In this document: in pieces, positions 1 to 64,000 of the stretch
Layout of the letters: every line of letters starts with the position of its first letter
Position numbering within the stretch: position 1 is the stretch's first letter
Assembly (NCBI RefSeq): GCF_015644665.1
Contig: NZ_JADOBQ010000001.1
Span: forward strand, 1 to 64,000
DNA length: 64,000 nucleotides
Origin: Roseobacter sp. MH60115
Lineage (GTDB): Bacteria; Pseudomonadota; Alphaproteobacteria; Rhodobacterales; Rhodobacteraceae
Direction of reading: 5' to 3'
Translations under genes and position numbers: made by a program
Notes under the pieces: model-generated
Database searches by the model: none
What the model was told of the DNA's origin: nothing
What the model saw: only the letters and a program-made list of their open reading frames with translations

Positions 1-116
1 TGGAGGGGCTTGCGCTGGCGGGGGACAACATGATCAGCGACCTGCACGGCACCGGCGCCTACCGCGCGCATCTGGTCGCCGTCATGACCAAACGCGCAGT
101 GCAAAACGCCACGTAA
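1..116 (+). CDS. FAD-binding subunit of a xanthine/CO dehydrogenase-type hydroxylase, C-terminal end only
   Basis: This is the last 37 codons of a gene that begins before the window; the frame is open from position 3 to the TAA at 114-116. The tail contains ISDLHGTGAYRAHLVAVMTK and then RAV. That resembles the end of the C-terminal domain of the medium (flavoprotein) subunit of molybdenum hydroxylases such as CO dehydrogenase CoxM, where an aspartate-his-x-x-x-x-Tyr-Arg stretch precedes a hydrophobic helix. In that family the subunit carries FAD and passes electrons between the 2Fe-2S subunit and the acceptor. With so little sequence the substrate cannot be told. It is convergent with the ApbE gene. 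Confidence 0.65.
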   Translation, partial: EGLALAGDNMISDLHGTGAYRAHLVAVMTKRAVQNAT

Positions 117-130
117 AAGGCCCGCAACAC

Positions 131-158
131 AAAAAGCCCTGCCAAAAACGGCAGGGCT
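131..158 (-). terminator. Rho-independent terminator for the NosR-like/apbE transcript
   Basis: A perfect 9-bp stem (AGCCCTGCC at 135-143 with GGCAGGGCT at 150-158) encloses a 6-base loop. Read on the minus strand it is followed by five T residues (131-135), so it ends the leftward transcript that finishes at 167. There is no T-run on the plus side, so it is a weaker stop for the partial gene. Confidence 0.75.
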
Positions 159-166
159 GAAAAACT

Positions 167-1045
167 CTAGATTGTAATCACCTCGCCCTGACCGGACACC
201 AACGTCACGCGCCCCAAATCGCGCGACGCCTGCTTGATGGTGGTGATTTGATCAAGCGGTGCCAGCACCAGCGCCGTAGAGAGACTGTCTGCCAGTGTCG
301 CTGTCGTCGCTTCAACCGAGACCGTTGACCATTGTGGTTGGGCGACAGGGTGCAGGATGTGATCTGCACAGCCAAGGGACATCGCACCTGGGCTTGAAGT
401 GGCGATCGCCGTATCCGTTACTGTACGTGTGCCCAGATGTCCCCATGACGGATCGCTGAGCCCCAAGCGCCATGGGCCGCCGATGGCTCGGTATTCTCCG
501 ATGTTCACCAGCACGTTCTGCAGTCCGTGTGCCTTCAGTCTTTGGGCGACTTCATCTGTAGCAAAGCCCTGGGCGATGCCGTTGAACGTCAGGGCCTGAC
601 CTTTGTCCAGCGCGATCTTTTGAGCGTCGAACCGCACCCTGCGCCAGCCGACGGCCCTTTGCGCCACGTCAATGTTTTCACCCGTGGCGGTGGCGCGCCA
701 GAGGGTTTGCACGGTTGGATCGAAGAGCCCATCGGTCACTGTGAAGGCGTGATCCGCAGCCCGCATCAACGCCACAAAGCGGGAATCCGGGCTGTGCAAC
801 GCGCCCGTGGTATTTAGCTGTGACAGGGCAGAGGCGGGATCGTGAAGGCTGAAGAGCTTCTCGATCTCGGCAATTTGCGCGCGCGCCTGCCGCAGGGCCG
901 GCTTGGTTTGCGAATTCGGACCACGCAGGGTGATCGACACATCAGCACCAAAAGCACGCCCTTGCCACGTGTTGGCCTGCGCAAATCCTGGTGCACAGGC
1001 GAAACCCGCAGAGATGGTCAGGAAGCGTCGTCTGCTCAGGGTCAT
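167..1045 (-). CDS. apbE: FAD:protein FMN transferase, exported
   Basis: Predicted 292 residues. ApbE-family enzymes attach FMN covalently to a threonine of periplasmic flavoproteins, using FAD as donor. The N-terminus reads MTLSRRRFLT followed by a hydrophobic stretch ending in AQA, a twin-arginine type signal. The mature part has family-like stretches: FDPTVQTLWR, a GIAQGFATDEVA helix, then VNIGEYRAIGG. The chosen ATG at 1045 overlaps the TGA of the upstream NosR-like gene (ATGA at 1042-1045), so the two are translationally coupled. An in-frame start 19 codons earlier would lie inside that gene. The obvious target is the flavinylation motif of the neighbour. NosX of denitrifiers is the same family, but no nosZ is visible here. 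Confidence 0.9.
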   Translation of the reverse strand: MTLSRRRFLTISAGFACAPGFAQANTWQGRAFGADVSITLRGPNSQTKPALRQARAQIAEIEKLFSLHDPASALSQLNTTGALHSPDSRFVALMRAADHAFTVTDGLFDPTVQTLWRATATGENIDVAQRAVGWRRVRFDAQKIALDKGQALTFNGIAQGFATDEVAQRLKAHGLQNVLVNIGEYRAIGGPWRLGLSDPSWGHLGTRTVTDTAIATSSPGAMSLGCADHILHPVAQPQWSTVSVEATTATLADSLSTALVLAPLDQITTIKQASRDLGRVTLVSGQGEVITI

Positions 1046-3153
1046 TCGGCGGCCACCTTCTGCAGGCTGCGCCCTTTGCCCGCGAGGATGAGCGGCACGC
1101 ATTGACGTGCGTCGTCGTGGATGGTGACGCAGTCAAGGCATTGGAAGCATTCGGAATACTGGATCTCGCCGGTTTTCTTGATGGCGCCGTAGCTGCATTT
1201 TACCTTGCACAGTTGGCAGGGCGTGCCGCATTCGGTGCGCCGGGCAATCCAGTCGCGTCCGCGAATCAGCCCGCCAATGGCCATCACGGCACCCAGCGGG
1301 CAGAGATACCGGCAGAACCCTTTGAAAAGCACCATGGACAGCACCAGCAAGCCGACGGCGTAGGCGACATAATACCATTCGCGGATGAAAAACGTCGTGA
1401 CGGCGGTCTTAAAGGGTTCAACCTCGATGGCTTGGTCAAGCCGGGCAGGGGCGGTGAACAGAATGGCGACGAGACCCGCGAGGACGACATACTTCAGGAG
1501 CTTCAGCCGGTCATCCCAGACCGCATTCGGTTCGATTTGCGGCAGGCGGAGCAGGCGCCCCAGATGGGCGGTGAACTCCTGCATCGCGCCGAAGGGGCAG
1601 AGCCAGCCGCAAAAGAGACCGCGCCCCCAGAGCACGAAACCGATGATCGTGACGGCCCAGAGTACGAGCGAGAAGGGGTCGTAGAGCAGGAAAGCATAGC
1701 TGCCGCCTTCAAATGTCGTTCGAAGCACCGCAAGCGGTGTGGCAATGGAGAGCTGTCCCTGACCCCACCAGCCGATGAAGCCGGTCATGAAGGCCAGAAT
1801 GGCGAGGCGGATCGGGGTGAACTGCGGGTGCGCCGCCAGCCTGTTGAGCGAGAGCCCCAACAGCATCAGCAGTCCGGTCAGGAAAACCCCCAGCACGATC
1901 AGGTCAGAGGCGCGGTTGCGCAGGGCATCCACCCAGGGCGGGGCCGGTTTGACCACCTCTTGACGGGCAAAGAACCGTTCGGGGGCCTGATAGGGGACCT
2001 CGAACGTCACCGACCCGATCTCCGGTTGAAAGACGCCGTGTTCACGCAAGGCCTTGATCTGCAGCTGCCATTCGGCCGTTGGGTCAAAGCCTAGCCGCCG
2101 GTCCGTGCGCAGGATCAGGGCGGTGCCGTCGCGGATGTCTTCGGGCACGGTGTCCTGCATCTCCACGTAGATATCGGCGTCGCGAAAGGCGATGGGAAAT
2201 CCACCCTGTTCCGCGCTGATCAGGTCGGGGGCTGTGTTGCGCACGAAGTCATCCGTGATCAGGCCGTGCCGTGCTGTCTCCACGACCAGCACGGGCTCGT
2301 CCATGGTGGAGATCGACATGAACTGTTCCAGCTCTGCGAGGCTGTCGTCGGACAGAACCGCGCGGGCGATGGAATGCGGCCCGATGTCGATCACCCAGAG
2401 GTCGAGATAGGTCTCGTCGGGGTAATCGGTGGCCTCCGGGTCATCGTCTTCCCAAAGGGTACCCGCGAAGGCCGCGTCCACCTCGGCATTGCTGACAACC
2501 CGGCGCACGGCGATGCCCTGCGTTACCAGATCGTCCCATGTGAGCTTTTCGGTGTAGTCCTGATCCGGATAGGCGGGTGGGCCGGTTGCAATCCCGCTCA
2601 TCTTTTCGCGGGCCACCTGAAGGGTTGCGGCCAGCACGCTTTCATGGGCGATGCGGACGCTGGCCGTGGCTTTGGTCACCCCATCCAGATAGACCAGCGC
2701 CGATCCGTCACCACCTGATCCATAGGGTGTGCCGACCACGAGGCTATCGGTGATCGAATGGCCACGGTATTGCTCGAAGAACTTATGGAACGGCGCCTGT
2801 CCAAGGCCGGAGACAAAGATCGGTTCGTTGTGCGACAGGAGTTTCACATCCAGAAACCGGCCATCCAGATCGAGCACGACCAGCACGTTGATGGGCGCGC
2901 CTGAGAAGCCCGGCAGCGGCGCCATCGGTTCCGTCTCAAACACATAGCCTGCATTCGCGCCGCCCGAATTCAGGAGCTGCCAGACACCGGTGTCGCTGAT
3001 CTGCTCCCCCAGCGACATGGGCGGTGCGATATGGGGTTCCAGAGCCTCACGGGACAACGGCTCGGCTGCTCCCTGTACGGTGGTGACCGCCCAGAAAAGC
3101 AAGGCCGTCAACACCTGGAACAAGCGCGCGGCTGCAGTCTCTCTCCCTGTCAT
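1042..3153 (-). CDS. NosR/NirI-like membrane flavin and iron-sulfur protein
   Basis: 703 residues. A signal sequence (about 1-30) leads into a periplasmic FMN-binding domain with LDGVTKATAS at 156-165; by family logic Thr163 would carry FMN. A membrane core of several helices follows, with two polyferredoxin-type motifs, CGWLCPFGAMQ and CRYLCPLGAV. The C-terminus carries two 4Fe-4S cysteine clusters (CGTPCQLCKVKC and CFQCLDC). NosR-type proteins move electrons between the quinone pool, membrane iron-sulfur centres and a periplasmic flavin. It is co-transcribed with apbE and divergent from pqqA, with no nos genes in view. It therefore more likely serves another periplasmic redox enzyme, perhaps a PQQ dehydrogenase, than N2O reduction; that is inference. 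Confidence 0.85.
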   Translation of the reverse strand: MTGRETAAARLFQVLTALLFWAVTTVQGAAEPLSREALEPHIAPPMSLGEQISDTGVWQLLNSGGANAGYVFETEPMAPLPGFSGAPINVLVVLDLDGRFLDVKLLSHNEPIFVSGLGQAPFHKFFEQYRGHSITDSLVVGTPYGSGGDGSALVYLDGVTKATASVRIAHESVLAATLQVAREKMSGIATGPPAYPDQDYTEKLTWDDLVTQGIAVRRVVSNAEVDAAFAGTLWEDDDPEATDYPDETYLDLWVIDIGPHSIARAVLSDDSLAELEQFMSISTMDEPVLVVETARHGLITDDFVRNTAPDLISAEQGGFPIAFRDADIYVEMQDTVPEDIRDGTALILRTDRRLGFDPTAEWQLQIKALREHGVFQPEIGSVTFEVPYQAPERFFARQEVVKPAPPWVDALRNRASDLIVLGVFLTGLLMLLGLSLNRLAAHPQFTPIRLAILAFMTGFIGWWGQGQLSIATPLAVLRTTFEGGSYAFLLYDPFSLVLWAVTIIGFVLWGRGLFCGWLCPFGAMQEFTAHLGRLLRLPQIEPNAVWDDRLKLLKYVVLAGLVAILFTAPARLDQAIEVEPFKTAVTTFFIREWYYVAYAVGLLVLSMVLFKGFCRYLCPLGAVMAIGGLIRGRDWIARRTECGTPCQLCKVKCSYGAIKKTGEIQYSECFQCLDCVTIHDDARQCVPLILAGKGRSLQKVAAE

Positions 3154-3321
3154 GGCGCTGATCCTAGGCTCGCGCAGGCCCCTATCCTATGGGACTAAGG
3201 TATAAAGCTGTTTCCCCAATGCTTGGGCAAAACACACAAGCGCGTGACCTAATCCAAAGGTCGCATTTTCCGATCAGACCTTTCTATGCTAGCAATTGAA
3301 GGTGTTCAGAGGAGGAATGAT

Positions 3322-3429
3322 ATGGCTTGGAACAAACCAAAGGCCCGGGAAATCAAGTGTGGCATGGAAATCAACATGTACGGACCCGGCGAAGATGATG
3401 AGCGTGGCGGCGACCGCGACGTGATCTGA
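3322..3429 (+). CDS. pqqA: PQQ precursor peptide
   Basis: A 35-residue peptide. It carries the conserved Glu-x3-Tyr pair as EINMY (Glu16, Tyr20), the two residues that are crosslinked to form pyrroloquinoline quinone. It starts MAWNKPKAREIKCG, typical of PqqA. A strong ribosome site (GAGGAGG, 3309-3315) precedes the ATG. It sits 21 bp ahead of pqqB, so this is the first gene of a complete pqqABCDE operon. The 168 bp between it and the divergent NosR-like gene should contain both promoters. Confidence 0.95.
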   Translation: MAWNKPKAREIKCGMEINMYGPGEDDERGGDRDVI

Positions 3430-3450
3430 ATCACCAGCTGATTCGACAGT

Positions 3451-4341
3451 ATGAAGATTGTTGTTCTTGGGGCGGCCGCCGGTGGTGGGCTGCCCCAATG
3501 GAATTGTGGGTGCCGGAATTGCGCCGATGCGCGGGCGGGCAAGCTGCCCGTGATGACGCAATCCTCGATCGCGGTTTCGGCGGATGGTGAGACCTGGGCG
3601 GTGCTGAATGCCTCCCCGGATATCTCTGCTCAACTGCTGCGGACCCCGCAGCTGCATCCCAAGTCGCTGCGGCATACGCCGATCGGGGCGGTCGTGCTGA
3701 CCAATGGCGATATCGACCACATTGCCGGGCTGCTGACACTGCGCGAAAAGACCGCCTTTAGGCTTTATGCCACATCATCAGGCATAGAGATCACATCGAG
3801 CAATTCCGTTTTCAACGTGCTGGATGCCGATCTCGTTGGGCGTGAGACCATCCATCTGGATACGCCTTTCGAACCGGTGCCTGGTCTGCGTGTGACGCCC
3901 TTTGCGGTGCCCGGCAAGGTCGCGCTGTTTCTGGAAGACGAAGCCGCGCTTGATCTTGAAGCGGTGGGAGAGCAGACCGTGGGGCTGCTGCTGGAAACGG
4001 AAGGCCGGCGCGCGGCCTATGTGCCCGGCTGCGCGACGGTGCCGGACTGGCTGCTCGACCGGCTGGCGGGCGTGGATTTCCTGCTCTTTGACGGCACGGT
4101 CTGGGAAAACGATGATATGGCGCGCACGGGCACCGGGCAGAAAACCGGCGCCCGCATGGGGCATATTGCGCTCAACGGTCCGGAGGGGTCGATTGCGCGG
4201 CTCGCCGGTCTGGAGGCGCGCAAGATGTTCGTGCACATCAACAACACCAACCCCATTCTGCAACCGGACAGCGCCGAACGGGCCGCTGTGACCGCCGCCG
4301 GATGGGAGATTGCCCATGACGGGATGGAGATATTGCTGTGA
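3451..4341 (+). CDS. pqqB: PQQ biosynthesis protein PqqB
   Basis: 296 residues, normal for the family. It has the metallo-beta-lactamase fold. The N-terminus reads GAAAGGGLPQWNCGCRNC, the hallmark cysteine cluster of PqqB, and TNGDIDHIAGLL supplies part of the metal site. PqqB is proposed to hydroxylate the Glu-Tyr crosslinked intermediate before PqqC acts. Its TGA overlaps the GTG start of pqqC (GTGA, 4338-4341). Confidence 0.95.
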   Translation: MKIVVLGAAAGGGLPQWNCGCRNCADARAGKLPVMTQSSIAVSADGETWAVLNASPDISAQLLRTPQLHPKSLRHTPIGAVVLTNGDIDHIAGLLTLREKTAFRLYATSSGIEITSSNSVFNVLDADLVGRETIHLDTPFEPVPGLRVTPFAVPGKVALFLEDEAALDLEAVGEQTVGLLLETEGRRAAYVPGCATVPDWLLDRLAGVDFLLFDGTVWENDDMARTGTGQKTGARMGHIALNGPEGSIARLAGLEARKMFVHINNTNPILQPDSAERAAVTAAGWEIAHDGMEILL

Positions 4342-5078
4342 CCCAAGCCCCTGATCGTGCCGCGTTCGAGGCGCGTCTGCGCCAGATTGGAGAGGAACGG
4401 TATCACGACAAGCACCCGTTCCATCACCTGCTGCATTCAGGGGGCTGCACGCCGGATCAGGTGCGCGCCTGGGTGATCAACCGTTATTATTACCAGTCCC
4501 GTATCCCGATGAAGGATGCGGCCTTTCTGTCCCGCGTGAGCGATCCCGCGTTGCGGCGCAACTGGCGGCGGCGGATCGAGGATCACGACGGCACCGAAGT
4601 GGGCACGGGCGGCATTCACCGCTGGTTGAAACTGGCCGAAGGGGTTGGGCTGGACCCCGACTATGTGTCCTCGGCGCAGGGTGTGCTGCCCGCCACGCGC
4701 TTTGCCGTCGATGCCTATGTCCGGTTCGTGCGGGACGAGCCGATGCTGCCGGCGGTGGCCTCCTCGCTCACCGAACTCTTTGCCCCGAAAATCCACAAGG
4801 ACCGGATTGCGGGGCTCCTGGAACACTATGACTTCGCGAATGCCGAGACGATTTCCTATTTCCAGCACCGGTTGAACGAAGCCCCGCGGGATGTCGCCTT
4901 TGGTCTGGGCTGGGTGCTGGATCATGCGGTGACGCAAAGGGATCAGGATGCGGCGGCAAATGCGCTCATCTTCAAGACAGAGGTGCTATGGTCGCAGCTG
5001 GATGCGCTTCACTCTGCCTATGTCGACCCCGGTCGCATTCCGCCCGGGGCCTGGCAACCGGGCGAAGGTCTGTTGTGA
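4338..5078 (+). CDS. pqqC: Pyrroloquinoline-quinone synthase
   Basis: 246 residues, from a GTG start that overlaps the pqqB stop. PqqC is a cofactorless oxidase that closes the ring and carries out the final eight-electron oxidation to PQQ. The all-helical fold is indicated by family stretches: RYHDKHPFHHLLHSG near the N-terminus, then WVINRYYYQSRIPMKDA and HDGTEVGTGGIHRWL. It ends in TGATG with pqqD, overlapping by one base, so the operon is translationally coupled throughout. Confidence 0.95.
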   Translation: MTQAPDRAAFEARLRQIGEERYHDKHPFHHLLHSGGCTPDQVRAWVINRYYYQSRIPMKDAAFLSRVSDPALRRNWRRRIEDHDGTEVGTGGIHRWLKLAEGVGLDPDYVSSAQGVLPATRFAVDAYVRFVRDEPMLPAVASSLTELFAPKIHKDRIAGLLEHYDFANAETISYFQHRLNEAPRDVAFGLGWVLDHAVTQRDQDAAANALIFKTEVLWSQLDALHSAYVDPGRIPPGAWQPGEGLL

Positions 5079-5353
5079 TGGGACCTGCGGATGTCCCCTC
5101 TCTGCCGCGCGGGGTGCGTCGGCATTTCGACCGGGTGCGTGACACCCCGGTGCTGCTGGGCCCGGAGCGGGTGTTGATGCTGGACCAGATCGGTTGCGCG
5201 GTGCTGGATCACGTCGACGGGCAAGCGAGCATCGATCAGATTTCCGATACGCTGGCCGGGCTCTATGATGCAGAGAAATCCGAGATCATGGCGGATGTGA
5301 TCGCCTATCTGGGTGACCTCGCGGACAAGCGCCTGCTGGACGTCAGGCCATGA
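5078..5353 (+). CDS. pqqD: PQQ peptide chaperone
   Basis: 91 residues. PqqD binds PqqA and presents it to the radical-SAM enzyme PqqE. The start chosen is the ATG at 5078, which shares its first base with the pqqC stop codon; a longer reading would run into pqqC. The small winged-helix-like fold is consistent with LPRGVRRHFDRVRDTPVLLG and then PERVLMLDQIGCAVLDHVDG, both typical. Its end overlaps pqqE by ATGA (5350-5353). Confidence 0.93.
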   Translation: MGPADVPSLPRGVRRHFDRVRDTPVLLGPERVLMLDQIGCAVLDHVDGQASIDQISDTLAGLYDAEKSEIMADVIAYLGDLADKRLLDVRP

Positions 5354-6429
5354 CCAACGCGCCGCTCGCCATGCTTGCCGAGTTGACGCACCGCTGTCCG
5401 CTGGCGTGCCCCTATTGCTCTAACCCGCAGGAGTTGACCGCCAAGGATCGGGAGCTGTCCACCGAGCAATGGGCCGATATCTTTGAACAAGCCGCAGGTC
5501 TTGGGGTGTTGCAGCTGCATCTGTCGGGCGGGGAGCCTGCATCGCGCAGAGACATTGTCGAATTGGTGGCTGCGGCGCGGGATGCAGGGCTCTACACCAA
5601 TCTGATCACCTCCGGGATCGGCCTGACGCCAAGACGTCTGCAAGCGCTGGAGGATGCAGGTCTCGACCATATCCAACTGTCGGTACAGGGGGTGAATGCC
5701 CGGATCGCCGACCGGATCGGCGGCTATAAGGGCGGGTTTGAGCGCAAGATGCATGTGGCGGATCACATCGCCCAAATGGGTTTTCCGCTAACTCTGAATG
5801 CGGTGATGCACCGCGAAAACCTCGACGATCTGGAGGCCACGATCGAGATGGCCGTCCGCCTTGGCGCGCGCCGGATCGAGGTGGCCTGCGTGCAATTCCA
5901 GGGCTGGGCACTGAGCAACCGGGCAGCGCTGCAGCCGAGCCGCGATCAGGTGGACGCGGCCAAGCGGATCGTGCGCGCCGCGACGGAACGGCTGCGCGGC
6001 ACTCTGGTGATCGACTTTGTGCCGCCTGATTACTATTCCGATTTCCCCAAGGCCTGCATGAATGGCTGGGGCTCGACCGGGGTCAACATCACGCCGGACG
6101 GCACCGTTCTGCCCTGTCATGCGGCCGAGACCATTCCCGGCCTCACCTTTGCGCGGGTGACAGAGCAGCCGCTGCGCGACATCTGGTATGACAGCCGGGC
6201 GTTCAATGCCTATCGCGGTACCGACTGGCTCCCGGACCTGTGCCAAAGCTGCGAGCGGCGCGACATTGATTTCGGGGGCTGCCGATGTCAGGCAATGGCG
6301 GTTCTGGGTGATCCGTCCGCGACGGATCCGGTGTGCCGAAAGTCCCCGGACCGCGCGGCGCTGGATGCGCTGTTGGTGCAGGAAGTGAGCACCGTCGATG
6401 CGCCTGATTTCATCTATCGCAAGCTCTGA
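5350..6429 (+). CDS. pqqE: Radical-SAM PqqA Glu-Tyr crosslinking enzyme
   Basis: 359 residues. The radical-SAM motif CxxxCxxC is present as CPLACPYC (Cys16, Cys20, Cys23). The C-terminal SPASM cysteines are visible in LPCHAAETIPG and LCQSCERRDIDFGGCRC. PqqE forms the carbon-carbon bond between Glu and Tyr of PqqA held by PqqD. It is the last gene of the operon. No pqqF/G-type peptidase is adjacent, so release of the crosslinked peptide must rely on a protease elsewhere. Confidence 0.95.
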   Translation: MTNAPLAMLAELTHRCPLACPYCSNPQELTAKDRELSTEQWADIFEQAAGLGVLQLHLSGGEPASRRDIVELVAAARDAGLYTNLITSGIGLTPRRLQALEDAGLDHIQLSVQGVNARIADRIGGYKGGFERKMHVADHIAQMGFPLTLNAVMHRENLDDLEATIEMAVRLGARRIEVACVQFQGWALSNRAALQPSRDQVDAAKRIVRAATERLRGTLVIDFVPPDYYSDFPKACMNGWGSTGVNITPDGTVLPCHAAETIPGLTFARVTEQPLRDIWYDSRAFNAYRGTDWLPDLCQSCERRDIDFGGCRCQAMAVLGDPSATDPVCRKSPDRAALDALLVQEVSTVDAPDFIYRKL

Positions 6430-6679
6430 ATACCTTGTGCGTGGTTGCCCTCCGTTGGTTCCAAAAGCAAGATCCTGAATCTTGAGGTAGCCTCGAGAAT
6501 CCCTTGAAAACAAACTCTTGGACCTGCCTCCGCGCCTCCTCATCAGGCGGGATCACACTGCCCCGGCACAGGCTGGGATAAACGAAACCCTTGCCAGATC
6601 ACGCCTTCATGCGCTTTAATAGTTGTTAATATTTTAATCATTTTTATTTTTTCCGGTCATTTTTAGCTGGAGGATTATT

Positions 6680-7627
6680 GTGGGTAGCCCCCGAACTATT
6701 TGTGTATTTATTGCCGTTTTTTTTCTATCCGCCTGCGCGGTACTGCCGAAAAACGAGCTTGTCGCCTATGCGGACAGTGTTGCGAACACCAAGGCGGCTG
6801 GGGATCTGATCCTCGACGAGGTGTCTGCGGTATTGGTCACAGACAGCGAACCAAAAACGACATCTTGCGCGCGCAATGCGCAGGGGTATCGCCCCTGTTT
6901 CCAGGTCGAATTTGCCCTGGGTGAGGAGGGGGTGCGCGTCAACGAGCATCCCGATATCCAGGTCCGCCGTCTGGCATTGGCGGTTCTGGAGACCTATTCC
7001 GAGATACTGCTCGATGTCTCCGCTGGCAGACCTGCATCGGTGATTGCGCAGCGGGGCAAGGAGTTGGGCGCGCTGAACACGGCGGTGACAGCACTTTTTG
7101 CCGGGACCGGCGTCGTTCTTGCCGAACTGCCCATTGCGGGCGTGACCAATATTGCTGAACGGCTTGTCACCGCCGCCACGCAGAATGCCGCATCCCGTTC
7201 GGTGCTGAAACTGGAGCCGGATATCCGGTCGCTGATCGGTCTCATGATCGACGATACGCCCGCGCTTTATGGGGTTTATGTGTCGCAATTTGTGGGCTCA
7301 GTGAAGCAGACATCGATTGCCTTGAACCGGGCCCGTCTGGACGGCAAGACCGAAGAACAGGCACGGTTGCAACGCAAGCTCGACGCGCTGCGCAGCCCCG
7401 AAGGCAACGCGGCCAAGGCGATCCTTTTTGAAAACGCCCTGACCGACTACGTGAAGCTACTCGACCGGTCCGACAAGACGCTGGTGTCGCTGCGCGAGGC
7501 GATCACGTTGGAGACCGTCAATTCCGTTGAAAGAAGCACTGAATTTGTCCGCAGGGCGACGGAGACCCGCATTTTGCTGGAGAGCGTCCTGACTGATTTG
7601 AAAGACCTCAGAGATAAAGATCGTTGA
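6680..7627 (+). CDS. Hypothetical lipoprotein
   Basis: 315 residues, not recognised. The start is GTG at 6680, preceded by CTGGAGG. The N-terminus is a lipoprotein signal: a hydrophobic run ending in LSAC, so the mature protein would be acylated at Cys19. The rest is largely helical. One stretch near residues 135-165 is rich in Ala/Gly (TALFAGTGVVLAELPIAG) and might be amphipathic; the C-terminal third looks coiled-coil-like (RARLDGKTEEQARLQRKL). It is 12 bp upstream of the lysozyme/M15 gene and probably shares its transcript, suggesting a role in the envelope. An AT-rich stretch (about 6615-6665) upstream is a plausible promoter. Confidence 0.7.
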   Translation: MGSPRTICVFIAVFFLSACAVLPKNELVAYADSVANTKAAGDLILDEVSAVLVTDSEPKTTSCARNAQGYRPCFQVEFALGEEGVRVNEHPDIQVRRLALAVLETYSEILLDVSAGRPASVIAQRGKELGALNTAVTALFAGTGVVLAELPIAGVTNIAERLVTAATQNAASRSVLKLEPDIRSLIGLMIDDTPALYGVYVSQFVGSVKQTSIALNRARLDGKTEEQARLQRKLDALRSPEGNAAKAILFENALTDYVKLLDRSDKTLVSLREAITLETVNSVERSTEFVRRATETRILLESVLTDLKDLRDKDR

Positions 7628-7639
7628 TCGGAGCATGAG

Positions 7640-9154
7640 ATGCCGGAATTCAGATACGACGAAGACCATTTCATAGAACTGGCTGCGCAGGCGCAAAGCC
7701 ACGAAGAGCTTGATCTGGTTGAAAAGCTCTGGACCGAGGCCGAAGAGGCGATGCGGCTGGCCGCCCTGAAGAACCTGCGCGACAACTCGGTGGCCATGCT
7801 GGACGTGATTGGGCGGATCATCGGCCATATCGAACATCTGACGCGCACGGTCGGGTTTTCGGCCTCGCCAGCGATTGGCGATATGCGCGCTGAAATGGGG
7901 CGGCTGCACGCGGAATTGCACGACGCCGGGCGCAGCGATCCGGCCGATGAGCCCGGCGCGCCTGACCCGGGCAGTGACGCGGCGATCATCGATGGGGCAA
8001 CGACACCCGTATTGGCCCCGGGCAGTGTTTTGAGTGATCAGATCCCGATCAATTCCAGCAGCTACGCCGATCTTGCGGATGAATATGTGAGGTTTTTCAA
8101 CGGGGCCGGTATTCGCCCAAGCCACCTGCCGAAGGTCAGGAAGATGGCGCAGACCGCCTTTGACAATCGCGCCCGATACCAATCTATCGGCACCCCTCTG
8201 GGCATCCCGTGGTGGTTCATCGCAGGCCTGCATCAGATGGAATCGACCTACAACTTCGAGGCCCATCTGCACAATGGTGATCCTCTGGGTGCCCGGACGT
8301 CCCGTGTCCCAGGGGGCAAGCCGGACACCGGCGCGCCGCCGTTTACGTTCGAGGAAAGTGCAACGGATGCATTGCGCCTGAAAGGGTTCGATCAGGAAAC
8401 AGACTGGTCCCTGCCACGCGCGCTTTTTCGGTTCGAAAGATACAATGGGTTCGGCTATCGGTCTCGCCGCGTGCCATCGCCCTATCTTTGGGGCTTTTCC
8501 ACCATCTACCGGCGCGGAAAATTCATCGCCGATCATGTGTTTGATGCCAATGCGGTGACACAACAATGCGGGGTCGGCGCCCTGCTGAGACAACTCTCTA
8601 ACGATGGTCGGATCAAGCTGGTGTCCAACCAATTCGCCGATCTGGAAACCGATGATCCGCTGGAGACGGGCGACAATATCAACCGGGACGCGGCGGCTGT
8701 GGCGGGCCACACTTTCGAAGCGTTCTGGCGGGACAACCTGTCGGATGTGCGTCATTTCAATTGGGACGAATTCCTGTTCAAGGGCGCCTCCAACGCGACG
8801 CATCGGAACAACACCGACCCGCCCACAGAGCTCTACAACAGCGTAACGCCTTTGGTGCGTGTCCTCGACGAAGTACGGGACCGCATCGGTGGTCGCGTCA
8901 GCCTCAACAGCGTTTATCGCAGCCCCGCCTACAATGGGTCGATCAACGGGGCCAGCAGCAGCCGGCACATGGCTTTTGATGCTGCGGATTTCCGCGTCAT
9001 CGACAGCGGACACGGCAATTCCGGAGACTGGGCGGATGTCGCGCTGGCGCTGCGCAGAGACGGGTTTTTCGAAGGCGGCATCGGGATCTACAACAGTTTC
9101 GTGCATGTGGACACCCGCGGCCATCGCGCGACCTGGGATGAGCGGGGCGCCTAG
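7640..9154 (+). CDS. Lysozyme-like domain fused to M15-type peptidase domain
   Basis: 504 residues without a clear signal peptide. Residues 1-110 are helical and acidic, followed by a Pro/Asp-rich linker. About 185-320 resembles a lysozyme/transglycosylase fold (WWFIAGLHQMESTYNFEAHL, with the helix Glu in QMES as the candidate acid, and GDPLGARTSRVPGGKP). About 390-500 is a peptidase M15A-like zinc domain: SSSRHMAFDAADFRV and FVHVDTRG supply His, Asp and His ligands of the D-Ala-D-Ala carboxypeptidase type. One chain could therefore cut both glycan and peptide of peptidoglycan. Such pairings are usual in phage endolysins, but no phage genes are near. The upstream lipoprotein is a likely partner. 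Confidence 0.75.
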   Translation: MPEFRYDEDHFIELAAQAQSHEELDLVEKLWTEAEEAMRLAALKNLRDNSVAMLDVIGRIIGHIEHLTRTVGFSASPAIGDMRAEMGRLHAELHDAGRSDPADEPGAPDPGSDAAIIDGATTPVLAPGSVLSDQIPINSSSYADLADEYVRFFNGAGIRPSHLPKVRKMAQTAFDNRARYQSIGTPLGIPWWFIAGLHQMESTYNFEAHLHNGDPLGARTSRVPGGKPDTGAPPFTFEESATDALRLKGFDQETDWSLPRALFRFERYNGFGYRSRRVPSPYLWGFSTIYRRGKFIADHVFDANAVTQQCGVGALLRQLSNDGRIKLVSNQFADLETDDPLETGDNINRDAAAVAGHTFEAFWRDNLSDVRHFNWDEFLFKGASNATHRNNTDPPTELYNSVTPLVRVLDEVRDRIGGRVSLNSVYRSPAYNGSINGASSSRHMAFDAADFRVIDSGHGNSGDWADVALALRRDGFFEGGIGIYNSFVHVDTRGHRATWDERGA

Positions 9155-9314
9155 CGTTTCGACCCCGTGCAGCAGGCCGCGATCAATGGGCCGCGCATTA
9201 ATTCGATCTTTGCACAGAATTCAGGGAACCATGCCGGTTCTCAAGTGTTTGCATGAAGGAGCGCCGGATGCGTGGCACAATGTTGCGCGCCGGACGTCAC
9301 AGATAGGAAATATC

Positions 9315-9389
9315 ATGAATCGCGTTATCTACATCGTTGGCCTCATTGTCGTCATTCTGGCTGTCTTGTCGTTCTTTGGGCTGAGATGA
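9315..9389 (+). CDS. 24-residue membrane micropeptide upstream of creA
   Basis: A 24-codon frame, MNRVIYIVGLIVVILAVLSF plus four residues, is almost entirely one transmembrane helix with a positively charged start and a GLR end. Its TGA overlaps the ATG of the creA-like gene (ATGA at 9386-9389), which argues that it is translated. GGAAA at 9306-9310 may act as a weak ribosome site. Function unknown; it could be a leader that sets creA translation or a membrane partner. Confidence 0.6.
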   Translation: MNRVIYIVGLIVVILAVLSFFGLR

Positions 9390-9865
9390 TCCGGAAAGGC
9401 AGAGCGTCACGGCTGTCTCCCCTCCTGCCGACCGCTGCAGCCCTTTTCCTGATCGCCGGGCCGGTTGCGGCGGAAACAGTCGGCAATGTCGACGTGGACT
9501 GGCTTGGCAATGACATCGTGATCGAGGCCTTTGCGGATCCGGAGGTCGAAGGTGTCACCTGTCATGTGGCGTATTTCGAGCGTGGTCTGATTGACCGTCT
9601 TCAGAAAGGCAACTGGTTCGAAGATCCCTCCAACTCCTCCATCGCGTGTCGCCAGACAGGGTCGATTGTCATCGGAGACATCGACAGGTCGGACGAGGGG
9701 GAGAGTATCTTTTCGGAACGGCGGTCGATCATTTGGAAGTCGTTGAGCGTAAAACGCATTTTTGATGACGCAAATCAGACTTTGATCTACGTTGCCCATG
9801 CGCGCGAGGTGCAGGACGGATCGGCCAAGATGTCGATTTCGACGGTGCCTTTGTACCAGAACTAG
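9386..9865 (+). CDS. creA: CreA-family periplasmic protein
   Basis: 159 residues with a cleavable signal (hydrophobic stretch ending VAAET). Family features of CreA are present: IVIEAFADPEVEGVTCHV, then SIACRQTGSI, giving two cysteines that could pair. CreA is a conserved but functionally uncharacterised exported protein. The ATG at 9386 overlaps the stop of the micropeptide upstream; earlier in-frame starts would lie inside that reading frame and lack the signal peptide. Confidence 0.85.
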   Translation: MIRKGRASRLSPLLPTAAALFLIAGPVAAETVGNVDVDWLGNDIVIEAFADPEVEGVTCHVAYFERGLIDRLQKGNWFEDPSNSSIACRQTGSIVIGDIDRSDEGESIFSERRSIIWKSLSVKRIFDDANQTLIYVAHAREVQDGSAKMSISTVPLYQN

Positions 9866-9973
9866 GACGGCTTGATCGGCACGGGCAACCGGGCGTTGCC
9901 CATCCGGTCCGAAGAACCATCAAGGCAGCTGCCGGGTGCCGCAGGTCCCTTCAGCCATTGAGTGAAGCGATAG

Positions 9974-11047
9974 ATGAACGACGATATCAGGTCCCTGCGA
10001 CGCAGTGCCAGCACCCTCACAACGATTGCAATCTTTGTGATCGCCTATTTCGCACGCGATCTGATCTTGCCGATCATGCTGGGCTTTCTCTTTGCGTTGA
10101 CACTCAGCCCCATCAACAGGTTCCTGCAGCGCAAGGGGCTGCCCGCTGCCTTGTCGGCGGGCTTTCTGATCCTGATGGCGACCGCGTCCATCGGTTCGGT
10201 CGTATACTTCGCCGGGGATACGGTGCGGTCGTGGACTGATGATGCGCCTAATATCGCCAGGGAGCTTCAAAACAAACTCAGTGGGGTTCAGGAAGCCATC
10301 GACGCGGTCAAGGATGCGTCGTCTCAGGTCGAGGAGATGACGGCAGCCCCGGTGGATGGCCCGCAGGAGGTCGTCGTCCAGCAGCCGGGCCTTTTGAATT
10401 CTGCAGTTACAGCGGTCGCCAGCAGCGCCACATCCATCGGCGTGGCCCTTATTCTCGCGCTGTTCCTGTTGGCCTCGGGTGATCTCTTTTATGTCAAATT
10501 GGTGCAGGCGTTTCCCAAACTCAGCGAGAAAAAGAAGGCGCTTTCAACGGTCTACGACATTGAAAGACGGGTCTCCGGCTACCTGCTGACAATCACGGTG
10601 ATCAATGCAGGGCTGGGTCTGGCCGTTTTTGCCGCGTTGTGGCTGGTGGGGCTCGAATACGCCTACATCTGGGGTATCGCGGCCTTCCTGCTCAATTATC
10701 TGCCCATTTTGGGCGGCGTCATCGGGACCTTGCTGGTGGCTGCCCATGCGGTGATCTTCTTTGACAGTCTGTCCTACGCGCTCTTGGCACCGATTGTCTA
10801 TCAGGCTTTAACGTCGATCGAGGCGCAATTCGTGACGCCCTACCTGATCGGCAAGCGGCTGGAGCTGAACATCGTCGCGGTCTTTCTGACGGTTGTGTTG
10901 TGGGCCTGGCTGTGGGGCGTTGCCGGGGCGCTGGTGGCGGTGCCCTTTCTGCTGGTGTTCAAGGTCGTGTGTGACAAGGTCGATAGGCTGAACGTCATCG
11001 GGAATTTTCTGGGGGCGGCTGACGATACGGGAAAACAACTGTCGTGA
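9974..11047 (+). CDS. AI-2E family transporter (PerM/UPF0118)
   Basis: 357 residues with about eight membrane helices. The arrangement is typical: two helices at the start (ending ALTLSPINRFLQRKGLPAAL), a soluble segment (about 75-145), then six helices including ILALFLLASGDLFYVKLVQA and FLLNYLPILGGVIGTLLVA. The family includes the E. coli AI-2 exporter TqsA and sodium/proton antiporters, so the substrate is not predictable. It starts a run of plus-strand membrane-protein genes. Confidence 0.85.
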   Translation: MNDDIRSLRRSASTLTTIAIFVIAYFARDLILPIMLGFLFALTLSPINRFLQRKGLPAALSAGFLILMATASIGSVVYFAGDTVRSWTDDAPNIARELQNKLSGVQEAIDAVKDASSQVEEMTAAPVDGPQEVVVQQPGLLNSAVTAVASSATSIGVALILALFLLASGDLFYVKLVQAFPKLSEKKKALSTVYDIERRVSGYLLTITVINAGLGLAVFAALWLVGLEYAYIWGIAAFLLNYLPILGGVIGTLLVAAHAVIFFDSLSYALLAPIVYQALTSIEAQFVTPYLIGKRLELNIVAVFLTVVLWAWLWGVAGALVAVPFLLVFKVVCDKVDRLNVIGNFLGAADDTGKQLS

Positions 11048-11186
11048 AGCCCGCGGCTCTAACCCGATTGAGAACCCTTCGAGGCGGGCTGATGTCCGCT
11101 TTCGGCTCCAAGCCTGCTCTTGGTTTTGGCCAAGGGGGGACAGGCCCGGATAGCCGGGATATGCGGCACAGGGCGGACAGCGCTTC

Positions 11187-12362
11187 ATGAAAAAACGCGC
11201 GCTCCTGCTGAAACTGGCACAGGATATCCGCGCCAGCTACTGGTTCATCCCGGCCACACTTGTCCTGCTTGCGCTTGGGCTGGCGCATGTGACGGAATGG
11301 ATTGACCGCCACACAGAGCTTTTGCCCTTCCATCTGCCCGATGCCTTCGTGAACACGCAGGTGGACGGTGCCCGCAGCACCCTGTCTACAATCGCCACCG
11401 CTGTCATCGGTGTGACCGGTGTGATGTTCTCCATGACGATTGTCGCGGTGTCTTTTGCGGCGGGGAACTACGGGCCGCGCCTGATTGGCAACTTCATGCG
11501 GGATCGAGGCAACCAGGTCAGCCTCGGCATCCTGATCGCGACCTTTGCCTATGCGCTCTCCATCCTGCGCGCGGTGCAGGACCCGTCCGAGGCGGCGGGC
11601 GTCGACGCCTTTGTGCCGCAGTATTCGATGCTGATGGCCATGCTGGGCTGTATCATTGCCGTTTTCACGATGATCTATTTTGTGCACCACGTGCCGGAAA
11701 CGATCAACGTCTCCAACATCACGGCGTCCTTGGGGCGGCGGCTGGAGACCGAGATCGTCAACATCATCGAAGCCGAAGCCGCATTGGGAGAGCGCCCTGA
11801 AATCGACTATCCGGATCGCGCGCCGGATGATCAGATCATGCTGGGATCGGCGGGCTACATCCAGACGTTGAACTATGACCTTATCGAAGAGATGATGCAG
11901 GACCATAATATAAAGATCAGGATCGAGAAACTGCCCGGCGATTTCGTGACCCCCTTTACGCCAACATTGACCGTTTGGGCCGAGGGCGGTCTGTCAGAGG
12001 AGCATCGTGAGGAACTCTGTGGATGTTACGCTCTGGGTGTCAGCCGCACGGAGCATCAGAATGTGTTGTTTCTGGTGGACCAACTGGTGGAAATGCTCGC
12101 CCGGGCCCTCTCTCCGGGGGTGAACGATCCCTTCACGGCAATCAACTGTCTGAACTGGATGCACAACGCGCTAAAGACGGCCAAGCATCATGGGGACGGG
12201 TTGGGCGATGATGGTGCTGGCAAATACGTGCTGGGTCCCCGTCTCACGTATGACGCCCTTTTCAAACGCAGCTTTCTGGCGTCTCAGCCCTATTGCGAAA
12301 CGGACCACCTGGCACACGCACATTACAAATCCCGCGTCAGCGACCTGAACACAGGTCTTTGA
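11187..12362 (+). CDS. DUF2254 membrane protein
   Basis: 391 residues. Four N-terminal membrane helices (about 20-40, 65-90, 110-130, 150-175) include ATAVIGVTGVMFSMTIVAVS followed by FAAGNYGPRLIGNFMRD, stretches I associate with DUF2254. A cytoplasmic C-terminal half contains ALSPGVNDPFTAINCLNWM. No function is established for the family. Confidence 0.8.
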   Translation: MKKRALLLKLAQDIRASYWFIPATLVLLALGLAHVTEWIDRHTELLPFHLPDAFVNTQVDGARSTLSTIATAVIGVTGVMFSMTIVAVSFAAGNYGPRLIGNFMRDRGNQVSLGILIATFAYALSILRAVQDPSEAAGVDAFVPQYSMLMAMLGCIIAVFTMIYFVHHVPETINVSNITASLGRRLETEIVNIIEAEAALGERPEIDYPDRAPDDQIMLGSAGYIQTLNYDLIEEMMQDHNIKIRIEKLPGDFVTPFTPTLTVWAEGGLSEEHREELCGCYALGVSRTEHQNVLFLVDQLVEMLARALSPGVNDPFTAINCLNWMHNALKTAKHHGDGLGDDGAGKYVLGPRLTYDALFKRSFLASQPYCETDHLAHAHYKSRVSDLNTGL

Positions 12363-12487
12363 GGCGGGTCAGGAGTGGGTGTCGCCCTGCAGGCCCCGGT
12401 CGGCTGGGGATGCCGCGCAATAGAAAGGTCACAGTCTTTCCAAATCTGCGTCTCGCCTTTTGCATTCCGGCATTTCGACAATAAGCT

Positions 12488-13456
12488 ATGCCGATGGAGC
12501 CTACGTCGATCAAACCCCTCGCCGCCTTTGATATTGAAAACGGCGAAACGACCCCGGTGCCGGACCCTTGGCCCGCGATTGGTGCTGCCCAGGGGTACCG
12601 GTGGCTGCATCTGGATCTGAATGACCCGGATACCCGTGCCTGGGCCAAGGCATCGCTCCCGGAGATTGCGGCGCGCGCCTTGGGCCAGAGCGAGACGCGC
12701 CCAAGGTGCGAGCGTCTGGGGGATGGGTTGATCCTCAACCTGCGCGGGGTCAACCTCAATCCCGAGGCCGATCCGGAGGATATGGTATCCTTGCGCATGT
12801 GGATCACCGGGAACGCCGTTGTCTCGGCGCGGATCCGAAAAATCTGGGCCGTGGACGCGATGCGGCAGGAGGCCGAGCAGGGCCGCGCACCATCGACCAT
12901 CGGTCAGTTTCTGGCGGCGCTGACCTACGGGCTGACAAGCCGGATCGAGCGGGTGTCTCTCGATCTTGAAGAACAGACCGACGATCTGGAAGAAGCGCTT
13001 GCGGATGGGCGTCGGGTAGAGGCCGACAGGCTGTCCCGGCTGCGCCAGACCGTGATCAAGCTGCGTCGCTTCATCAATCCGCAGCGCGAAGCCATTGCCG
13101 CGCTGGCGGGGCTGGACGGATGGATCCTTACGCCGGAAGAGTTGGCCCTGCTGCGCGAGACCAGCAACCGCACGCGCCGTATTGTCGAAGAACTGGATGC
13201 CACGCGCGACCGGCTGTCCGCGCTACAGGATCACATCGAGGCCGACCGGGCGCATGCGCTGAGCCGCAACAGCTATGTCCTGTCGGTGGTTGCGGCGATT
13301 TTCCTGCCGCTGGGTTTCCTGACCGGTCTTTTCGGCGTCAATGTTGCGGGCATGCCGGGGACCGCGACGCCGATGGCTTTCTGGTTCTTGACGCTATCGT
13401 CACTCTTATGCGGCATAGCTCTATTCGCGATATTCAAGCTGTCCAAATGGCTGTAG
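12488..13456 (+). CDS. zntB: CorA/ZntB-type divalent cation transporter
   Basis: 322 residues. A large cytoplasmic N-terminal domain ends in a long charged helix (EEQTDDLEEALADGRRVEAD region), followed by two C-terminal transmembrane helices. The pore signature is GVN (LFGVNVAGMPG), as in ZntB zinc transporters, rather than the GMN of CorA magnesium channels. ZntB mediates proton-linked zinc movement. The symbol is based only on this motif; metal specificity is uncertain. Confidence 0.75.
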   Translation: MPMEPTSIKPLAAFDIENGETTPVPDPWPAIGAAQGYRWLHLDLNDPDTRAWAKASLPEIAARALGQSETRPRCERLGDGLILNLRGVNLNPEADPEDMVSLRMWITGNAVVSARIRKIWAVDAMRQEAEQGRAPSTIGQFLAALTYGLTSRIERVSLDLEEQTDDLEEALADGRRVEADRLSRLRQTVIKLRRFINPQREAIAALAGLDGWILTPEELALLRETSNRTRRIVEELDATRDRLSALQDHIEADRAHALSRNSYVLSVVAAIFLPLGFLTGLFGVNVAGMPGTATPMAFWFLTLSSLLCGIALFAIFKLSKWL

Positions 13457-13474
13457 CAAAAGGGGCTTTGATCG

Positions 13475-14767
13475 GTGCTTAGAAGTATCCTGCCGCTCAC
13501 GGCGCTCTTCATGGGGTCGGCCTTCCTGCTTTTTGCCGGTGGAGTAAACGGGTTGATCCTGCCGGTGCGCGGCGAGGCGGAAGGGTTCTCCGCGACATCC
13601 CTGGGTCTGCTGGGCACCGGATGGGCCACGGGGTATGTCGCCGGGTGCCTGCGCACACCTGCGCTGGTCGCGCGTGTGGGCCACATCCGGGCTTTTGGCG
13701 CGATGTGCGCGCTGGCGGCGATTGCAGTCCTGCTGTCACTGGTTCTGATCAAACCGTGGGTGTGGGTGCCCGTGCGCGCCCTGTCCGGGTTCTGTTTCGC
13801 AGGCGCCGCGATGATCGTGGAAAGCTGGCTCAACGAACGGGCGGACGCGGCATCGCGCGGGCGCATCTTTGGCATCTACACCATGGTCAACTTGGCCGCC
13901 ACGACCGCTGGTCAGATGGTGCTGACGCTGGGCGATTCCAGAGGGTATTTTTTCTTTGTTCTTGCCGCGATGGTCTATTGCCTCGCGCTGCTGCCCACGG
14001 CGATTTCGGCGACGTCGACACCGACACCCCTGACCAGTGTTTCGCTGAACCTGCGCGGTCTCTGGAAAAACTCACCCATCGCCGTTTTCTCCGTTTTCAT
14101 GGTGGGGGTCTCAAACGCGGCATTCGGCACGCTTGCCGCGGTCTATGCGGCGCGCATTGGGCTCACCCTCAGCGACATTGCCCTGTTTGCCAGCATCCCG
14201 ATCCTGGCGGGCGCGGCACTGCAGATACCGGTTGGTATCGCGTCGGACAGGCTCGACCGGCGCCGCGTTCTGATCGGTGTCGCAGGTCTGGCGCTGCTCG
14301 CCGATGCGCTGTTTGTCTTCGGCGGTTTCGTCAATCCGGTGGGCGTGATGGTTCTGGCGGGGCTCTTCGGGGCAGCTGTCTTTGCCATGTATCCGATCAT
14401 CGTGGCGCATGCGAATGATCACGCGGCACCGGGAACCTTCATCCAGGTCAGCGGTGGGCTGCTCCTGGTCTTTGGCGTCGGTTCAATCATCGGGCCGACC
14501 GTAGCCGGGATCGCGATGAGCCGGCTTGGGCCCCAAAGCCTCTTCGCCGTGACGGGCATCGCGCATATCCTGCTCATTCTCTTTGCGCTTCTGCGTCTGA
14601 AAACCGCCCCTGCCGTGGCCCAGGAGAAGAAGGGAAGCTTTCAGGCGGGTCCACTCGCGCGCGGCTCCACCCCTGAAACCGCGGCTCTCGCGGCTAATGC
14701 CGTCGAACTGGACGCGGACCGGGCGAATGCCCCGGAGACGGCCGGTCCAAAAGACGGCGGGACCTGA
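13475..14767 (+). CDS. MFS transporter, YcaD-like
   Basis: 430 residues, twelve membrane helices, from a GTG start at 13475 with AAAAGGGG upstream. The arrangement SWLNERADAASRGRIFGIYT after the fourth helix resembles the YcaD/YfkF group of major facilitator proteins. A hydrophilic C-terminal tail of about 60 residues (after LLRLKTAP) is longer than usual. The substrate is unknown. It begins 18 bp after zntB, so the two may share a transcript. Confidence 0.8.
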   Translation: MLRSILPLTALFMGSAFLLFAGGVNGLILPVRGEAEGFSATSLGLLGTGWATGYVAGCLRTPALVARVGHIRAFGAMCALAAIAVLLSLVLIKPWVWVPVRALSGFCFAGAAMIVESWLNERADAASRGRIFGIYTMVNLAATTAGQMVLTLGDSRGYFFFVLAAMVYCLALLPTAISATSTPTPLTSVSLNLRGLWKNSPIAVFSVFMVGVSNAAFGTLAAVYAARIGLTLSDIALFASIPILAGAALQIPVGIASDRLDRRRVLIGVAGLALLADALFVFGGFVNPVGVMVLAGLFGAAVFAMYPIIVAHANDHAAPGTFIQVSGGLLLVFGVGSIIGPTVAGIAMSRLGPQSLFAVTGIAHILLILFALLRLKTAPAVAQEKKGSFQAGPLARGSTPETAALAANAVELDADRANAPETAGPKDGGT

Positions 14768-14936
14768 AAAAAGCGGGAAAAACCTGATCGTCGTCCTCAC
14801 ACAGTACGCCCGGAGATCGCGTCAGCACCGTTGCCATTCCCGCCATCACCGCACGGCTGAAACAGGGCCCAAAGTGCCATGTGCACCGCCGGTCCTGCCC
14901 ATCCCGACACTTCCCAGAAATTTAAACTTCTTGACT

Positions 14937-14949
14937 TGACGCTACGTCA
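14937..14949. promoter_or_regulatory. Short inverted repeat before the three-gene unknown block
   Basis: TGACG-CTA-CGTCA, a perfect 5-bp inverted repeat 31 bp ahead of the first gene of the block. It lies in the most AT-rich part of a 213-bp gap. It could be an operator half-site pair, but the repeat is short enough to occur by chance. Confidence 0.25.
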
Positions 14950-14980
14950 CCTCCAGCATCCCTCCAACCAGGGGTGGGGC

Positions 14981-17941
14981 ATGATTAGTAATACGCGGTA
15001 TCCGATCCGGACCAATGTTGGTCGACCTATCGAGCTTTCCGGGTTTGGACGGAACGAGAATTCAGAAGCGGCCCGGGTTATCAGGCTCAGCGCCGCGACG
15101 GATGCGTTCGAGTTTTCATTCAGGTCGAATATTCTTGATCTGGGAACCCCCGGAAAACATCGGTTTGACGACTACCTGCCTTCACTCAATGCCAATGGAA
15201 GTGTGATCGCACCAGCGACGGGCCTCACTGTTTTTGAAAGACCGGAATTTACCGGGGGCGACAAACAGGACGCGGTGCACCTCTCCGCCCTCTCCAAACC
15301 TTTGCTGCTGTCCAAAACCAACTACGAGGCGGCCTTCACGCATGGGCGCAGAGCCTCGGTGGAACTCCTGATCCGCTTTGCCCGGCCCGCGCTTCTGGGG
15401 GGCGCGTGTGTTTTCGGCAATCCCTACATTCCCTACACGTTCAACAGGTTTGGCCAGAGCAGTGCCAACTTCGGGCTCCCGCGTGAAATTCAGATCACGA
15501 ACGCAGGCTCCGTCGATGCAGCGTTCCAACCCCTCAGAGGGCAGAATTTTTTCGATGCCGACAACACATTGGTGCATCAGGAAAGCAATTATCACTCTGG
15601 TGCCAACTATATACCGATTGAGCCGACCTATACTTCGGCGGTTACTCTGAAACTGTCGAACTTTCCCTTCTTCCCGTTCGAATACGAACAGGAAAAGCTG
15701 CCTGACCTCACGGATGACATGCGCGAGCGGGTGGAATTCAGACTGGGCTACGACATCCCGCAGGTGGTCTTCTATACGCATGAAGAGGCGATGCGGTACC
15801 GTCCCTTGACCGGTTTCGGGGTGCTGTCAGAACAATATCCCGACCGGGACAGCGATCATGGGACTTCCATTCACGCAAAATCGGCGATCCTGCATCCGGA
15901 TGGGCAGTATGGGGTCTATTCCGCCACGTCGCTGACGTCCCCGGCGCGGTCTTATCGGTCAAATCCCACCGGCGCAGGCAAAGGATACAAGGAGATTTTT
16001 GTCTCTGAACCGCTTGGCAACGGTGATGCTGTGGATCTGCTCTTTGAACAGGCGGATGATGAACCGCGCTGTGTGGCCGGGCTGAAGATGCGGCTGCCCT
16101 TCATTCCGGACGAAAAACGGGCTGAAGACATCGACGCGCTGATTGACCGGTTGCAGGATATCGAACGCCATTCCGATAGCGTGGACTTCAGCGACATCCT
16201 GTTCACCTTTCTCAACAGCCTGAAAACGGCCAGCCGCGAGGCGCTGGAAGAAGTTCTAGAAGACTACATCCTGCAGTTGCCCAATTCGGTTAACTTTTGC
16301 GAAAGCATCCAGATCGAGGTGTTTGAGGTTGATCCGCCCGACGGTCTTGCCGCGACACGCATCGCCTCCTCGCCAGAGTATCTTCGCCGCATCGCGCAGA
16401 CACATGTCTCTACGTTCATGGATATTTTCAGATTGGCGCAGGACGGTCTGCGCTTTGATCAGCCCACCTCTGCGCAATACCTGTCGATCCGGCTGTCCAA
16501 TGCCGACAGCGAAACCTGCCGGATCGTCGTCTCCCAACTTGACTTCTTTCAGTCGTCTGATGTCTGGATCACGCCCCGCCTGTCGACATCTCAGACCGTG
16601 CAGGCTCTGCATTTCCGCTTGATCGGGAAAGACCTGCTGGATGACTATGCCGTGCTGGGATCGCGCGGCTTCACGCTCGGGATCGAAAGGGTCCGGGAAA
16701 CAGGGCAACGCCAGAAGGTGGCCCAGTTCAAGAGCCTCCTTGATGTGCTGAACACTACCAAGGCGCAGGTGTTCCAGAACTCCAGGCGGCGGTCTGTCGA
16801 GTTTGAAAAGTCGGTGGTCTACACGACAAAGGAGACGGCGGGGCAGGATCCCTATGGCGCAAATGACTACACTGATGCTTTTCCAGAAGAAGAGCGACCA
16901 AACTACGCGCTGCACATCACGCAATCCTCGTCCCAGGGATATATTCAGACCGAAATGGGGCCCAGCATAAGCTACACCGACCGCAGTGGCGAGACACACG
17001 CCGGCTTTGAATCGCGCGGGTCGCAGGAGGTGCGCTCGCACACGGAACACCTCTATCCGACCGTCTCGAACGACTGGGAGGACGCGGCGTCCTATGTGAA
17101 CAATGCGCGACGTTATGTGACGGGCGACCCGTCGCAAGAGATTGTCACGCTCGAAGACGCCAACCCGCTGACAGTAGATTTTCAGCAAAACTGGGGAGAT
17201 CTGGCGCCCGGCGAGATCGAGGGCCTGCACACGCTCACCTTCTCGCCGTTTTCGCCGATCCTGTCGTCCGCTTCTGCGGTTCAGAATAACGGCGAATTCC
17301 TGCGGCAACTCTTTGAGCTGGTCACGCAGGTACCGCCACCGCCCGATCTGGGGCCCCAGATCATGGCTTTGCTGACCACCGGGCCTGCCAGCAGCAGCGG
17401 TCCAACCGTGAATATGATACCGGGGCTTTGGAAGAACTACCTCAACGGCTTCAACATCTCCCCCGGTGTGAACGGAGGCATAAATGTGGGTATCGGGTTT
17501 GGCGCCAGCCTGGGCACCAGTTCAGCGCATTTCTGGCCCGGCATTCTCGGGAACCACTCCTTTGGCTCGCAGGGCAGCATCCAGAAAGCCGCGTCCCAAT
17601 CCACCCACGCCTTCAGCAAGCAAAAGAAGACCGACGGGCAGGATGCGGTGAGCTACGCGGAGACCTCGGGCGGCGAAAGCAAACGGGTCATCGAGCGTAA
17701 GGCGGTGCCAAGCACAGATCTGGATCGCATCAAGGGCAATGAAGTCATCTGGCAGGGTGAGCCGCGCGATATCATCGTGGGCACCATCCCGCTGGGCATG
17801 GAGATGCCAGCGCTGGCCAACCAGATGCGGCGCGGGGTGCGGGACGCTCTGGCGGTTCGTTTCGGGTCCGATCTGGGAGAGGATGTGGATATCGACATTT
17901 GGTATGACGTATCGGAGGCGCCGGTCTGGGATGATAACTGA
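14981..17941 (+). CDS. Large protein of unknown function, first gene of a coupled trio
   Basis: 986 residues from the ATG at 14981, preceded by AGGGGTGGGG; an ATG 34 codons earlier lacks support. I recognise no domain. There is no signal peptide and no clear membrane helix. The first 400 residues look beta-rich and globular (FPFFPFEYEQEKLPDLTDDM; VEFRLGYDIPQVVFYTHEE). About 400-470 is helical. Residues 820-870 are Gly/Ser-rich (NGGINVGIGFGASLG), and the last 60 form a compact domain (NEVIWQGEPRDIIVGTIPLG). The stop overlaps the next gene by 11 bp. With no export signal, it acts in the cytoplasm or is exported by a dedicated machine. Coding potential is strong: a long open frame with codon use like its neighbours. 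Confidence 0.7.
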   Translation: MISNTRYPIRTNVGRPIELSGFGRNENSEAARVIRLSAATDAFEFSFRSNILDLGTPGKHRFDDYLPSLNANGSVIAPATGLTVFERPEFTGGDKQDAVHLSALSKPLLLSKTNYEAAFTHGRRASVELLIRFARPALLGGACVFGNPYIPYTFNRFGQSSANFGLPREIQITNAGSVDAAFQPLRGQNFFDADNTLVHQESNYHSGANYIPIEPTYTSAVTLKLSNFPFFPFEYEQEKLPDLTDDMRERVEFRLGYDIPQVVFYTHEEAMRYRPLTGFGVLSEQYPDRDSDHGTSIHAKSAILHPDGQYGVYSATSLTSPARSYRSNPTGAGKGYKEIFVSEPLGNGDAVDLLFEQADDEPRCVAGLKMRLPFIPDEKRAEDIDALIDRLQDIERHSDSVDFSDILFTFLNSLKTASREALEEVLEDYILQLPNSVNFCESIQIEVFEVDPPDGLAATRIASSPEYLRRIAQTHVSTFMDIFRLAQDGLRFDQPTSAQYLSIRLSNADSETCRIVVSQLDFFQSSDVWITPRLSTSQTVQALHFRLIGKDLLDDYAVLGSRGFTLGIERVRETGQRQKVAQFKSLLDVLNTTKAQVFQNSRRRSVEFEKSVVYTTKETAGQDPYGANDYTDAFPEEERPNYALHITQSSSQGYIQTEMGPSISYTDRSGETHAGFESRGSQEVRSHTEHLYPTVSNDWEDAASYVNNARRYVTGDPSQEIVTLEDANPLTVDFQQNWGDLAPGEIEGLHTLTFSPFSPILSSASAVQNNGEFLRQLFELVTQVPPPPDLGPQIMALLTTGPASSSGPTVNMIPGLWKNYLNGFNISPGVNGGINVGIGFGASLGTSSAHFWPGILGNHSFGSQGSIQKAASQSTHAFSKQKKTDGQDAVSYAETSGGESKRVIERKAVPSTDLDRIKGNEVIWQGEPRDIIVGTIPLGMEMPALANQMRRGVRDALAVRFGSDLGEDVDIDIWYDVSEAPVWDDN

Positions 17942-18923
17942 TACGATCGATCTGAGTGGTCTGGCGACCTATTTCACCGACCCAAGCAGTGGAAGCCTGA
18001 ACCTCGCTTCGGGCGCTACCGGTGTCACAACCGCCCTGTCTTCGCCTCTCAAGGGTGGTCAGCAGTGGGAGGTTTCGGGTCTGGATTTCGTTTTCGATAC
18101 TGATCAGGCTGCCCAGATGCTGAAACGGCAAACGGATCCGATCCTGGAGATCGGCGTCATTCGCGAACTGCTGCCCGGGCATTACCGGGATGCTTATAAA
18201 ACCCGTGTGCATGCGATTTCCGGGCAGGAGGATTTCAGCGGTGGTGTGCTGGAAAACGCGTTTCTGTCGGATGTGCAGGGTGTGCTCACGCTCGTGGCGT
18301 CGGATCAGGACACCTGCCGCTGGTTGTCCAAGTCCTTTGATCTGGTCACACCGAGCGATATTGACGCGATCGCCTGGCACATGGCGGTGTCCAAGCGCAC
18401 CCACGACGGCGCCTTCACTTATACCGCGCGGCTTCACGTGGTGGACGAGGGCGGTTCTGCCAATATCATTGATCTGGTCGTCAATGCCGATCCCGCGGAC
18501 AAGAGTTTCGCCGATGGCTTGGGCCTGTCCGGCATTGTGTCCTTTCAGTTTGAGTTCATTGCGAAGGTCAGGGCCTCCACCCATTTCTCTGAACGCAGGC
18601 GCGGGCGGCTTGAGGACGGCGTAGGGCTGCCACTGTTGCACGGGGTTAGCGTATTGGAGGAGATCGACTCCGCGCTCCGGTTTCATTCCCTGTCGGAAAT
18701 GCTCAGCATCGGGGCGTTTGACCCGCCGGTGGAGCTTGCGGCATCCGGCGTGCAAACGATGCGTTTTTCCGCCAATCTGCAAGCCGTTTTGAACACCAGC
18801 AAGACGTTGGATGCCGGTGCTGGGCATTTCGAACGTATCGCGCTGGCGGTGAACGCGGCCGCTTTCACGCATTTCGAGGCGCGGATCATTGGCGAGGAAA
18901 TGATCACCCGCCTGCAGGACTGA
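17931..18923 (+). CDS. Unknown protein, second gene of the trio
   Basis: 330 residues. The ATG at 17931 lies inside the end of the preceding gene (11-bp overlap), so it is translationally coupled; longer readings would run far back into that gene. No domain recognised. The protein is acidic and beta-rich, with segments such as QQWEVSGLDFVFDTDQAAQM, DIDAIAWHMAVSKR and FTYTARLHVVDEGG. There is no signal peptide or membrane helix. The start ITDTIDLSGLATYFTD plus alternating strands could fit a structural or assembly protein, but that is speculation. Confidence 0.65.
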   Translation: MITDTIDLSGLATYFTDPSSGSLNLASGATGVTTALSSPLKGGQQWEVSGLDFVFDTDQAAQMLKRQTDPILEIGVIRELLPGHYRDAYKTRVHAISGQEDFSGGVLENAFLSDVQGVLTLVASDQDTCRWLSKSFDLVTPSDIDAIAWHMAVSKRTHDGAFTYTARLHVVDEGGSANIIDLVVNADPADKSFADGLGLSGIVSFQFEFIAKVRASTHFSERRRGRLEDGVGLPLLHGVSVLEEIDSALRFHSLSEMLSIGAFDPPVELAASGVQTMRFSANLQAVLNTSKTLDAGAGHFERIALAVNAAAFTHFEARIIGEEMITRLQD

Positions 18924-18927
18924 CACC

Positions 18928-20463
18928 ATGGATAAAGTCCAGGAATTCAGTATCGAGCGGAACATCCACGCCAACGACAAGGACAAGAGCGAGCCTTACG
19001 GAATTTTCCATGGCGATGTGAAACAGGACCGGCAGGGCAATTATTTCCTGGAATACTACGGGCATTCCGGGCTGATCAGTGGCGAGCCAGGCAACCTGTT
19101 CTTTCAGGCGTCGCACAATCTGAACACGACCGATTTCAATATCGCTGTTGGCCGGGCGATGGTTTTCGATCCGTTCAAAGATCCAAACTCCGTCACGCCA
19201 CTGATGGATTTTCACCTGGGCGATCCGGTTACGACGGCCTCGCCTGAGCCCGAGGAAACCGCACCTGCGCCGAGCCCCGCGGATCGCGCCAACAGGCGGC
19301 GCGCGCGATTGCGGGCAAACGTCCTGCAGGTTCTGGACGAGATGTATCCCGATCAGGCCGGAGACAGGGACGCGGAGGCGCGTCTTGAGCGGCTGAATTA
19401 CTGGATGGAGGCCGAGTTCGAGGGCCGCCTTCGGGCGTTGGACTCGCCAGAAGCGGCAGAGTATCACCGGTTGATGATGGTAAAGCGGTGGGATGCCGAC
19501 GGCGTTGTTCGGACGGGGTACCAGGCGAGTGTTCACCACCGCATCCAACTGCTCAGACTGCAGTTGGATACTGCCAAGATCATGTCGTCCAGCCTCCTTG
19601 GCGGCTTTGCTGCGACTGCTACGGGATGGGCCACGGACGATCAGGTGGCAATCAATTCCATGGGCCATCAATTCCAGAGCATTGGAGGGATGGCGGGCGG
19701 CAAAAACACGGCCGCGCAGAAATTCACGCGCAATGTCAAACCGCAAGTCGGCGCGCCGACGTCACAGATGATGATCAACGGCCTGCCTGTGACGACAGTG
19801 AAACCGTCCACGCGGGCGCAGAAGACAAAAGCACAGGTCGAGGTGACCAGGATCACGGTGCGGACCCGATGGAAACGCATCAAAAAATACCTTGGAAAGA
19901 AGTTCCGGCTTGGCAAGCCGCCCGCTCCGGGCTTGCGCGACATAAAGCTGCCGCGCGACGGGTCGGTCGCGTCCGACGTGTTCATTCTCAAGGACGCTGT
20001 GGAGGTCATTAACGGGAAAAAAGTCACCCGCGCTTTTGTGATCGTCAAGATGCGCGACGAGAAGGGCGATACCGTGATGCAGGCATTCTATCAATCCACC
20101 GGAAAAAACTCCAAAAAACCCGGCCAATGGTTGCCTTTTGATGGTCAATTCCATTTTCCGGGCATGGGTCACAAATGGATCTATAAAAAACGATTTGAGC
20201 ATGCCGACAAAGATCTTGATCGGTATGGAACCCAAGCGATCAAGGACGTTGGAACGGCTCTGGACAAAATCAATATCAATACCAGCCCCAAAGCCAACAA
20301 ATCCCTGAGCCAGCACGCGGTAAACGCGCTTTTGGACATGTACGGTGCGATCAATATTCCCCGAAAACACAGGCTGTCGGATGATGGTGACTACAATCCG
20401 CCTATTGCGCCTGAGGGACTGAATGAATTGATCAGCAAGGGCGTGGTCGAGAGCGCGGAATGA
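18928..20463 (+). CDS. Unknown protein, third gene of the trio, possibly multidomain
   Basis: 511 residues, starting 4 bp after the previous stop. Three parts are visible. Residues 1-100 are a beta-rich head with KQDRQGNYFLEYYGHSG. A Pro/Glu linker (SPEPEETAPAPSPADR) leads to a helical, Arg-rich section (about 110-230) containing HHRIQLLRLQLDTAKIMSSS. A basic stretch (RTRWKRIKKYLGKKFRLGKP) then leads to a C-terminal alpha/beta domain (about 330-511) with FVIVKMRDEKGDTVMQAFYQ and GMGHKWIYKKRFEHAD. A modular layout with a basic boundary before a compact C-terminus recalls polymorphic toxins, but no toxin motif and no immunity gene are seen. Confidence 0.65.
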   Translation: MDKVQEFSIERNIHANDKDKSEPYGIFHGDVKQDRQGNYFLEYYGHSGLISGEPGNLFFQASHNLNTTDFNIAVGRAMVFDPFKDPNSVTPLMDFHLGDPVTTASPEPEETAPAPSPADRANRRRARLRANVLQVLDEMYPDQAGDRDAEARLERLNYWMEAEFEGRLRALDSPEAAEYHRLMMVKRWDADGVVRTGYQASVHHRIQLLRLQLDTAKIMSSSLLGGFAATATGWATDDQVAINSMGHQFQSIGGMAGGKNTAAQKFTRNVKPQVGAPTSQMMINGLPVTTVKPSTRAQKTKAQVEVTRITVRTRWKRIKKYLGKKFRLGKPPAPGLRDIKLPRDGSVASDVFILKDAVEVINGKKVTRAFVIVKMRDEKGDTVMQAFYQSTGKNSKKPGQWLPFDGQFHFPGMGHKWIYKKRFEHADKDLDRYGTQAIKDVGTALDKININTSPKANKSLSQHAVNALLDMYGAINIPRKHRLSDDGDYNPPIAPEGLNELISKGVVESAE

Positions 20464-21422
20464 GCCTGTGTCGCTGAGCGTCCAATGCATGGGGTCTATC
20501 GCGGCAAGATAGGGCCGGGTGTCTGTTTTTGACGGCTGATGTTGGTGTCTGCAGCTCGCACGACCATGGGTTCCTGGTAGCAATTCCGCAGGTAGCATTC
20601 TCAAAGCAAACCATTGGCCAGGCCCGAAGAGTGACCACGTTTGGGATCGCCATCGTGGGAAGAACGGTCATGCAGGCGCGCATGAGCTGCTTGCGGCGGT
20701 TCGGGTTCCGGCAGGACCTGTGTCTGAGTATCTCTGATGTCAGAGCAAAGTGACGGTGTGCGCCCGGTGTGGGTGTGCATGCAATAGATACGACGAATTT
20801 GGCCGATGCGCGACGTAAGCGTCGTGCGGAGGAGAAATGTGAAATGATTGAACGGTCGCCATTTTACGGCAAAACATTTGACGTCACTTTGATCATCAAA
20901 GGCCGGCCTGTGGGTCGGTTTGGCACTCTGGTCTCGGATGCTTTTTGTTCCTCGGAAAGCAAATCGCAGACCATTTGGCCACATGCGATGGGCATTGCGC
21001 GTAAGCGTGATGCCCACGCATCTTTGCGGGCGCGCAATATCAGCTGGAACCGCCAGCTGCCTGCCAGCCCCTGTGAGAGTTTTATTCGAAACACTGGCAG
21101 AGCCGTCGTGATCGCAATTTTACGCGCTATGCGGTGCAGATCTCGCGCCGTCAATGCAAGCGCTGCGATGCACGGGGGGAGGGCGCGGCCCCTGAGATTT
21201 CGCGGTTGAAGATGCGGGGTTCCTCAACAGTTTGGAATTGGGCGGGGACCCACCACATCGCGCCACTGCTGGTGCGCTGGAACGCAACAAGTCTTGGTCT
21301 GGAAAATCCCCTGTCCCATTGGGGCCAGGGCGATCCGACAAGCCTAAATTCGCCTGACGTGACCTGCATTCGAGACCACGCGAAGCGGTTCGCGCCAGGC
21401 ACTGAAAAAGGGAGTTAAAGCA
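20464..21422. other. 959-bp stretch without a supportable gene
   Basis: Only short overlapping frames occur on both strands, without ribosome sites or recognisable motifs; the longest plus frame (20769-21209) is Arg/Ala/Ser-rich low-quality sequence. Composition is somewhat less GC-rich in places. It may be a decayed gene or the remnant of a mobile element, but no inverted repeats, transposase motifs or target duplications could be made out. The promoter of the RTX gene must lie at its right end. Confidence 0.5.
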
Positions 21423-23105
21423 ATGCCTAAGGCACGCGGACAAGTCACCGGACCGGATCCCATCAAGGGAACCGCGCAATCGGATTACATTCACATTTCG
21501 GGATTGAAAAACGACGATATGGTGCCGGACGCGCCCTGGGATCATTCCGTTTACGGGTATGGGGGCAATGATTTCTTCAGGTTCAATCCGATTATCGACT
21601 GGAGCTTTATGTCCACCCGGTTCGACAGATCGATCTATTTAAACGGTGGCAGTGGGACCGACCATGTAAGCCTGCAGGATTCTCACCATCCCGTCACGAT
21701 CAATCTGGCAGGTGGGACCGGTATGGTTCACATACCGCCGGTTTCGTGGTGGACCCCGGAGGACGGGTGGCAAAACAGTGAGATGGTCATCGAGATGACC
21801 TTCTACAGTGTTGAAAACGCTACCGGAGGCGCCGGTGACGATCACATCACCGGCGACGGCAACGCGAACCACCTTTCCGGCGCCGCGGGCAACGACACAC
21901 TCCTTGGCGGGGGCGGTGACGATACACTGCTGGGCGGCGATCAGAACGACAGTCTTGAAGGGGGCGATGGCAACGACACGTTGAACGGTGGCAATCACGA
22001 CGACTTTCTGAGCGGTGATGATGGCCACGACAACATGGAAGGTGGCCACGGCAACGACAGTATATGGGGCGGTGAAGGTCAGGATACGCTGGAAGGCGGC
22101 ACCGGCGATGATGAGCTTTATGGGGGCGACGGGTTCGACTTTGCCATCTTCGACACGAACGGTGACATGACGGTCGATCTACAGGGCGGGATTGCCTGGG
22201 GCGGGGGCCTTGGTATCGACGTGCTGCACAGTATTGAGCGCGTTGTAACCGGTGACGGTGATGATGAGGTCATCGGCACCGATGAGGCCAACATCATGTG
22301 GATGGGGGCGGGAGACGATACGGTCTACGGCTTTGGCGGCATCGACAACATAAAAGGTCATGCTGGCGACGATCTGCTGCTGGCGGGAAATGGGAACGAC
22401 TCCGTCTATGGGGGCGAAGGTCATGACCGTGTCTATGGCGAAAATGGCAAGGACATGCTGTCCGGCGGTGACGGCAATGACACCATGAATGGCGGTGGCG
22501 GCAATGATCAGATGTACGGGGGCGACGGCAATGATCGCCTGCTGGGCGACTTCGGAAACGACACGCTGGAAGGGGATGACGGGCACGATTTCATAGACGC
22601 GGGTGTCGGTGACGACATGATTGTCGGTGGGAGTGGGAATGATACCATCCACGCCGGGGCGGGGGACGACACCATCCACACTGGAAGCGGTCTGGACGTC
22701 ATCCACTATGACAACACGCCGGGGGTCGGCATTGATACCATTTATGACTTGAACATCTGGGGGGATGAATTCGCGTTCGAAAGTGGATTCTTCTATGACT
22801 TCGACGAACCTGTGGACAACCTGAATTATCTTGTTGCGGTCCAAACCGGTCAGGATTCGCTGCTCTTTGCCACGCGCAGCTTCGCAACTTTACCGGATGG
22901 GGTGGCCGGGGATGCGGTCCTCGTTCCAGACGTGCAGGCGATCGCGATCATCAAGGACGTGAACGCGGCACTTCTGAACCAGCAGATTGCCAATGGCGAT
23001 ATCTTCCACACGGAAGTCGGCGTGAAGCAACCGGATCCGTCCTGGGAATTCGAGCTTCCAGTGGTGGAGGTGCCGGTGATTGCCGAAGAATGGTCGATGG
23101 TCTGA
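21423..23105 (+). CDS. RTX calcium-binding secreted protein
   Basis: 560 residues. Residues 1-130 form a non-repeat head (IDWSFMSTRFDRSIYLNGGS). From about 135 to 425 there are many nonapeptide repeats of the GGxGxDxLx type (for example GGDGNDTLNGGNHDDFLSGD), with an interruption around 235-285. This is the calcium-binding parallel beta-roll of RTX proteins. The C-terminus (about 430-560, beginning VIHYDNTPGVGIDTIYDLN) has the form of a type I secretion tail. No enzymatic domain is visible and no type I exporter gene is in the window. It may be a surface or matrix protein. No strong ribosome site apart from AAAGGGAG (21408-21415). Confidence 0.85.
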   Translation: MPKARGQVTGPDPIKGTAQSDYIHISGLKNDDMVPDAPWDHSVYGYGGNDFFRFNPIIDWSFMSTRFDRSIYLNGGSGTDHVSLQDSHHPVTINLAGGTGMVHIPPVSWWTPEDGWQNSEMVIEMTFYSVENATGGAGDDHITGDGNANHLSGAAGNDTLLGGGGDDTLLGGDQNDSLEGGDGNDTLNGGNHDDFLSGDDGHDNMEGGHGNDSIWGGEGQDTLEGGTGDDELYGGDGFDFAIFDTNGDMTVDLQGGIAWGGGLGIDVLHSIERVVTGDGDDEVIGTDEANIMWMGAGDDTVYGFGGIDNIKGHAGDDLLLAGNGNDSVYGGEGHDRVYGENGKDMLSGGDGNDTMNGGGGNDQMYGGDGNDRLLGDFGNDTLEGDDGHDFIDAGVGDDMIVGGSGNDTIHAGAGDDTIHTGSGLDVIHYDNTPGVGIDTIYDLNIWGDEFAFESGFFYDFDEPVDNLNYLVAVQTGQDSLLFATRSFATLPDGVAGDAVLVPDVQAIAIIKDVNAALLNQQIANGDIFHTEVGVKQPDPSWEFELPVVEVPVIAEEWSMV

Positions 23106-23113
23106 GCGCTCGC

Positions 23114-23141
23114 TGTGCTGCGGGGGATTCTCTGCAGCACA
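23114..23141 (+). terminator. Hairpin after the RTX gene
   Basis: TGTGCTGC (23114-23121) pairs with GCAGCACA (23134-23141) around a 12-base loop, 9 bp after the stop codon. There is no T-run, so its efficiency as a terminator is uncertain. Confidence 0.4.
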
Positions 23142-23328
23142 CCTGTTCCGTCGGGAACTCTTCAACCCCTCCGTGAAGTTTTCAGATCAGTGATCATTTC
23201 CGGGAGAATTAATTGGCCGAATGACCCTTTTTTGGGCCGTTTGCCATACCAACCAGGCCTTTCCAGCCCGTGATGAAATTGTTACGTTCAACCCTCGAAA
23301 CAAAAGGGCTACGTGCGGTTGGGGCTGA

Positions 23329-23577
23329 ATGGCTGAGAAAAGGATAGAACGTGTGCAAACCGGTGTTCGCATCGAGAAACGCATATTGAAAGTTCTCAAG
23401 GCAGTCGCGGCTCAGCATGAAATTTCATTGGGCGATCTGCTTGAGGGTATTTTGCTGCACAGTCTGGAAGGCAAATCCCCCTTTGACGCGGAAACGCTGG
23501 CTTTCATTGAAAAAATGCGCAGCGCTTATGGCCTTGAGCTGACCTCGGCAGACAGCCAGCCGAGGGACGAAGGCTGA
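23329..23577 (+). CDS. Small ribbon-helix-helix-like protein
   Basis: 82 residues. A short strand (RIERVQTGVRIEKRILKVLK) followed by two helices (LKAVAAQHEISLGDLLEGIL) has the pattern of ribbon-helix-helix DNA-binding proteins, which act as dimers. I recall similar stand-alone proteins in other Proteobacteria, annotated as hypothetical. The ATG at 23329 has GGGG seven bases ahead. No toxin partner is adjacent, so it is unlikely to be an antitoxin of a classical pair. Convergent with the LacI gene. Confidence 0.6.
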   Translation: MAEKRIERVQTGVRIEKRILKVLKAVAAQHEISLGDLLEGILLHSLEGKSPFDAETLAFIEKMRSAYGLELTSADSQPRDEG

Positions 23578-23691
23578 CCTCCTTCCGGGGAGTCCTGCAG
23601 CTCTTCTGAAAGTCAGGTGTTCTGAAACTCTGCTCGGCATGCGCTGCATTGGACCTGTCGCTCAACTACCCTTTGTCGGCCCGAAAAACGC

Positions 23692-24702
23692 TCAAGAGGC
23701 GATGGCCCGGGTCGACTGACGCCGCGAAATCTGGCCTTCCAACTCAACAGATGTTGGGCGCTCGCCTTCCTCGATCCAATGTGCGAGGGCTGCGGCGGCC
23801 CGCCTGCCCATTTCCGCAACCGGTAGCCGCACACTTGTCAGAGCCGGGAAGGTGCTGGCCGATCCCGGCAGATCGTCGATCCCGATGATCGAAATGTCGG
23901 TCGGAACCTGCACACCCATGCGCTGCAGGCGAAAGAGGGCTCCTTGGGCAAGCACGTCCGACAGGCACAGAAGGCCCGTCAACCTCGGATGCCGGTCCAA
24001 GAGGGCCGCCGCGCTGTCGCCCGCCGCATCGTAGTCGATGGCCGATTGCGCAAACTGCAGGCCGGTCATGCCGTGCCGCTCTATTCCAGTCAGACGTGCG
24101 GCCGTTCGGTCGTTGTCTTGGCTGAAACCCGAGAGGACGCCGATCTGGCGATGACCGAGGGCGTGAAGATGCTCCAGCGCCATCGAGGCCACTCTGGCGT
24201 TGTCATAGCCGATTGTCGGCAGACTGTGGTCGACCTTGAAATAGGATGTCGCAATAACCGGCACCTTGCGTCGCGCAACCAGAGCCTCGAACCCGTCGCC
24301 GCGTGTGATCCCGGAGACAAACAACCCCTCAACCCCAAGATCGAGCAGGTTCTCGGCGCGCTCCGCTTCCCGTATCGGATCACCGCCCGTTGTTGCGACA
24401 ACCAGAGAAAACCCCTGTTTGACCAGTTCCATTTCCAGCGCTTCGATGTAGCGGGCGAAAATCGCATGGTCCAATGTGGGGACAAGCGCGCCCACCATAT
24501 ACGTCCGGCCCGAGTTGATCGCGCGCGCGGCTGGGCTTGGCACGAAGCTGAGCTCTTCAGCAGCCTGCTGCACGCGCTCGCGCGTCGTCTCCAGCACGCC
24601 ATCGGCACCGCTGAGCACCCGTGACACCGTGGCGACGGAAACGCCCGCTTTTTCGGCGACATCACGCATATTGCTGCGTGTCTTGCGGTGCCGCGGGCCC
24701 AT
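23692..24702 (-). CDS. LacI-family transcriptional regulator of the TMAO genes
   Basis: 336 residues. An N-terminal helix-turn-helix is clear (MRDVAEKAGVSVATVSRVLS), followed by the hinge (AARAINSGRT) and a periplasmic-binding-protein-like ligand domain. The ATG at 24702 was chosen because GGAGG lies 8 bp upstream; a TTG six codons earlier is the alternative. It is divergent from tdm-tmoVWX with two palindromes in between, so it most likely represses that operon, with TMAO or a related methylated amine as the inferred inducer. LacI control of a methylamine locus is not something I know as established. Confidence 0.85.
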   Translation of the reverse strand: MGPRHRKTRSNMRDVAEKAGVSVATVSRVLSGADGVLETTRERVQQAAEELSFVPSPAARAINSGRTYMVGALVPTLDHAIFARYIEALEMELVKQGFSLVVATTGGDPIREAERAENLLDLGVEGLFVSGITRGDGFEALVARRKVPVIATSYFKVDHSLPTIGYDNARVASMALEHLHALGHRQIGVLSGFSQDNDRTAARLTGIERHGMTGLQFAQSAIDYDAAGDSAAALLDRHPRLTGLLCLSDVLAQGALFRLQRMGVQVPTDISIIGIDDLPGSASTFPALTSVRLPVAEMGRRAAAALAHWIEEGERPTSVELEGQISRRQSTRAIAS

Positions 24703-24759
24703 ATTTTCATCCTCCACCAATTAATCTGACATAGGAAGAAACGTGATCGTTGACAAATG

Positions 24760-24769
24760 AAACTAGTTT
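24760..24769. promoter_or_regulatory. LacI-type operator, distal copy
   Basis: Perfect 10-bp palindrome AAACTAGTTT. It shares the core AACTAGTT with the second palindrome; centres are 21 bp apart, two helical turns, so dimers would bind the same face of the DNA. Confidence 0.65.
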
Positions 24770-24777
24770 AATTGATC

Positions 24778-24793
24778 ATGTAACTAGTTACAT
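24778..24793. promoter_or_regulatory. LacI-type operator, proximal copy
   Basis: Perfect 16-bp palindrome ATGTAACTAGTTACAT ending 21 bp before the tdm start codon. LacI-family operators are palindromes of this size with a central CG or, less often, other dinucleotide; here the centre is TA. Placement over the leader of tdm fits repression. Confidence 0.7.
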
Positions 24794-24814
24794 CGCGCGA
24801 CTCGCCTGGGGGAT

Positions 24815-27139
24815 ATGGTGCTTGCCACTGCGCTGATAAGAGAGTTTTCCAACATCAGCCATCAGGGCCGAGGCCGTCACTTTGCCGGGTTCGAACATGC
24901 GGCGTCGCCGCGCAAGCGCTTGTTGGAGCCCCGGATGGCCCTGCGGCTGAATGTGGCTGCCGGAGACCTGGTGCAGGTCGATCTCAGCGACCCGCAGGAT
25001 CACGTCGCGATCATGGCGTTTACCGATGAGGGAGGGCGTTGCGAAGCGGCATTTGGGCTGCCAGCACCGGTTCCCTTGCTGCGGTCCGACTTCGACAGTG
25101 AGGAAGTGACCGGATGGCTTATCCGTCAGGGTGTGGCCCGCGACATCCGATATACCGCGACGTCCGTGACCGGTGTCCGCGAGCCGCTTGTGCTGCGTGC
25201 GCCGCTGGCCTGCACATTGTGGCTCGTCGCGCCAGCTGAGCGAACAGCGCTGGTTTCTGCCCGTGCCACAGGTGCCTTGGTCGTGATGCATCAGCGGGCG
25301 CCGGGCGCCTCCGCGCTGCCGGACCCGCTGGGCGATGTCCGCGAGGAATTCACCGTATCCCGTGCCACGGCCCGGGCCTTCGAGGTCCGACGTGGTGAGT
25401 TCGTTCAGATCATCGATGTCGAGGGCCAACAATGCTCCGATTTTCAGGCATTTCGAGCCAGCGGACTGGATCGCGGTCAGGAATTGATGATCGACAGCAC
25501 CGCCACCCGCAGCATGGTGCGCCGGGCGTTCCCGGGGCCGGGGCTTTTCGACAAGTTTTTTGATCCGCAAATGGTGCCGATGATGCGGGTGGTCCAGGAC
25601 ACCTGCGGGCGGCACGATACCTTTGGTCTGGCCTGCACGGCGCGCGGCTATGAAGAACGCGGCTTTCCCGGCCATGTGAATTGTTCCGACAATATTTCCG
25701 GCGCGTTGGACAATTTCGGCGTTGCCAGCCGCAGGGCATGGCCGGCGATCAACTTTTTCTGGAACACGTGGATTGATGAGCATCAGCATCTGCTGACCGA
25801 GGAATCCCACTCCCGCCCCGGCGATTATGTCGCGCTGGAGGCGCTGGATGATCTGGTCTGCGTCAGCACTGCCTGTCCCGATGACATTGATCCCATTAAC
25901 GGCTGGAACCCCACGGATGTGCATGTGCGCATCTACCATCCCGAAACCCGGATCACCCGCGCGGTTGCCTACCGCAGCAAAGAGGATGCCCCGATGCAGA
26001 TCTCGCAACATTCCGCTTTCCACGCGCGTCTGGCGCCGCTGACGGATCAGTTTGCGCCCGCCCGTGATCTGTGGGCGCCGGTGTCCTTCCCGTCTTCCGG
26101 CACGCTGGGAGAATACTGGGCCTGTCGCGAGGCCGCGACCCTGCAGGACATGAGCGGGCTGCGCAAATACGACATCATCGGGCCGGACGCGGAGCGGTTG
26201 CTGCAAAAGGCGATGACCCGCGATATTGCGCGTCTCGCCGTCTGGCGGGCGAGCTATGCGCTGATGTGTGACGAAAGCGGGGAGGTCATTGATGACGGCA
26301 CCCTGTTCCGCCTTGCCCCGGATCTTTTCCGATGGTGCTGCGGGAACGAGGAAAGCGGTCGTTGGCTGGGCAAACTGGCGGAGCGTGAGGGGCTGCAGGT
26401 CCGCATCCACGATATGCAGGGGTCCTTGCCCAATCTCGCGCTGCAGGGGCCGCGGTCGCGGGATATCCTGCGCAAGCTCGTTTTCACGCAACCGCATGTG
26501 CCGACGCTGGATCAGGTCAAATGGTTCGGGGTGACGGTCGGGCGTCTGAACGATCGCGAAGGTGTGCCCTTCCTGCTGACCCGCACCGGTTATACCGGTG
26601 AATTGGGCTACGAGATTTTCTGTGCGAAGGAAAACGCGCTGCAGGTCTGGGACAGCGTGATGGCGGCGGGCGCAGAGTTTGGCCTGAAACCGATGGGCTC
26701 TGCGGCCCTGGAAACCATTCGGATTGAAGCAGGTCTCGCGGCAGCGGGCGCGGAGTTTGCCCCGGGTGTCGATGCCTTCGAAGCAGGCCTTGGCTTTGCG
26801 GTGAACCTTAAAAAGACGGATTTTGTGGGTCGTGAGGCTTTGATACGCAACGCCGAAGCACCCCGCCGGGTCTTGCGGGGCATACTGCTGGAGGCGGATG
26901 ACGTCCCCCGCCACGGCGCGCCGGTATTCTGCGGGGAGCGGCAGGTGGGCGTGGTGACCTCTGCCACCCGGTCCCCGATGTTGGAGCGGGCAATTGCCAT
27001 GATCCGGCTGAGCGTCGAGCATGCGGCGGCGGAGACGAAACTGGAAATCGGTCAACTCGACGGCCGCATGAAGCGGCTGTCCGGCACGCTCTGCGATGTG
27101 CCTTTTGTCGACCCAACAAGAGAGAGGGCGCGCGTTTGA
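24815..27139 (+). CDS. tdm: Trimethylamine N-oxide demethylase (DUF1989 + GcvT fusion)
   Basis: 774 residues. About 1-160 is a divergent beta domain, about 180-395 is DUF1989 (RGEFVQIIDVEGQQCSDFQA), and about 410-770 is an aminomethyltransferase (GcvT) fold that binds tetrahydrofolate (LTRTGYTGELGYEIFC). This architecture is that of Tdm, which converts TMAO to dimethylamine and formaldehyde, with folate taking up the one-carbon unit. Cys274, Cys290 and Cys354 are spaced 16 and 64 apart; as I recall, the three zinc cysteines of the Methylocella enzyme have the same spacing. The downstream quaternary-amine transporter agrees. A related DUF1989-GcvT enzyme acting on another methylated amine is possible. 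No tmm gene is in the window. Confidence 0.8.
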   Translation: MVLATALIREFSNISHQGRGRHFAGFEHAASPRKRLLEPRMALRLNVAAGDLVQVDLSDPQDHVAIMAFTDEGGRCEAAFGLPAPVPLLRSDFDSEEVTGWLIRQGVARDIRYTATSVTGVREPLVLRAPLACTLWLVAPAERTALVSARATGALVVMHQRAPGASALPDPLGDVREEFTVSRATARAFEVRRGEFVQIIDVEGQQCSDFQAFRASGLDRGQELMIDSTATRSMVRRAFPGPGLFDKFFDPQMVPMMRVVQDTCGRHDTFGLACTARGYEERGFPGHVNCSDNISGALDNFGVASRRAWPAINFFWNTWIDEHQHLLTEESHSRPGDYVALEALDDLVCVSTACPDDIDPINGWNPTDVHVRIYHPETRITRAVAYRSKEDAPMQISQHSAFHARLAPLTDQFAPARDLWAPVSFPSSGTLGEYWACREAATLQDMSGLRKYDIIGPDAERLLQKAMTRDIARLAVWRASYALMCDESGEVIDDGTLFRLAPDLFRWCCGNEESGRWLGKLAEREGLQVRIHDMQGSLPNLALQGPRSRDILRKLVFTQPHVPTLDQVKWFGVTVGRLNDREGVPFLLTRTGYTGELGYEIFCAKENALQVWDSVMAAGAEFGLKPMGSAALETIRIEAGLAAAGAEFAPGVDAFEAGLGFAVNLKKTDFVGREALIRNAEAPRRVLRGILLEADDVPRHGAPVFCGERQVGVVTSATRSPMLERAIAMIRLSVEHAAAETKLEIGQLDGRMKRLSGTLCDVPFVDPTRERARV

Positions 27140-28185
27140 GTGTTGTCGAACTGGAGAACGTCTGGAAGGTTTTCGGATCCCGATCCGCGGAAGCCATGAA
27201 AGCCATCAAATCGGAAGGTCTGGGCAAGGCTGAGGTGCTGGAGCGGTTCGAGGCCGTGGTCGGGGTCAAAGACGCGTCCTTTTCGGTCGAGGAGGGGGAG
27301 ATTTTCTGCCTCATGGGTCTGTCGGGCTCCGGCAAATCGACCCTGGTGCGCCATATCAACCGCTTGATTGAACCCACCTCCGGCACGATCCGGATCATGG
27401 GCGAAGACATCGGTGCGATGAAGACGGAACAGCTGCGCGCGACGCGGGCAGACAAGATCGGCATGGTCTTTCAGAACATGGCCCTGCTGCCGCATCGTTC
27501 GGTGCGCGACAATATCGGATTTGCCTTGGAACTGCGCGGGATCGATGGATACACCCGCGCGCAGGCTGCTGATCGTGCGCTTGAGACGGTGTCGCTGCAT
27601 GGCTATGGCGACCGGCTGCCGTCGGAACTGTCGGGTGGTATGCAACAACGGGTGGGACTTGCGCGGGCCCTCGCGGCGGACCCCGAAATTCTGTTGATGG
27701 ATGAACCGTTTTCGGCGCTGGACCCGCTGATCCGGCGGAACCTGCAGGACGAATTCCTGGGGCTCAGCCAGAACCTCAAGAAAACCACCGTCTTCATCAC
27801 CCACGATCTGGATGAGGCCATCCGCATGGGCGACCGGATTGGCATCATGAAGGACGGAGAGATCGTACAAATCGGCACGGCGGAAGACATCGTGACAGCG
27901 CCCGCCGACGATTATGTCGCTGATTTCGTTGCGGGTATTTCGCGGCTCAAGCTGGTGTCGGCCTCCAAGATCATGCTGGACCCGGCGGAATTCACCGCCA
28001 CGCGTGGGCCGCTGGACGACAAGGGGGATCATCCGACCGCGCGGCCCGATGACGATCTGGACACGCTTGTCGGTCTCAGCACGGGCACCGACCTGCCGGT
28101 GCTGATCAAAGACGACGGTTCGGTGGTCGGGATCATCACCAAGGATACGCTGCTGCGTGGATTGCAAGGGGGGGCCGAGGCATGA
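27136..28185 (+). CDS. tmoV: TMAO ABC transporter, ATP-binding protein
   Basis: 349 residues, from a TTG start overlapping the tdm stop (TTGA, 27136-27139); the next ATG would delete the first strand. Walker A is GLSGSGKST, the signature is LSGGMQQRVG and Walker B is ILLMDEPFSALDP. It belongs to the proline/glycine-betaine (ProV) group, with a C-terminal extension of about 90 residues that includes one CBS-like segment (LPVLIKDDGSVVGIITKDTL). Such domains in OpuA sense ionic strength, but a single copy may not. The TmoV name rests on the neighbouring tdm. Confidence 0.82.
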   Translation: MSVVELENVWKVFGSRSAEAMKAIKSEGLGKAEVLERFEAVVGVKDASFSVEEGEIFCLMGLSGSGKSTLVRHINRLIEPTSGTIRIMGEDIGAMKTEQLRATRADKIGMVFQNMALLPHRSVRDNIGFALELRGIDGYTRAQAADRALETVSLHGYGDRLPSELSGGMQQRVGLARALAADPEILLMDEPFSALDPLIRRNLQDEFLGLSQNLKKTTVFITHDLDEAIRMGDRIGIMKDGEIVQIGTAEDIVTAPADDYVADFVAGISRLKLVSASKIMLDPAEFTATRGPLDDKGDHPTARPDDDLDTLVGLSTGTDLPVLIKDDGSVVGIITKDTLLRGLQGGAEA

Positions 28186-29990
28186 GCGGGGCGGAACAGC
28201 GTGAAATCGACGACCGCGATGTCTCCATCGGGACATTCGTAGAACAGAACGAGAGCTATTTCGGCCCGATTTTCGAACGCATACAGCGCGGCAAACTCCC
28301 GCGCTGGCATGTCAATATCTGGGCGGTTTTGGTGCCGTGGATTTGGGCCGCCGCGCGGGGGTCCTGGTTGCTCTTCTGGGTGTCCCTTGCCCTTGATGTG
28401 ATTGCCATTGTCTGCCTGATGCAGGTTCTGAAATTCTCGCCCTTGCTGGCGGAAGCGCAAAGCAACGCTGCCGCGAATGCCACGCTGGTGGCGCGCTATT
28501 CCAACTGGATCACCACCTATAGCTGGGCTGGATGGGGCCTGCTTTTCCTGGGCCGTTTCTGGATGGGAAGCAGTGCAAACCGTTGGTATTACAGTCAATA
28601 TGCCCGCTGGCGGATCAATCAGGCGGTGCCAAGCGGCGTCAGCATGAAACGTGTCGTGCTGGGCGTTCTGGTCATGGCGATCATCGTGCCGCTGACCACC
28701 TATCGCGCCACCCAGCTGCGCCTGGATGAGCGCGCCTGTTTCAACCAGATTCGCGCTGCGGAAAGCGTGGACCAGTTGCTGCCGCTCTATCAGGCAGAGG
28801 ATGTCCTCGCGCTCTATGCGTCCATGTCAACCGGTGTTGAAACTCTGCAATCCAAGCTCGATGCGCTCGAAGCTCTGGACGAACTGACGGACGCACAAAA
28901 GTCGGAGCGGTCGGCCGTGCGCAAGGAACTGCGCGATCTGGGGCGCAACCGGGACCTTGTCGAGGACTACCAGAACATCTCGACACGTGACCGGTTCGAT
29001 TGCCTGACCATCGATGATTTCCCGACCTTGGCGCGGCTCACGCCGCCCGAAGACATCACCTACCGCCGTGTTGCCGATGAGGAAGCAATTGCGGCAGGCG
29101 ATGAAGGCGCCACAAAGGTCATCACGCAGATCAAGGAGCCCGTCGAAGGCCGCAAGGTCACGATCTTCACCTATTCTGCCGAGAGCATCGACATTTCGAT
29201 CAACCGGCTGCGTGCGCAATATGCCACCGCGTTTGACGCCATGACCAACGTGCTGCGCCAGTCGCTGATCCGGGTCGAGGTTGCCTTTATGCAGACCCCC
29301 TGGCCGGTGGTTGCCTTCCTCTTCCTTGCGCTCAGCTGGGCCTTTGCGGGCACCGGGACGACCATCTTTGTCGGCGCCTCGCTGGGCTTTCTGGCCTTGT
29401 TCGAACTGTGGCAGATCGCGATGCAGACAATGGCGCTGGTGGTCGTCTCGACGGCCGTCTGTGTGCTTGTCGGCCTGCCCATCGGGATTTGGATGGCCAA
29501 GAACAAGTGGTTCCGCTGGATCACCGAGCCGATCCTCGACGTGATGCAGACCATTCCCAGCCTCAGCTATCTGGTCCCGGCGGTTGCCTTCTTTGGCATC
29601 TCGCAGCCCCCGGCGGTGCTGGCCACGGTGATCTTTGCGATGCCTCCGATGATCAAGCTGACGGCGCTGGGTATTCTGCAGGTGCCTGAAAGCACCAAGG
29701 AAGCCGCCATGGCCTTTGGCGCATCTCATCGGCAGCTGCTGCACAAGGTGGAATTGCCCATGGCGATCCCGTCGATCATGGCCGGGTTGAACCAGACCAT
29801 CATGCTGGCGCTCTCCATGGCCACGATCTCGGCCTTTATCGGGGCCGAGGGGCTGGGCGCGATTGTGACCTCCGCTCTGGGCGATGCGCAGGCGGGCAAG
29901 GGCCTTCTGGCCGGGATTGCCATCGCACTTGTGGCGATGATGATCGACCGCATTCTCAAAGGGATCCGCAATTCGTTCAGTCGGATCTGA
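28182..29990 (+). CDS. tmoW: TMAO ABC transporter, permease with long N-terminal extension
   Basis: 602 residues, overlapping tmoV by ATGA. The C-terminal half is a standard ProW-type permease: several membrane helices and the EAA loop that contacts the ATPase (EAAMAFGASHRQLLHKVELP). The N-terminal 300 residues are extra: three membrane helices (about 45-88, 110-125, 150-170) and then a soluble segment with a helical, probably coiled-coil stretch (KLDALEALDELTDAQKSERS) reaching to about 370. ProW has a much shorter extension. The role of this domain is unknown; regulation or substrate capture is possible. Confidence 0.82.
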   Translation: MSGAEQREIDDRDVSIGTFVEQNESYFGPIFERIQRGKLPRWHVNIWAVLVPWIWAAARGSWLLFWVSLALDVIAIVCLMQVLKFSPLLAEAQSNAAANATLVARYSNWITTYSWAGWGLLFLGRFWMGSSANRWYYSQYARWRINQAVPSGVSMKRVVLGVLVMAIIVPLTTYRATQLRLDERACFNQIRAAESVDQLLPLYQAEDVLALYASMSTGVETLQSKLDALEALDELTDAQKSERSAVRKELRDLGRNRDLVEDYQNISTRDRFDCLTIDDFPTLARLTPPEDITYRRVADEEAIAAGDEGATKVITQIKEPVEGRKVTIFTYSAESIDISINRLRAQYATAFDAMTNVLRQSLIRVEVAFMQTPWPVVAFLFLALSWAFAGTGTTIFVGASLGFLALFELWQIAMQTMALVVVSTAVCVLVGLPIGIWMAKNKWFRWITEPILDVMQTIPSLSYLVPAVAFFGISQPPAVLATVIFAMPPMIKLTALGILQVPESTKEAAMAFGASHRQLLHKVELPMAIPSIMAGLNQTIMLALSMATISAFIGAEGLGAIVTSALGDAQAGKGLLAGIAIALVAMMIDRILKGIRNSFSRI

Positions 29991-30028
29991 TCACCTCGCA
30001 ACCAAAATCAAAATGAAGGGAGACTACC

Positions 30029-30982
30029 ATGAAGGGATTGAAACACTCCGCCGCCGCATCAGCGCTTTTGCTGGCAGCGACAGGCGCGGGCGCGCAGGAG
30101 AAGATCACCTTTTCCGACCTCAGCTGGAACGGCGCGCAGGCCATCGGGCATGTGCTGGCGGCCATCGTCGAGCAGGAAATGGGCGGTGATGCGGAAATCG
30201 TATCGGGCATGAACCAGGCGGCCGTCATCATGGCGGGCATGGATAAGGGCGACGGATCTATCGATGTCTACACGGACATGTGGATGCCGAACCAGCAGGC
30301 GCTTTGGGACGAGTACATCGACGGCAACCAGACGGTGGCGACAAACAAGCCCTACAAGGGCACGTCCAACATCTACGTACCCAGCTACATGGCGGATAAG
30401 GTCAGTTCCATCGAGGACCTGAACAACCCCGAGATTGCAGCGATGTTTGATACCGACGGCAACGGCAAGGGTGAATACTGGGCCGGGGATGTGACATGGG
30501 CGTCGACCAAACGCTGGCAGATCAAGTTCAAATCCTACGGGCTGGACGGGCTGTGGGAGCCGAACATCGTCTCTGCCGACACGTTCAAGGCGGGTCTCGA
30601 AGCGGCCTATACCGCAGGCAAGCCACAGCTTTTCTACTACTGGACGCCTGAGGCGATCCACGTGAAATACGACCTGACCGCTCTGGAAGAGCCCGACCGC
30701 TTTGACGGCTGCGAAGTGGTCGATCTGGATGCCGAAGACTGGCTGGAAGTGTCCTATTTCGAATGCGTGATCGCGGCGAACGATATTTTTGTCGCCTATT
30801 CCAAGTCGCTGGAAGAGCGGAATCCACCGGTCGCCAAGATGCTGTCCAACGTGCAGTTCACCGGTGACGAGATCAACGGCTGGATCGTTGAAATGTTCGA
30901 AAACAAGCGCGATCCGCGTGAGGTGGCCGAAGACTGGATCGCCGACAACAAGGAAACGGTGACCGGCTGGATCAACGGCTGA
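30029..30982 (+). CDS. tmoX: TMAO-binding periplasmic protein
   Basis: 317 residues with a signal peptide (ending GAGAQE) and the OpuAC-type fold. Many tryptophans sit in likely ligand positions (DLSWNGAQAIG, YTDMWMPNQQALW, FYYWTPEAIH), fitting an aromatic cage for a quaternary or tertiary amine N-oxide head group. The published TmoX of Ruegeria pomeroyi likewise uses a tryptophan box. A good ribosome site (GAAGGGAG) lies ahead of the ATG. Glycine betaine or choline binding cannot be excluded from sequence alone. Confidence 0.8.
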   Translation: MKGLKHSAAASALLLAATGAGAQEKITFSDLSWNGAQAIGHVLAAIVEQEMGGDAEIVSGMNQAAVIMAGMDKGDGSIDVYTDMWMPNQQALWDEYIDGNQTVATNKPYKGTSNIYVPSYMADKVSSIEDLNNPEIAAMFDTDGNGKGEYWAGDVTWASTKRWQIKFKSYGLDGLWEPNIVSADTFKAGLEAAYTAGKPQLFYYWTPEAIHVKYDLTALEEPDRFDGCEVVDLDAEDWLEVSYFECVIAANDIFVAYSKSLEERNPPVAKMLSNVQFTGDEINGWIVEMFENKRDPREVAEDWIADNKETVTGWING

Positions 30983-31000
30983 TCTGGTACCACACCACCA

Positions 31001-31031
31001 AGGGCCGCGCTGTCAAACGTGCGGCCCTTTC
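31001..31031 (+). terminator. Terminator of the tdm-tmoVWX operon
   Basis: AGGGCCGC (31001-31008) pairs perfectly with GCGGCCCT (31021-31028), with a 12-base loop and three T residues at the end. It lies 18 bp after the tmoX stop. Confidence 0.75.
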
Positions 31032-31578
31032 ACATGCCTGCGCGCGTTTCTGAACCCGCGCCCACATGTTCAAAAGCAAAACCTATACCGACGGCTATCG
31101 GCGCTAGGCGAATTGTCGTGTCCCTGTTCTTTTGCAGGTCTGCCCGATGTGCGCCCTTTTGCGTAGACCTGTCCTTGCACAGCCGGTTCGTAGCAACCGT
31201 GTTGGTAACGAGTGAATTGGCCTGTCGGAGCACTCTGTTTTTGCCGCTCTGAGGTCAGTTTGAGTACAAGAAACAAGCGGCCCCGAAATCCGCGGGCAGA
31301 ACGATGGGCCGCATTTTCGACCGCCTTTGTGACATCCCCTCGAACAAGGCGGGGTACTCTATACCGGACCGGCTGTGCATCTTCTGCCCATTGAGTGCAC
31401 GAAACAGTGCCGGATTGCGCGCGCGCATGATCCGCCCGGCAACGCCCAGCCGTTCGGCAGGCTCCATTTCGCCGATCCTATACCAAAGGATAGGCGGCTA
31501 TACCGCTGCCATATCGCTTTTGGCTGCTAGTGGCGGTAGTCCGAGGACATCCCTTGCTGCTTTCACGGAGCCGACACC
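31032..31578. promoter_or_regulatory. 547-bp leader region upstream of the polysaccharide-locus sensor genes
   Basis: No supportable gene. The right half holds the first copy of a repeated inverted repeat (31477-31494). The octamer CTATACCG occurs three times on the plus strand (31083, 31359, 31498). The octamer also occurs in coding DNA elsewhere, so only the inverted repeat is treated as a site. Length and repeat content suggest a regulated promoter for the genes starting at 31579. Confidence 0.45.
31477..31494. promoter_or_regulatory. Inverted repeat, copy 1 of 3
   Basis: CCTATACCAAAGGATAGG: arms CCTAT and ATAGG, with the internal CC and GG also paired, around AAA. Its 16-bp core differs at one base from the copies at 34682 and 37920. 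It lies 85 bp ahead of the sulfite-oxidase-fold gene. Confidence 0.7.
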
Positions 31579-32088
31579 ATGTCCATCAAACCTACCCTTT
31601 GCGCCCTGTCACTCATTTTGGGTCTGACATCTGAAGGTCTGGCAGAACAGCTGCCCGTTCCGACTGGCGATGTGTTGTTGACCCTCTCCGGGGCACTGAC
31701 ACATGAAACGGCGGATGGGGTTGTCACGCTGGATCGGGCGTTGCTGGAAGTCATGGAGACGGTGGAATTCACCACCTCCACGATCTGGATGGAGGGGGAG
31801 GTCACCTTCACCGGTGTGCCGCTGCGTGACGTGCTGGACTATGCCGGCGCGCAGGGGCAGGAGATCAGTGCCGTGGCTCTGAACGACTACAAGATCGAGA
31901 TCCCGCTCAGCGAGATCGAGGAAGACACCCCAATCATCGCCTATCTGATGAACGGCGAGCCCATGTCGCGTCGTAACAAGGGGCCGCTCTGGATCGTCTA
32001 CAACTACGACAGCGATGCCAAGTATCGCAGCGAGGTGATCTATTCACGTTCTATTTGGCAACTCGACCGTATAGTCTCGAACAACTAG
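31579..32088 (+). CDS. Periplasmic sulfite-oxidase-fold protein lacking the molybdenum cysteine
   Basis: 169 residues with a signal peptide (ending EGLAEQ). The core resembles the molybdopterin-binding oxidoreductase fold of the YedY/SUOX family, shortened: GEVTFTGVPLRDVLDYAGAQ, then ALNDYKIEIPLSEIEE and KGPLWIVYNYDSD. Active members bind molybdenum through a cysteine; here the only cysteine is in the signal peptide, so it is probably not a redox enzyme. It is directly followed by a hybrid histidine kinase whose longest reading overlaps it. I infer that it is a periplasmic sensor subunit for that kinase. Confidence 0.75.
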   Translation: MSIKPTLCALSLILGLTSEGLAEQLPVPTGDVLLTLSGALTHETADGVVTLDRALLEVMETVEFTTSTIWMEGEVTFTGVPLRDVLDYAGAQGQEISAVALNDYKIEIPLSEIEEDTPIIAYLMNGEPMSRRNKGPLWIVYNYDSDAKYRSEVIYSRSIWQLDRIVSNN

Positions 32089-32114
32089 CGCGCGATGCTG
32101 GGCTCCTTATCGGG

Positions 32115-34697
32115 ATGGTACTGGAATTGTTCAGAAAGGACGCGATCTTGCGGCGCATCCTCCCGCTTGGGGTGATCCTCATCGGGATAGCACTTTTGGT
32201 CGGCCTGTTCCTGGCGATCACGCAGCGGATGAACACGCTGCGCGAGGCCCCCGGCGACAATCTGACCTGGACCCTGTCCCAGGTTGAGGTGGATGTGCTG
32301 CTGCTGACGGATGAGGCGCTGCTGGCGCAGCAGTCGGACCCGCCCGATCTCGCAACCCTGCGGCGACGGTTCGACAATGCCTATAGCCGCGCGGTCAATA
32401 TCCGCGAAAGCCGCGGCTTTGCGAAGATGCGCGCGGATGACACTTTTTCCGCACAGCTGGCCACGTTGCAGGCCTGCCTGGACAAGCTCGCGCTGCTGAT
32501 CGACCGCCCCGATGCGGAGCTGGGAAACAGTCTGCGAGAGGTCTGGCAGCTGTCGACCACGATCCGCGAGGACGCACATGACATCGCCTTGACCGGTATC
32601 GCGCTGCGCTCTGCGGCGTCCGATGCGGAACGGGCGGCGTTCAGTCGATTGCTGTTTGCCGCCGCCACGATCAGCATCGCGCTCATTCTCTTTCTGGGCT
32701 TCATGCTCTTTGTTTTGCTGCGCCAGTATCGCGTCCACCGCGAGATTTCAGAGGCCGCGGAGCGTGCGAATTCCCGGTTGAAGTCGAGTTTTGATGTGTC
32801 CCTGGATGCAATCATCGTGGCCGACGATCATGGGGTCATTCTGGACTACAGCGGCGCGGCGGAAACGGTGTTCGGCTTTGCGAAAGAGGAGGCGATTGGG
32901 TCCCAGATGGCTGATCTCATTGTGCCCCATCAGCACCGCGCGGCGCATCGGGCCGGGATGGACCGGTTCAACAAAACCGGAGAGGCGCGGCTGGTGGGGC
33001 AGGGCCGGATCGAGATCACGGCCTTGCGCAAATCGGGAGAGGAGTTCCCGGTGGAAATCTCCATCGGCATGGCCAAGGACCATCGCGGTACGATCTTCAT
33101 TTCCTACCTGAGAGACATCACCGAACGGCTGGCCGCCGAGGAAAACCTGAAACGTGCCCGGGACGAGGCCTTGCAGGCCGAACAGGCCAAATCCAATTTC
33201 CTCGCGGTGATGAGCCACGAGATGCGCACGCCGCTCAACGGTATATTCGGGACAATCGAGCTTTTGCAAAACACCAAGCTGGGCAAGACGCAGGCGGGCT
33301 ATCTCGGGATCGCCCGACACTCGGCAGATATCCTGCTCTACCATGTCAACAACGTGCTCGACGTGGCGCGCATGGACGTGGGCAAGCTGGAGCTGAGCGA
33401 GGACACTTTCGAGCTTCGGCAGTTCTTCAAGGACGTGGTGACCACGAATGAAACCACCGCCTATGCGCAAAGCAATACGCTCACGCTGGATTTGGCAGGC
33501 ATGTCACGCTGTCACGTGGTTGCTGATGAACAGCGGCTGCGCCAGATTGCCTTCAACCTGGTCAGCAACGCGCTCAAGTTCACGCACCACGGCAAGGTCA
33601 CCTTGAAGGCGCGGACGACACCGACGGATGATGGCCATCTGATGCTGGAATTCTCCGTCAAGGATACGGGCGTTGGCATTCCCCCGGAAGATCAGACGCG
33701 GGTCTTTGATCGCTTCTTCACGCAGGAAAAATCCTATGACCGGTTGGCCTCGGGTGCGGGTCTTGGGCTGACCATCTGCAAACAGCTTGTGGATATGATG
33801 CACGGGACGATCACCCTGAAAAGCAAGGTGGGCAAGGGCAGCACGTTCACCGTTTCGGTCCCTCTGCAGGTCGCCGAGGAGCGTGCCCCAGAGCCACATC
33901 AACCACCGACGATGCCGGATACGGAGATGTTGAAGGGGCAAGATATTCTGCTGGTCGAAGACAATGAGATCAACCGTCTGATCGTACGGCAAATGCTGAA
34001 GGCGCATGACGTGGAGGTCACCGAAGCCCATAACGGTCAGGAAGCGGTGGATCTGGCGCATCAGCGCCGGTTTGCCGCGATCCTGATGGATGTCAGCATG
34101 CCGGTGATGAATGGCCTCGACGCAACGGAGATTATCCGGGCGGCCGACACGCCCAATCGCGCGGTGCCCATCATCGGGTTGACCGCGCATGCGCTGGCCG
34201 ATGAACAGGCCAAATTCATCGCTGCCGGGATGGACATCTGCCTCAACAAGCCGGTGTCGCAGGCGGAACTGCTCGGCACGCTGGCCACTGCAATTGGTAC
34301 CGTGGATGTGATGGCACCGGAAAAAGCGAGGGTGCAGGTGGAGGATCTTGTGGCCTCTCACATTTTCGACGAGCTCAGAACAGTGTTCGCCAAGGAAAGG
34401 CTGCAGAGACTGGTGGCGGACTTCGAGGCGGAGATTGATGCCTTGTTGGCCGACGTGCCAACCCTTCTGGATGCGTCCGACCTGCCAACCCTGGCCGCAC
34501 GTACGCATAAATCAATTGGGTCTGCGGGCATGGTGGGTGTGGTCCCGTTCCAGCGGCGCTTGCGCAAGCTGGAACAGGCGGCCAAGGCTGGGAAGCCTGC
34601 AGCCTCGCACTCTGCGGCTACGGAGGCTGTCGATGCATGGCCAGAGACCCGCACAGCCCTGAGGGATGCGGCGACATCCCCCTATCCCAAAGGATAG
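32115..34697 (+). CDS. Hybrid sensor histidine kinase with PAS, receiver and Hpt domains
   Basis: 860 residues from the ATG at 32115; a TTG at 32055 (880 residues) would overlap the previous gene and is possible. Two membrane helices (about 14-37 and 178-206) bracket a periplasmic region of 140 residues. A PAS domain (about 222-340) follows, then HisKA with SHEMRTPLNG (His368), a HATPase (about 470-590, with FDRFFTQEKSYD), a receiver (ILMDVSMPVM, Asp659) and a C-terminal Hpt (THKSIGSAG, His798). This is a complete phosphorelay chain ending on Hpt, so a separate receiver is expected; the LuxR-type regulator at 42204-42851 is the candidate. The last 16 bases, including the stop, form the second copy of the inverted repeat. 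Confidence 0.88.
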   Translation: MVLELFRKDAILRRILPLGVILIGIALLVGLFLAITQRMNTLREAPGDNLTWTLSQVEVDVLLLTDEALLAQQSDPPDLATLRRRFDNAYSRAVNIRESRGFAKMRADDTFSAQLATLQACLDKLALLIDRPDAELGNSLREVWQLSTTIREDAHDIALTGIALRSAASDAERAAFSRLLFAAATISIALILFLGFMLFVLLRQYRVHREISEAAERANSRLKSSFDVSLDAIIVADDHGVILDYSGAAETVFGFAKEEAIGSQMADLIVPHQHRAAHRAGMDRFNKTGEARLVGQGRIEITALRKSGEEFPVEISIGMAKDHRGTIFISYLRDITERLAAEENLKRARDEALQAEQAKSNFLAVMSHEMRTPLNGIFGTIELLQNTKLGKTQAGYLGIARHSADILLYHVNNVLDVARMDVGKLELSEDTFELRQFFKDVVTTNETTAYAQSNTLTLDLAGMSRCHVVADEQRLRQIAFNLVSNALKFTHHGKVTLKARTTPTDDGHLMLEFSVKDTGVGIPPEDQTRVFDRFFTQEKSYDRLASGAGLGLTICKQLVDMMHGTITLKSKVGKGSTFTVSVPLQVAEERAPEPHQPPTMPDTEMLKGQDILLVEDNEINRLIVRQMLKAHDVEVTEAHNGQEAVDLAHQRRFAAILMDVSMPVMNGLDATEIIRAADTPNRAVPIIGLTAHALADEQAKFIAAGMDICLNKPVSQAELLGTLATAIGTVDVMAPEKARVQVEDLVASHIFDELRTVFAKERLQRLVADFEAEIDALLADVPTLLDASDLPTLAARTHKSIGSAGMVGVVPFQRRLRKLEQAAKAGKPAASHSAATEAVDAWPETRTALRDAATSPYPKG
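34682..34697. promoter_or_regulatory. Inverted repeat, copy 2 of 3
   Basis: CTATCCCAAAGGATAG, arms CTATCC and GGATAG around CAAA, identical to copy 3. It coincides with the last five codons and stop of the kinase gene and lies 116 bp before the Alg44-like gene. Confidence 0.7.
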
Positions 34698-34813
34698 CCC
34701 CCTTTAGACTTTTGCGCATGAGAGTGTTCCGCTGCGCCCCTCTGCGGCGCGTCTCCGCCTGATATACCGTCCGGAACGCCGCCGTATCGTCTGTACGCAG
34801 CCTGGAGCCCGCC

Positions 34814-36223
34814 ATGAACATTCGCCACGAATGTCCGATGTCAGATCTTTCGTTTTCGGTCACCGCACCGCTGCATTTGCACAAGGCAAATGGCTGCAAG
34901 GTGACTGCAAGCCGCTGGTCGCTGGCGGGGATATGGCTGGAGGTCGACGCGCCCGACATGGCCGGCGAAACGATGTTGTGCGTTCCTTTCCAAGGGGTTG
35001 AGGTCTCTTTCCCGGTTTCGCTGACGGCGACCGACACGCCGGGTCACTACCAGTTTGCAGAGCTTACCGTGCGGCAGCGAGAGACCCTTTCTACCTTCTA
35101 TCAGGGGGTGCTTTCGGGCCAGATGGTTTCTGCGGGAGAGATGATCACCAGTCTTGATACCCCGGTGGATCTGGTGCCGATGCACGAGACCGAAGCGGAG
35201 GAGGCCGCGGGTCGCGCAGCCGGGAAACCCCGGCTCCTCCGTATCATCTGGAACATGGCATTCTACACGGCAATGGCCGCTCTCTTGACGGTCTTTCTGG
35301 GCGGCCACATCTGGCAGCGCCTGTCCCGTATCGATCTGGAGCATGCGCGGTTTACGGCGCCAATCCTGGAGTATGTCGCACCGGGCGCGGGATATGTGAC
35401 GCGGCTGAACGTGGCGGTTGGTGACGATGTGGCCGCAGGTGACATTCTGGCCCGGATCGAGGACCCGGACCGGGAAAGCGATGTAGAGGATGTGCGGGCC
35501 GAAGTGCTGTTGGCGGAACGCCGCCTGAAAACCGCCGAAGACCGTCTGGCACGTCATCTGGCGCTGTACCAGACGCGCCGCGCCGCACTTTGGGCGGCGT
35601 TTTCCCAGGTGTGGGACCCGTGGCAGCGGAACGACCCGCGCGCGCTGGTTTACCCCCCTGTGGTTGAGACGGCATGGCGCGAATTATACGCATTTGACCG
35701 CGGTCGCGACACGGTTGCGGGGGGCTACTTTGACATGAAGGCCACGTTGGAGGCGGGTGTGGAGGAACGTGAGCTTGATCTGCGTCGCTGGAAGCGCGAG
35801 TTGCGGCACCGCAAGGCTGCTGCCGACAAGCTGCTGATCCGGGCACGCACCGCAGGTACCGTCTATGCTGTGCACGCCGAAAAAGGTGGCTATGTCGGGC
35901 GGAACACACCGGTTATCGACGTCGAAGACAAGAACCCGCGCCGCGCCGTTGCCTGGTTGGACGATGCCATGGCGACCCGCGTCCATGTCGGCATGGCGGC
36001 GCGGATCGCCTATGTCTACCGGGGTGAGGCCAGAGAGGTCACAGGCACCGTCACCGATGTGCAGGCCGGCACGAATATCGCGCAGCCCGACCGGTTTGGC
36101 ATGATCCTGACCATTCAGGCGGATGATGTCGGGGTCATGAACAGCCGCAAATGGTTCCGCCGCAATGCCCCGGCGCAGGTGTCGCTTGACCGTGTCTCCC
36201 CCCTTGTTTTTTGGAAGGGGTGA
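34814..36223 (+). CDS. Alg44-like membrane-fusion protein with degenerate PilZ domain
   Basis: 469 residues. About 10-110 resembles PilZ (KVTASRWSLAGIWLEVDAPD), a single membrane helix lies at about 148-170, and then an HlyD-type periplasmic part with two lipoyl-like halves (YVAPGAGYVTRLNVAVGDDV and RARTAGTVYAVHAEKGGYVG) flanks a helical hairpin. PilZ-membrane helix-HlyD is the layout of Alg44, the c-di-GMP-responsive partner of the alginate polymerase Alg8, and the next gene is Alg8-like. The c-di-GMP signature is damaged: there is no RxxxR and the Asp of DxSxxG is replaced (RWSLAG). So control by c-di-GMP is doubtful. Start chosen for GGAG seven bases upstream. Confidence 0.8.
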   Translation: MNIRHECPMSDLSFSVTAPLHLHKANGCKVTASRWSLAGIWLEVDAPDMAGETMLCVPFQGVEVSFPVSLTATDTPGHYQFAELTVRQRETLSTFYQGVLSGQMVSAGEMITSLDTPVDLVPMHETEAEEAAGRAAGKPRLLRIIWNMAFYTAMAALLTVFLGGHIWQRLSRIDLEHARFTAPILEYVAPGAGYVTRLNVAVGDDVAAGDILARIEDPDRESDVEDVRAEVLLAERRLKTAEDRLARHLALYQTRRAALWAAFSQVWDPWQRNDPRALVYPPVVETAWRELYAFDRGRDTVAGGYFDMKATLEAGVEERELDLRRWKRELRHRKAAADKLLIRARTAGTVYAVHAEKGGYVGRNTPVIDVEDKNPRRAVAWLDDAMATRVHVGMAARIAYVYRGEAREVTGTVTDVQAGTNIAQPDRFGMILTIQADDVGVMNSRKWFRRNAPAQVSLDRVSPLVFWKG

Positions 36224-36227
36224 GAGC

Positions 36228-37811
36228 ATGCAAGCGCCCGATACGGTCTATGCCTTTGAAAAGCACCTGGATGGCTGGTTGAAAAGGCTCTCCGGACCGG
36301 TGCCAAAAGGGTTTGCCAAATGGTCTCCGAGGCAGAGCGTTCAGTTCGCCCTTTTGCTTGGCCTGCTGAGCGCCGCGATGGTGTTCTGGCCAAACAACTT
36401 CTTTCATCCCGACCTTTTGCAGGTGACCTTTGTTCTGGGTGGCCTTGGCATCTGGCGCTTTGGCTGGTGGTTCACCCATGCGGTCCGCGCCGAGATTTTT
36501 GCACGGTTCAAATGGCCGGGCATGCGCCGTCGCGCGGATGCGGTTTGGCAATCGGGATGGCGCCCGCGGCGGTTGCATATCCAGATGACAACATTCTACG
36601 AAGAACCCGCCATCACGCGCCGCGTGATCGGCTCCATCCTTGGGCAAATCCGGCGAGAGGGCATCCCGACCACCCTGTGGATTGGCACCGGCGCTTCCTA
36701 TGATGAGCAGATCATCACGGAATTCGTGCGCACCCATGCCGCCGATCTGGATGCAGAACTGGTGTTCTTGCGGCAGAACCAGCCGGGCAAACGCATGGCC
36801 ATCGGTATGATCCTGCGGGCGATGAATCGTGCCGGTATTCGCCCGGATGATCTGGTTATCTTCATGGACGGGGACGCGGTCTATGGCACGGATGTGCTGG
36901 AAAAGACCTGCTCGATGTTTGGCGCAGACCCCGGCCTGCAGGCGCTGACCACCAATGAGGAGGTGCTGTGTTACGGGCCGGATTGGATTCAAAGCTGGTT
37001 GTCGATGCGGTTTGCGCAACGCCGGTTGGCCATGCAAAGCCATGCATTGTCCGACAAGGTGCTGACGTTGACTGGGCGGATGAGCGTCTTTCGTGCGTAT
37101 CACGTCACGGATGAGACATTCATCCGGACCATCGAAGCAGATCATCTTGATCACTGGCTGTGGGGGCGGTTCAGGTTTCTGTCCGGCGACGACAAGAGCA
37201 CCTGGTATCACCTGCTAACCAAACGCGCCAAGATGACCTATGTGCCCGATGCCTGCGTCTACACAATCGAACAGATCGAAGGATCGGGCACCGAGCGTAT
37301 GGTGCAGAATTTCCGCCGCTGGTCCGGCAACATGCTGCGCAACGGTACGCGCGCCATTGCATTGGGGCCGCGCGTGGTCAACCCGTTCATCTGGTGGTGC
37401 CTGGTCGACCAGCGGCTTGCCATGTGGACGATGCTGGTCAGCCCGACACTGGCGGTGCTGACGGTGTTCGTCGCACCGGCCTACCTGATGCATTGTCTGA
37501 TCTGGATCGTGCTCAGCCGGACAATCCTGTGCCTGTTCCTGTTCCGCTATGCGCGCAGCGCCGATATCAGCTGGCCCTTCATTCTCTACTTCAACCAGAT
37601 CATAAATGCGGGCGTAAAGGTCTATATGATCTTTCACCTCAGCAAACAGAAATGGTCGAACCGGGGCAATCAAACGGCGGGCAATGGCGGTACGTTGCGC
37701 GACAGGATGCAGAACGCAGTGGCCAAGTTCCAGCTGGTCACCACGGTCACGGCTTTCGTCACGGCGCTGGCGGTTTATGTGGGCGCGCTGGAGCTGCCTC
37801 CTCTCTTCTGA
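36228..37811 (+). CDS. Alg8-like processive glycosyltransferase (GT2)
   Basis: 527 residues, starting 4 bp after the previous stop (GAAGGGG upstream). Two N-terminal and about four C-terminal membrane helices enclose a GT-A domain: DGD at 214-216, the TTNE motif at 241-244, then RFAQRRLAMQ, LTGRMSVFRA, GDDKSTW (320-326) and FRRWSGNMLRNG. These match by memory the distinctive strings of Alg8, the mannuronan synthase of Pseudomonas (LTTNE, LTMTGRMSAFRA, TGDDKSSW), better than cellulose or hyaluronan synthases. It probably polymerises GDP-mannuronate made by the downstream dehydrogenase. Bacterial mixed-linkage glucan synthases are a more distant alternative. Confidence 0.82.
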   Translation: MQAPDTVYAFEKHLDGWLKRLSGPVPKGFAKWSPRQSVQFALLLGLLSAAMVFWPNNFFHPDLLQVTFVLGGLGIWRFGWWFTHAVRAEIFARFKWPGMRRRADAVWQSGWRPRRLHIQMTTFYEEPAITRRVIGSILGQIRREGIPTTLWIGTGASYDEQIITEFVRTHAADLDAELVFLRQNQPGKRMAIGMILRAMNRAGIRPDDLVIFMDGDAVYGTDVLEKTCSMFGADPGLQALTTNEEVLCYGPDWIQSWLSMRFAQRRLAMQSHALSDKVLTLTGRMSVFRAYHVTDETFIRTIEADHLDHWLWGRFRFLSGDDKSTWYHLLTKRAKMTYVPDACVYTIEQIEGSGTERMVQNFRRWSGNMLRNGTRAIALGPRVVNPFIWWCLVDQRLAMWTMLVSPTLAVLTVFVAPAYLMHCLIWIVLSRTILCLFLFRYARSADISWPFILYFNQIINAGVKVYMIFHLSKQKWSNRGNQTAGNGGTLRDRMQNAVAKFQLVTTVTAFVTALAVYVGALELPPLF

Positions 37812-37919
37812 GCCACCGTCATTTCTGTGCCTGACGTGGTCCCCAAACGCGGCACAGCCCGCGTCAGCCCAGGGTCATGCCCACGCTATTTGCTGCGATC
37901 TCCCATCCGGGCACGGGGC

Positions 37920-37935
37920 TATCCCAAAGGATAGC
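37920..37935. promoter_or_regulatory. Inverted repeat, copy 3 of 3
   Basis: CTATCCCAAAGGATAG, identical to the copy at 34682. It lies in the 222-bp gap before the AlgD-like gene, 98 bp ahead of its start. CTATACCGCTG follows at 37961, a string also found after copy 1. Confidence 0.75.
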
Positions 37936-38033
37936 GCCGCCATACAAAGTTTGGCGCACCTATACCGCTGTAGGAAAGATTGTTGTAAAACAGTTGGATA
38001 GAAGGATGTCAGTCACAAGTAAGGATTGGTATC

Positions 38034-39434
38034 ATGTTCGACATTCCCCTGAACTTCCCCCAGGAAACCCTGCAAGCGCCGCTGCGGCTGGTAGATGAGA
38101 AACCCAGCATCAGCGTTGTTGGCCTTGGCTATGTCGGGGCGGTGTCCACCGCTTGCCTGTCCAGCCTCGGACACCGCGTGGTGGGGGTCGATATCGACCC
38201 CGGCAAGGTGGCCTGCATCGCTGCTGGCCGGTCGCCGATCCATGAACAGGATCTGGAGCGGTTGTTGGGAGAAGGCGTGGAGGATGGTCTTGTCTCTGCC
38301 ACGGATGACCTGGAGCAGGCGGTTGTTGATACGGATGTCACATTTGTTTCTGTCGGCACCCCGACCGCCGCGGATGGCGGCTGTGACCACAGCTATATTG
38401 ATGCGGCGGCGCGGGCCATTGGCGCCGGGCTGAAACGCAAGCAAAGCTTCCACGTGGTGGTGATGCGGTGTTCGATCCCGCCGGGGGTGACCATGGGCTT
38501 CATGGCGCCGATCATCGAAGAGGTGTCCGGCCTGACGGCAGGGGAGGATTTCGGTGTCTGTTTCAACCCGGAATTCCTGCGCGAAGGTGTCGCGGTGGAG
38601 GATTTCTACGCGCCGCCCAAGACAGTGATCGGCGCCAATGACGCGCGCAGCGCCGCAGTTCTGTCCCGCATCTACGAGGCGGTGGACGAAAACCCGATTG
38701 TCACCACCGTCGAGACGGCGGAGATGGTGAAATACATCGACAATGTCTGGCACGCGACAAAGGTCTGTTTTGCCAATGAAGTGGGACGCCTGTGCAAGCC
38801 GCTGGGCGTTGACAGCCACGATGTCATGGATGTTTTCGTGCAGGACACAAAGCTGAACCTCTCTCCCTACTATCTCAAGCCGGGCTTCGCCTATGGGGGC
38901 TCCTGCCTGCCCAAGGAGGTGCGCGCGGTCGCGCATATTGCCGAGCAGCAAGGCGTTGATCTGCCGCTGATCCAGAGCCTCGGCGCCTCCAATGAGACAC
39001 ATATCGACGCAGCGCTTCAGATGGTGCGCGACACGGGTGCCAAAAGGGTCGGCGTTCTCGGGCTGGCGTTCAAACCCGGTACCGATGATCTGCGCGAAAG
39101 CCCCATTCTGGAGGTGATTGCCGCGCTGAACGCCGAAGGGGTCGAGGTGGTGATCCACGACCCGGCGATCACACCGGAAACCCCCCTTGCCGGTCAGCTT
39201 GCCTATGTGCGCCACGGCAGCCCCGGTCTGCAGGCGCTGGCCAAGGACCTGCCGGGTATGATGCGCGCCGATCTTGATGAGGTCACGGGCAGTGTCGAGG
39301 CAATGATCGTCACCCATGCCAACCCAACCTACCGCGCTGCGGTAGAGACTGCAGGCGACACGCCGGTCATTGATGTCGCCCGGATCGCGTCTGCGGCGCC
39401 GACAGCGGCAAACTATCAAGGGATCGGCTGGTAA
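38034..39434 (+). CDS. algD: GDP-mannose 6-dehydrogenase, AlgD-like
   Basis: 466 residues. The NAD-binding motif is VVGLGYVGAVS, the catalytic cysteine is Cys291 in GGSCLPK, and KPGTDDLRESP and a terminal GIGW end the protein. The strings NVWHATKVCFANEVG and KLNLSPYYLKPGFAYGGS resemble AlgD of Pseudomonas more closely than UDP-glucose dehydrogenases. It makes the nucleotide-uronate donor, GDP-mannuronate, by two NAD-dependent oxidations. A 24-residue N-terminal extension precedes the usual start. It has its own leader with the third inverted repeat, so it is probably a separate transcript co-regulated with the polymerase genes. Confidence 0.82.
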   Translation: MFDIPLNFPQETLQAPLRLVDEKPSISVVGLGYVGAVSTACLSSLGHRVVGVDIDPGKVACIAAGRSPIHEQDLERLLGEGVEDGLVSATDDLEQAVVDTDVTFVSVGTPTAADGGCDHSYIDAAARAIGAGLKRKQSFHVVVMRCSIPPGVTMGFMAPIIEEVSGLTAGEDFGVCFNPEFLREGVAVEDFYAPPKTVIGANDARSAAVLSRIYEAVDENPIVTTVETAEMVKYIDNVWHATKVCFANEVGRLCKPLGVDSHDVMDVFVQDTKLNLSPYYLKPGFAYGGSCLPKEVRAVAHIAEQQGVDLPLIQSLGASNETHIDAALQMVRDTGAKRVGVLGLAFKPGTDDLRESPILEVIAALNAEGVEVVIHDPAITPETPLAGQLAYVRHGSPGLQALAKDLPGMMRADLDEVTGSVEAMIVTHANPTYRAAVETAGDTPVIDVARIASAAPTAANYQGIGW

Positions 39435-39479
39435 CAGCCGCCCCGCATTTTGTGAACGTAACCAGTAAAGGAGGGACAA

Positions 39480-42185
39480 ATGTCCGTATCAGTTAATCAG
39501 AACCTTAGGATCGGGACACACTTGTCCGAAACACTTGAAGGCACCGCCGACGTGGATTTCGTTGTTGGGCTTTCCGGGGATGACATCATCCAGACCACGC
39601 AGGGGGACGACATCGTCTTTGGGGACTTCATCGAAACCAACATGCTTGAGGGCACGGACGGGGCCACCAGTTTTGCCCAATACGCCGATACCGGCGCCTG
39701 GGCCGTGTCCACCAGTGATAGTGGCCACACCAGCATGACGCAGGCGGTGGAAACCCGGGCAGGTGAGGTCTATGCGATCAGCTTCGATCTGGCGGCGAAC
39801 TATGGTGCGGGCTCTGTCAGCGGCGCTGTGGAAGTGTTGTGGAACGGGGCCGTCATTGACCAGTTCGATACCAACAGCGCCAGCTTTTCCGCCCATGACA
39901 TCACCTTCAAGGGGATTGATGGCGTCGGCGAGCTGACATTCCGATCCATCGACAGCACGCTTGATACCGGCCCGACCATCCACACGGATGCACCTGTCTT
40001 TTACTATGAAAAACAGATGGAGATCGGGGGCAAAGCCGTCGATGTCAAAGGCTTTGCCGAGGGGCAGGCGAGCATTTATCAGGTCATCAATGGCACGCTT
40101 CAGGTGTTTGATCCGCAGACCGGCAGCTACACGCTGGCTGGGCAAAAGGCGACGGTGACCGTCAACGCCATCGGCTTCAATGTTCAGGATGACATGATCT
40201 ATGGGCTTGCGGTGTCGAATGGCACGGACAGTCTGGGCAATGATGTTGCCAGTTCCGATCTGGTCATGCTGGACGCCTCGGGGGCAAGTTTCCGGATCGG
40301 CAGCACGCCCTATCGGTCATGGACCGGGGATTTCGATGCCGATGGCAATCTCTGGGCGTTCCAGTCCAGCATGGACCGGCTGACCATGATCGACGTGGAT
40401 AACGTCGGGGCCGATGGTCAGGTGGTCAGCAAGACCTTCCCCTTTCCAAAATCAATGATCCAGGATCAGCTCTGGGATGTGGCCTTTGATGCCGCCAGCG
40501 CATCTTTCTACGGTGTGACGCGACCCTCGTCCGAAGGCGCGCCCGCCAAGCTGTATCAGATCGACATTTCCACCGTTGCGGATGGCGGGGTGCCGATCAT
40601 CACGACCAGCGATATCACAGGGACGCTGATTGACGGCGTGTTGCAGGAAGGTGTCCCGCTGATGACCTTTGGCGCGGCCATTCATGATGCGGATGGCAAC
40701 CTCTACGTGGGCGGTAACGGGGGCGATCATGATATGAACGACGCCACCGCGACGGCGGGCGGTATCTACCGCGTGGTGCGTCAAGCAGACGGCAAAAGCG
40801 TTCAGCTGGAGTTGATGGCGGGCAGTCCGAAATCCTATTCCAATGACGGCACAGCCGATCCGCGCGCCATGAGTCCCTTTGCGGACGTGGATACATCCGC
40901 ATCGGTTCTGATCCGCGGGCTGAGCGTCGCGGCGACCACCGGCGGGGACACGACATATGACGATGTGATTGCCAATGGCGCTGGCGCGGACATCGCGGAT
41001 GGCGGGATCGGGGCGGACCTGATCGAAGGCCAGGGCGGCAACGACACGCTCACCGGCGGGCAGGGCGATGACCAGCTTTTTGGCGGCAATGCTACCCGGG
41101 TCGGGCCGCAAATGACCTATACCTACGATGATCTCGGCAACCGCTATGACGGCTATGGCAATCTGCTGCCCGAGGAGAACGATAGTCTCTTTGGTGGCGC
41201 CGGTTCGGATATGATCCACGGCGGGTCTGGCAATGACACGCTGGATGGGGGCGTCGACAACGATGACCTCAACGGCGGATCGGGGTTCGACTGGCTGCAG
41301 GGAGGCGATGGCGATGACCAACTTGCTGGCGGTGCTCAGAACGACGTTTTGCAAGGGGGTGCGGGCAATGACCAGTTGATCGGGGGTTCCGGCGCAGATG
41401 ATCTGCAGGGAGACGCCGGGGCGGATGTCCTGCGCGGTGGTGAAGGGGCCGACCGGATGGATGGCGGTTCCGGGGATGATCTGCTCAACGGCGGTGTCGG
41501 CGATGACAGTCTCGAAGGCGGGCAGGGCAATGACACGCTCGAAGGCAGCACCGGCGACGACATCCTGACCGACAGCCAGGGAGATAACGTCATGGACGGT
41601 GGCTCAGGCAACGACATGCTGACGGGGGGAACCGGTATCGACCTTCTCACCGGCGGTTCCGGCGATGACGTGTTGTCAGGCGCGGGGGCGCGGGATGTTC
41701 TGAAAGGCGGCACCGGCAACGACACGTTGAACGGGGGGGACGACAAGGACAAGCTCTATGGTGGGTCCGGCAATGACGTGATCAACGGCGGGTCTGGCAG
41801 CGACTACATCAATGCCTCGAAAGGGGATGACACCATTGACGCGGGGCAGGGACGGGACAAGATCCTGCTGGGTGCCGGGAATGATGTGGTGCTGGGCGGT
41901 GCCGATGCCGATTGGTTCGTTTTCAGAAGCGAGGATACGGACGGCGGCACAGATACGATCCTCGACTTCACCTGCGACGGTACTGAAAACGACCGGTTGG
42001 ATTTCCGGATGCTGGATCTGTTGACCTCGGACCAGACCAAATCGGACTGGATCGACCAGCACGTGGTGCAGAACGCTGATTTCAGCGTGACGATCGAATT
42101 GGCGAACCTGACGGTTGATTTGTGGGATCACAACGACCTGATGGAGATGTTCCTGGTTCAGGTCTGCGACAGCCTGGAACTCTGA
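39480..42185 (+). CDS. Secreted propeller/RTX protein of the polysaccharide locus
   Basis: 901 residues, with AAGGAGGG before the ATG. A short RTX-like start (LSGDDIIQTTQGDDIVFGDF) is followed by a beta-sandwich (about 55-165). A region with beta-propeller-like repeats (about 190-480; TVNAIGFNVQDDMIYGLAVS resembles DUF6923) comes next, and then many GGxGxDxLx nonapeptides (about 495-810). The C-terminal 90 residues look like a type I secretion tail. No epimerase or lyase motif is seen. Placed 45 bp after algD, it is probably a calcium-dependent exported protein that binds or organises the polymer. Alginate epimerases (AlgE type) also carry RTX modules, but their beta-helix catalytic motif is not visible here. 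Confidence 0.75.
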   Translation: MSVSVNQNLRIGTHLSETLEGTADVDFVVGLSGDDIIQTTQGDDIVFGDFIETNMLEGTDGATSFAQYADTGAWAVSTSDSGHTSMTQAVETRAGEVYAISFDLAANYGAGSVSGAVEVLWNGAVIDQFDTNSASFSAHDITFKGIDGVGELTFRSIDSTLDTGPTIHTDAPVFYYEKQMEIGGKAVDVKGFAEGQASIYQVINGTLQVFDPQTGSYTLAGQKATVTVNAIGFNVQDDMIYGLAVSNGTDSLGNDVASSDLVMLDASGASFRIGSTPYRSWTGDFDADGNLWAFQSSMDRLTMIDVDNVGADGQVVSKTFPFPKSMIQDQLWDVAFDAASASFYGVTRPSSEGAPAKLYQIDISTVADGGVPIITTSDITGTLIDGVLQEGVPLMTFGAAIHDADGNLYVGGNGGDHDMNDATATAGGIYRVVRQADGKSVQLELMAGSPKSYSNDGTADPRAMSPFADVDTSASVLIRGLSVAATTGGDTTYDDVIANGAGADIADGGIGADLIEGQGGNDTLTGGQGDDQLFGGNATRVGPQMTYTYDDLGNRYDGYGNLLPEENDSLFGGAGSDMIHGGSGNDTLDGGVDNDDLNGGSGFDWLQGGDGDDQLAGGAQNDVLQGGAGNDQLIGGSGADDLQGDAGADVLRGGEGADRMDGGSGDDLLNGGVGDDSLEGGQGNDTLEGSTGDDILTDSQGDNVMDGGSGNDMLTGGTGIDLLTGGSGDDVLSGAGARDVLKGGTGNDTLNGGDDKDKLYGGSGNDVINGGSGSDYINASKGDDTIDAGQGRDKILLGAGNDVVLGGADADWFVFRSEDTDGGTDTILDFTCDGTENDRLDFRMLDLLTSDQTKSDWIDQHVVQNADFSVTIELANLTVDLWDHNDLMEMFLVQVCDSLEL

Positions 42186-42193
42186 AACTCAAC

Positions 42194-42223
42194 AGGAGGC
42201 AGGTCAGAACAGGCCCGCCTCCT
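42194..42223. terminator. Hairpin between convergent genes
   Basis: AGGAGGC (42194-42200) pairs with GCCTCCT (42217-42223); the right arm lies within the end of the response-regulator gene. A short T stretch follows on the plus side. Possible terminator of the algD transcript. Confidence 0.4.
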
Positions 42224-42851
42224 TTGCGATCATTGCCGCATGCGTGCGGTTTTTTGCATCCAACTTACGGCACAGCGTTTTCACATGCAGTTTGATCGTG
42301 ACTTCCTGCAGGTCGATTTCCCGCGCGATTTCCTTGTTGGCCAACCCGCGGGTCAGACAGGACAGAACTTGTAGTTCGCGCGGTGTCAGCAATTCCTTGA
42401 GCGGGTGTTCTACCTCTTCCTCTTCCTGGGTCATGAAATCGATGGGCGCGTATTTCTCGCCCATCGCCATGAAGCGGATGGCGTTCACCAGTGATTTGGC
42501 CGCGACCGTTTTCGGCAGAAATCCGGCGGCCCCCATTTCCAGCGCCTCTTCGGCCACGGCCTTGCTTGCAGAGCCCGAGATCAGCGCCACAGGGCGCGGG
42601 CGCACGGCATCCATGATCTTTTGCAAGCCGCTGAGACCGTTCATGCCGGGCATCTCATAGTCCAGCAGGACCAGATCAAACGGATCATGCGCCATCAGTG
42701 CCTTTTCGACCTCCGGCAGATCGTTTGACTGCACAACGACAAACCCGTCCTCCTTTTCCAGAAAGGCGGCAATCGTTTCGCGGACAAGTTCGTGATCGTC
42801 TGCCAGAAGTATTCGCACTGGGGCCTCGCGCCGATTATTTGCACCCTGCAT
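42204..42851 (-). CDS. LuxR/NarL-family response regulator
   Basis: 215 residues. The receiver domain has the acidic pair (LLADDHELV), phospho-acceptor Asp64 (LLDYEMPGMNG) and Lys in FLPKT. A LuxR-type helix-turn-helix follows (LTPRELQVLSCLTRGLANKE then HVKTLCRKL). An internal GTG at the twelfth codon is an alternative start. NarL-type regulators bind short inverted repeats as dimers, and three near-identical repeats lie in the adjoining polysaccharide locus, which also contains the Hpt-bearing kinase. I infer that this is its output regulator. It is convergent with the RTX gene and transcribed toward it. Confidence 0.88.
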   Translation of the reverse strand: MQGANNRREAPVRILLADDHELVRETIAAFLEKEDGFVVVQSNDLPEVEKALMAHDPFDLVLLDYEMPGMNGLSGLQKIMDAVRPRPVALISGSASKAVAEEALEMGAAGFLPKTVAAKSLVNAIRFMAMGEKYAPIDFMTQEEEEVEHPLKELLTPRELQVLSCLTRGLANKEIAREIDLQEVTIKLHVKTLCRKLDAKNRTHAAMIAKEAGLF

Positions 42852-42857
42852 GTCACA

Positions 42858-42872
42858 ACACGCATTACGTGT
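42858..42872. promoter_or_regulatory. Inverted repeat before the response regulator
   Basis: ACACG-CATTA-CGTGT, perfect 5-bp arms, 7 bp ahead of the ATG. It is unlike the three repeats of the polysaccharide locus. Close to the ribosome site, so it may be chance or translational. Confidence 0.25.
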
Positions 42873-42946
42873 ACTGTCTTTTGTTTTGGCGAAGAGGCCA
42901 AGGGGAAAATGCGGTGGCAGCAGTCAACCGTGGATGCGCGTCGATC

Positions 42947-43666
42947 TCAAACAGATTCTGATGCCAGCGTTAACTCTTTGTATCCGTCGCGGCCTTTCTC
43001 ATGCTGTGCAAACGTTTCGCGACAGGGCAAGACGTTCGGCAGACGCAGGCAAAGATACTGTGCGTAGGTGCCATAGAGGTCTTCGTGCTGCACGCTACAT
43101 CCTGACAGCTGCGCGGTGAAGTGGCGCAGCGCATCGCGGGGTTTGACGTGGAATTTCGCCAACCACTGGCGCAGGGCCCGATCAAACCAGTTGGGCAGGT
43201 CGCTCTGGTCGCCGAAATCGACGATGTGCAGCCGCCCACCCGGTGCGAGGTGACGTAGACTTTCGTCAATGGCGGCCCGCCAGTCAGGGATCATCGACAG
43301 GCTATAGGACATGACGATGTGGTCGAACTGCCGCGCGCCAAACATCTGCTGCGGGTCGTAGTCGCAGGCGTCGCCGGGCGCGAGCGTCGCACGGTGTCCC
43401 AGTTTGGCCCGTGCCGAGATCAACATCTGTTGTGAGATATCGAACCCGTAAAGCTGCCGCCCGGGATAGCGTTTGTCGATCCGGTCCAGATTGCGGCCTG
43501 TGCCGCAGGCGACCTCCAGAATACGGGCGTCGGCGGTGGGTTCGATCTGCTCCACAAGATGATCCCGGCCCAGCAGATAATACTTGCGCGTCGCGTCGTA
43601 AAAGAGCCGTTGACGGCGATAGACATTGTCCATCAGCGCCGCATGACTTGACCGGGCATCCGTCAT
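42947..43666 (-). CDS. btaB: Betaine-lipid N-methyltransferase
   Basis: 239 residues, SAM-dependent methyltransferase fold: motif I ILEVACGTGRNLD, then GFDISQQML and LRHLAPGGRLHIVDFGD. BtaB methylates diacylglyceryl-homoserine three times to give DGTS. The ATG at 43666 is 4 bp after the btaA stop and has GGGGG upstream; earlier in-frame starts lie inside btaA. The pairing with BtaA makes the assignment firm. Confidence 0.9.
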   Translation of the reverse strand: MTDARSSHAALMDNVYRRQRLFYDATRKYYLLGRDHLVEQIEPTADARILEVACGTGRNLDRIDKRYPGRQLYGFDISQQMLISARAKLGHRATLAPGDACDYDPQQMFGARQFDHIVMSYSLSMIPDWRAAIDESLRHLAPGGRLHIVDFGDQSDLPNWFDRALRQWLAKFHVKPRDALRHFTAQLSGCSVQHEDLYGTYAQYLCLRLPNVLPCRETFAQHEKGRDGYKELTLASESV

Positions 43667-43670
43667 CGTC

Positions 43671-44897
43671 TCACCCCCGCAGTTTATAGACATGGAACCC
43701 GCCGTAGATCGCCGAACGGTCGTTTTCAAAGCCGATGCGCGACGCGTCCGTTTGGTATTCCCACATGCTCAGCAGGCTGTCCGCCACACGCCCTGGCAGG
43801 ATGTTGTCTGCGCCACCCGTGCGGAAAATCACGCGCGCGCCCGGGGCCGCTGTGCGGGTGATCTGGTCCCACAGGGTGTTTAGCTGGGTGTCCGTCATCC
43901 AATCCTGGGCGTCGAGCAGAACATAGGCATCTTTCGACGCTGTCGGCTGGTTGGCCAGAACGTCGGTCAGTGATTTATTCAACACCTGAACGCGGGCGGC
44001 ATTGTCCCTGACAATGTCAAAGTTCTCCGGTTGCAGATAGGGTGGCACGGGGCCAGTGCCCGAAGGATCGTAGCCACGATGCGCAGCCTGCCAGGCAAAG
44101 TAGTTCCGTGAAATCGGGAAGTCGCAAAAGAGCTTGCGCGTGCGGTCGAGCAGGACCGGGATCACGTCGCCCCCTGCATCAGAGGCCAGTTTGTCATATT
44201 GCGCGGGCGGTATGCCCAGTCCAAAGAGCGATGCGCGACGGCGGGCGAGAAACCGAACGAAACCGGAGGCGTAGAGCGGCGCGATCTTTTCGTCGAAGAA
44301 CCGGCGTTGTTCGTCCAGAGTCGTCGCGGCGAGCAGAGGTCGAAAATCCACACCAGCGACGCGCGCCACCAGATGAACCGCACCCAGAAAACGGCCGAGC
44401 AGCCCAAAGCGGTAGAGCCCCTTCGCCAACATCCGTTTTCGCGGGCCGCGCAGCGTCCAGCCGTTCCAGTAGGCGCGGGTCTCTGCGTCCAGCGCCGGTG
44501 CCACATAGGTGTCAAAGAGCTTGATGTTGTGGGCGCGATCCGCGTGGCCGAACATGTCATAGAAGGCCGCGTGATCCGGCAACTGCCGGGCTGCAGTGAG
44601 TTTGACCTTGTTGAGCATGACATGCGCAGGCGAAAGATCGACCGCCGTAATCGACGCCGGTTGAGCCGTCAGATAGGACATCACGTTGCAGCCACCTGAG
44701 GCGATGCAGATCACGTTGTCCTCCGGTGTCAGGTGCAGCGCCTGCATGTCGACGACGGGGTCTTCCCATATCTGGGCATAGACCAAGCCGTGAAAGAGAC
44801 GCGAAAACAGCCGCTCCAGCAGGCCGTCGCGCGACAGGCGCGCATTCTGGTGGACGGCGGCGCCAAGCTGGTCCGTCACGGTTTGCGTTACAGTCAT
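43671..44897 (-). CDS. btaA: S-adenosylmethionine:diacylglycerol 3-amino-3-carboxypropyltransferase
   Basis: 408 residues, DUF3419 family. Characteristic strings are LFHGLVYAQIWEDPVVDMQA, CIASGGCNVMSYLT (the SAM-binding loop) and AVDLSPAHVMLNKVKLTA. BtaA transfers the aminocarboxypropyl group of SAM to diacylglycerol, the first step of betaine lipid synthesis. It follows plcP by 13 bp, and plcP would supply the diacylglycerol. Phosphorus-free betaine lipids replace phospholipids when phosphate is scarce. Confidence 0.93.
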   Translation of the reverse strand: MTVTQTVTDQLGAAVHQNARLSRDGLLERLFSRLFHGLVYAQIWEDPVVDMQALHLTPEDNVICIASGGCNVMSYLTAQPASITAVDLSPAHVMLNKVKLTAARQLPDHAAFYDMFGHADRAHNIKLFDTYVAPALDAETRAYWNGWTLRGPRKRMLAKGLYRFGLLGRFLGAVHLVARVAGVDFRPLLAATTLDEQRRFFDEKIAPLYASGFVRFLARRRASLFGLGIPPAQYDKLASDAGGDVIPVLLDRTRKLFCDFPISRNYFAWQAAHRGYDPSGTGPVPPYLQPENFDIVRDNAARVQVLNKSLTDVLANQPTASKDAYVLLDAQDWMTDTQLNTLWDQITRTAAPGARVIFRTGGADNILPGRVADSLLSMWEYQTDASRIGFENDRSAIYGGFHVYKLRG

Positions 44898-44910
44898 GGC
44901 AGCTCCTGAA

Positions 44911-45726
44911 TCATGTTTGCGTCTCTACGAGGTCTTTCTTACGGGCCTTGATCCTGGCCAACCGCCTGCGTCGGCGGACCGAGGAGGTCGCGGCAGCCCG
45001 GGCTTCCCAATCAAAGAGTTCCAGCGTGCCGTCGGCGCGTTCCACCACGGCGGTACAGCTTTCGACCCAGTCGCCGGTATTCACATATGTGATCTCGCCG
45101 ATTTTGCGGATGTTGGCGTGATGGATGTGGCCACAGATCACACCGTCATACCCGCCTCTGCGCGCCTCTTCGGCCAGCACGGATTCGTATTCACTGATGA
45201 AACTGACCGCGTGCTTGACCTGCCGCTTGGCCCATTTCGACAGCGACCAGTAGCCCCCGCTCCAAAGGGATCTGAGGCGGTTGATCTTGGGGTTCAGCCA
45301 GAGCAGCGCCGCATAGACCCGGTCACCCCAATGCGCGAGCCACTTGGCGTTCATCACGACCGTGTCGAACTGATCGCCATGGGTGACAAAATAGCGTTTA
45401 CCGTTTTGCGCGGTGAAATCCGCTGTCTCAACCACCTCGATCCCGCCGAAATGGGTGCCCAGATAGTTGCGCATGACCTCATCGTGATTGCCGGGAATGA
45501 ACACAACCCGCGTCCCGTTGTGGGTCTTTTTCAGGAGCAATTGCACAACGTCATTGTGTTTCTGCGGCCAGTGCCAGCCCCGCCGCAGGGCCCAGCCGTC
45601 AAAGATATCGCCCACCAGGTAGATTTCTTCTGCGTCGTGCTTATTCAAGAAATCCAGCAGAAGATCGGCGCGGCAGCCCCGCGTGCCCAGATGGATGTCG
45701 GACAGAAATATCGTTCGGTGGAGCAT
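44911..45726 (-). CDS. plcP: PlcP-type phospholipase C (metallophosphoesterase)
   Basis: 271 residues. Calcineurin-like metal motifs are intact: FLSDIHLGTRG, YLVGDIFDGW, FIPGNHDEV and ICGHIHHA. These proteins are often labelled UDP-2,3-diacylglucosamine hydrolase, but GCRADLLLDFLNKH after the first motif and the btaAB partners fit PlcP. PlcP splits phosphatidylcholine, phosphatidylethanolamine and the like to diacylglycerol under phosphate limitation. The ATG at 45726 has AAGGGA 8 bp upstream; a start 12 codons earlier is possible. A basic tail (RRRRRLARIKARKK) could contact membranes. Confidence 0.87.
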   Translation of the reverse strand: MLHRTIFLSDIHLGTRGCRADLLLDFLNKHDAEEIYLVGDIFDGWALRRGWHWPQKHNDVVQLLLKKTHNGTRVVFIPGNHDEVMRNYLGTHFGGIEVVETADFTAQNGKRYFVTHGDQFDTVVMNAKWLAHWGDRVYAALLWLNPKINRLRSLWSGGYWSLSKWAKRQVKHAVSFISEYESVLAEEARRGGYDGVICGHIHHANIRKIGEITYVNTGDWVESCTAVVERADGTLELFDWEARAAATSSVRRRRRLARIKARKKDLVETQT

Positions 45727-45773
45727 GGGCAGGATCCCTTGCGCGGCATTTGGCGGTTTCATAGGAGGCAGGT

Positions 45774-45791
45774 GTGACAGCCAGATGAAGG
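45774..45791 (-). promoter_or_regulatory. Pho box of the plcP-btaAB operon
   Basis: Read on the minus strand: CCTTCAT-CTGG-CTGTCAC. Two heptamers at 11-bp spacing match the PhoB consensus CTGTCAT at five of seven positions and CTGTCAC at seven of seven. It lies 48 bp before the plcP start codon, where a Pho-activated promoter would be. Confidence 0.75.
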
Positions 45792-45896
45792 CTGCTAGAT
45801 TGGCTTTGCGCAGCTGATCTTCGTAATGCGCCAATGCCCGCCGAACGGGTGGGAGGCGTTACAATTCTGTTTCAAAAGCCCGCTACAGCCTGCGGC

Positions 45897-46766
45897 ATGA
45901 GAGACCGGCTTGACCCGCTGATTGCAGAGCGCGCGCCGTGGCTGTTTGCGCCTCACCCGTTGACGCGGGCGGTGCGCTCTGTCGCGGAATACATCCTGCG
46001 TTATCGGGAAACGGTCGAACTGGCGCATCGTTTTCGCGACATGCCGATGCCGGAGATCATGGCGGCCCTGACCGACCGCATCGCGCAGAACGTGCGTATC
46101 ACCGGCCTCCGCCATATTCCGCAATCAGGGCCTGCGTTGGTCGTGGCCAATCACCCTACGGGGATCGCCGACGGGATCATCCTCTATCACGCCTTTGCAC
46201 GCTCCCGGCCGGATCTCTTCATCTTTGCGAACTCCGATATCCTGCGCGTTTTGCCCCAGATGCGGAACCTGATCCTGCCGGTCGAATGGCGGCTTGACCG
46301 GCGGAACTACGAGAAGACGAAAAAGACCATGCAGCTGACCGGCACCGCCTTGTCGGACGGTCGTCTGGGCATCATCTTTCCTTTGGGCCGATTGGCAAAA
46401 CGACGGCAGTTGCACCTCTACGAACGCGCTTGGATGCAATCCGCCGTCATGATTGCGCAGAAGTTCGACGTGCCGATCATCCCGGTGAACATCCAGGCGC
46501 GCAATTCGGCGCTGTTCTATCTTCTGGACCTGCTGCACCCCACCCTGCGGGACATCACGCTGTTCCATGAAACGCTGAACAAGGATCGCCAGCCGTTCCG
46601 CGTTCACATCAGTGCGCCGGTTTCGGCCAGGGACTTGCCCGCAAAACGGTCTGACGCCATCGAGCTCTTGCGCCGCCGGACCGTATCACTTGGCCAGAAT
46701 GCCACGGGTGGCGTTTCATTGGTCAAATGCTCAGCAAGTTATCATGCGATCCTCGAAACAAGCTGA
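45897..46766 (+). CDS. 1-acylglycerol-3-phosphate O-acyltransferase family protein
   Basis: 289 residues. The PlsC-type motif HxxxxD is present as NHPTGIAD, and IIFPLGRLAKR stands where the FPEGxR motif usually lies (Glu replaced by Leu). The ATG at 45897 was preferred to one 21 codons upstream that overlaps the divergent promoter. Divergent from plcP and therefore likely to take part in membrane-lipid remodelling, for example ornithine or phosphatidic-acid synthesis. The substrate is not clear. Confidence 0.75.
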   Translation: MRDRLDPLIAERAPWLFAPHPLTRAVRSVAEYILRYRETVELAHRFRDMPMPEIMAALTDRIAQNVRITGLRHIPQSGPALVVANHPTGIADGIILYHAFARSRPDLFIFANSDILRVLPQMRNLILPVEWRLDRRNYEKTKKTMQLTGTALSDGRLGIIFPLGRLAKRRQLHLYERAWMQSAVMIAQKFDVPIIPVNIQARNSALFYLLDLLHPTLRDITLFHETLNKDRQPFRVHISAPVSARDLPAKRSDAIELLRRRTVSLGQNATGGVSLVKCSASYHAILETS

Positions 46767-46824
46767 AATCCGCGCATGTCCGGCAGGCGATACACTTTAT
46801 GGTTGTTTTGGCCTCAGAACAAAA

Positions 46825-46853
46825 CTGTAAAGTAATCGTTAACAAGTCGTTAC
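46825..46853 (+). promoter_or_regulatory. Pho-box-like direct repeats ahead of the giant nuclease gene
   Basis: CTGTAAA, TCGTTAA and TCGTTAC start at 46825, 46836 and 46847, exactly 11 bp apart with 4-base AT-containing spacers, the geometry of PhoB sites. Sequence match to CTGTCAT is only partial. It lies about 100 bp before the start codon. Confidence 0.45.
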
Positions 46854-46950
46854 ATCCACACTCTACCCACGGGTCCAGAAAGCGCAGAAACAGGCGGCGA
46901 AGTGTTGCTGTCTGGCGTCTGCGTTCCTCGCTTCAAAGATAGGTTTTGCC

Positions 46951-49900
46951 ATGCGCCGTCAGATTTACGCTAATGATTTCAACGATTTTCTAGGCCTTGG
47001 GCTGGATGAGAACCCCGCACCGGGTCAGCTTGATTCCCTTCTTTGGTCTGTCGAAGGGTTCAATTCCGTGGCGGATCTGTCGCGCGGTGAAACGGACGGC
47101 GGCGTATCCACGGGGGGACTCTATGCCCTCAACCGCTCCGACGGTGACAACGCGCTTTACCTGCAGCCGGGTGGCAACGATTTCACACCCGGCGACATTA
47201 CACTGACCCTGAACAGCGGCGAGACCGATTTATCCGATGTCGTTGTGACTTTCGAGCGGCTGGTCAACAATAACGCGCCGCGGGGTAATGCATTTGATCT
47301 GTCTTATTCGCTCGATGGCGTCACATTCTCGCCGCTCGATATGTTTGCCAGCGCTGCTGCGCCGAACGCCGATGGCGTGGTTGGATCCGTGATCGCGGTG
47401 CCGTTGCCGGATCTGCCTGCGAACACCCCCTTCTATCTGCGGTGGTCAGGTGATGACGTTGACGGCGGCGGTGCCCGTGACGAGTTCGGCATCGATAACC
47501 TCGTGGTGGACGGGCTTGAGGCCACCGATGGGGACGGCGGTGTGTTCACGCTGGAACTGCTGCACATTTCCGACCAGGAGGCCTCTTCCGCAGCGGTTGT
47601 GGATGCGCCAAACCTCTCGGCCGTCTTGAACGCGCTGCGGGCGCAGGACCTCGGCAACGATGGCGAGCCCGACAACACGCTGACGCTGTCCTCCGGTGAC
47701 GCGATCATTCCGAGCGTCTTCTTCGACGCGTCCGAGGCGGTGTTCGGTTCCGCCGGGATCGGAGATATCCAGATCCAGAACGAGCTGGGCATCCAGGCCA
47801 TCGCGCTGGGCAACCACGAGTTCGACTTCGGCACCGAGGCGCTGGCTGACCTGATTTCCGGCGATGCGCCCGGTGATGTCTTCGGGACCGACTTCGGCGG
47901 GACGGATTTCGCGTATCTTTCGTCCAACCTCGACTTTTCGACCGACGCAAATCTTGCGCCGCTGGAGGTTGCAGGCGGCGCGGCGCCGCAGGGCAATACG
48001 GTGACCTCATCGGTTGTGCTTGAAACAGGCGGTGAGAAGATTGCCGTCATTGGCGCGACCACCCCGACGCTCGACCGGATTTCAAGCCCAGGCGATCTGG
48101 GCATCCTGCCGGGTGACTTCGACGACAACCCGACACCCGAGCAGTTGGATGCGCTGGCCGCACAGATCCAGCAGGAGGTCGACGCGCTGCTGGCCGCCGA
48201 TCCGACCCTGAACAAGGTCATCCTTTTGGCGCATATGCAACGCTTGAACATAGAACAGGAACTGGCCGCCCGGCTTGAAGGTGTCGACGTGATCGTTGCC
48301 GGTGGCTCCAACACCCGTCTCTTCGACGACAACGACCGTCCGCGGGATGGCGACAGCGATCAGGGCCAATACCCGATCTTCATCGAGAACGCCGGCGGCA
48401 CCCAGACAGCGGTCGTGAACACGGATGGTAGCTACAAATACGTGGGCCGCCTCGTCATAGACTTTGACGAAGACGGCAACATCATTCCCGGCTCCTACGA
48501 TGCGGATGTGTCCGGCGCCTATGCGACCGATGCGCAGGGTGTGGCCGATCTGGGTGCCGAAGGGCTGGTCGATCCGGAAATTCAGGCCATTGCGGATGCC
48601 ATCGAAGCGCAGATCATCGCAACGGAATCCAATGTCTTTGGCACCTCCGAGGTCTTCCTGAACGGCAACCGCTCGGGCGTTGAAGGCGACCCGGATGGGG
48701 TCCGTACACAAGAGACAAATCTTGGCAATCTGACGGCAGATGCCAACCTTGCCGCCGCCAAAGACGCGGATGACACGGTTGTTGTTTCCATCAAGAATGG
48801 CGGTGGTATCCGGGCATCCATCGGTGAAACCGTGGTTCTGCCGGGGGACACAATCGCCACGCGTCTGCCCAATGGCGAGATCGTCGATGGTGATGGCAAT
48901 GTGGTGAAGCCCGAAGGCGGCATCAGCCAGAATGACATCCAGACAGCGCTGGCGTTCAACAATGGCCTGACCTTGCTGACCCTGACCAAGGCCGAGCTGG
49001 TCGAGGTGCTGGAGCATGGGGTGGGCGCGCTGCCCGACGTGGCGGGCCGCTTCCCGCAGGTGTCCGGCGTCGAGTTCTCCTTCGATCCCGATCTGCCCGC
49101 AGGCGGCCGTATCGTGAATGCCGAGATCGTGGATGAGGACGGTAACCAGATTGCCGAGCTGGTCCGCGACGGCGAGATCAGCGGCGATGAGAGCCAGGAG
49201 TTCCGCATTGTCACGCTGAACTTCCTCGCAGGTGGTGGGGACGGTTTCCCCTTCCCCCAGGGTGAGGGCGCAAACCGGGTGGACTTGCCGCAGGTGGATG
49301 CGGCGCGCACAGGCGATGCGACCTTTGCCGATGATGGCACCGAACAGGACGCGCTGGCAGAATACCTCGACGATCTGGATGCGCCATTTTCGGAGGCGGA
49401 CACGGATGCCAGCGGTGATACGCGCATCCAGAACCTCAGTTTCCGCGAAGACACGGTCTTTGACGAAGGGACTGAGGACAGCGTGGTGATCAACGCAGTG
49501 CTTTCCAGCACCGTCAGCACGGACGCCGAGTATATAGAGCTTTTTGGTACGCCAGGCGCCTCGCTTGATGGCCTAAGCTTGATCGTGGTGGAGAACGATG
49601 CGGATGCTCCCGAGGGGGCTGGCAGCATCGATTTCCGTATTGATTTCGAGCCAGGCACGGTTCTGGGAGACAATGGCTTCCTGCTGCTTGCAAACCAGAC
49701 AGCCGAGGCGACCTATGGCGTCTCTGCCAACCTCACCCTGCCTGCCAATGCGTTGGAGAATGGCTCGTCCACCTTCGTGCTGGTCGAGACCTCCAGCCTG
49801 CAGGGCGATGCCATCACCGGTAGTGAGGTCGTGATCGATTCTGTGGCGACACTGGATGCGGATGGCGATACGCCTGCCCTGGATGCGCCCGGTATTGGCC

Positions 49901-52236
49901 CCGATGGGAATTTCCTGCCAGCAGGTGTGCGTCGCGTGGAGGACGGCGTGGACACCGACACCGCCGGGGACTTTGACCTGCTCAACTTCTTCAACGACGC
50001 CGAGATCAATACTCCGACCTCCGGCACTGGCCTTGGCGGCGGCGGTGGCGGCGGTGGCAACATTGACGATGAACCCACACTGATCAGCGATGTTCAGGGC
50101 AGCGGCGCGGCGAGCGCGCTTGTTGGTCAGACCGTCGTGATCGAGGCCATCGTGACGGGCGATTTCCAGAACGGTGACGATGACAGCTTCCGTGATCTGG
50201 GTGGTTTCTTCCTGATGGAAGAGAGTGCTGATCAGGATGCGGATGTGAACACCTCGGAAGGAATATTTGCCTTCGAAGGCAATGGTGACCTGAACACGGA
50301 TGTGAACGCAGGCGACAAGGTCCGCGTGCTGGGCACGGTGATCGAACGCTTCGGCAAGACCACCATTCAGGTCCAGGAAATCCGCGTTGAAGAGGCCGAG
50401 GCGGTGGACCCGATGTCACTGGCCCAGTCGATCCAACTGCCCGATGTTGATGACCGCGAAGCCTATGAAAGCATGCTGGTGACCATCGACGAAGCGCTGA
50501 CATTCTCTGAAAGCTTCGACTACGAGGACTTTGGCCGCGCGCTGCTGACCTCCGATGGCCCGGTCTACCAGTATAGCCAGATCAACACGCCGGATGCCGA
50601 TGGTAACGCGGCCTACCTGGAAGAGGTCGCCAATCGCACCATTGCTATCGACGACGGCACCAACAGCGAGCGCTCCGATTTCGATCCGATCACCTTGCCG
50701 GATGGTACCTTGATTGGCGGGCCGACCGATGGGCCGCGCATGGGCCAGTCGGTTGACGGGCTGACCGCGATCCTAGACTTCGACTTTGGTGAATTCCGTC
50801 TGCGCCTGCCCGAAGGTACGGAGGCCGACCTTGACCCCGAGACCAACCCGGTGCCGACCGAGCCCGAAGATGTGGGCAGCAACTACAAGGTCGGCTCCCT
50901 GAACGTGCTGAACTACTTCACCACATTGGGCGGGCAGATCGATAACGGCGAAAACGCCCGGGGCGCCGAAAACCCCGAAGAGCTGGCGCGTCAGACTGAG
51001 AAGCTGGTGCAGACCATCCTCGGCATGGACAGCGACGTGATCGGTCTGATCGAGATCGAGAACGACTTTGCAGGCGATGATTTTGCGATCAAGACGCTGG
51101 TGGCCGAGATCAATGCGACACTGGGGTCCGAGGTCTGGTCCTTTGTTGATCCGGGCCGTGACGTCGTCGGTGATGACGCCATCGCGGTGGCCTTCATCTA
51201 TGACACCACGACGACCAGGCTGGTGGGGGACGCGGCGATCCTCGACACGGAGGAATTCCTTGATCCGCTGGGCGCCGGACAGGGCGGCGACGCCTTCAAC
51301 CGCGCGGCCCTGGCGCAAAGCTTTGAGGAGATCGAAACCGGCGGTGTCTTCACCGCGTCGGTCAACCACTTCAAATCCAAGGGCTCGCCCACGGGTGCGG
51401 TCGAGGATCAGGATCAGGGCGATGGGGCAGGCCGCAACAACGCCACCCGCGAAGAGGCCGCCCGTGAACTGGCCGCATGGCTGGAAACAAATCCCACTGG
51501 TGTGGACGACGAAGACGTGATGATCCTAGGTGATCTAAACGCCTATGCCCGCGAAACCCCGATCCAGGTGCTGGAAGCCGCAGGCTATACTGACCTTGCC
51601 CGGGAATTCGAAGGCGACGATGTCTACTCCTACCGTTTCAGTGGTCAGATCGGCACGCTTGACTATGCTTTGGCCAACGAAGGGTTGCGGGATCAGGTCA
51701 CCGGGGCGACGACGTGGAACATCAACTCCGACACGCCGGTGTTCTTCGACTACAACCTCGATGGCACCTTCTCGCAGTCCGACACACTGCGCCCGACGGA
51801 TCAGGGCCTGTTTGACGGCAGCACACCGCTGCGCGGCTCTGACCATGACCCGGTGATTGTCGGTCTGGATCTGGACCGCGACACCGATCTGCTGATTGCC
51901 GGGACATCCGGGAATGATCGTCTGGCAGGGACCGACGCGGCAGAGCGTATTGTCTCTGGCGGGGGGCGTCTGGATGTTGTCAGCGGTGGCGGCGATGCCG
52001 ATACCTTTGTCTTCACGGACACCGACGGGCAACGGGACAGCCTGCGCGTGCAGGACTTCGAAGCTGGTATCGACACGCTCGATCTGGACGGCGCGGTGAT
52101 CGCAGCCACCCGGACCATTGGGCGCGACAACCTCCTGATCACGCTGGACGAGGATCGCGACACAATCCTGCTGCGCGGGATCAGCGACATCGAAGAGATC
52201 GATATTATCAACAACGGTGTTTTCGACATCGCGTAA
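46951..52236 (+). CDS. Giant secreted 5'-nucleotidase / ExeM-NucH-like nuclease with RTX tail
   Basis: 1761 residues. A beta-sandwich N-terminus (about 1-185) is followed by a metallophosphoesterase of the 5'-nucleotidase type (about 195-490; LLHISDQEASSA and GNHEFDFG). Next is its C-terminal substrate domain (about 540-800; NLGNLTADANLA, NGGGIRAS). A lamin-tail-like beta domain (about 845-1020), a Gly-run linker (GLGGGGGGGG) and an OB-like segment lead to an ExeM/NucH endonuclease domain (about 1310-1640; VGLIEIEND equivalent GLIEIEND, and RGSDHDPVIVGLD). The RTX/M10-type tail (LLIAGTSGNDRLAGTDAAER) marks type I secretion; there is no signal peptide. It should degrade extracellular DNA or RNA and dephosphorylate the nucleotides, feeding phosphate uptake. 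Confidence 0.88.
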   Translation: MRRQIYANDFNDFLGLGLDENPAPGQLDSLLWSVEGFNSVADLSRGETDGGVSTGGLYALNRSDGDNALYLQPGGNDFTPGDITLTLNSGETDLSDVVVTFERLVNNNAPRGNAFDLSYSLDGVTFSPLDMFASAAAPNADGVVGSVIAVPLPDLPANTPFYLRWSGDDVDGGGARDEFGIDNLVVDGLEATDGDGGVFTLELLHISDQEASSAAVVDAPNLSAVLNALRAQDLGNDGEPDNTLTLSSGDAIIPSVFFDASEAVFGSAGIGDIQIQNELGIQAIALGNHEFDFGTEALADLISGDAPGDVFGTDFGGTDFAYLSSNLDFSTDANLAPLEVAGGAAPQGNTVTSSVVLETGGEKIAVIGATTPTLDRISSPGDLGILPGDFDDNPTPEQLDALAAQIQQEVDALLAADPTLNKVILLAHMQRLNIEQELAARLEGVDVIVAGGSNTRLFDDNDRPRDGDSDQGQYPIFIENAGGTQTAVVNTDGSYKYVGRLVIDFDEDGNIIPGSYDADVSGAYATDAQGVADLGAEGLVDPEIQAIADAIEAQIIATESNVFGTSEVFLNGNRSGVEGDPDGVRTQETNLGNLTADANLAAAKDADDTVVVSIKNGGGIRASIGETVVLPGDTIATRLPNGEIVDGDGNVVKPEGGISQNDIQTALAFNNGLTLLTLTKAELVEVLEHGVGALPDVAGRFPQVSGVEFSFDPDLPAGGRIVNAEIVDEDGNQIAELVRDGEISGDESQEFRIVTLNFLAGGGDGFPFPQGEGANRVDLPQVDAARTGDATFADDGTEQDALAEYLDDLDAPFSEADTDASGDTRIQNLSFREDTVFDEGTEDSVVINAVLSSTVSTDAEYIELFGTPGASLDGLSLIVVENDADAPEGAGSIDFRIDFEPGTVLGDNGFLLLANQTAEATYGVSANLTLPANALENGSSTFVLVETSSLQGDAITGSEVVIDSVATLDADGDTPALDAPGIGPDGNFLPAGVRRVEDGVDTDTAGDFDLLNFFNDAEINTPTSGTGLGGGGGGGGNIDDEPTLISDVQGSGAASALVGQTVVIEAIVTGDFQNGDDDSFRDLGGFFLMEESADQDADVNTSEGIFAFEGNGDLNTDVNAGDKVRVLGTVIERFGKTTIQVQEIRVEEAEAVDPMSLAQSIQLPDVDDREAYESMLVTIDEALTFSESFDYEDFGRALLTSDGPVYQYSQINTPDADGNAAYLEEVANRTIAIDDGTNSERSDFDPITLPDGTLIGGPTDGPRMGQSVDGLTAILDFDFGEFRLRLPEGTEADLDPETNPVPTEPEDVGSNYKVGSLNVLNYFTTLGGQIDNGENARGAENPEELARQTEKLVQTILGMDSDVIGLIEIENDFAGDDFAIKTLVAEINATLGSEVWSFVDPGRDVVGDDAIAVAFIYDTTTTRLVGDAAILDTEEFLDPLGAGQGGDAFNRAALAQSFEEIETGGVFTASVNHFKSKGSPTGAVEDQDQGDGAGRNNATREEAARELAAWLETNPTGVDDEDVMILGDLNAYARETPIQVLEAAGYTDLAREFEGDDVYSYRFSGQIGTLDYALANEGLRDQVTGATTWNINSDTPVFFDYNLDGTFSQSDTLRPTDQGLFDGSTPLRGSDHDPVIVGLDLDRDTDLLIAGTSGNDRLAGTDAAERIVSGGGRLDVVSGGGDADTFVFTDTDGQRDSLRVQDFEAGIDTLDLDGAVIAATRTIGRDNLLITLDEDRDTILLRGISDIEEIDIINNGVFDIA

Positions 52237-52290
52237 TTACCTGGTGCGGCGGCTTTCCTGCCGCGCCCTCTACCCTTGAAGGACTTGAAA

Positions 52291-52839
52291 ATGAAACTTC
52301 TTAATGCTTTTGCTGCCGGCTTTTTCCTGCTGGCACCTGTGACAGCCCAGGCGGCCCTTGTGTCGATCTATGAGGCGGAGGGCGAAGCCCTGATCAGCGG
52401 GGATGCAGGCACCGGTTTCTTCGGTGAATTCATCGATTTCGACTTTGATGACATCGACGTGGCCGTTAACGGCGAGCAGATCGGCGGTTTGCTGGTGAGT
52501 GACCTGCTGATCTCCAATGCTGCTGGTGACACGCTGCTGGAAAGCGCCGACCTGATCGACAGTGTTCTGACCATCAACCCGATCAATGGCGACGGGACCG
52601 AGACAGAGGATTTCTTTACCTTGGTGTTCGGGTCTCTGTCCGGTGATGGCGCAAGCCTTTTTGGTGACACGGCGACCGTGACTTTCTCCTTCTTTGAGGA
52701 GACGCAGGACAGCGGGCTTTTCGCTCCGGTACGCGTTGGCGTTTTCTCCGACCTCGCACCAATCCCGCTGCCAGCCTCTCTGCCTCTGCTGGGTTTTGGT
52801 TTGGCGGCCATGGTCGGTGTGCGTCGGCGTCGCGGTTAA
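52291..52839 (+). CDS. VPLPA-CTERM sorting-signal exported protein
   Basis: 182 residues with a signal peptide (ending TAQAA) and a C-terminal PLPASLPLLGFGLAAMVGVR followed by an Arg cluster. This is the VPLPA-CTERM tripartite signal recognised by exosortase-type systems. The mature domain is acidic and beta-rich with no catalytic motif (FIDFDFDDIDVAVNGEQIGG). The ATG at 52291 has AAGGA seven bases upstream. Proteins with this signal in other bacteria are linked to exopolysaccharide-rich surfaces; no exosortase gene is in the window. Confidence 0.82.
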   Translation: MKLLNAFAAGFFLLAPVTAQAALVSIYEAEGEALISGDAGTGFFGEFIDFDFDDIDVAVNGEQIGGLLVSDLLISNAAGDTLLESADLIDSVLTINPINGDGTETEDFFTLVFGSLSGDGASLFGDTATVTFSFFEETQDSGLFAPVRVGVFSDLAPIPLPASLPLLGFGLAAMVGVRRRRG

Positions 52840-52863
52840 AGCGCAGATTATCCTGATCAAAAA

Positions 52864-52889
52864 GGGCCGGGGAAACTCCCCGGCCTTTC
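52864..52889. terminator. Bidirectional terminator
   Basis: GGCCGGGGA (52865-52873) and TCCCCGGCC (52877-52885) form a 9-bp stem with a 3-base loop. It is flanked by TTT on the plus side and by AAA (TTT on the minus strand) on the other, serving both convergent genes. Confidence 0.8.
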
Positions 52890-52903
52890 TCGATTGTCTG
52901 GTG

Positions 52904-54955
52904 TTAGTGGCTACGCCGTGCGTCTTGCGCAGGCCCGGGTTTGCGTGACAATTGCAAGACCATGATGGGCGCCATGGCGATCAAACCGATGCCCATGGTG
53001 ATCATCCCCGGCGCGATGAACAGGAACGAGGCGAGCGCAACCCACCACCGCTCCCACCGTTTCAGGGGCGCGATCAGGAAACCGGAAAAGGCCACACCGA
53101 GGCTGGCGATGCCCAGCATTGCGCCGGTCAAGGTGATGGCAAAGGCCCCCCAGGTAAAGCCATCCGCAACCAGCAGAAGGGCTGGCGAATAGACAAAGAC
53201 GAAAGGCACCAGCGCCTTGGCGATCCCAAGCCGGAAAGCGGTGTTGCCGGTCTTGAACGGGTTGGACCCTGCGATGCCCGCTGCCGCATAGGCCGCCAGC
53301 GCCACGGGGGGCGTGATGTCGGCCAGCACGCCGTAGTAGAAGACAAAGAAGTGGGCGACCAAGGGCTGTACTTGCAACTGCGCGAGCGCCGGGGCGGCGA
53401 CGGCCACGAGAATGATGTAGGTGGCCGTTGTCGGGATGCCCGCCCCCATGACGATGCAGGAGATGGCGATCAGGATCAGCGAGACGAAAAGCGCCCATTG
53501 TTCGATGGCAAAATAGCTCAGCGGCCAGAGTGTCGAGAGAAACGCGCCGATATCCGTGGCCGTTTGCACCACAACATAGCCTAGCCGGAAGCCGACCCCT
53601 GTCAGCGTGACGACGCCAACAACCACACCAACCGTGGCGGCCGCTGCCCCGACCGCCAGCGTGTTCTTGGCCCCGGCCGCGAGTGCGTTCCACAGGTCGG
53701 TAAGGGTCAGCCGGTTAACCGGATTGAGGAACCCGACAACGACGCAGGCGATGATCCCGTAGACAGCCGCGTAATCGGGCGTTTTGCCTGATAAGATCAA
53801 GTAAACGAGGATTCCCAGTGGAATAATCGACAGCCAGTGTTGTTTCAGGACAAGTGCTGCCTTGGGCAACTCCTCGGTGCGCAAGCCTCTAAGGCCCAGT
53901 TTGCGGGCTTCGAGATGCACCATGATGAAGATGCCGAAGTAATGCAGCAGCGCGGGGAACAGCGCGGCGGCCAATACATCGCGCAGTGGAATTTCAAGGT
54001 ATTCAACCATGATGAAGGCCGCAGCCCCGAGGATCGGAGGGGTGATCTGCCCGCCGGTTGAGGCGGTGGCCTCGACCGCACCGGAGAAATGCGCCGGATA
54101 GCCCACGCGCTTCATCGCCGGAATGGTCAGGGCACCGGTGGTCACCGTGTTGGCAATCGACGAGCCGGAGATGGTCCCCATGAAGGCCGAGGAAAAGATC
54201 GCAACCTTTGCGGGGCCGCCGGAATACCGCCCGGCGATGACCATGGCGAGGTCAATGAAAAGCTGTCCCAGACCGATCCGCGTGGCCAGCACCCCAAAGA
54301 GGATGAAGAGGAACACATATTGCGCCATCACCCCGATGGCCACGCCATAGATGCCCTGATTGGTCATGTAGAGGTGATTGATCAGCCCAAGCCAGGATGC
54401 CCCGCCGTGTTTCAGCGCGCCGGGCATCAGCGGGCCGAAAATGGCAAAGATGATGAAGAGCAGTGCGATGATCGGCAGGGTGGGACCCACAGACCGGCGC
54501 GTGGCCTCCAGGGTCAAAAGCAACAGAGCCGTGCCCATGAAGACATCGAACTGCGACGGGTTGCCGACCCGTTCGGCAACGATGGTGGGCGGCAGGAGCG
54601 GCAGATACAGCGCCGCCCCAACGGCGAGCACAGCAAAGATGATATCAAGCAGCGGTACGCCCTGCACGCGGTACCAGGCGGGGGCGGCGACATCCGTGCT
54701 TGTGTCACTGCGCCAGCCGAAGAGCAGATAGACAAGGCCCAGGACAAAGGACAGGTGGATGCCGCGATGCAAAAGCTCGCGGATCAGACCAAATCCCGAT
54801 GCATAGAAGTGGTAGACAGACATTGCGACCAGCACGGCGGCGATGATCGATCCTAGCCCGGGGCCGGTCGCGCGGAATGCGGTTTCGGGATCGAATTTCC
54901 GTTCGATTTCCGCCAGCTCCTCGGCGGTCAGTTCTCTCTGTGTATCCGATGTCAT
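52904..54955 (-). CDS. TRAP transporter fused permease (TAXI type)
   Basis: 683 residues with some eighteen membrane helices: the small DctQ-like part is fused to the large DctM-like part, as usual for TAXI-TRAP systems. Typical strings are FGVLATRIGLGQLFIDLAMV, FMGTISGSSIANTVTTGALT and GAGIPTTATYIILV. It uses the sodium or proton gradient to import a substrate delivered by the binding protein encoded just upstream. TAXI substrates are mostly unknown (glutamate in a few cases). Confidence 0.92.
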   Translation of the reverse strand: MTSDTQRELTAEELAEIERKFDPETAFRATGPGLGSIIAAVLVAMSVYHFYASGFGLIRELLHRGIHLSFVLGLVYLLFGWRSDTSTDVAAPAWYRVQGVPLLDIIFAVLAVGAALYLPLLPPTIVAERVGNPSQFDVFMGTALLLLTLEATRRSVGPTLPIIALLFIIFAIFGPLMPGALKHGGASWLGLINHLYMTNQGIYGVAIGVMAQYVFLFILFGVLATRIGLGQLFIDLAMVIAGRYSGGPAKVAIFSSAFMGTISGSSIANTVTTGALTIPAMKRVGYPAHFSGAVEATASTGGQITPPILGAAAFIMVEYLEIPLRDVLAAALFPALLHYFGIFIMVHLEARKLGLRGLRTEELPKAALVLKQHWLSIIPLGILVYLILSGKTPDYAAVYGIIACVVVGFLNPVNRLTLTDLWNALAAGAKNTLAVGAAAATVGVVVGVVTLTGVGFRLGYVVVQTATDIGAFLSTLWPLSYFAIEQWALFVSLILIAISCIVMGAGIPTTATYIILVAVAAPALAQLQVQPLVAHFFVFYYGVLADITPPVALAAYAAAGIAGSNPFKTGNTAFRLGIAKALVPFVFVYSPALLLVADGFTWGAFAITLTGAMLGIASLGVAFSGFLIAPLKRWERWWVALASFLFIAPGMITMGIGLIAMAPIMVLQLSRKPGPAQDARRSH

Positions 54956-54979
54956 ATGTCTTCATCCGCCACGGCGCAA

Positions 54980-55011
54980 AAGGCCCGGGCGTATCCTTAC
55001 GTCCGGGCCTT
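54980..55011 (-). terminator. Intercistronic hairpin between TRAP binding protein and permease
   Basis: AAGGCCCGG (54980-54988) pairs with CCGGGCCTT (55003-55011); on the minus strand TTTGCG follows. It sits between the binding-protein gene and the permease gene, where partial termination would give more binding protein than permease. Confidence 0.6.
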
Positions 55012-55029
55012 GCTTGTTCAGGGTCGCGC

Positions 55030-56043
55030 TTATTTCAGCAGACCGATTTCCTTGTAAAAACGCTCTGCCCCCGCGTGCAGCGGCACGCCGACGCCGTTAA
55101 GCGCCGTATCGGGGGTGATTGTCTTGCCCTTGGCGTGGCCGACGTCCAAGAGCTTGCGGGAATTGTCATTCCACAGGGCCTTGGTGATGTCGTAGATCAG
55201 GTCATCGTCCTCCTTGGCGGAGGTAAACCACTGGGCCCCCACGGCGACGGTTGATGTCGTGCCCACGCCCTCATAGGCGCCTTCGGGGATGTCGGATGCG
55301 GCGAAGAAGCCGTATTTCTCCACCAATGCGTCGGCGCCGGCACCGTCAATGGGTACAAGCTTGATCTCTGCCGCTGAGGCAAGCTCGACCAGGGAGCCTG
55401 TGGGGTAGCCCGCGACCACAAAGAACGCATCGATCTTGCCGTTGCGCAGCGCCTCCGATGCGGCCCCGCCTTTCAGGGCTTCAGCGGTCACATCGGCAAG
55501 GGCGAGACCGTTGGCTTCGAGGATCAGGTTCGCATCGACATATGTGCCCGACCCGGGTTCATCCAGGGACACACGTTTGCCCTTGAGATCAGCCACGGCG
55601 TTGATGCCGCTATCCGCAAGGGCTACCAGATGGATGTGTTCCTCAAAGAGCGCCGCGATGGTCCGCAGGTCTTCGGCGGGTTCCTTGCCTTCCATCGTGC
55701 CTGTGCCGGTATAGGCCCAATAGGCCACGTCCGATTGCGCAAAGCCGGAATTCCGCAGCCCGGAAATGATGGCGTTCACATTGTCCACCGAACCGCGCGA
55801 GGACACCGCGGACGCAATCAGCCCCTCGACACCGCAAGACCCGCCCGCATCGCATTCGCGCGATCCCGGGGGTTTGGAAATCGCGTTGGCGATCACGCCG
55901 CCCACCGGGTAGTAGGTATAGGCGGTGCCACCTGTTCCGATGGTGAAGAATTTCAGCTCCTGTGCTGAAGCGATCGAGGCCAGACCAGCCACCATGGCGG
56001 CCCCTGCAACCAATCCTTTCAGCTTGCGTAATGAAAGTGTCAT
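55030..56043 (-). CDS. TAXI-family TRAP solute-binding protein
   Basis: 337 residues with a signal peptide (ending ASAQE). The family signature is FFTIGTGGTAYTYYPVGGVI near the N-terminus, followed by GSVDNVNAIISGLRNSGFAQ. It is first in a two-gene operon with the fused permease. Two cysteines (REC and GGSCG) may form a disulfide. Confidence 0.92.
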   Translation of the reverse strand: MTLSLRKLKGLVAGAAMVAGLASIASAQELKFFTIGTGGTAYTYYPVGGVIANAISKPPGSRECDAGGSCGVEGLIASAVSSRGSVDNVNAIISGLRNSGFAQSDVAYWAYTGTGTMEGKEPAEDLRTIAALFEEHIHLVALADSGINAVADLKGKRVSLDEPGSGTYVDANLILEANGLALADVTAEALKGGAASEALRNGKIDAFFVVAGYPTGSLVELASAAEIKLVPIDGAGADALVEKYGFFAASDIPEGAYEGVGTTSTVAVGAQWFTSAKEDDDLIYDITKALWNDNSRKLLDVGHAKGKTITPDTALNGVGVPLHAGAERFYKEIGLLK

Positions 56044-56290
56044 CTATCTCTCCCAAGTCCATTTCAGATACCCGCGTGACACGCTGCCGTGGGGCTCCGA
56101 ATTCTCTTTTTTAAACATCAGTCTGGAGACGCTACTTTGACAAATTGCAGAAGGCAAACACCAGTTGCCCATCTGGCTGCATTGATCCCGTTTCGGGACG
56201 CGTGACAGAGGTACCGGGAGGCGACGTTGCAATGGCCTTCACAGGTGAAAAATCGGGCGCTAGGCTCGTTGTGTCGGGAGGAGACACATC

Positions 56291-57472
56291 ATGAAGGATC
56301 GGGTTGAACTGGAAAGTGGTTACTACGCGCCCGGTGCCTGTGATCTGCAGGCGTTTCTGGAGATTGTACAGCGCAAGACGCGCGCCGCCGATGTGCCGCA
56401 GGCGACGGACATCCAGAAGAATGTGCCAATCTACGATATGAAGGCGATACGGGGTGTCTTGGACAGCTCTGACGAACGTTCTGTGCTCTTGCAGGAATGG
56501 GCAAATATCTTGCTGACCGGGCCCGGTGTTCTGGTGCTGGCCGGGGCCTATCAGCAAACGGATGTGCTCGATCAGGCGACAGAGATCTACGAGGCGATCA
56601 TCGCAGAGGAGAAGCAGGCGAACGGCGCGGGCGGGGACCATTTCGCAACCGCCGGTGCCAATGACCGGATATGGAACAGCCTGCAGAAACTGTGTGACAG
56701 GGCGCCGGAGGTCTATCTTGACTACTTTTCCAATGCGTCGGTCGCGGCGGTCTGCGAGGCTTGGCTGGGCCCTGGTTTCCAGATGACCGCACAGGTCAAC
56801 GTCGTCTATCCGGGAGGGGCCGCGCAAGAAGCGCATCGCGACTATCACCTGGGGTTTCTGACGGCGGGGCAGGCGGCGTCCTACCCGGCCCATGTGCACA
56901 TGCTGTCCCCTGTCCTGACCTTGCAGGGCGGCATTGCCCATTGTGATATGCCGGTTGAGAGCGGCCCGACCAAGCTCTTGCCGTTCAGCCAGACATATCG
57001 CCCCGGCTACACCGCGTTTCGGCGAGAGGATTTCCGCGCTTGCTTTGAGGAGCATTGCGTTCAGGTGCCGCTCTCGAAGGGGGATGCGATATTCTTTAAC
57101 CCGGCACTGTTTCACGCGGCGGGGGAGAACAGGACCAAAGATATCCACAGGATGGCGAACCTGCTGCAAATCTCTTCGGCCTTTGGCCGGGCGATGGAAA
57201 CGGTGGACCGCAGTGCGATGTGCAAACGCCTCTATCCGATGATTGCGGCGGCGTTGTCGGAGGGGCGATTGTCCGAGGATGAACTGGCCGCCGTCATTGC
57301 CTGTACCGCCGAAGGATATGCATTCCCCACCAACCTGGATAGCGATCCGCCAATAGGAGGGCTGGCACCCGAGACGCAAGCCGCGTTCTTTGCACGCGCG
57401 CTGAAGGAAGGGATGGATGCGGAGAGCTTTGCCCACCGGATTGACGCAATGGATGCTAAACGGCAGGCCTGA
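56291..57472 (+). CDS. Phytanoyl-CoA dioxygenase (PhyH) family protein
   Basis: 393 residues. The iron ligands of the 2-oxoglutarate oxygenase fold are visible: His and Asp in AHRDYHLG and a distal His in NPALFHAAGENRT, with the following Arg (DIHRMANLLQI) suitable for binding 2-oxoglutarate. GGGAGGAG precedes the ATG. It is convergent with the sugar ABC operon and may hydroxylate a compound of the same pathway; that link is only positional. The substrate is unknown. Confidence 0.82.
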   Translation: MKDRVELESGYYAPGACDLQAFLEIVQRKTRAADVPQATDIQKNVPIYDMKAIRGVLDSSDERSVLLQEWANILLTGPGVLVLAGAYQQTDVLDQATEIYEAIIAEEKQANGAGGDHFATAGANDRIWNSLQKLCDRAPEVYLDYFSNASVAAVCEAWLGPGFQMTAQVNVVYPGGAAQEAHRDYHLGFLTAGQAASYPAHVHMLSPVLTLQGGIAHCDMPVESGPTKLLPFSQTYRPGYTAFRREDFRACFEEHCVQVPLSKGDAIFFNPALFHAAGENRTKDIHRMANLLQISSAFGRAMETVDRSAMCKRLYPMIAAALSEGRLSEDELAAVIACTAEGYAFPTNLDSDPPIGGLAPETQAAFFARALKEGMDAESFAHRIDAMDAKRQA

Positions 57473-57495
57473 TCTGGGATAACGGGGGCAAGCGG

Positions 57496-58293
57496 TCAGA
57501 CCGTGCCGCCCAGGCTGCCCTCCAACTGCGCCAGCTCCTGCCCACCGGCCATCAGGTCCTGAAGCTCCTCCGGGGTGATTTCGCCGCGCTTTGCCGTCCC
57601 GAGGGTTTTGCCACGGTTCAGCACAGTGAAGCGGTCCCCGACCGCCAGCGCGTGGCGCACGTTGTGGGTGATGAATACAACCGCGATACCCTGTTTGCGC
57701 ACCTTGTCGATGGTCGCCAGCACGTTGGAGGTTTGCCGCACCCCCAATGCCGAGGTCGGCTCGTCCAAGATTAGCACCTTTGCGCCGAAGTGCACCGCGC
57801 GGGCAATCGCCACGGTCTGCCGTTCGCCCCCCGAGAGGGTGCCTACCGCCTGATCGGGCCCGCGCAGGTTGATGCCCATCTTGCGCATCTCTTCCATGGT
57901 GACGCGGTTGGCATAGTCGTGATCAAAAAACGTGAGCCCCGCGACCTTCTTGACGGGTTCGTTGCCCATGAAGAAATTGCGGCTCACCGACATCAGCGGG
58001 ATCATTGCAAGATGCTGGTGCACCGTCGCAATCCCGGCGGTGATCGCATCGCGCGGGTCGGCGAAATCGAGCGGCTTGCCTTCAAAGATGATCTCGCCTG
58101 CCGTGGGTTTGTGCACACCTGACATGGTCTTGATGAAGGTGGATTTGCCCGCACCATTGTCGCCCAGCAGGCAATGACATTCACCGGCAAAGACATCGAC
58201 AGAGACGCCGGCAAGGGCAATCACGCTGCCAAAGTGTTTTTCAATGCCTTTCATCTGGATGATGGGCGGGGTCGCGTTTTGAGAAGCAGACAT
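57496..58293 (-). CDS. Sugar ABC transporter, ATP-binding protein
   Basis: 265 residues: a single nucleotide-binding domain (Walker A GDNGAGKST, signature LSGGERQTVA, Walker B VLILDEPTSALG). Most ribose-type importers have a double-length ATPase; the single-domain type, as in rhizobial FrcA, must form a homodimer. Its ATG shares a base with the permease stop (TAATG). Confidence 0.9.
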   Translation of the reverse strand: MSASQNATPPIIQMKGIEKHFGSVIALAGVSVDVFAGECHCLLGDNGAGKSTFIKTMSGVHKPTAGEIIFEGKPLDFADPRDAITAGIATVHQHLAMIPLMSVSRNFFMGNEPVKKVAGLTFFDHDYANRVTMEEMRKMGINLRGPDQAVGTLSGGERQTVAIARAVHFGAKVLILDEPTSALGVRQTSNVLATIDKVRKQGIAVVFITHNVRHALAVGDRFTVLNRGKTLGTAKRGEITPEELQDLMAGGQELAQLEGSLGGTV

Positions 58294-59405
58294 TAGCGTT
58301 CTCCCGTGATGATGCGGCGGATGTAGGTGTTCAGGATCACCGCAAAGAGCAGGATGACGCCCAGGAAAACCCGGAACAGGCTGGATTCAACACCGGCAAA
58401 GAACAGACCCTGCTGCACGACCCCGAAGATCAGCGCGCCCAGGGCGGCCCCGATGACCGAGCCATAGCCGCCGGTCAGCAGGGCGCCGCCGATGACCACG
58501 GCGATGATTGCTTCGAACTCCTTCAGCAAACCGCGGTCTGCCCCGGCGGAGCCGAACTCCATCACCTGACAGACGGCCAGAACGGTGGCGCAGAAGGCGG
58601 TGAACATGAACATCAGGATTTTGACTTTGTTGACGGGCACGCCGGAGTTCCGTGCGGCCTCGGCATCCCCGCCCGAGGCGAAAATCCAGTTCCCGAACCG
58701 GGTGCGGGTAAGCAGGATGTGCCCGAAGATGATCAGGACAATGGCCCAGATGATCAGCATCGGGATGCCATCGACCACGGGCTCTCCTGCGCGCGTGCCG
58801 CGCTCGAACACACCGATGACGCCGATATCGCCGAGCCATTGAAAGATGGGCTGACCAATCTTGCCGCCAAAGATCGGGGCGAGCCAGTCGCCTTCGGCCG
58901 CATCACGAATGCCGCCAATGATGGTTTTACGTTCGATGGTCTGCGGGATGTAGATGGTGAAGCCACGCAGGATAAAGAGAAACGCCAGCGTGACGATGAA
59001 ACTCGGCAGGCCAGTGCGTACCACAATCCAGCCATTGAGCGCCCCAAGCGCGCAGCAGATCACAAAAGTGATGATGATGGCCATCCACATCGGCCAGGCC
59101 AGCACGACGCCGAAAACGGCGATCATCATGCCCGCAAAGCCGATCATCGAGCCGACGGAGAGGTCGAACTCCCCCGCGATCATCAGCAGGCAGGCGCCCA
59201 CCGCGATGATCATGAATTGCGCCGAGACAATGGACCAGTTCATCACGCCCTGGCTGTTGAACATGCCGCTGTCAAAAGCGAATAGCGCGAACAGGGTGAA
59301 GACCGCGAAAGTGCCGACAATCCCGCCAAGTTCAGGGCGGATCAGGGCCCGGCGTAACGGTGAGATTTCTTTGATGCGTTCATCTATCTGCGGGGTGTCC
59401 GCCAT
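58293..59405 (-). CDS. Sugar ABC transporter, permease
   Basis: 370 residues, about ten membrane helices, of the ribose/inositol (RbsC-type) permease family: GEFDLSVGSMIGFAGMMIAV is characteristic, as is GGALLTGGYGSVIGAALGAL. It follows the binding-protein gene by 80 bp containing a hairpin. Confidence 0.9.
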   Translation of the reverse strand: MADTPQIDERIKEISPLRRALIRPELGGIVGTFAVFTLFALFAFDSGMFNSQGVMNWSIVSAQFMIIAVGACLLMIAGEFDLSVGSMIGFAGMMIAVFGVVLAWPMWMAIIITFVICCALGALNGWIVVRTGLPSFIVTLAFLFILRGFTIYIPQTIERKTIIGGIRDAAEGDWLAPIFGGKIGQPIFQWLGDIGVIGVFERGTRAGEPVVDGIPMLIIWAIVLIIFGHILLTRTRFGNWIFASGGDAEAARNSGVPVNKVKILMFMFTAFCATVLAVCQVMEFGSAGADRGLLKEFEAIIAVVIGGALLTGGYGSVIGAALGALIFGVVQQGLFFAGVESSLFRVFLGVILLFAVILNTYIRRIITGER

Positions 59406-59438
59406 CGCCTGTCCCTCGGCTTGAAGCGTTTAAAGAAA

Positions 59439-59467
59439 GGGCGGCCGTCATGATGTGAAGGCCGCCC
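59439..59467 (-). terminator. Intercistronic hairpin between sugar-binding protein and permease
   Basis: GGGCGGCC (59439-59446) pairs with GGCCGCCC (59460-59467); on the minus strand it is followed by TTTCTTTAAA. A partial terminator here would raise binding-protein output relative to the permease. Confidence 0.7.
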
Positions 59468-59485
59468 GGGATCTGTTGAGTAGGA

Positions 59486-60436
59486 TCAGCGGAATTCGCC
59501 CGCGAACTCTTCAACCTTGGTCAGGCCGTCCTTGGTGACGAAGCCCGGACCGGAGTTGATGTTGTTGCCGGGCAGCACGCCATAGCGGTCCCAGTTGGCC
59601 AGGATCACAACCGGCATATAGGCCTGCAGGAAGGGCTGCTGGTCGATGCCCCAATTGATGGTGCCGTCCTTGATGCCTTTCACGATCTCTTCGCCAAGGT
59701 CAAAGGTGCCGAAGTGGATCGCACCGGCCATGCCGTTCTCTTTCAGCGCGGCGATGGTCGGGTCGGCGGAGACAGGACCCAGTGTCAGGATGCCGTCCAC
59801 ATCAGGGTTTGCCGACAGATAGGCCAGAACCTTGTTCTTGATCTCGGACGGGTCGGTGCCGCTGTCCATCATCGCGCTGCCCAGGTCGATGCCCAATCCA
59901 TCGGCATAACCGCGGCAGCGTTCACCAACGGTCGGCTGCTGGATCGCATGGTTGACGCACAAAAAGTTCGTAACCCCCTCGCTGGCAGCGCGTTGTCCTG
60001 CGGCGAAGCCTGCATCATACTCCGGTTGACCCACATACATCAGTGCGCCGAGTTCACGGGCCTGATCCGGTGTGCCGGTGTTCATGATGATGACATCAAT
60101 GCCCTGATCCACAGCCGCACTGATTGGTCCTTTCAGAACGTCAAAATCGGCGAGCGTTGTAATGATCCCGTCTGGCTGGCTGGCAGCGGCCTGTTCGATG
60201 ATCCGCGCCATGTCGGCAATATCGCCGGTGGGCGGGTTGCGGTATTCAACCTCTGCGCCGACCTGTTCACCGGCAAGTGCAATGCCGTTTTTGATCGTGT
60301 TCCACCAGCTGTCGCTATCGGGCGCGTGGCTGACCAGAATATATTTTTCACCTTCCGCTGCTGCGGTTTGCGCAGTCATGAAAGGGGCGGCGACAACTGC
60401 GGTCGCCAGCACAAGTTTCTTCATCAAGGACGTCAT
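59486..60436 (-). CDS. Sugar ABC transporter, periplasmic binding protein
   Basis: 316 residues from the ATG at 60436, which has GGGAGG five bases upstream; an ATG seven codons earlier overlaps that site. A signal peptide (ending TAAAEG) precedes a type I sugar-binding fold (YILVSHAPDSDSWWNTIKNG; YVGQPEYDAGFAAGQRA). The ligand is a sugar or cyclitol. The neighbouring dehydrogenase and isomerase suggest an inositol-like compound. Confidence 0.9.
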   Translation of the reverse strand: MTSLMKKLVLATAVVAAPFMTAQTAAAEGEKYILVSHAPDSDSWWNTIKNGIALAGEQVGAEVEYRNPPTGDIADMARIIEQAAASQPDGIITTLADFDVLKGPISAAVDQGIDVIIMNTGTPDQARELGALMYVGQPEYDAGFAAGQRAASEGVTNFLCVNHAIQQPTVGERCRGYADGLGIDLGSAMMDSGTDPSEIKNKVLAYLSANPDVDGILTLGPVSADPTIAALKENGMAGAIHFGTFDLGEEIVKGIKDGTINWGIDQQPFLQAYMPVVILANWDRYGVLPGNNINSGPGFVTKDGLTKVEEFAGEFR

Positions 60437-60522
60437 GTTTTCCTCCCAAGGATTCACCGTTCTCGTGGCAAAAGAGTGACTTTGTCACCTCTCCGATTCC
60501 AACTAAAGCACGAGGTCGTTAA

Positions 60523-60542
60523 TTTTGCAACCGGTTGCAAAA
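60523..60542. promoter_or_regulatory. LacI-family operator in the divergent sugar promoter
   Basis: A perfect 20-bp palindrome, TTTTGCAACCGGTTGCAAAA, with the central CG typical of LacI-family sites. It lies 86 bp before the binding-protein start and 81 bp before the regulator start, so one site could control both. Confidence 0.85.
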
Positions 60543-60623
60543 GACGGCACATTGATTCATGCTGCAAGTCGCGGGACCGTCAGATAAAAGAGCGTAGATA
60601 CAAGACCAACGGACAGATTTGAC

Positions 60624-61622
60624 ATGGCCATCACATTGAAAGAGGTTGCAGAGCGCGCGGGAGTGTCTCGGTCGGCTGTGTCACGCACTTTCACCGATGG
60701 CGCATCGGTTTCCGAAAAAATGCGTCGCAAGGTCGAGAAGGCCGCGCGTGATCTGGGTTATAGCCCGAATGCGCTGGCGTCGTCGCTGACGACCGGGCGC
60801 ACAAAGCTGGTCGGCTTGATTTCCAACAACTTTCACAATCCGATTTTCCTCGAAGTCTTCGATCTTTTTACGCGGGGTCTGCAGGACAGGGGCCTGCGCC
60901 CGCTGCTGGTGAATCTCACGGATGAAACAGACCCACAGGCCTCTGTGCGCATGCTGCGGCAATACTCCGTGGACGGCGCGGTGGTGGCTTCGTCCACCCT
61001 GCCGCCTGGGTTCTCCAAGGCCTTCCGCGACGCGGGTGTACCAGTGGTGCACAGCTTCGGGCGCTACTCAAGCGCGCCGCAGGTACATGTGGTGGGCATC
61101 GACAACGTGGAATGCGGGCGCATGGCCGCACGTACGCTGGTGGCGCGTGGGTATCGCAAGATCGCTTTCCTCGGCGGCCCTGAAGGCGCCACCTCCACGC
61201 AAGACCGCTACTCTGGCTTCTTCTCCGAACTCGGCGCCCACCGGGACGTCAAGACAAGCTACAGCTTCGCCGACGCCTATTCCTTCGACGCGGGCCGTCG
61301 TGAGATGCTGCGCCTGTTGAAGTCCGACCCGGCAGAGGCCTATTTCTGCGGCGACGACGTGCTCTCCATCGGCGTGCTCTCCGCCATCGCCGACAGCGGG
61401 TTGCGCGTGCCCGAGGACATCGGGATCATAGGTCTCAATGACATGGAGATGGCGCGGTGGGAGAACATCAACCTCACGACGATCCACCAACCGATCCGCC
61501 AGATCGTGACCTCGTCGATTGAACTGATGGTCGCCATGCTCGACGAACCCGACCGCTACCCCGAGGCGCGGATTTTTCCATGTTCGATTGTTGAACGGGG
61601 GACGTTGAGGTCGCTAAGCTAG
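60624..61622 (+). CDS. LacI-family regulator of the sugar operon
   Basis: 332 residues. The helix-turn-helix is LKEVAERAGVSRSAVSRTFT, the hinge region contains NALASSLTTGRT, and a ligand domain follows (GIIGLNDMEMARWENINLTT). Divergent from the ABC genes with a perfect palindrome between them. Confidence 0.92.
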   Translation: MAITLKEVAERAGVSRSAVSRTFTDGASVSEKMRRKVEKAARDLGYSPNALASSLTTGRTKLVGLISNNFHNPIFLEVFDLFTRGLQDRGLRPLLVNLTDETDPQASVRMLRQYSVDGAVVASSTLPPGFSKAFRDAGVPVVHSFGRYSSAPQVHVVGIDNVECGRMAARTLVARGYRKIAFLGGPEGATSTQDRYSGFFSELGAHRDVKTSYSFADAYSFDAGRREMLRLLKSDPAEAYFCGDDVLSIGVLSAIADSGLRVPEDIGIIGLNDMEMARWENINLTTIHQPIRQIVTSSIELMVAMLDEPDRYPEARIFPCSIVERGTLRSLS

Positions 61623-61738
61623 CTGGTTTCAGCGGCGCCGTTTTGGCCCAAAATCTCTGTATCCCACAACAGCCGTTTCCATCCGCAGGCGCTCATTGTA
61701 AGCCTGTATCTTGGTAGGGCGTCGTTGGAGTTGCAAAC

Positions 61739-62134
61739 GTGAGTGGCGAGACAAATTTAGACAGATTGATTGCCGCGATGTCGGCTGATCTCGTCGAAGG
61801 CCTGTACGTTTTTGCAACCGTTGAAGGGGATCACGATCTCTCAGGCGTTGCACCGCGTATGTTATTTAAAGAGGCCGAAGGGACGACTTACATCCTCTTG
61901 AAATCCGAGGCAGAAGAATTGGGATTAACGTATGAATTCCCTTGCAGGATGATAACCCTCAACATTCATTCGTCCCTTGAAGCTGTCGGCTTCATGGCAC
62001 GCATTGCGACAGAGCTTGCAAAGCACAACATGGGGGTGAATCCTGTTTCTGCTTTCTTTCATGATCACTTGTTTGTTCCAGACGGTCGCGAAGATGACGC
62101 AATGAACATCCTCAACGAGTTGTCTAAGGCATAA
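61739..62134 (+). CDS. ACT-domain protein
   Basis: 131 residues from a GTG start with TTGGAG upstream. Two ACT-like halves are suggested: LVEGLYVFATVEGDHDLSGV, and ITLNIHSSLEAVGFMARIAT followed by a stretch ending FFHDHLFVPDGRED. Stand-alone proteins of this kind are thought to bind amino acids; the role is unknown. It is separate from the sugar genes in codon spacing and sits in the gap before the convergent dehydrogenase. Confidence 0.8.
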   Translation: MSGETNLDRLIAAMSADLVEGLYVFATVEGDHDLSGVAPRMLFKEAEGTTYILLKSEAEELGLTYEFPCRMITLNIHSSLEAVGFMARIATELAKHNMGVNPVSAFFHDHLFVPDGREDDAMNILNELSKA

Positions 62135-62187
62135 CCGTCCAGTCAACGGCAGCTTCATCTGCTGTGCTGCCGCCTCGTTCGAGCCGA

Positions 62188-63321
62188 TCAGCGCAGCATC
62201 GGCGGGCGCGCATCGACCCAGGTCCCGTCCGCCTTGGCCGACTCCACCGCCGCATAAACCGCCGCCATGGACCGGAGGCCATCCGTGGCAGAGGGCAGGG
62301 CGTCGCGGGTCTCGCCTCGGATCGCGGCTGCGAGATCCACGTAGATATTCGCCACCGCCAACGGAAAGCCCTCCGGGTGGGCAATCGCTACGCGGGACAG
62401 CCGCGCTGCTTCATCCGATAGTCCGGACTCACCCTTCTCTATGATCTGTGTGCGTCCGCCGACCGGCGTGTAGAACACCTGATTGGGCTGCTCAGAAGAC
62501 CACCGCATGCCCCCTGTCTCGCCAAAGACCTGAATGTCGAACCCGTGCTGCCGCCCGATGGCCACCGAGGAGGTCCAGAGGCGCCCAACCGTGCCGCCTT
62601 CCATGCGGAAGTTCACCATCGCATCGTCCTCCAGCGTACGAGACGGTATGGTCGAGGCGAAATCGGCAGAGAGGCTGCGCACCTCGTCGCCCGCAATGAA
62701 ACCCGCCATATGCAGTGCGTGGATACCGCAGTCGGCGAACTGCCCCGACACCCCCGCCATCGCCGGATCATATCGCCAGCGCACGCGCGGATTGTCCGCG
62801 TCGCTCGCATCGCCGTGGTGCCCGTGGCTGAAGTTGGCGACCACCAGCCGCACCTTGCCGATCTGTCCGGTCTTCACCATCTGCCGCATCTCGCGCACCA
62901 TCGGGTAGGCGGAATAGCAGTAGTTCACCGCGCAGATCGTGCCTGAGGCTTCGGCCACGCGCACGATCTCTTCGCCTTCTTCCACGGTCATGGTCATCGG
63001 CTTTTCGCAGAGCACGTTGAACCCAGCCTCAAGGAACGCCTTGGTGATCTCGAAATGGGTGCTGTTCGGCGTTGCTACTGTGACCAGATCAACGCGGTCT
63101 TCGCGCGCACGCTCCCCTTCCAGCATCTCTTGCCAATTCGCATAAGCGCGATCTACCGCGACCCCAAGCGACTGCGCATAGGCGCGGCCTTTCTCGGCGT
63201 TGACGTCGAGTGCACCCGCCGCCAGCACAAAGTTGCCATCGGCCTGCGCGCCCAGCCGGTGCGCTGGCCCGATCTGGCTGCTTTCACCGCCGCCGATCAT
63301 GCCCCAGTTGAGTTTTTTCAT
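62188..63321 (-). CDS. Gfo/Idh/MocA-family NAD(P) dehydrogenase
   Basis: 377 residues. The N-terminal Rossmann fold has WGMIGGGESSQIG and the family Glu-Lys-Pro motif as LCEKPMTMT. The C-terminal alpha/beta domain contains GQFADCGIHALHMAGF, with the catalytic Asp/His pair. Such enzymes oxidise a hydroxyl of sugars or inositols. It follows the isomerase gene by 12 bp and so is in the same operon. Confidence 0.9.
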   Translation of the reverse strand: MKKLNWGMIGGGESSQIGPAHRLGAQADGNFVLAAGALDVNAEKGRAYAQSLGVAVDRAYANWQEMLEGERAREDRVDLVTVATPNSTHFEITKAFLEAGFNVLCEKPMTMTVEEGEEIVRVAEASGTICAVNYCYSAYPMVREMRQMVKTGQIGKVRLVVANFSHGHHGDASDADNPRVRWRYDPAMAGVSGQFADCGIHALHMAGFIAGDEVRSLSADFASTIPSRTLEDDAMVNFRMEGGTVGRLWTSSVAIGRQHGFDIQVFGETGGMRWSSEQPNQVFYTPVGGRTQIIEKGESGLSDEAARLSRVAIAHPEGFPLAVANIYVDLAAAIRGETRDALPSATDGLRSMAAVYAAVESAKADGTWVDARPPMLR

Positions 63322-63333
63322 GTCCCGTGCCCC

Positions 63334-64000
63334 TTACCGAAACCCAATGGATTCAAGATATTCGCGGTTCGCCCGCGCGTCGCCCAAAGGGTCGGGGTCC
63401 AGCAGCGGGTCGCAATCCTGCTCCACCGTGCACCAGCCTTCAAAGCCAGCGTTCAGCAGCACCTGCCGCACCGCCGGAAAGTCCACGTCCCCTTGCCCGA
63501 GGTTGCAGAAAATCCCCTGCCCGCAGGCGTCATAGAACCCGGTGCGCTTGGCGATCACATCGGCCTTCACCGCCGGGTCGATGTCCTTGAAGTGCATGTA
63601 GGAAATGCGCCCGATGTGCCGCTGCATGAACGCCACCGGATCGAAGCCCGCATAAGAGTGATGCCCGGTATCAAAGCAGATTTTCAGGATTTTTTCGTCG
63701 ACCTCGTCCAGCAAGCGTTCCAGTTCCGGCTCGAAGTCCATGAACCCGGCCGCATGGGCATGGATGCCAACCGTCAGGTCATACTCTTCGGCACCCATCT
63801 TGGCGATGGTGGCGATCCGGTCGCGATAAGCGGTCCACTCGGCGCTGTCCATCTGCTCTGCTTCCGCCGCGCGGCCAGCCGTCGGCGCCCGGCGCGGCGA
63901 AATGGAATCGATCAGCACCAGATGCTTGGCCCCATGCGCCGCCAGCGCCTTGCAGGTGCGCACCGATCCGTCCATCACGTTGTCCCAGGCCTCAGGGTCG
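63334..64000 (-). CDS. Sugar isomerase/epimerase TIM-barrel protein, N-terminus outside the window
   Basis: The frame is open to the right edge (reads DPEAWDNVMDGSVRTCKALA from position 63999), so the start lies beyond 64000. About 222 residues are visible. AP-endonuclease-2 type TIM-barrel features include HAAGFMDFEPELERLL, ICFDTGHHSYAGFDPVAFM, YMHFKDIDP and WCTVEQDCDP, giving Glu, Asp and His metal ligands. IolE, IolI and related epimerases belong to this family, and the pairing with a MocA-type dehydrogenase favours inositol-like catabolism. Confidence 0.87.
   Translation of the reverse strand, partial: DPEAWDNVMDGSVRTCKALAAHGAKHLVLIDSISPRRAPTAGRAAEAEQMDSAEWTAYRDRIATIAKMGAEEYDLTVGIHAHAAGFMDFEPELERLLDEVDEKILKICFDTGHHSYAGFDPVAFMQRHIGRISYMHFKDIDPAVKADVIAKRTGFYDACGQGIFCNLGQGDVDFPAVRQVLLNAGFEGWCTVEQDCDPLLDPDPLGDARANREYLESIGFR

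Follow-up and report, generated by a model that had tools for sequence, protein, structure and literature searches.

Alginate production in Pseudomonas and Azotobacter is under AlgU/MucA control. In the co-polymerase Alg44, c-di-GMP binding requires residue R21 and the dimeric form requires R17; alginate production stops in mutants blocked in binding (PMC8461298). A second system that bears on the present locus is that of the PruR proteins, represented by Agrobacterium PruR (7KOS), which carry a Trp where enzymes have a Mo-ligand Cys. According to the main text of the review PMC13259868, the gene after pruR frequently encodes a kinase that has a DcpA-type periplasmic domain and a WX7E motif, an arrangement termed PruR-DTB. 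Neither "alginate" nor "response regulator" occurs in that main text. In Phaeobacter, homologs of algA and algC have been tied to biofilm or motility in passages of two papers (PMC6224355, PMC12363192). No paper on the arrangement described below was found among the open-literature matches listed.

The window, as we call the whole 64,000-nucleotide stretch of DNA analyzed here, contains a locus of seven genes. Gene calls and domain scans place them in the order PruR-type protein, hybrid kinase, Alg44, Alg8, AlgD and RTX protein on the forward strand, followed by a REC-GerE regulator on the reverse strand (Table 1). The first-pass annotation had named Alg44-, Alg8- and AlgD-type genes flanked by a sensor protein, a hybrid kinase with an Hpt end and a LuxR-type regulator; gene calls and domain scans agree with it. 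Two start codons are ambiguous. The kinase may begin at 32115 or at TTG 32055, from which the frame is open, and Alg44 has an alternative start at 34814.

Table 1. Features of the locus, with positions counted from the first nucleotide of the window.
Feature	Position	Strand	Basis or remark
Upstream intergenic region	31032..31578		
Operator copy 1, CTATACCAAAGGATAG	31478..31493	+	ends 85 bp before the PruR-type start
PruR-type periplasmic pterin-binding protein (predicted), 169 aa	31579..32088	+	SUOX fold, PF00174 2e-10; signal peptide by eye
DTB-type hybrid kinase (putative): periplasmic domain, PAS, HisKA, HATPase, REC, Hpt	32115..34697	+	domain scan
Operator copy 2, CTATCCCAAAGGATAG	34682..34697	+	covers the stop codon of the kinase; Alg44 starts about 116-140 bp further on
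Alg44-type co-polymerase: PilZ fold, transmembrane helix, HlyD-type membrane-fusion part	34838..36223	+	domain scan
Alg8-type GT2 polymerase	36228..37811	+	domain scan, profile score, tree
Operator copy 3, CTATCCCAAAGGATAG	37919..37934	+	99 bp before AlgD
AlgD-type GDP-mannose 6-dehydrogenase	38034..39434	+	PDB match
RTX protein, N-terminal mixed-beta/propeller-like part	39480..42185	+	PF00353, 15 stretches
LuxR/NarL-type response regulator	42204..42851	-	domain scan; REC and GerE domains both found

The product of the first gene matched two Pterin Binding Proteins in the PDB, 7rkb (1.5e-32) and 7kos (1.9e-32). Its Trp70 and an LNDY stretch align with 7kos, Trp70 coinciding with the Trp of 7kos by position in our own alignment. 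The gene lies directly upstream of the kinase, whose DcpA-type periplasmic domain was judged by motif and place. Read in register, the periplasmic motif of this kinase is W-X7-D. Among 26 rows of PruR-linked kinases, W-X7-E occurs in 21 and W-X7-D in five, the window included (18 and five of 23 once repeats are removed). The secreted protein is of PruR type and is predicted to bind a pterin, which would be its ligand by likeness to these entries, and the kinase is its putative DTB partner.

Against a profile made from seven Alg8s of Pseudomonas-type operons, the Alg8 of the window scored 299.6 bits, compared with 1.9 for E. coli PgaC and 1.6 for a middle piece of BcsA. With both comparison proteins below 2 bits, the product falls in the Alg8 family and not among glucan or GlcNAc synthases. 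The first-pass annotation had named grouping with glucan or hyaluronan synthases as refuting; these profile scores for BcsA and PgaC address that condition in part. Searching 295 genomes of the family returned an Alg8 match at E ≤1e-20 in 41, of which 20, the window included, showed at least 64% identity. We mapped the Alg8 surroundings in these genomes together with the best 80 of 569 named loci, the latter including loci from Ruegeria, Shimia and Thalassovita. In a quick tree of 49 Alg8 rows, 18 rows of what we call the clade join at a support of 93, or of 99 with two Mameliella rows, and the row nearest to the window is L057; the outgroup was not coherent, two branches are long, and deeper joins are unsure. 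The Alg8s of the clade sit on a long branch and share 35-38% identity with those of Pseudomonas-type operons.

The Alg44 of the window has the expected layout of a PilZ domain and a membrane-fusion domain, and the PilZ fold is kept. The RxxxR motif and the acidic residue of DxSxxG are both absent. In register, RxxxR occurs in none of the 44 scorable rows of the clade (39 distinct), compared with all 42 rows outside it. This count leaves out row L040, which was not scorable, and, from a set of 99 loci, the 12 with no Alg44 open reading frame above 250 bits; five of the latter (L054, L081, L083, L086 and L087) belong to the clade or its sister, and two of these five, L086 and L087, were inspected visually. 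The two Mameliella rows and the Alg44-like proteins of L232-L234 likewise showed no RxxxR by eye. A PDB search with a Pseudomonas-type Alg44 matched a PilZ entry, and one with an intact-motif Alg44 (L115) returned none.

A single loss of RxxxR on the tree, and not 44 losses, is the simplest account. The loss extends to every scorable locus of the clade, including those without PruR or without LuxR, and two loci outside the clade (L101 and L105) carry PruR beside an intact motif, so that the motif can be lost without PruR and PruR can occur without the loss. This Alg44 has probably lost c-di-GMP binding. Since the motif is lost, the usual post-translational gate would be gone and transcription would become the main switch, pointing to an unusual control of when slime is made. 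An ordinary c-di-GMP gate could still operate if the degenerate PilZ domain bound its ligand otherwise or another receptor did the gating, with the phosphorelay as an extra layer of transcriptional control. Considering the uniform absence of RxxxR from the scorable rows and from the two Mameliella rows, together with the need for R21 in binding and the arrest of alginate production when binding is blocked (PMC8461298), we regard such a gate as rather unlikely. As a separate candidate sign of c-di-GMP independence we considered Alg8 positions H323, T457 and E460. It was set aside because rows with an intact PilZ motif also differ there from Pseudomonas-type rows; the numbering, moreover, did not fit L223.

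The first-pass annotation had also reported one repeated operator through the locus. This operator, CTATMCCAAAGGATAG, is an inverted repeat of the form CTATMC-N4-GGATAG, present in three exact copies in the window (at 31478, 34682 and 37919). Allowing up to three mismatches, the window still holds three matches, a number that no shuffle attained (100 shuffles, mean 0.14); the claim is thereby confirmed. Throughout the 4.76-Mb genome, the only exact copies are those at the locus. With up to two mismatches there are five places, namely the three exact copies, one with a single mismatch on contig C15 and one with two mismatches on contig C12, compared with one place for a reversed control pattern.

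Across the clade, the operator (≤2 mismatches) stands at 17 of 20 scored PruR genes, 15 of 42 Alg44 genes, 13 of 28 LuxR genes, six of 36 AlgD genes, four of 29 ManC genes and the single AlgE gene scored. It was found at no Alg8, RTX, AlgF, AlgI, AlgJ or AlgX gene of the clade, and the reversed control pattern at none of the scored genes. The PruR count leaves out L043, at an edge, and includes L070; the three PruR genes without an operator within the scored stretch at this threshold are those of L041, L057 and L065. Sites at PruR and LuxR are partly one and the same, where both genes diverge from a shared intergenic stretch. Among the 20 genomes with a close Alg8, 12 have an operator site, in four of them (G193, G072, G270 and G210) far from Alg8 only.

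The sole one-mismatch operator of the genome lies 73 bp ahead of a five-gene run on contig C15, all of one strand and in the order AlgF-I-J-X-E. AlgF (PF11182) scores 33.8 bits, just under the cut-off of 34.4; AlgI matches PF03062 (MBOAT), AlgJ and AlgX both match PF16822, and AlgE matches PF13372 at 57 bits. None of the five passes an NCBIfam alginate model. Family scans also place an ECF sigma factor, considered as a candidate AlgU, near this run. The genome has one ManC, outside the window on contig C2 (TIGR01479, 572 bits). Measured from the starts of their contigs, the locus lies about 31 kb into C1 and the run about 11 kb into C15, so that the two would be at least about 42 kb apart even if those contig ends adjoined. 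Their separate contigs show that the two runs are not neighbors, and the assembly is silent on whether they share a replicon. The alginate genes of this bacterium thus appear to be divided between two sites that share one operator sequence.

It had been claimed that AlgK, E, G, X, L, I, J and F are absent. Within these 12 kb that is correct, but genome-wide AlgE, X, J, I and F are encoded on C15. A Pseudomonas-type operon was recognized by gene order in L220 and like stretches, and L220, where NCBIfam AlgK, AlgG and alginate lyase are present, supplied queries for the remainder. Its AlgG (NF038177) found no match in the genome of the window (G000) and matched the control G478 at 6e-207; a PF05426 search for AlgL in G000 was likewise without a match. 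The L220 AlgK query, itself assigned to NF038194 at 451 bits, below the cut-off of 700, returned nothing in G000 and 9e-101 in the control. It is an insensitive query, because a Sel1/TPR protein next to AlgF in G193 escaped it. We also tried the AlgK-like Sel1/TPR protein of L041 as a guide and rejected it, the best match in G000 being an unconvincing 8e-4. On these searches, export may lack the canonical scaffold.

Neighborhood counts draw on 36 de-duplicated loci of the clade (seven of 43 were omitted), each reaching 7.5 kb or more to either side of Alg8, and a gene beyond the fetched stretch counts as absent. On this basis AlgD is present in 33 loci, LuxR in 28, RTX (>1000 bits) in 26, PruR and a DTB-type kinase as a pair in 20, ManC in 19, AlgI in nine and AlgE in three. 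Eight of the fetched stretches are without LuxR and 16 without PruR, seven of these 16 having another kinase instead. In L038 a single stretch carries E-F-I-J-X, operator, PruR, kinase, Alg44, Alg8, ManC, operator, AlgD, RTX and LuxR, with an extra operator ahead of AlgE. L057 and L082 are arranged similarly, and L037 reads operator-E-F-I-J-X-operator-Alg44-Alg8. Laboratory strains of Ruegeria and Shimia also keep the block from Alg44 to the kinase together, and Thalassovita mediterranea adds F-I-J-X in cis. Because these near relatives hold E-F-I-J-X in cis, the window shows a split locus, most simply read as the split form of a larger one.

These findings run against the earlier proposal of a minimal mannuronan-like polymer locus. 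A truly minimal locus, working without the other alg genes, was rejected once the E-X-J-I-F run was found behind the same operator in this genome, and the relatives with these genes in cis add to the case. Some members may manage without them, as AlgJ relatives were not found at 1e-15 in seven of the 20 close genomes and AlgE (PF13372) was found in three of 20. For the locus described here we nonetheless consider minimality very improbable. The distant operator is a feature of this genome more than of the group. F-I-J-X lies hundreds of kb from Alg8, by contig places, in G270, G210 and G230, and on separate contigs in G264 and G180, whose short contigs or contig ends would be compatible with linkage. 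Of these five other genomes, G230 has a two-mismatch site before algF and the remaining four (L187, L188, L190 and L191) have no site there. Since only G230 has even a two-mismatch site, the distant operator tie, although clear in this genome, is not a general one.

The proposed mannuronan-type chemistry is supported on three counts. The best PDB match of AlgD is GDP-mannose 6-dehydrogenase (1mfz, 5.1e-111), ahead of UDP-glucose dehydrogenase (3vtf, 7.8e-89), Alg8 scores 300 bits against its profile, and ManC accompanies 19 of the 36 clade loci. The polymer is therefore likely, on predicted enzyme identities, to be built of mannuronate. As no AlgG was found, no guluronate is expected, and the product should be an acetylated poly-mannuronate. 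The long branch of the clade Alg8s, their 35-38% identity to Pseudomonas-type Alg8s and the failure to find AlgG and AlgL would fit a divergent Alg8 that makes a different uronate, a reading that we consider improbable in view of the AlgD preference for the GDP-mannose enzyme, the frequency of ManC and the AlgE/F/I/J/X homologs. The RTX protein, which usually follows AlgD in the clade, had been proposed to take the place of the other alg genes. It is also present alongside E-F-I-J-X in L038, L057 and L082, so it is not their stand-in. Its model has a pLDDT of 79, with low confidence in the propeller part. Roles as an epimerase, a lyase or an export part were rejected, the best Foldseek matches being RTX domains and weak propellers.

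The description of the control set as dedicated holds in part. All four operator copies of this genome (≤1 mismatch) are next to PruR or alg genes. The PruR-kinase-LuxR module and its operator are, however, also present in genomes without an Alg8 match. Across the 295 family genomes, the operator (≤1 mismatch) occurs at 90 places in 64 genomes, compared with 18 places for the reversed control, and so is not exclusive to alginate. In seven of 31 operator loci checked, LuxR and PruR-kinase genes diverge from it on either side; six of these seven genomes have no Alg8 match, and G142 is a further case of the same arrangement. The kinase and regulator thus have partners elsewhere in the family, and the module, being found without this Alg8, is portable. 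In G185 and G004 a one-mismatch operator lies about 130-145 bp ahead of a fusion gene of WecG and a sugar transferase; for many of the operator matches outside this genome no target is evident. The module therefore stands near exopolysaccharide genes more than once, and not near alginate genes alone.

Judged by this co-occurrence, the LuxR-type regulator probably binds the repeated operator. Whether the PruR-DTB pair belongs to the same chain can be argued from both sides, as the pair might act on another regulator and be a mere neighbor. Seven of the 36 clade loci couple LuxR with a different, non-PruR kinase, and the occurrence of modules in genomes without an Alg8 match could be read in the same direction. 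The operator, however, recurs in the intergenic region between divergent LuxR and PruR genes, mostly where no Alg8 match exists, and all 20 PruR-bearing clade loci also carry LuxR. We therefore hold mere neighborhood to be unlikely.

The reading that we favor, and consider fairly probable, is a split alginate regulon that makes acetylated poly-mannuronate and is set by a PruR-kinase-LuxR transcriptional switch instead of a c-di-GMP gate. Sequence gives good support for a switch resembling a pterin sensor and for machinery of alginate type. AlgD would make GDP-mannuronate from GDP-mannose supplied by the ManC encoded elsewhere, and Alg8-Alg44 would polymerize it. AlgE would export the chain, and AlgX/J/I/F would O-acetylate it, all from the second run on the other contig. 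Periplasmic PruR would load a reduced pterin, or a relative of one, and alter the periplasmic domain of the kinase. Phosphate may then pass through HisKA, REC and Hpt to the LuxR-type regulator, with the direction of control that such a path presumes. The regulator would bind CTATMC-N4-GGATAG sites that lie about 70-140 bp ahead of four targets, namely pruR-kinase, alg44-alg8, algD-rtx and, on the other contig, the algF run.

More tentatively, and at somewhat less than an even chance, we propose a wider account in which the alginate polymerase of one Rhodobacteraceae clade has escaped c-di-GMP control and come under a portable PruR-DTB-LuxR phosphorelay that senses pterin. The motif would have been lost, most simply once, in a common ancestor that kept the fold, and the operator would mark alginate genes here and on the other contig of this genome, and other exopolysaccharide genes (WecG-type initiation enzymes) in other family members. 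A natural Alg8-Alg44 polymerase without the c-di-GMP motif bears on the mechanism of the gate, described as "not known" in PMC8461298 (2021). PruR-DTB kinases are described as widespread, and sections 7 and 8 of PMC13259868 name no output for them; the locus offers a candidate regulator, operator and targets. It also illustrates how pathway genes that seem "missing" may sit far off in a run of their own, preceded by the same operator.

Compared with the Pseudomonas/Azotobacter operon (algD-8-44-K-E-G-X-L-I-J-F-A), the present genome has the same AlgD, Alg8 and Alg44 layout, with AlgE/X/J/I/F and ManC/AlgA homologs. It differs in that the genes form two runs on separate contigs, AlgG, AlgK and AlgL were not found in it, the PilZ motif is lost, and an own operator, a PruR-DTB-LuxR set and an RTX partner are present. 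Taken strictly, it does not belong to the Pseudomonas-type alginate system, as RxxxR is absent and AlgG and AlgL were not found. Second alginate-type loci of the family (L231-L234, Alg8 37-38%) share adjoining AlgD and Alg8, with ManC nearby in all four and AlgI in three, but belong to a separate Alg8 clade. With PruR-DTB as described in the main text of PMC13259868 (for example in Ruegeria pomeroyi DSS-3), the locus shares pruR followed by a PAS-HisKA-HATPase-REC kinase with a DcpA-type periplasmic domain; the Hpt end, the linked LuxR regulator, the operator and alginate genes as the target set it apart. Like the Agrobacterium PruA-PruR-DcpA system of the same text, in which a periplasmic pterin-binding protein controls exopolysaccharide and attachment, the locus pairs such a predicted sensor with polymer genes. 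The output in Agrobacterium is c-di-GMP turnover, whereas here it would be a phosphorelay to DNA, beside an Alg44 without the c-di-GMP motif.

The sensor seems to be exchangeable, while the LuxR-type regulator and the alginate genes are retained. In L039, L042, L045, L046, L061, L062, and L064, stretches taken from around Alg8, a different hybrid kinase adjoins the LuxR-type regulator, and PruR is absent from the fetched stretch. L231–L234 represent a separate, second alginate-type locus within the same family; inspection by eye of the Alg44-like proteins of L232–L234 did not reveal the c-di-GMP motif.

In genomes G004 and G139 (stretches L184 and L181), large hybrid kinases are located close to copies of the operator, and so are proteins that by eye look globin-like. 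The operator on contig C15 lies approximately 1 kb from an ECF sigma factor, on the far side of which an RTX protein is encoded. The window itself contains one more RTX-type reading frame, which scored 214 bits against the RTX profile.

Features in the window and in L006, the stretch holding the C15 alginate run
Feature	Location	Strand	Source
RTX-type reading frame	window ~21400	+	
GCV_T/DUF1989 protein and ABC transporter set	window 24815-30982	+	domain scan
Glycine-betaine-type binding protein (last member of set)	within window 24815-30982	+	domain scan
Methyltransferase, then DUF3419 protein	window 42947-44897	-	domain scan
1761-aa protein, 5-nucleotidase C-terminal domain	window 46951-52236	+	domain scan
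ECF sigma factor	L006:13192-13728	+	family scan
RTX protein	L006:16003-17676	-	family scan

The GCV_T/DUF1989 and transporter genes lie immediately upstream of the locus. Beyond it, the 1761-aa protein gave a weak endonuclease/phosphatase match, slightly under the cut-off in the domain scan. The methyltransferase and DUF3419 pair resembles BtaB/BtaA of betaine-lipid synthesis.
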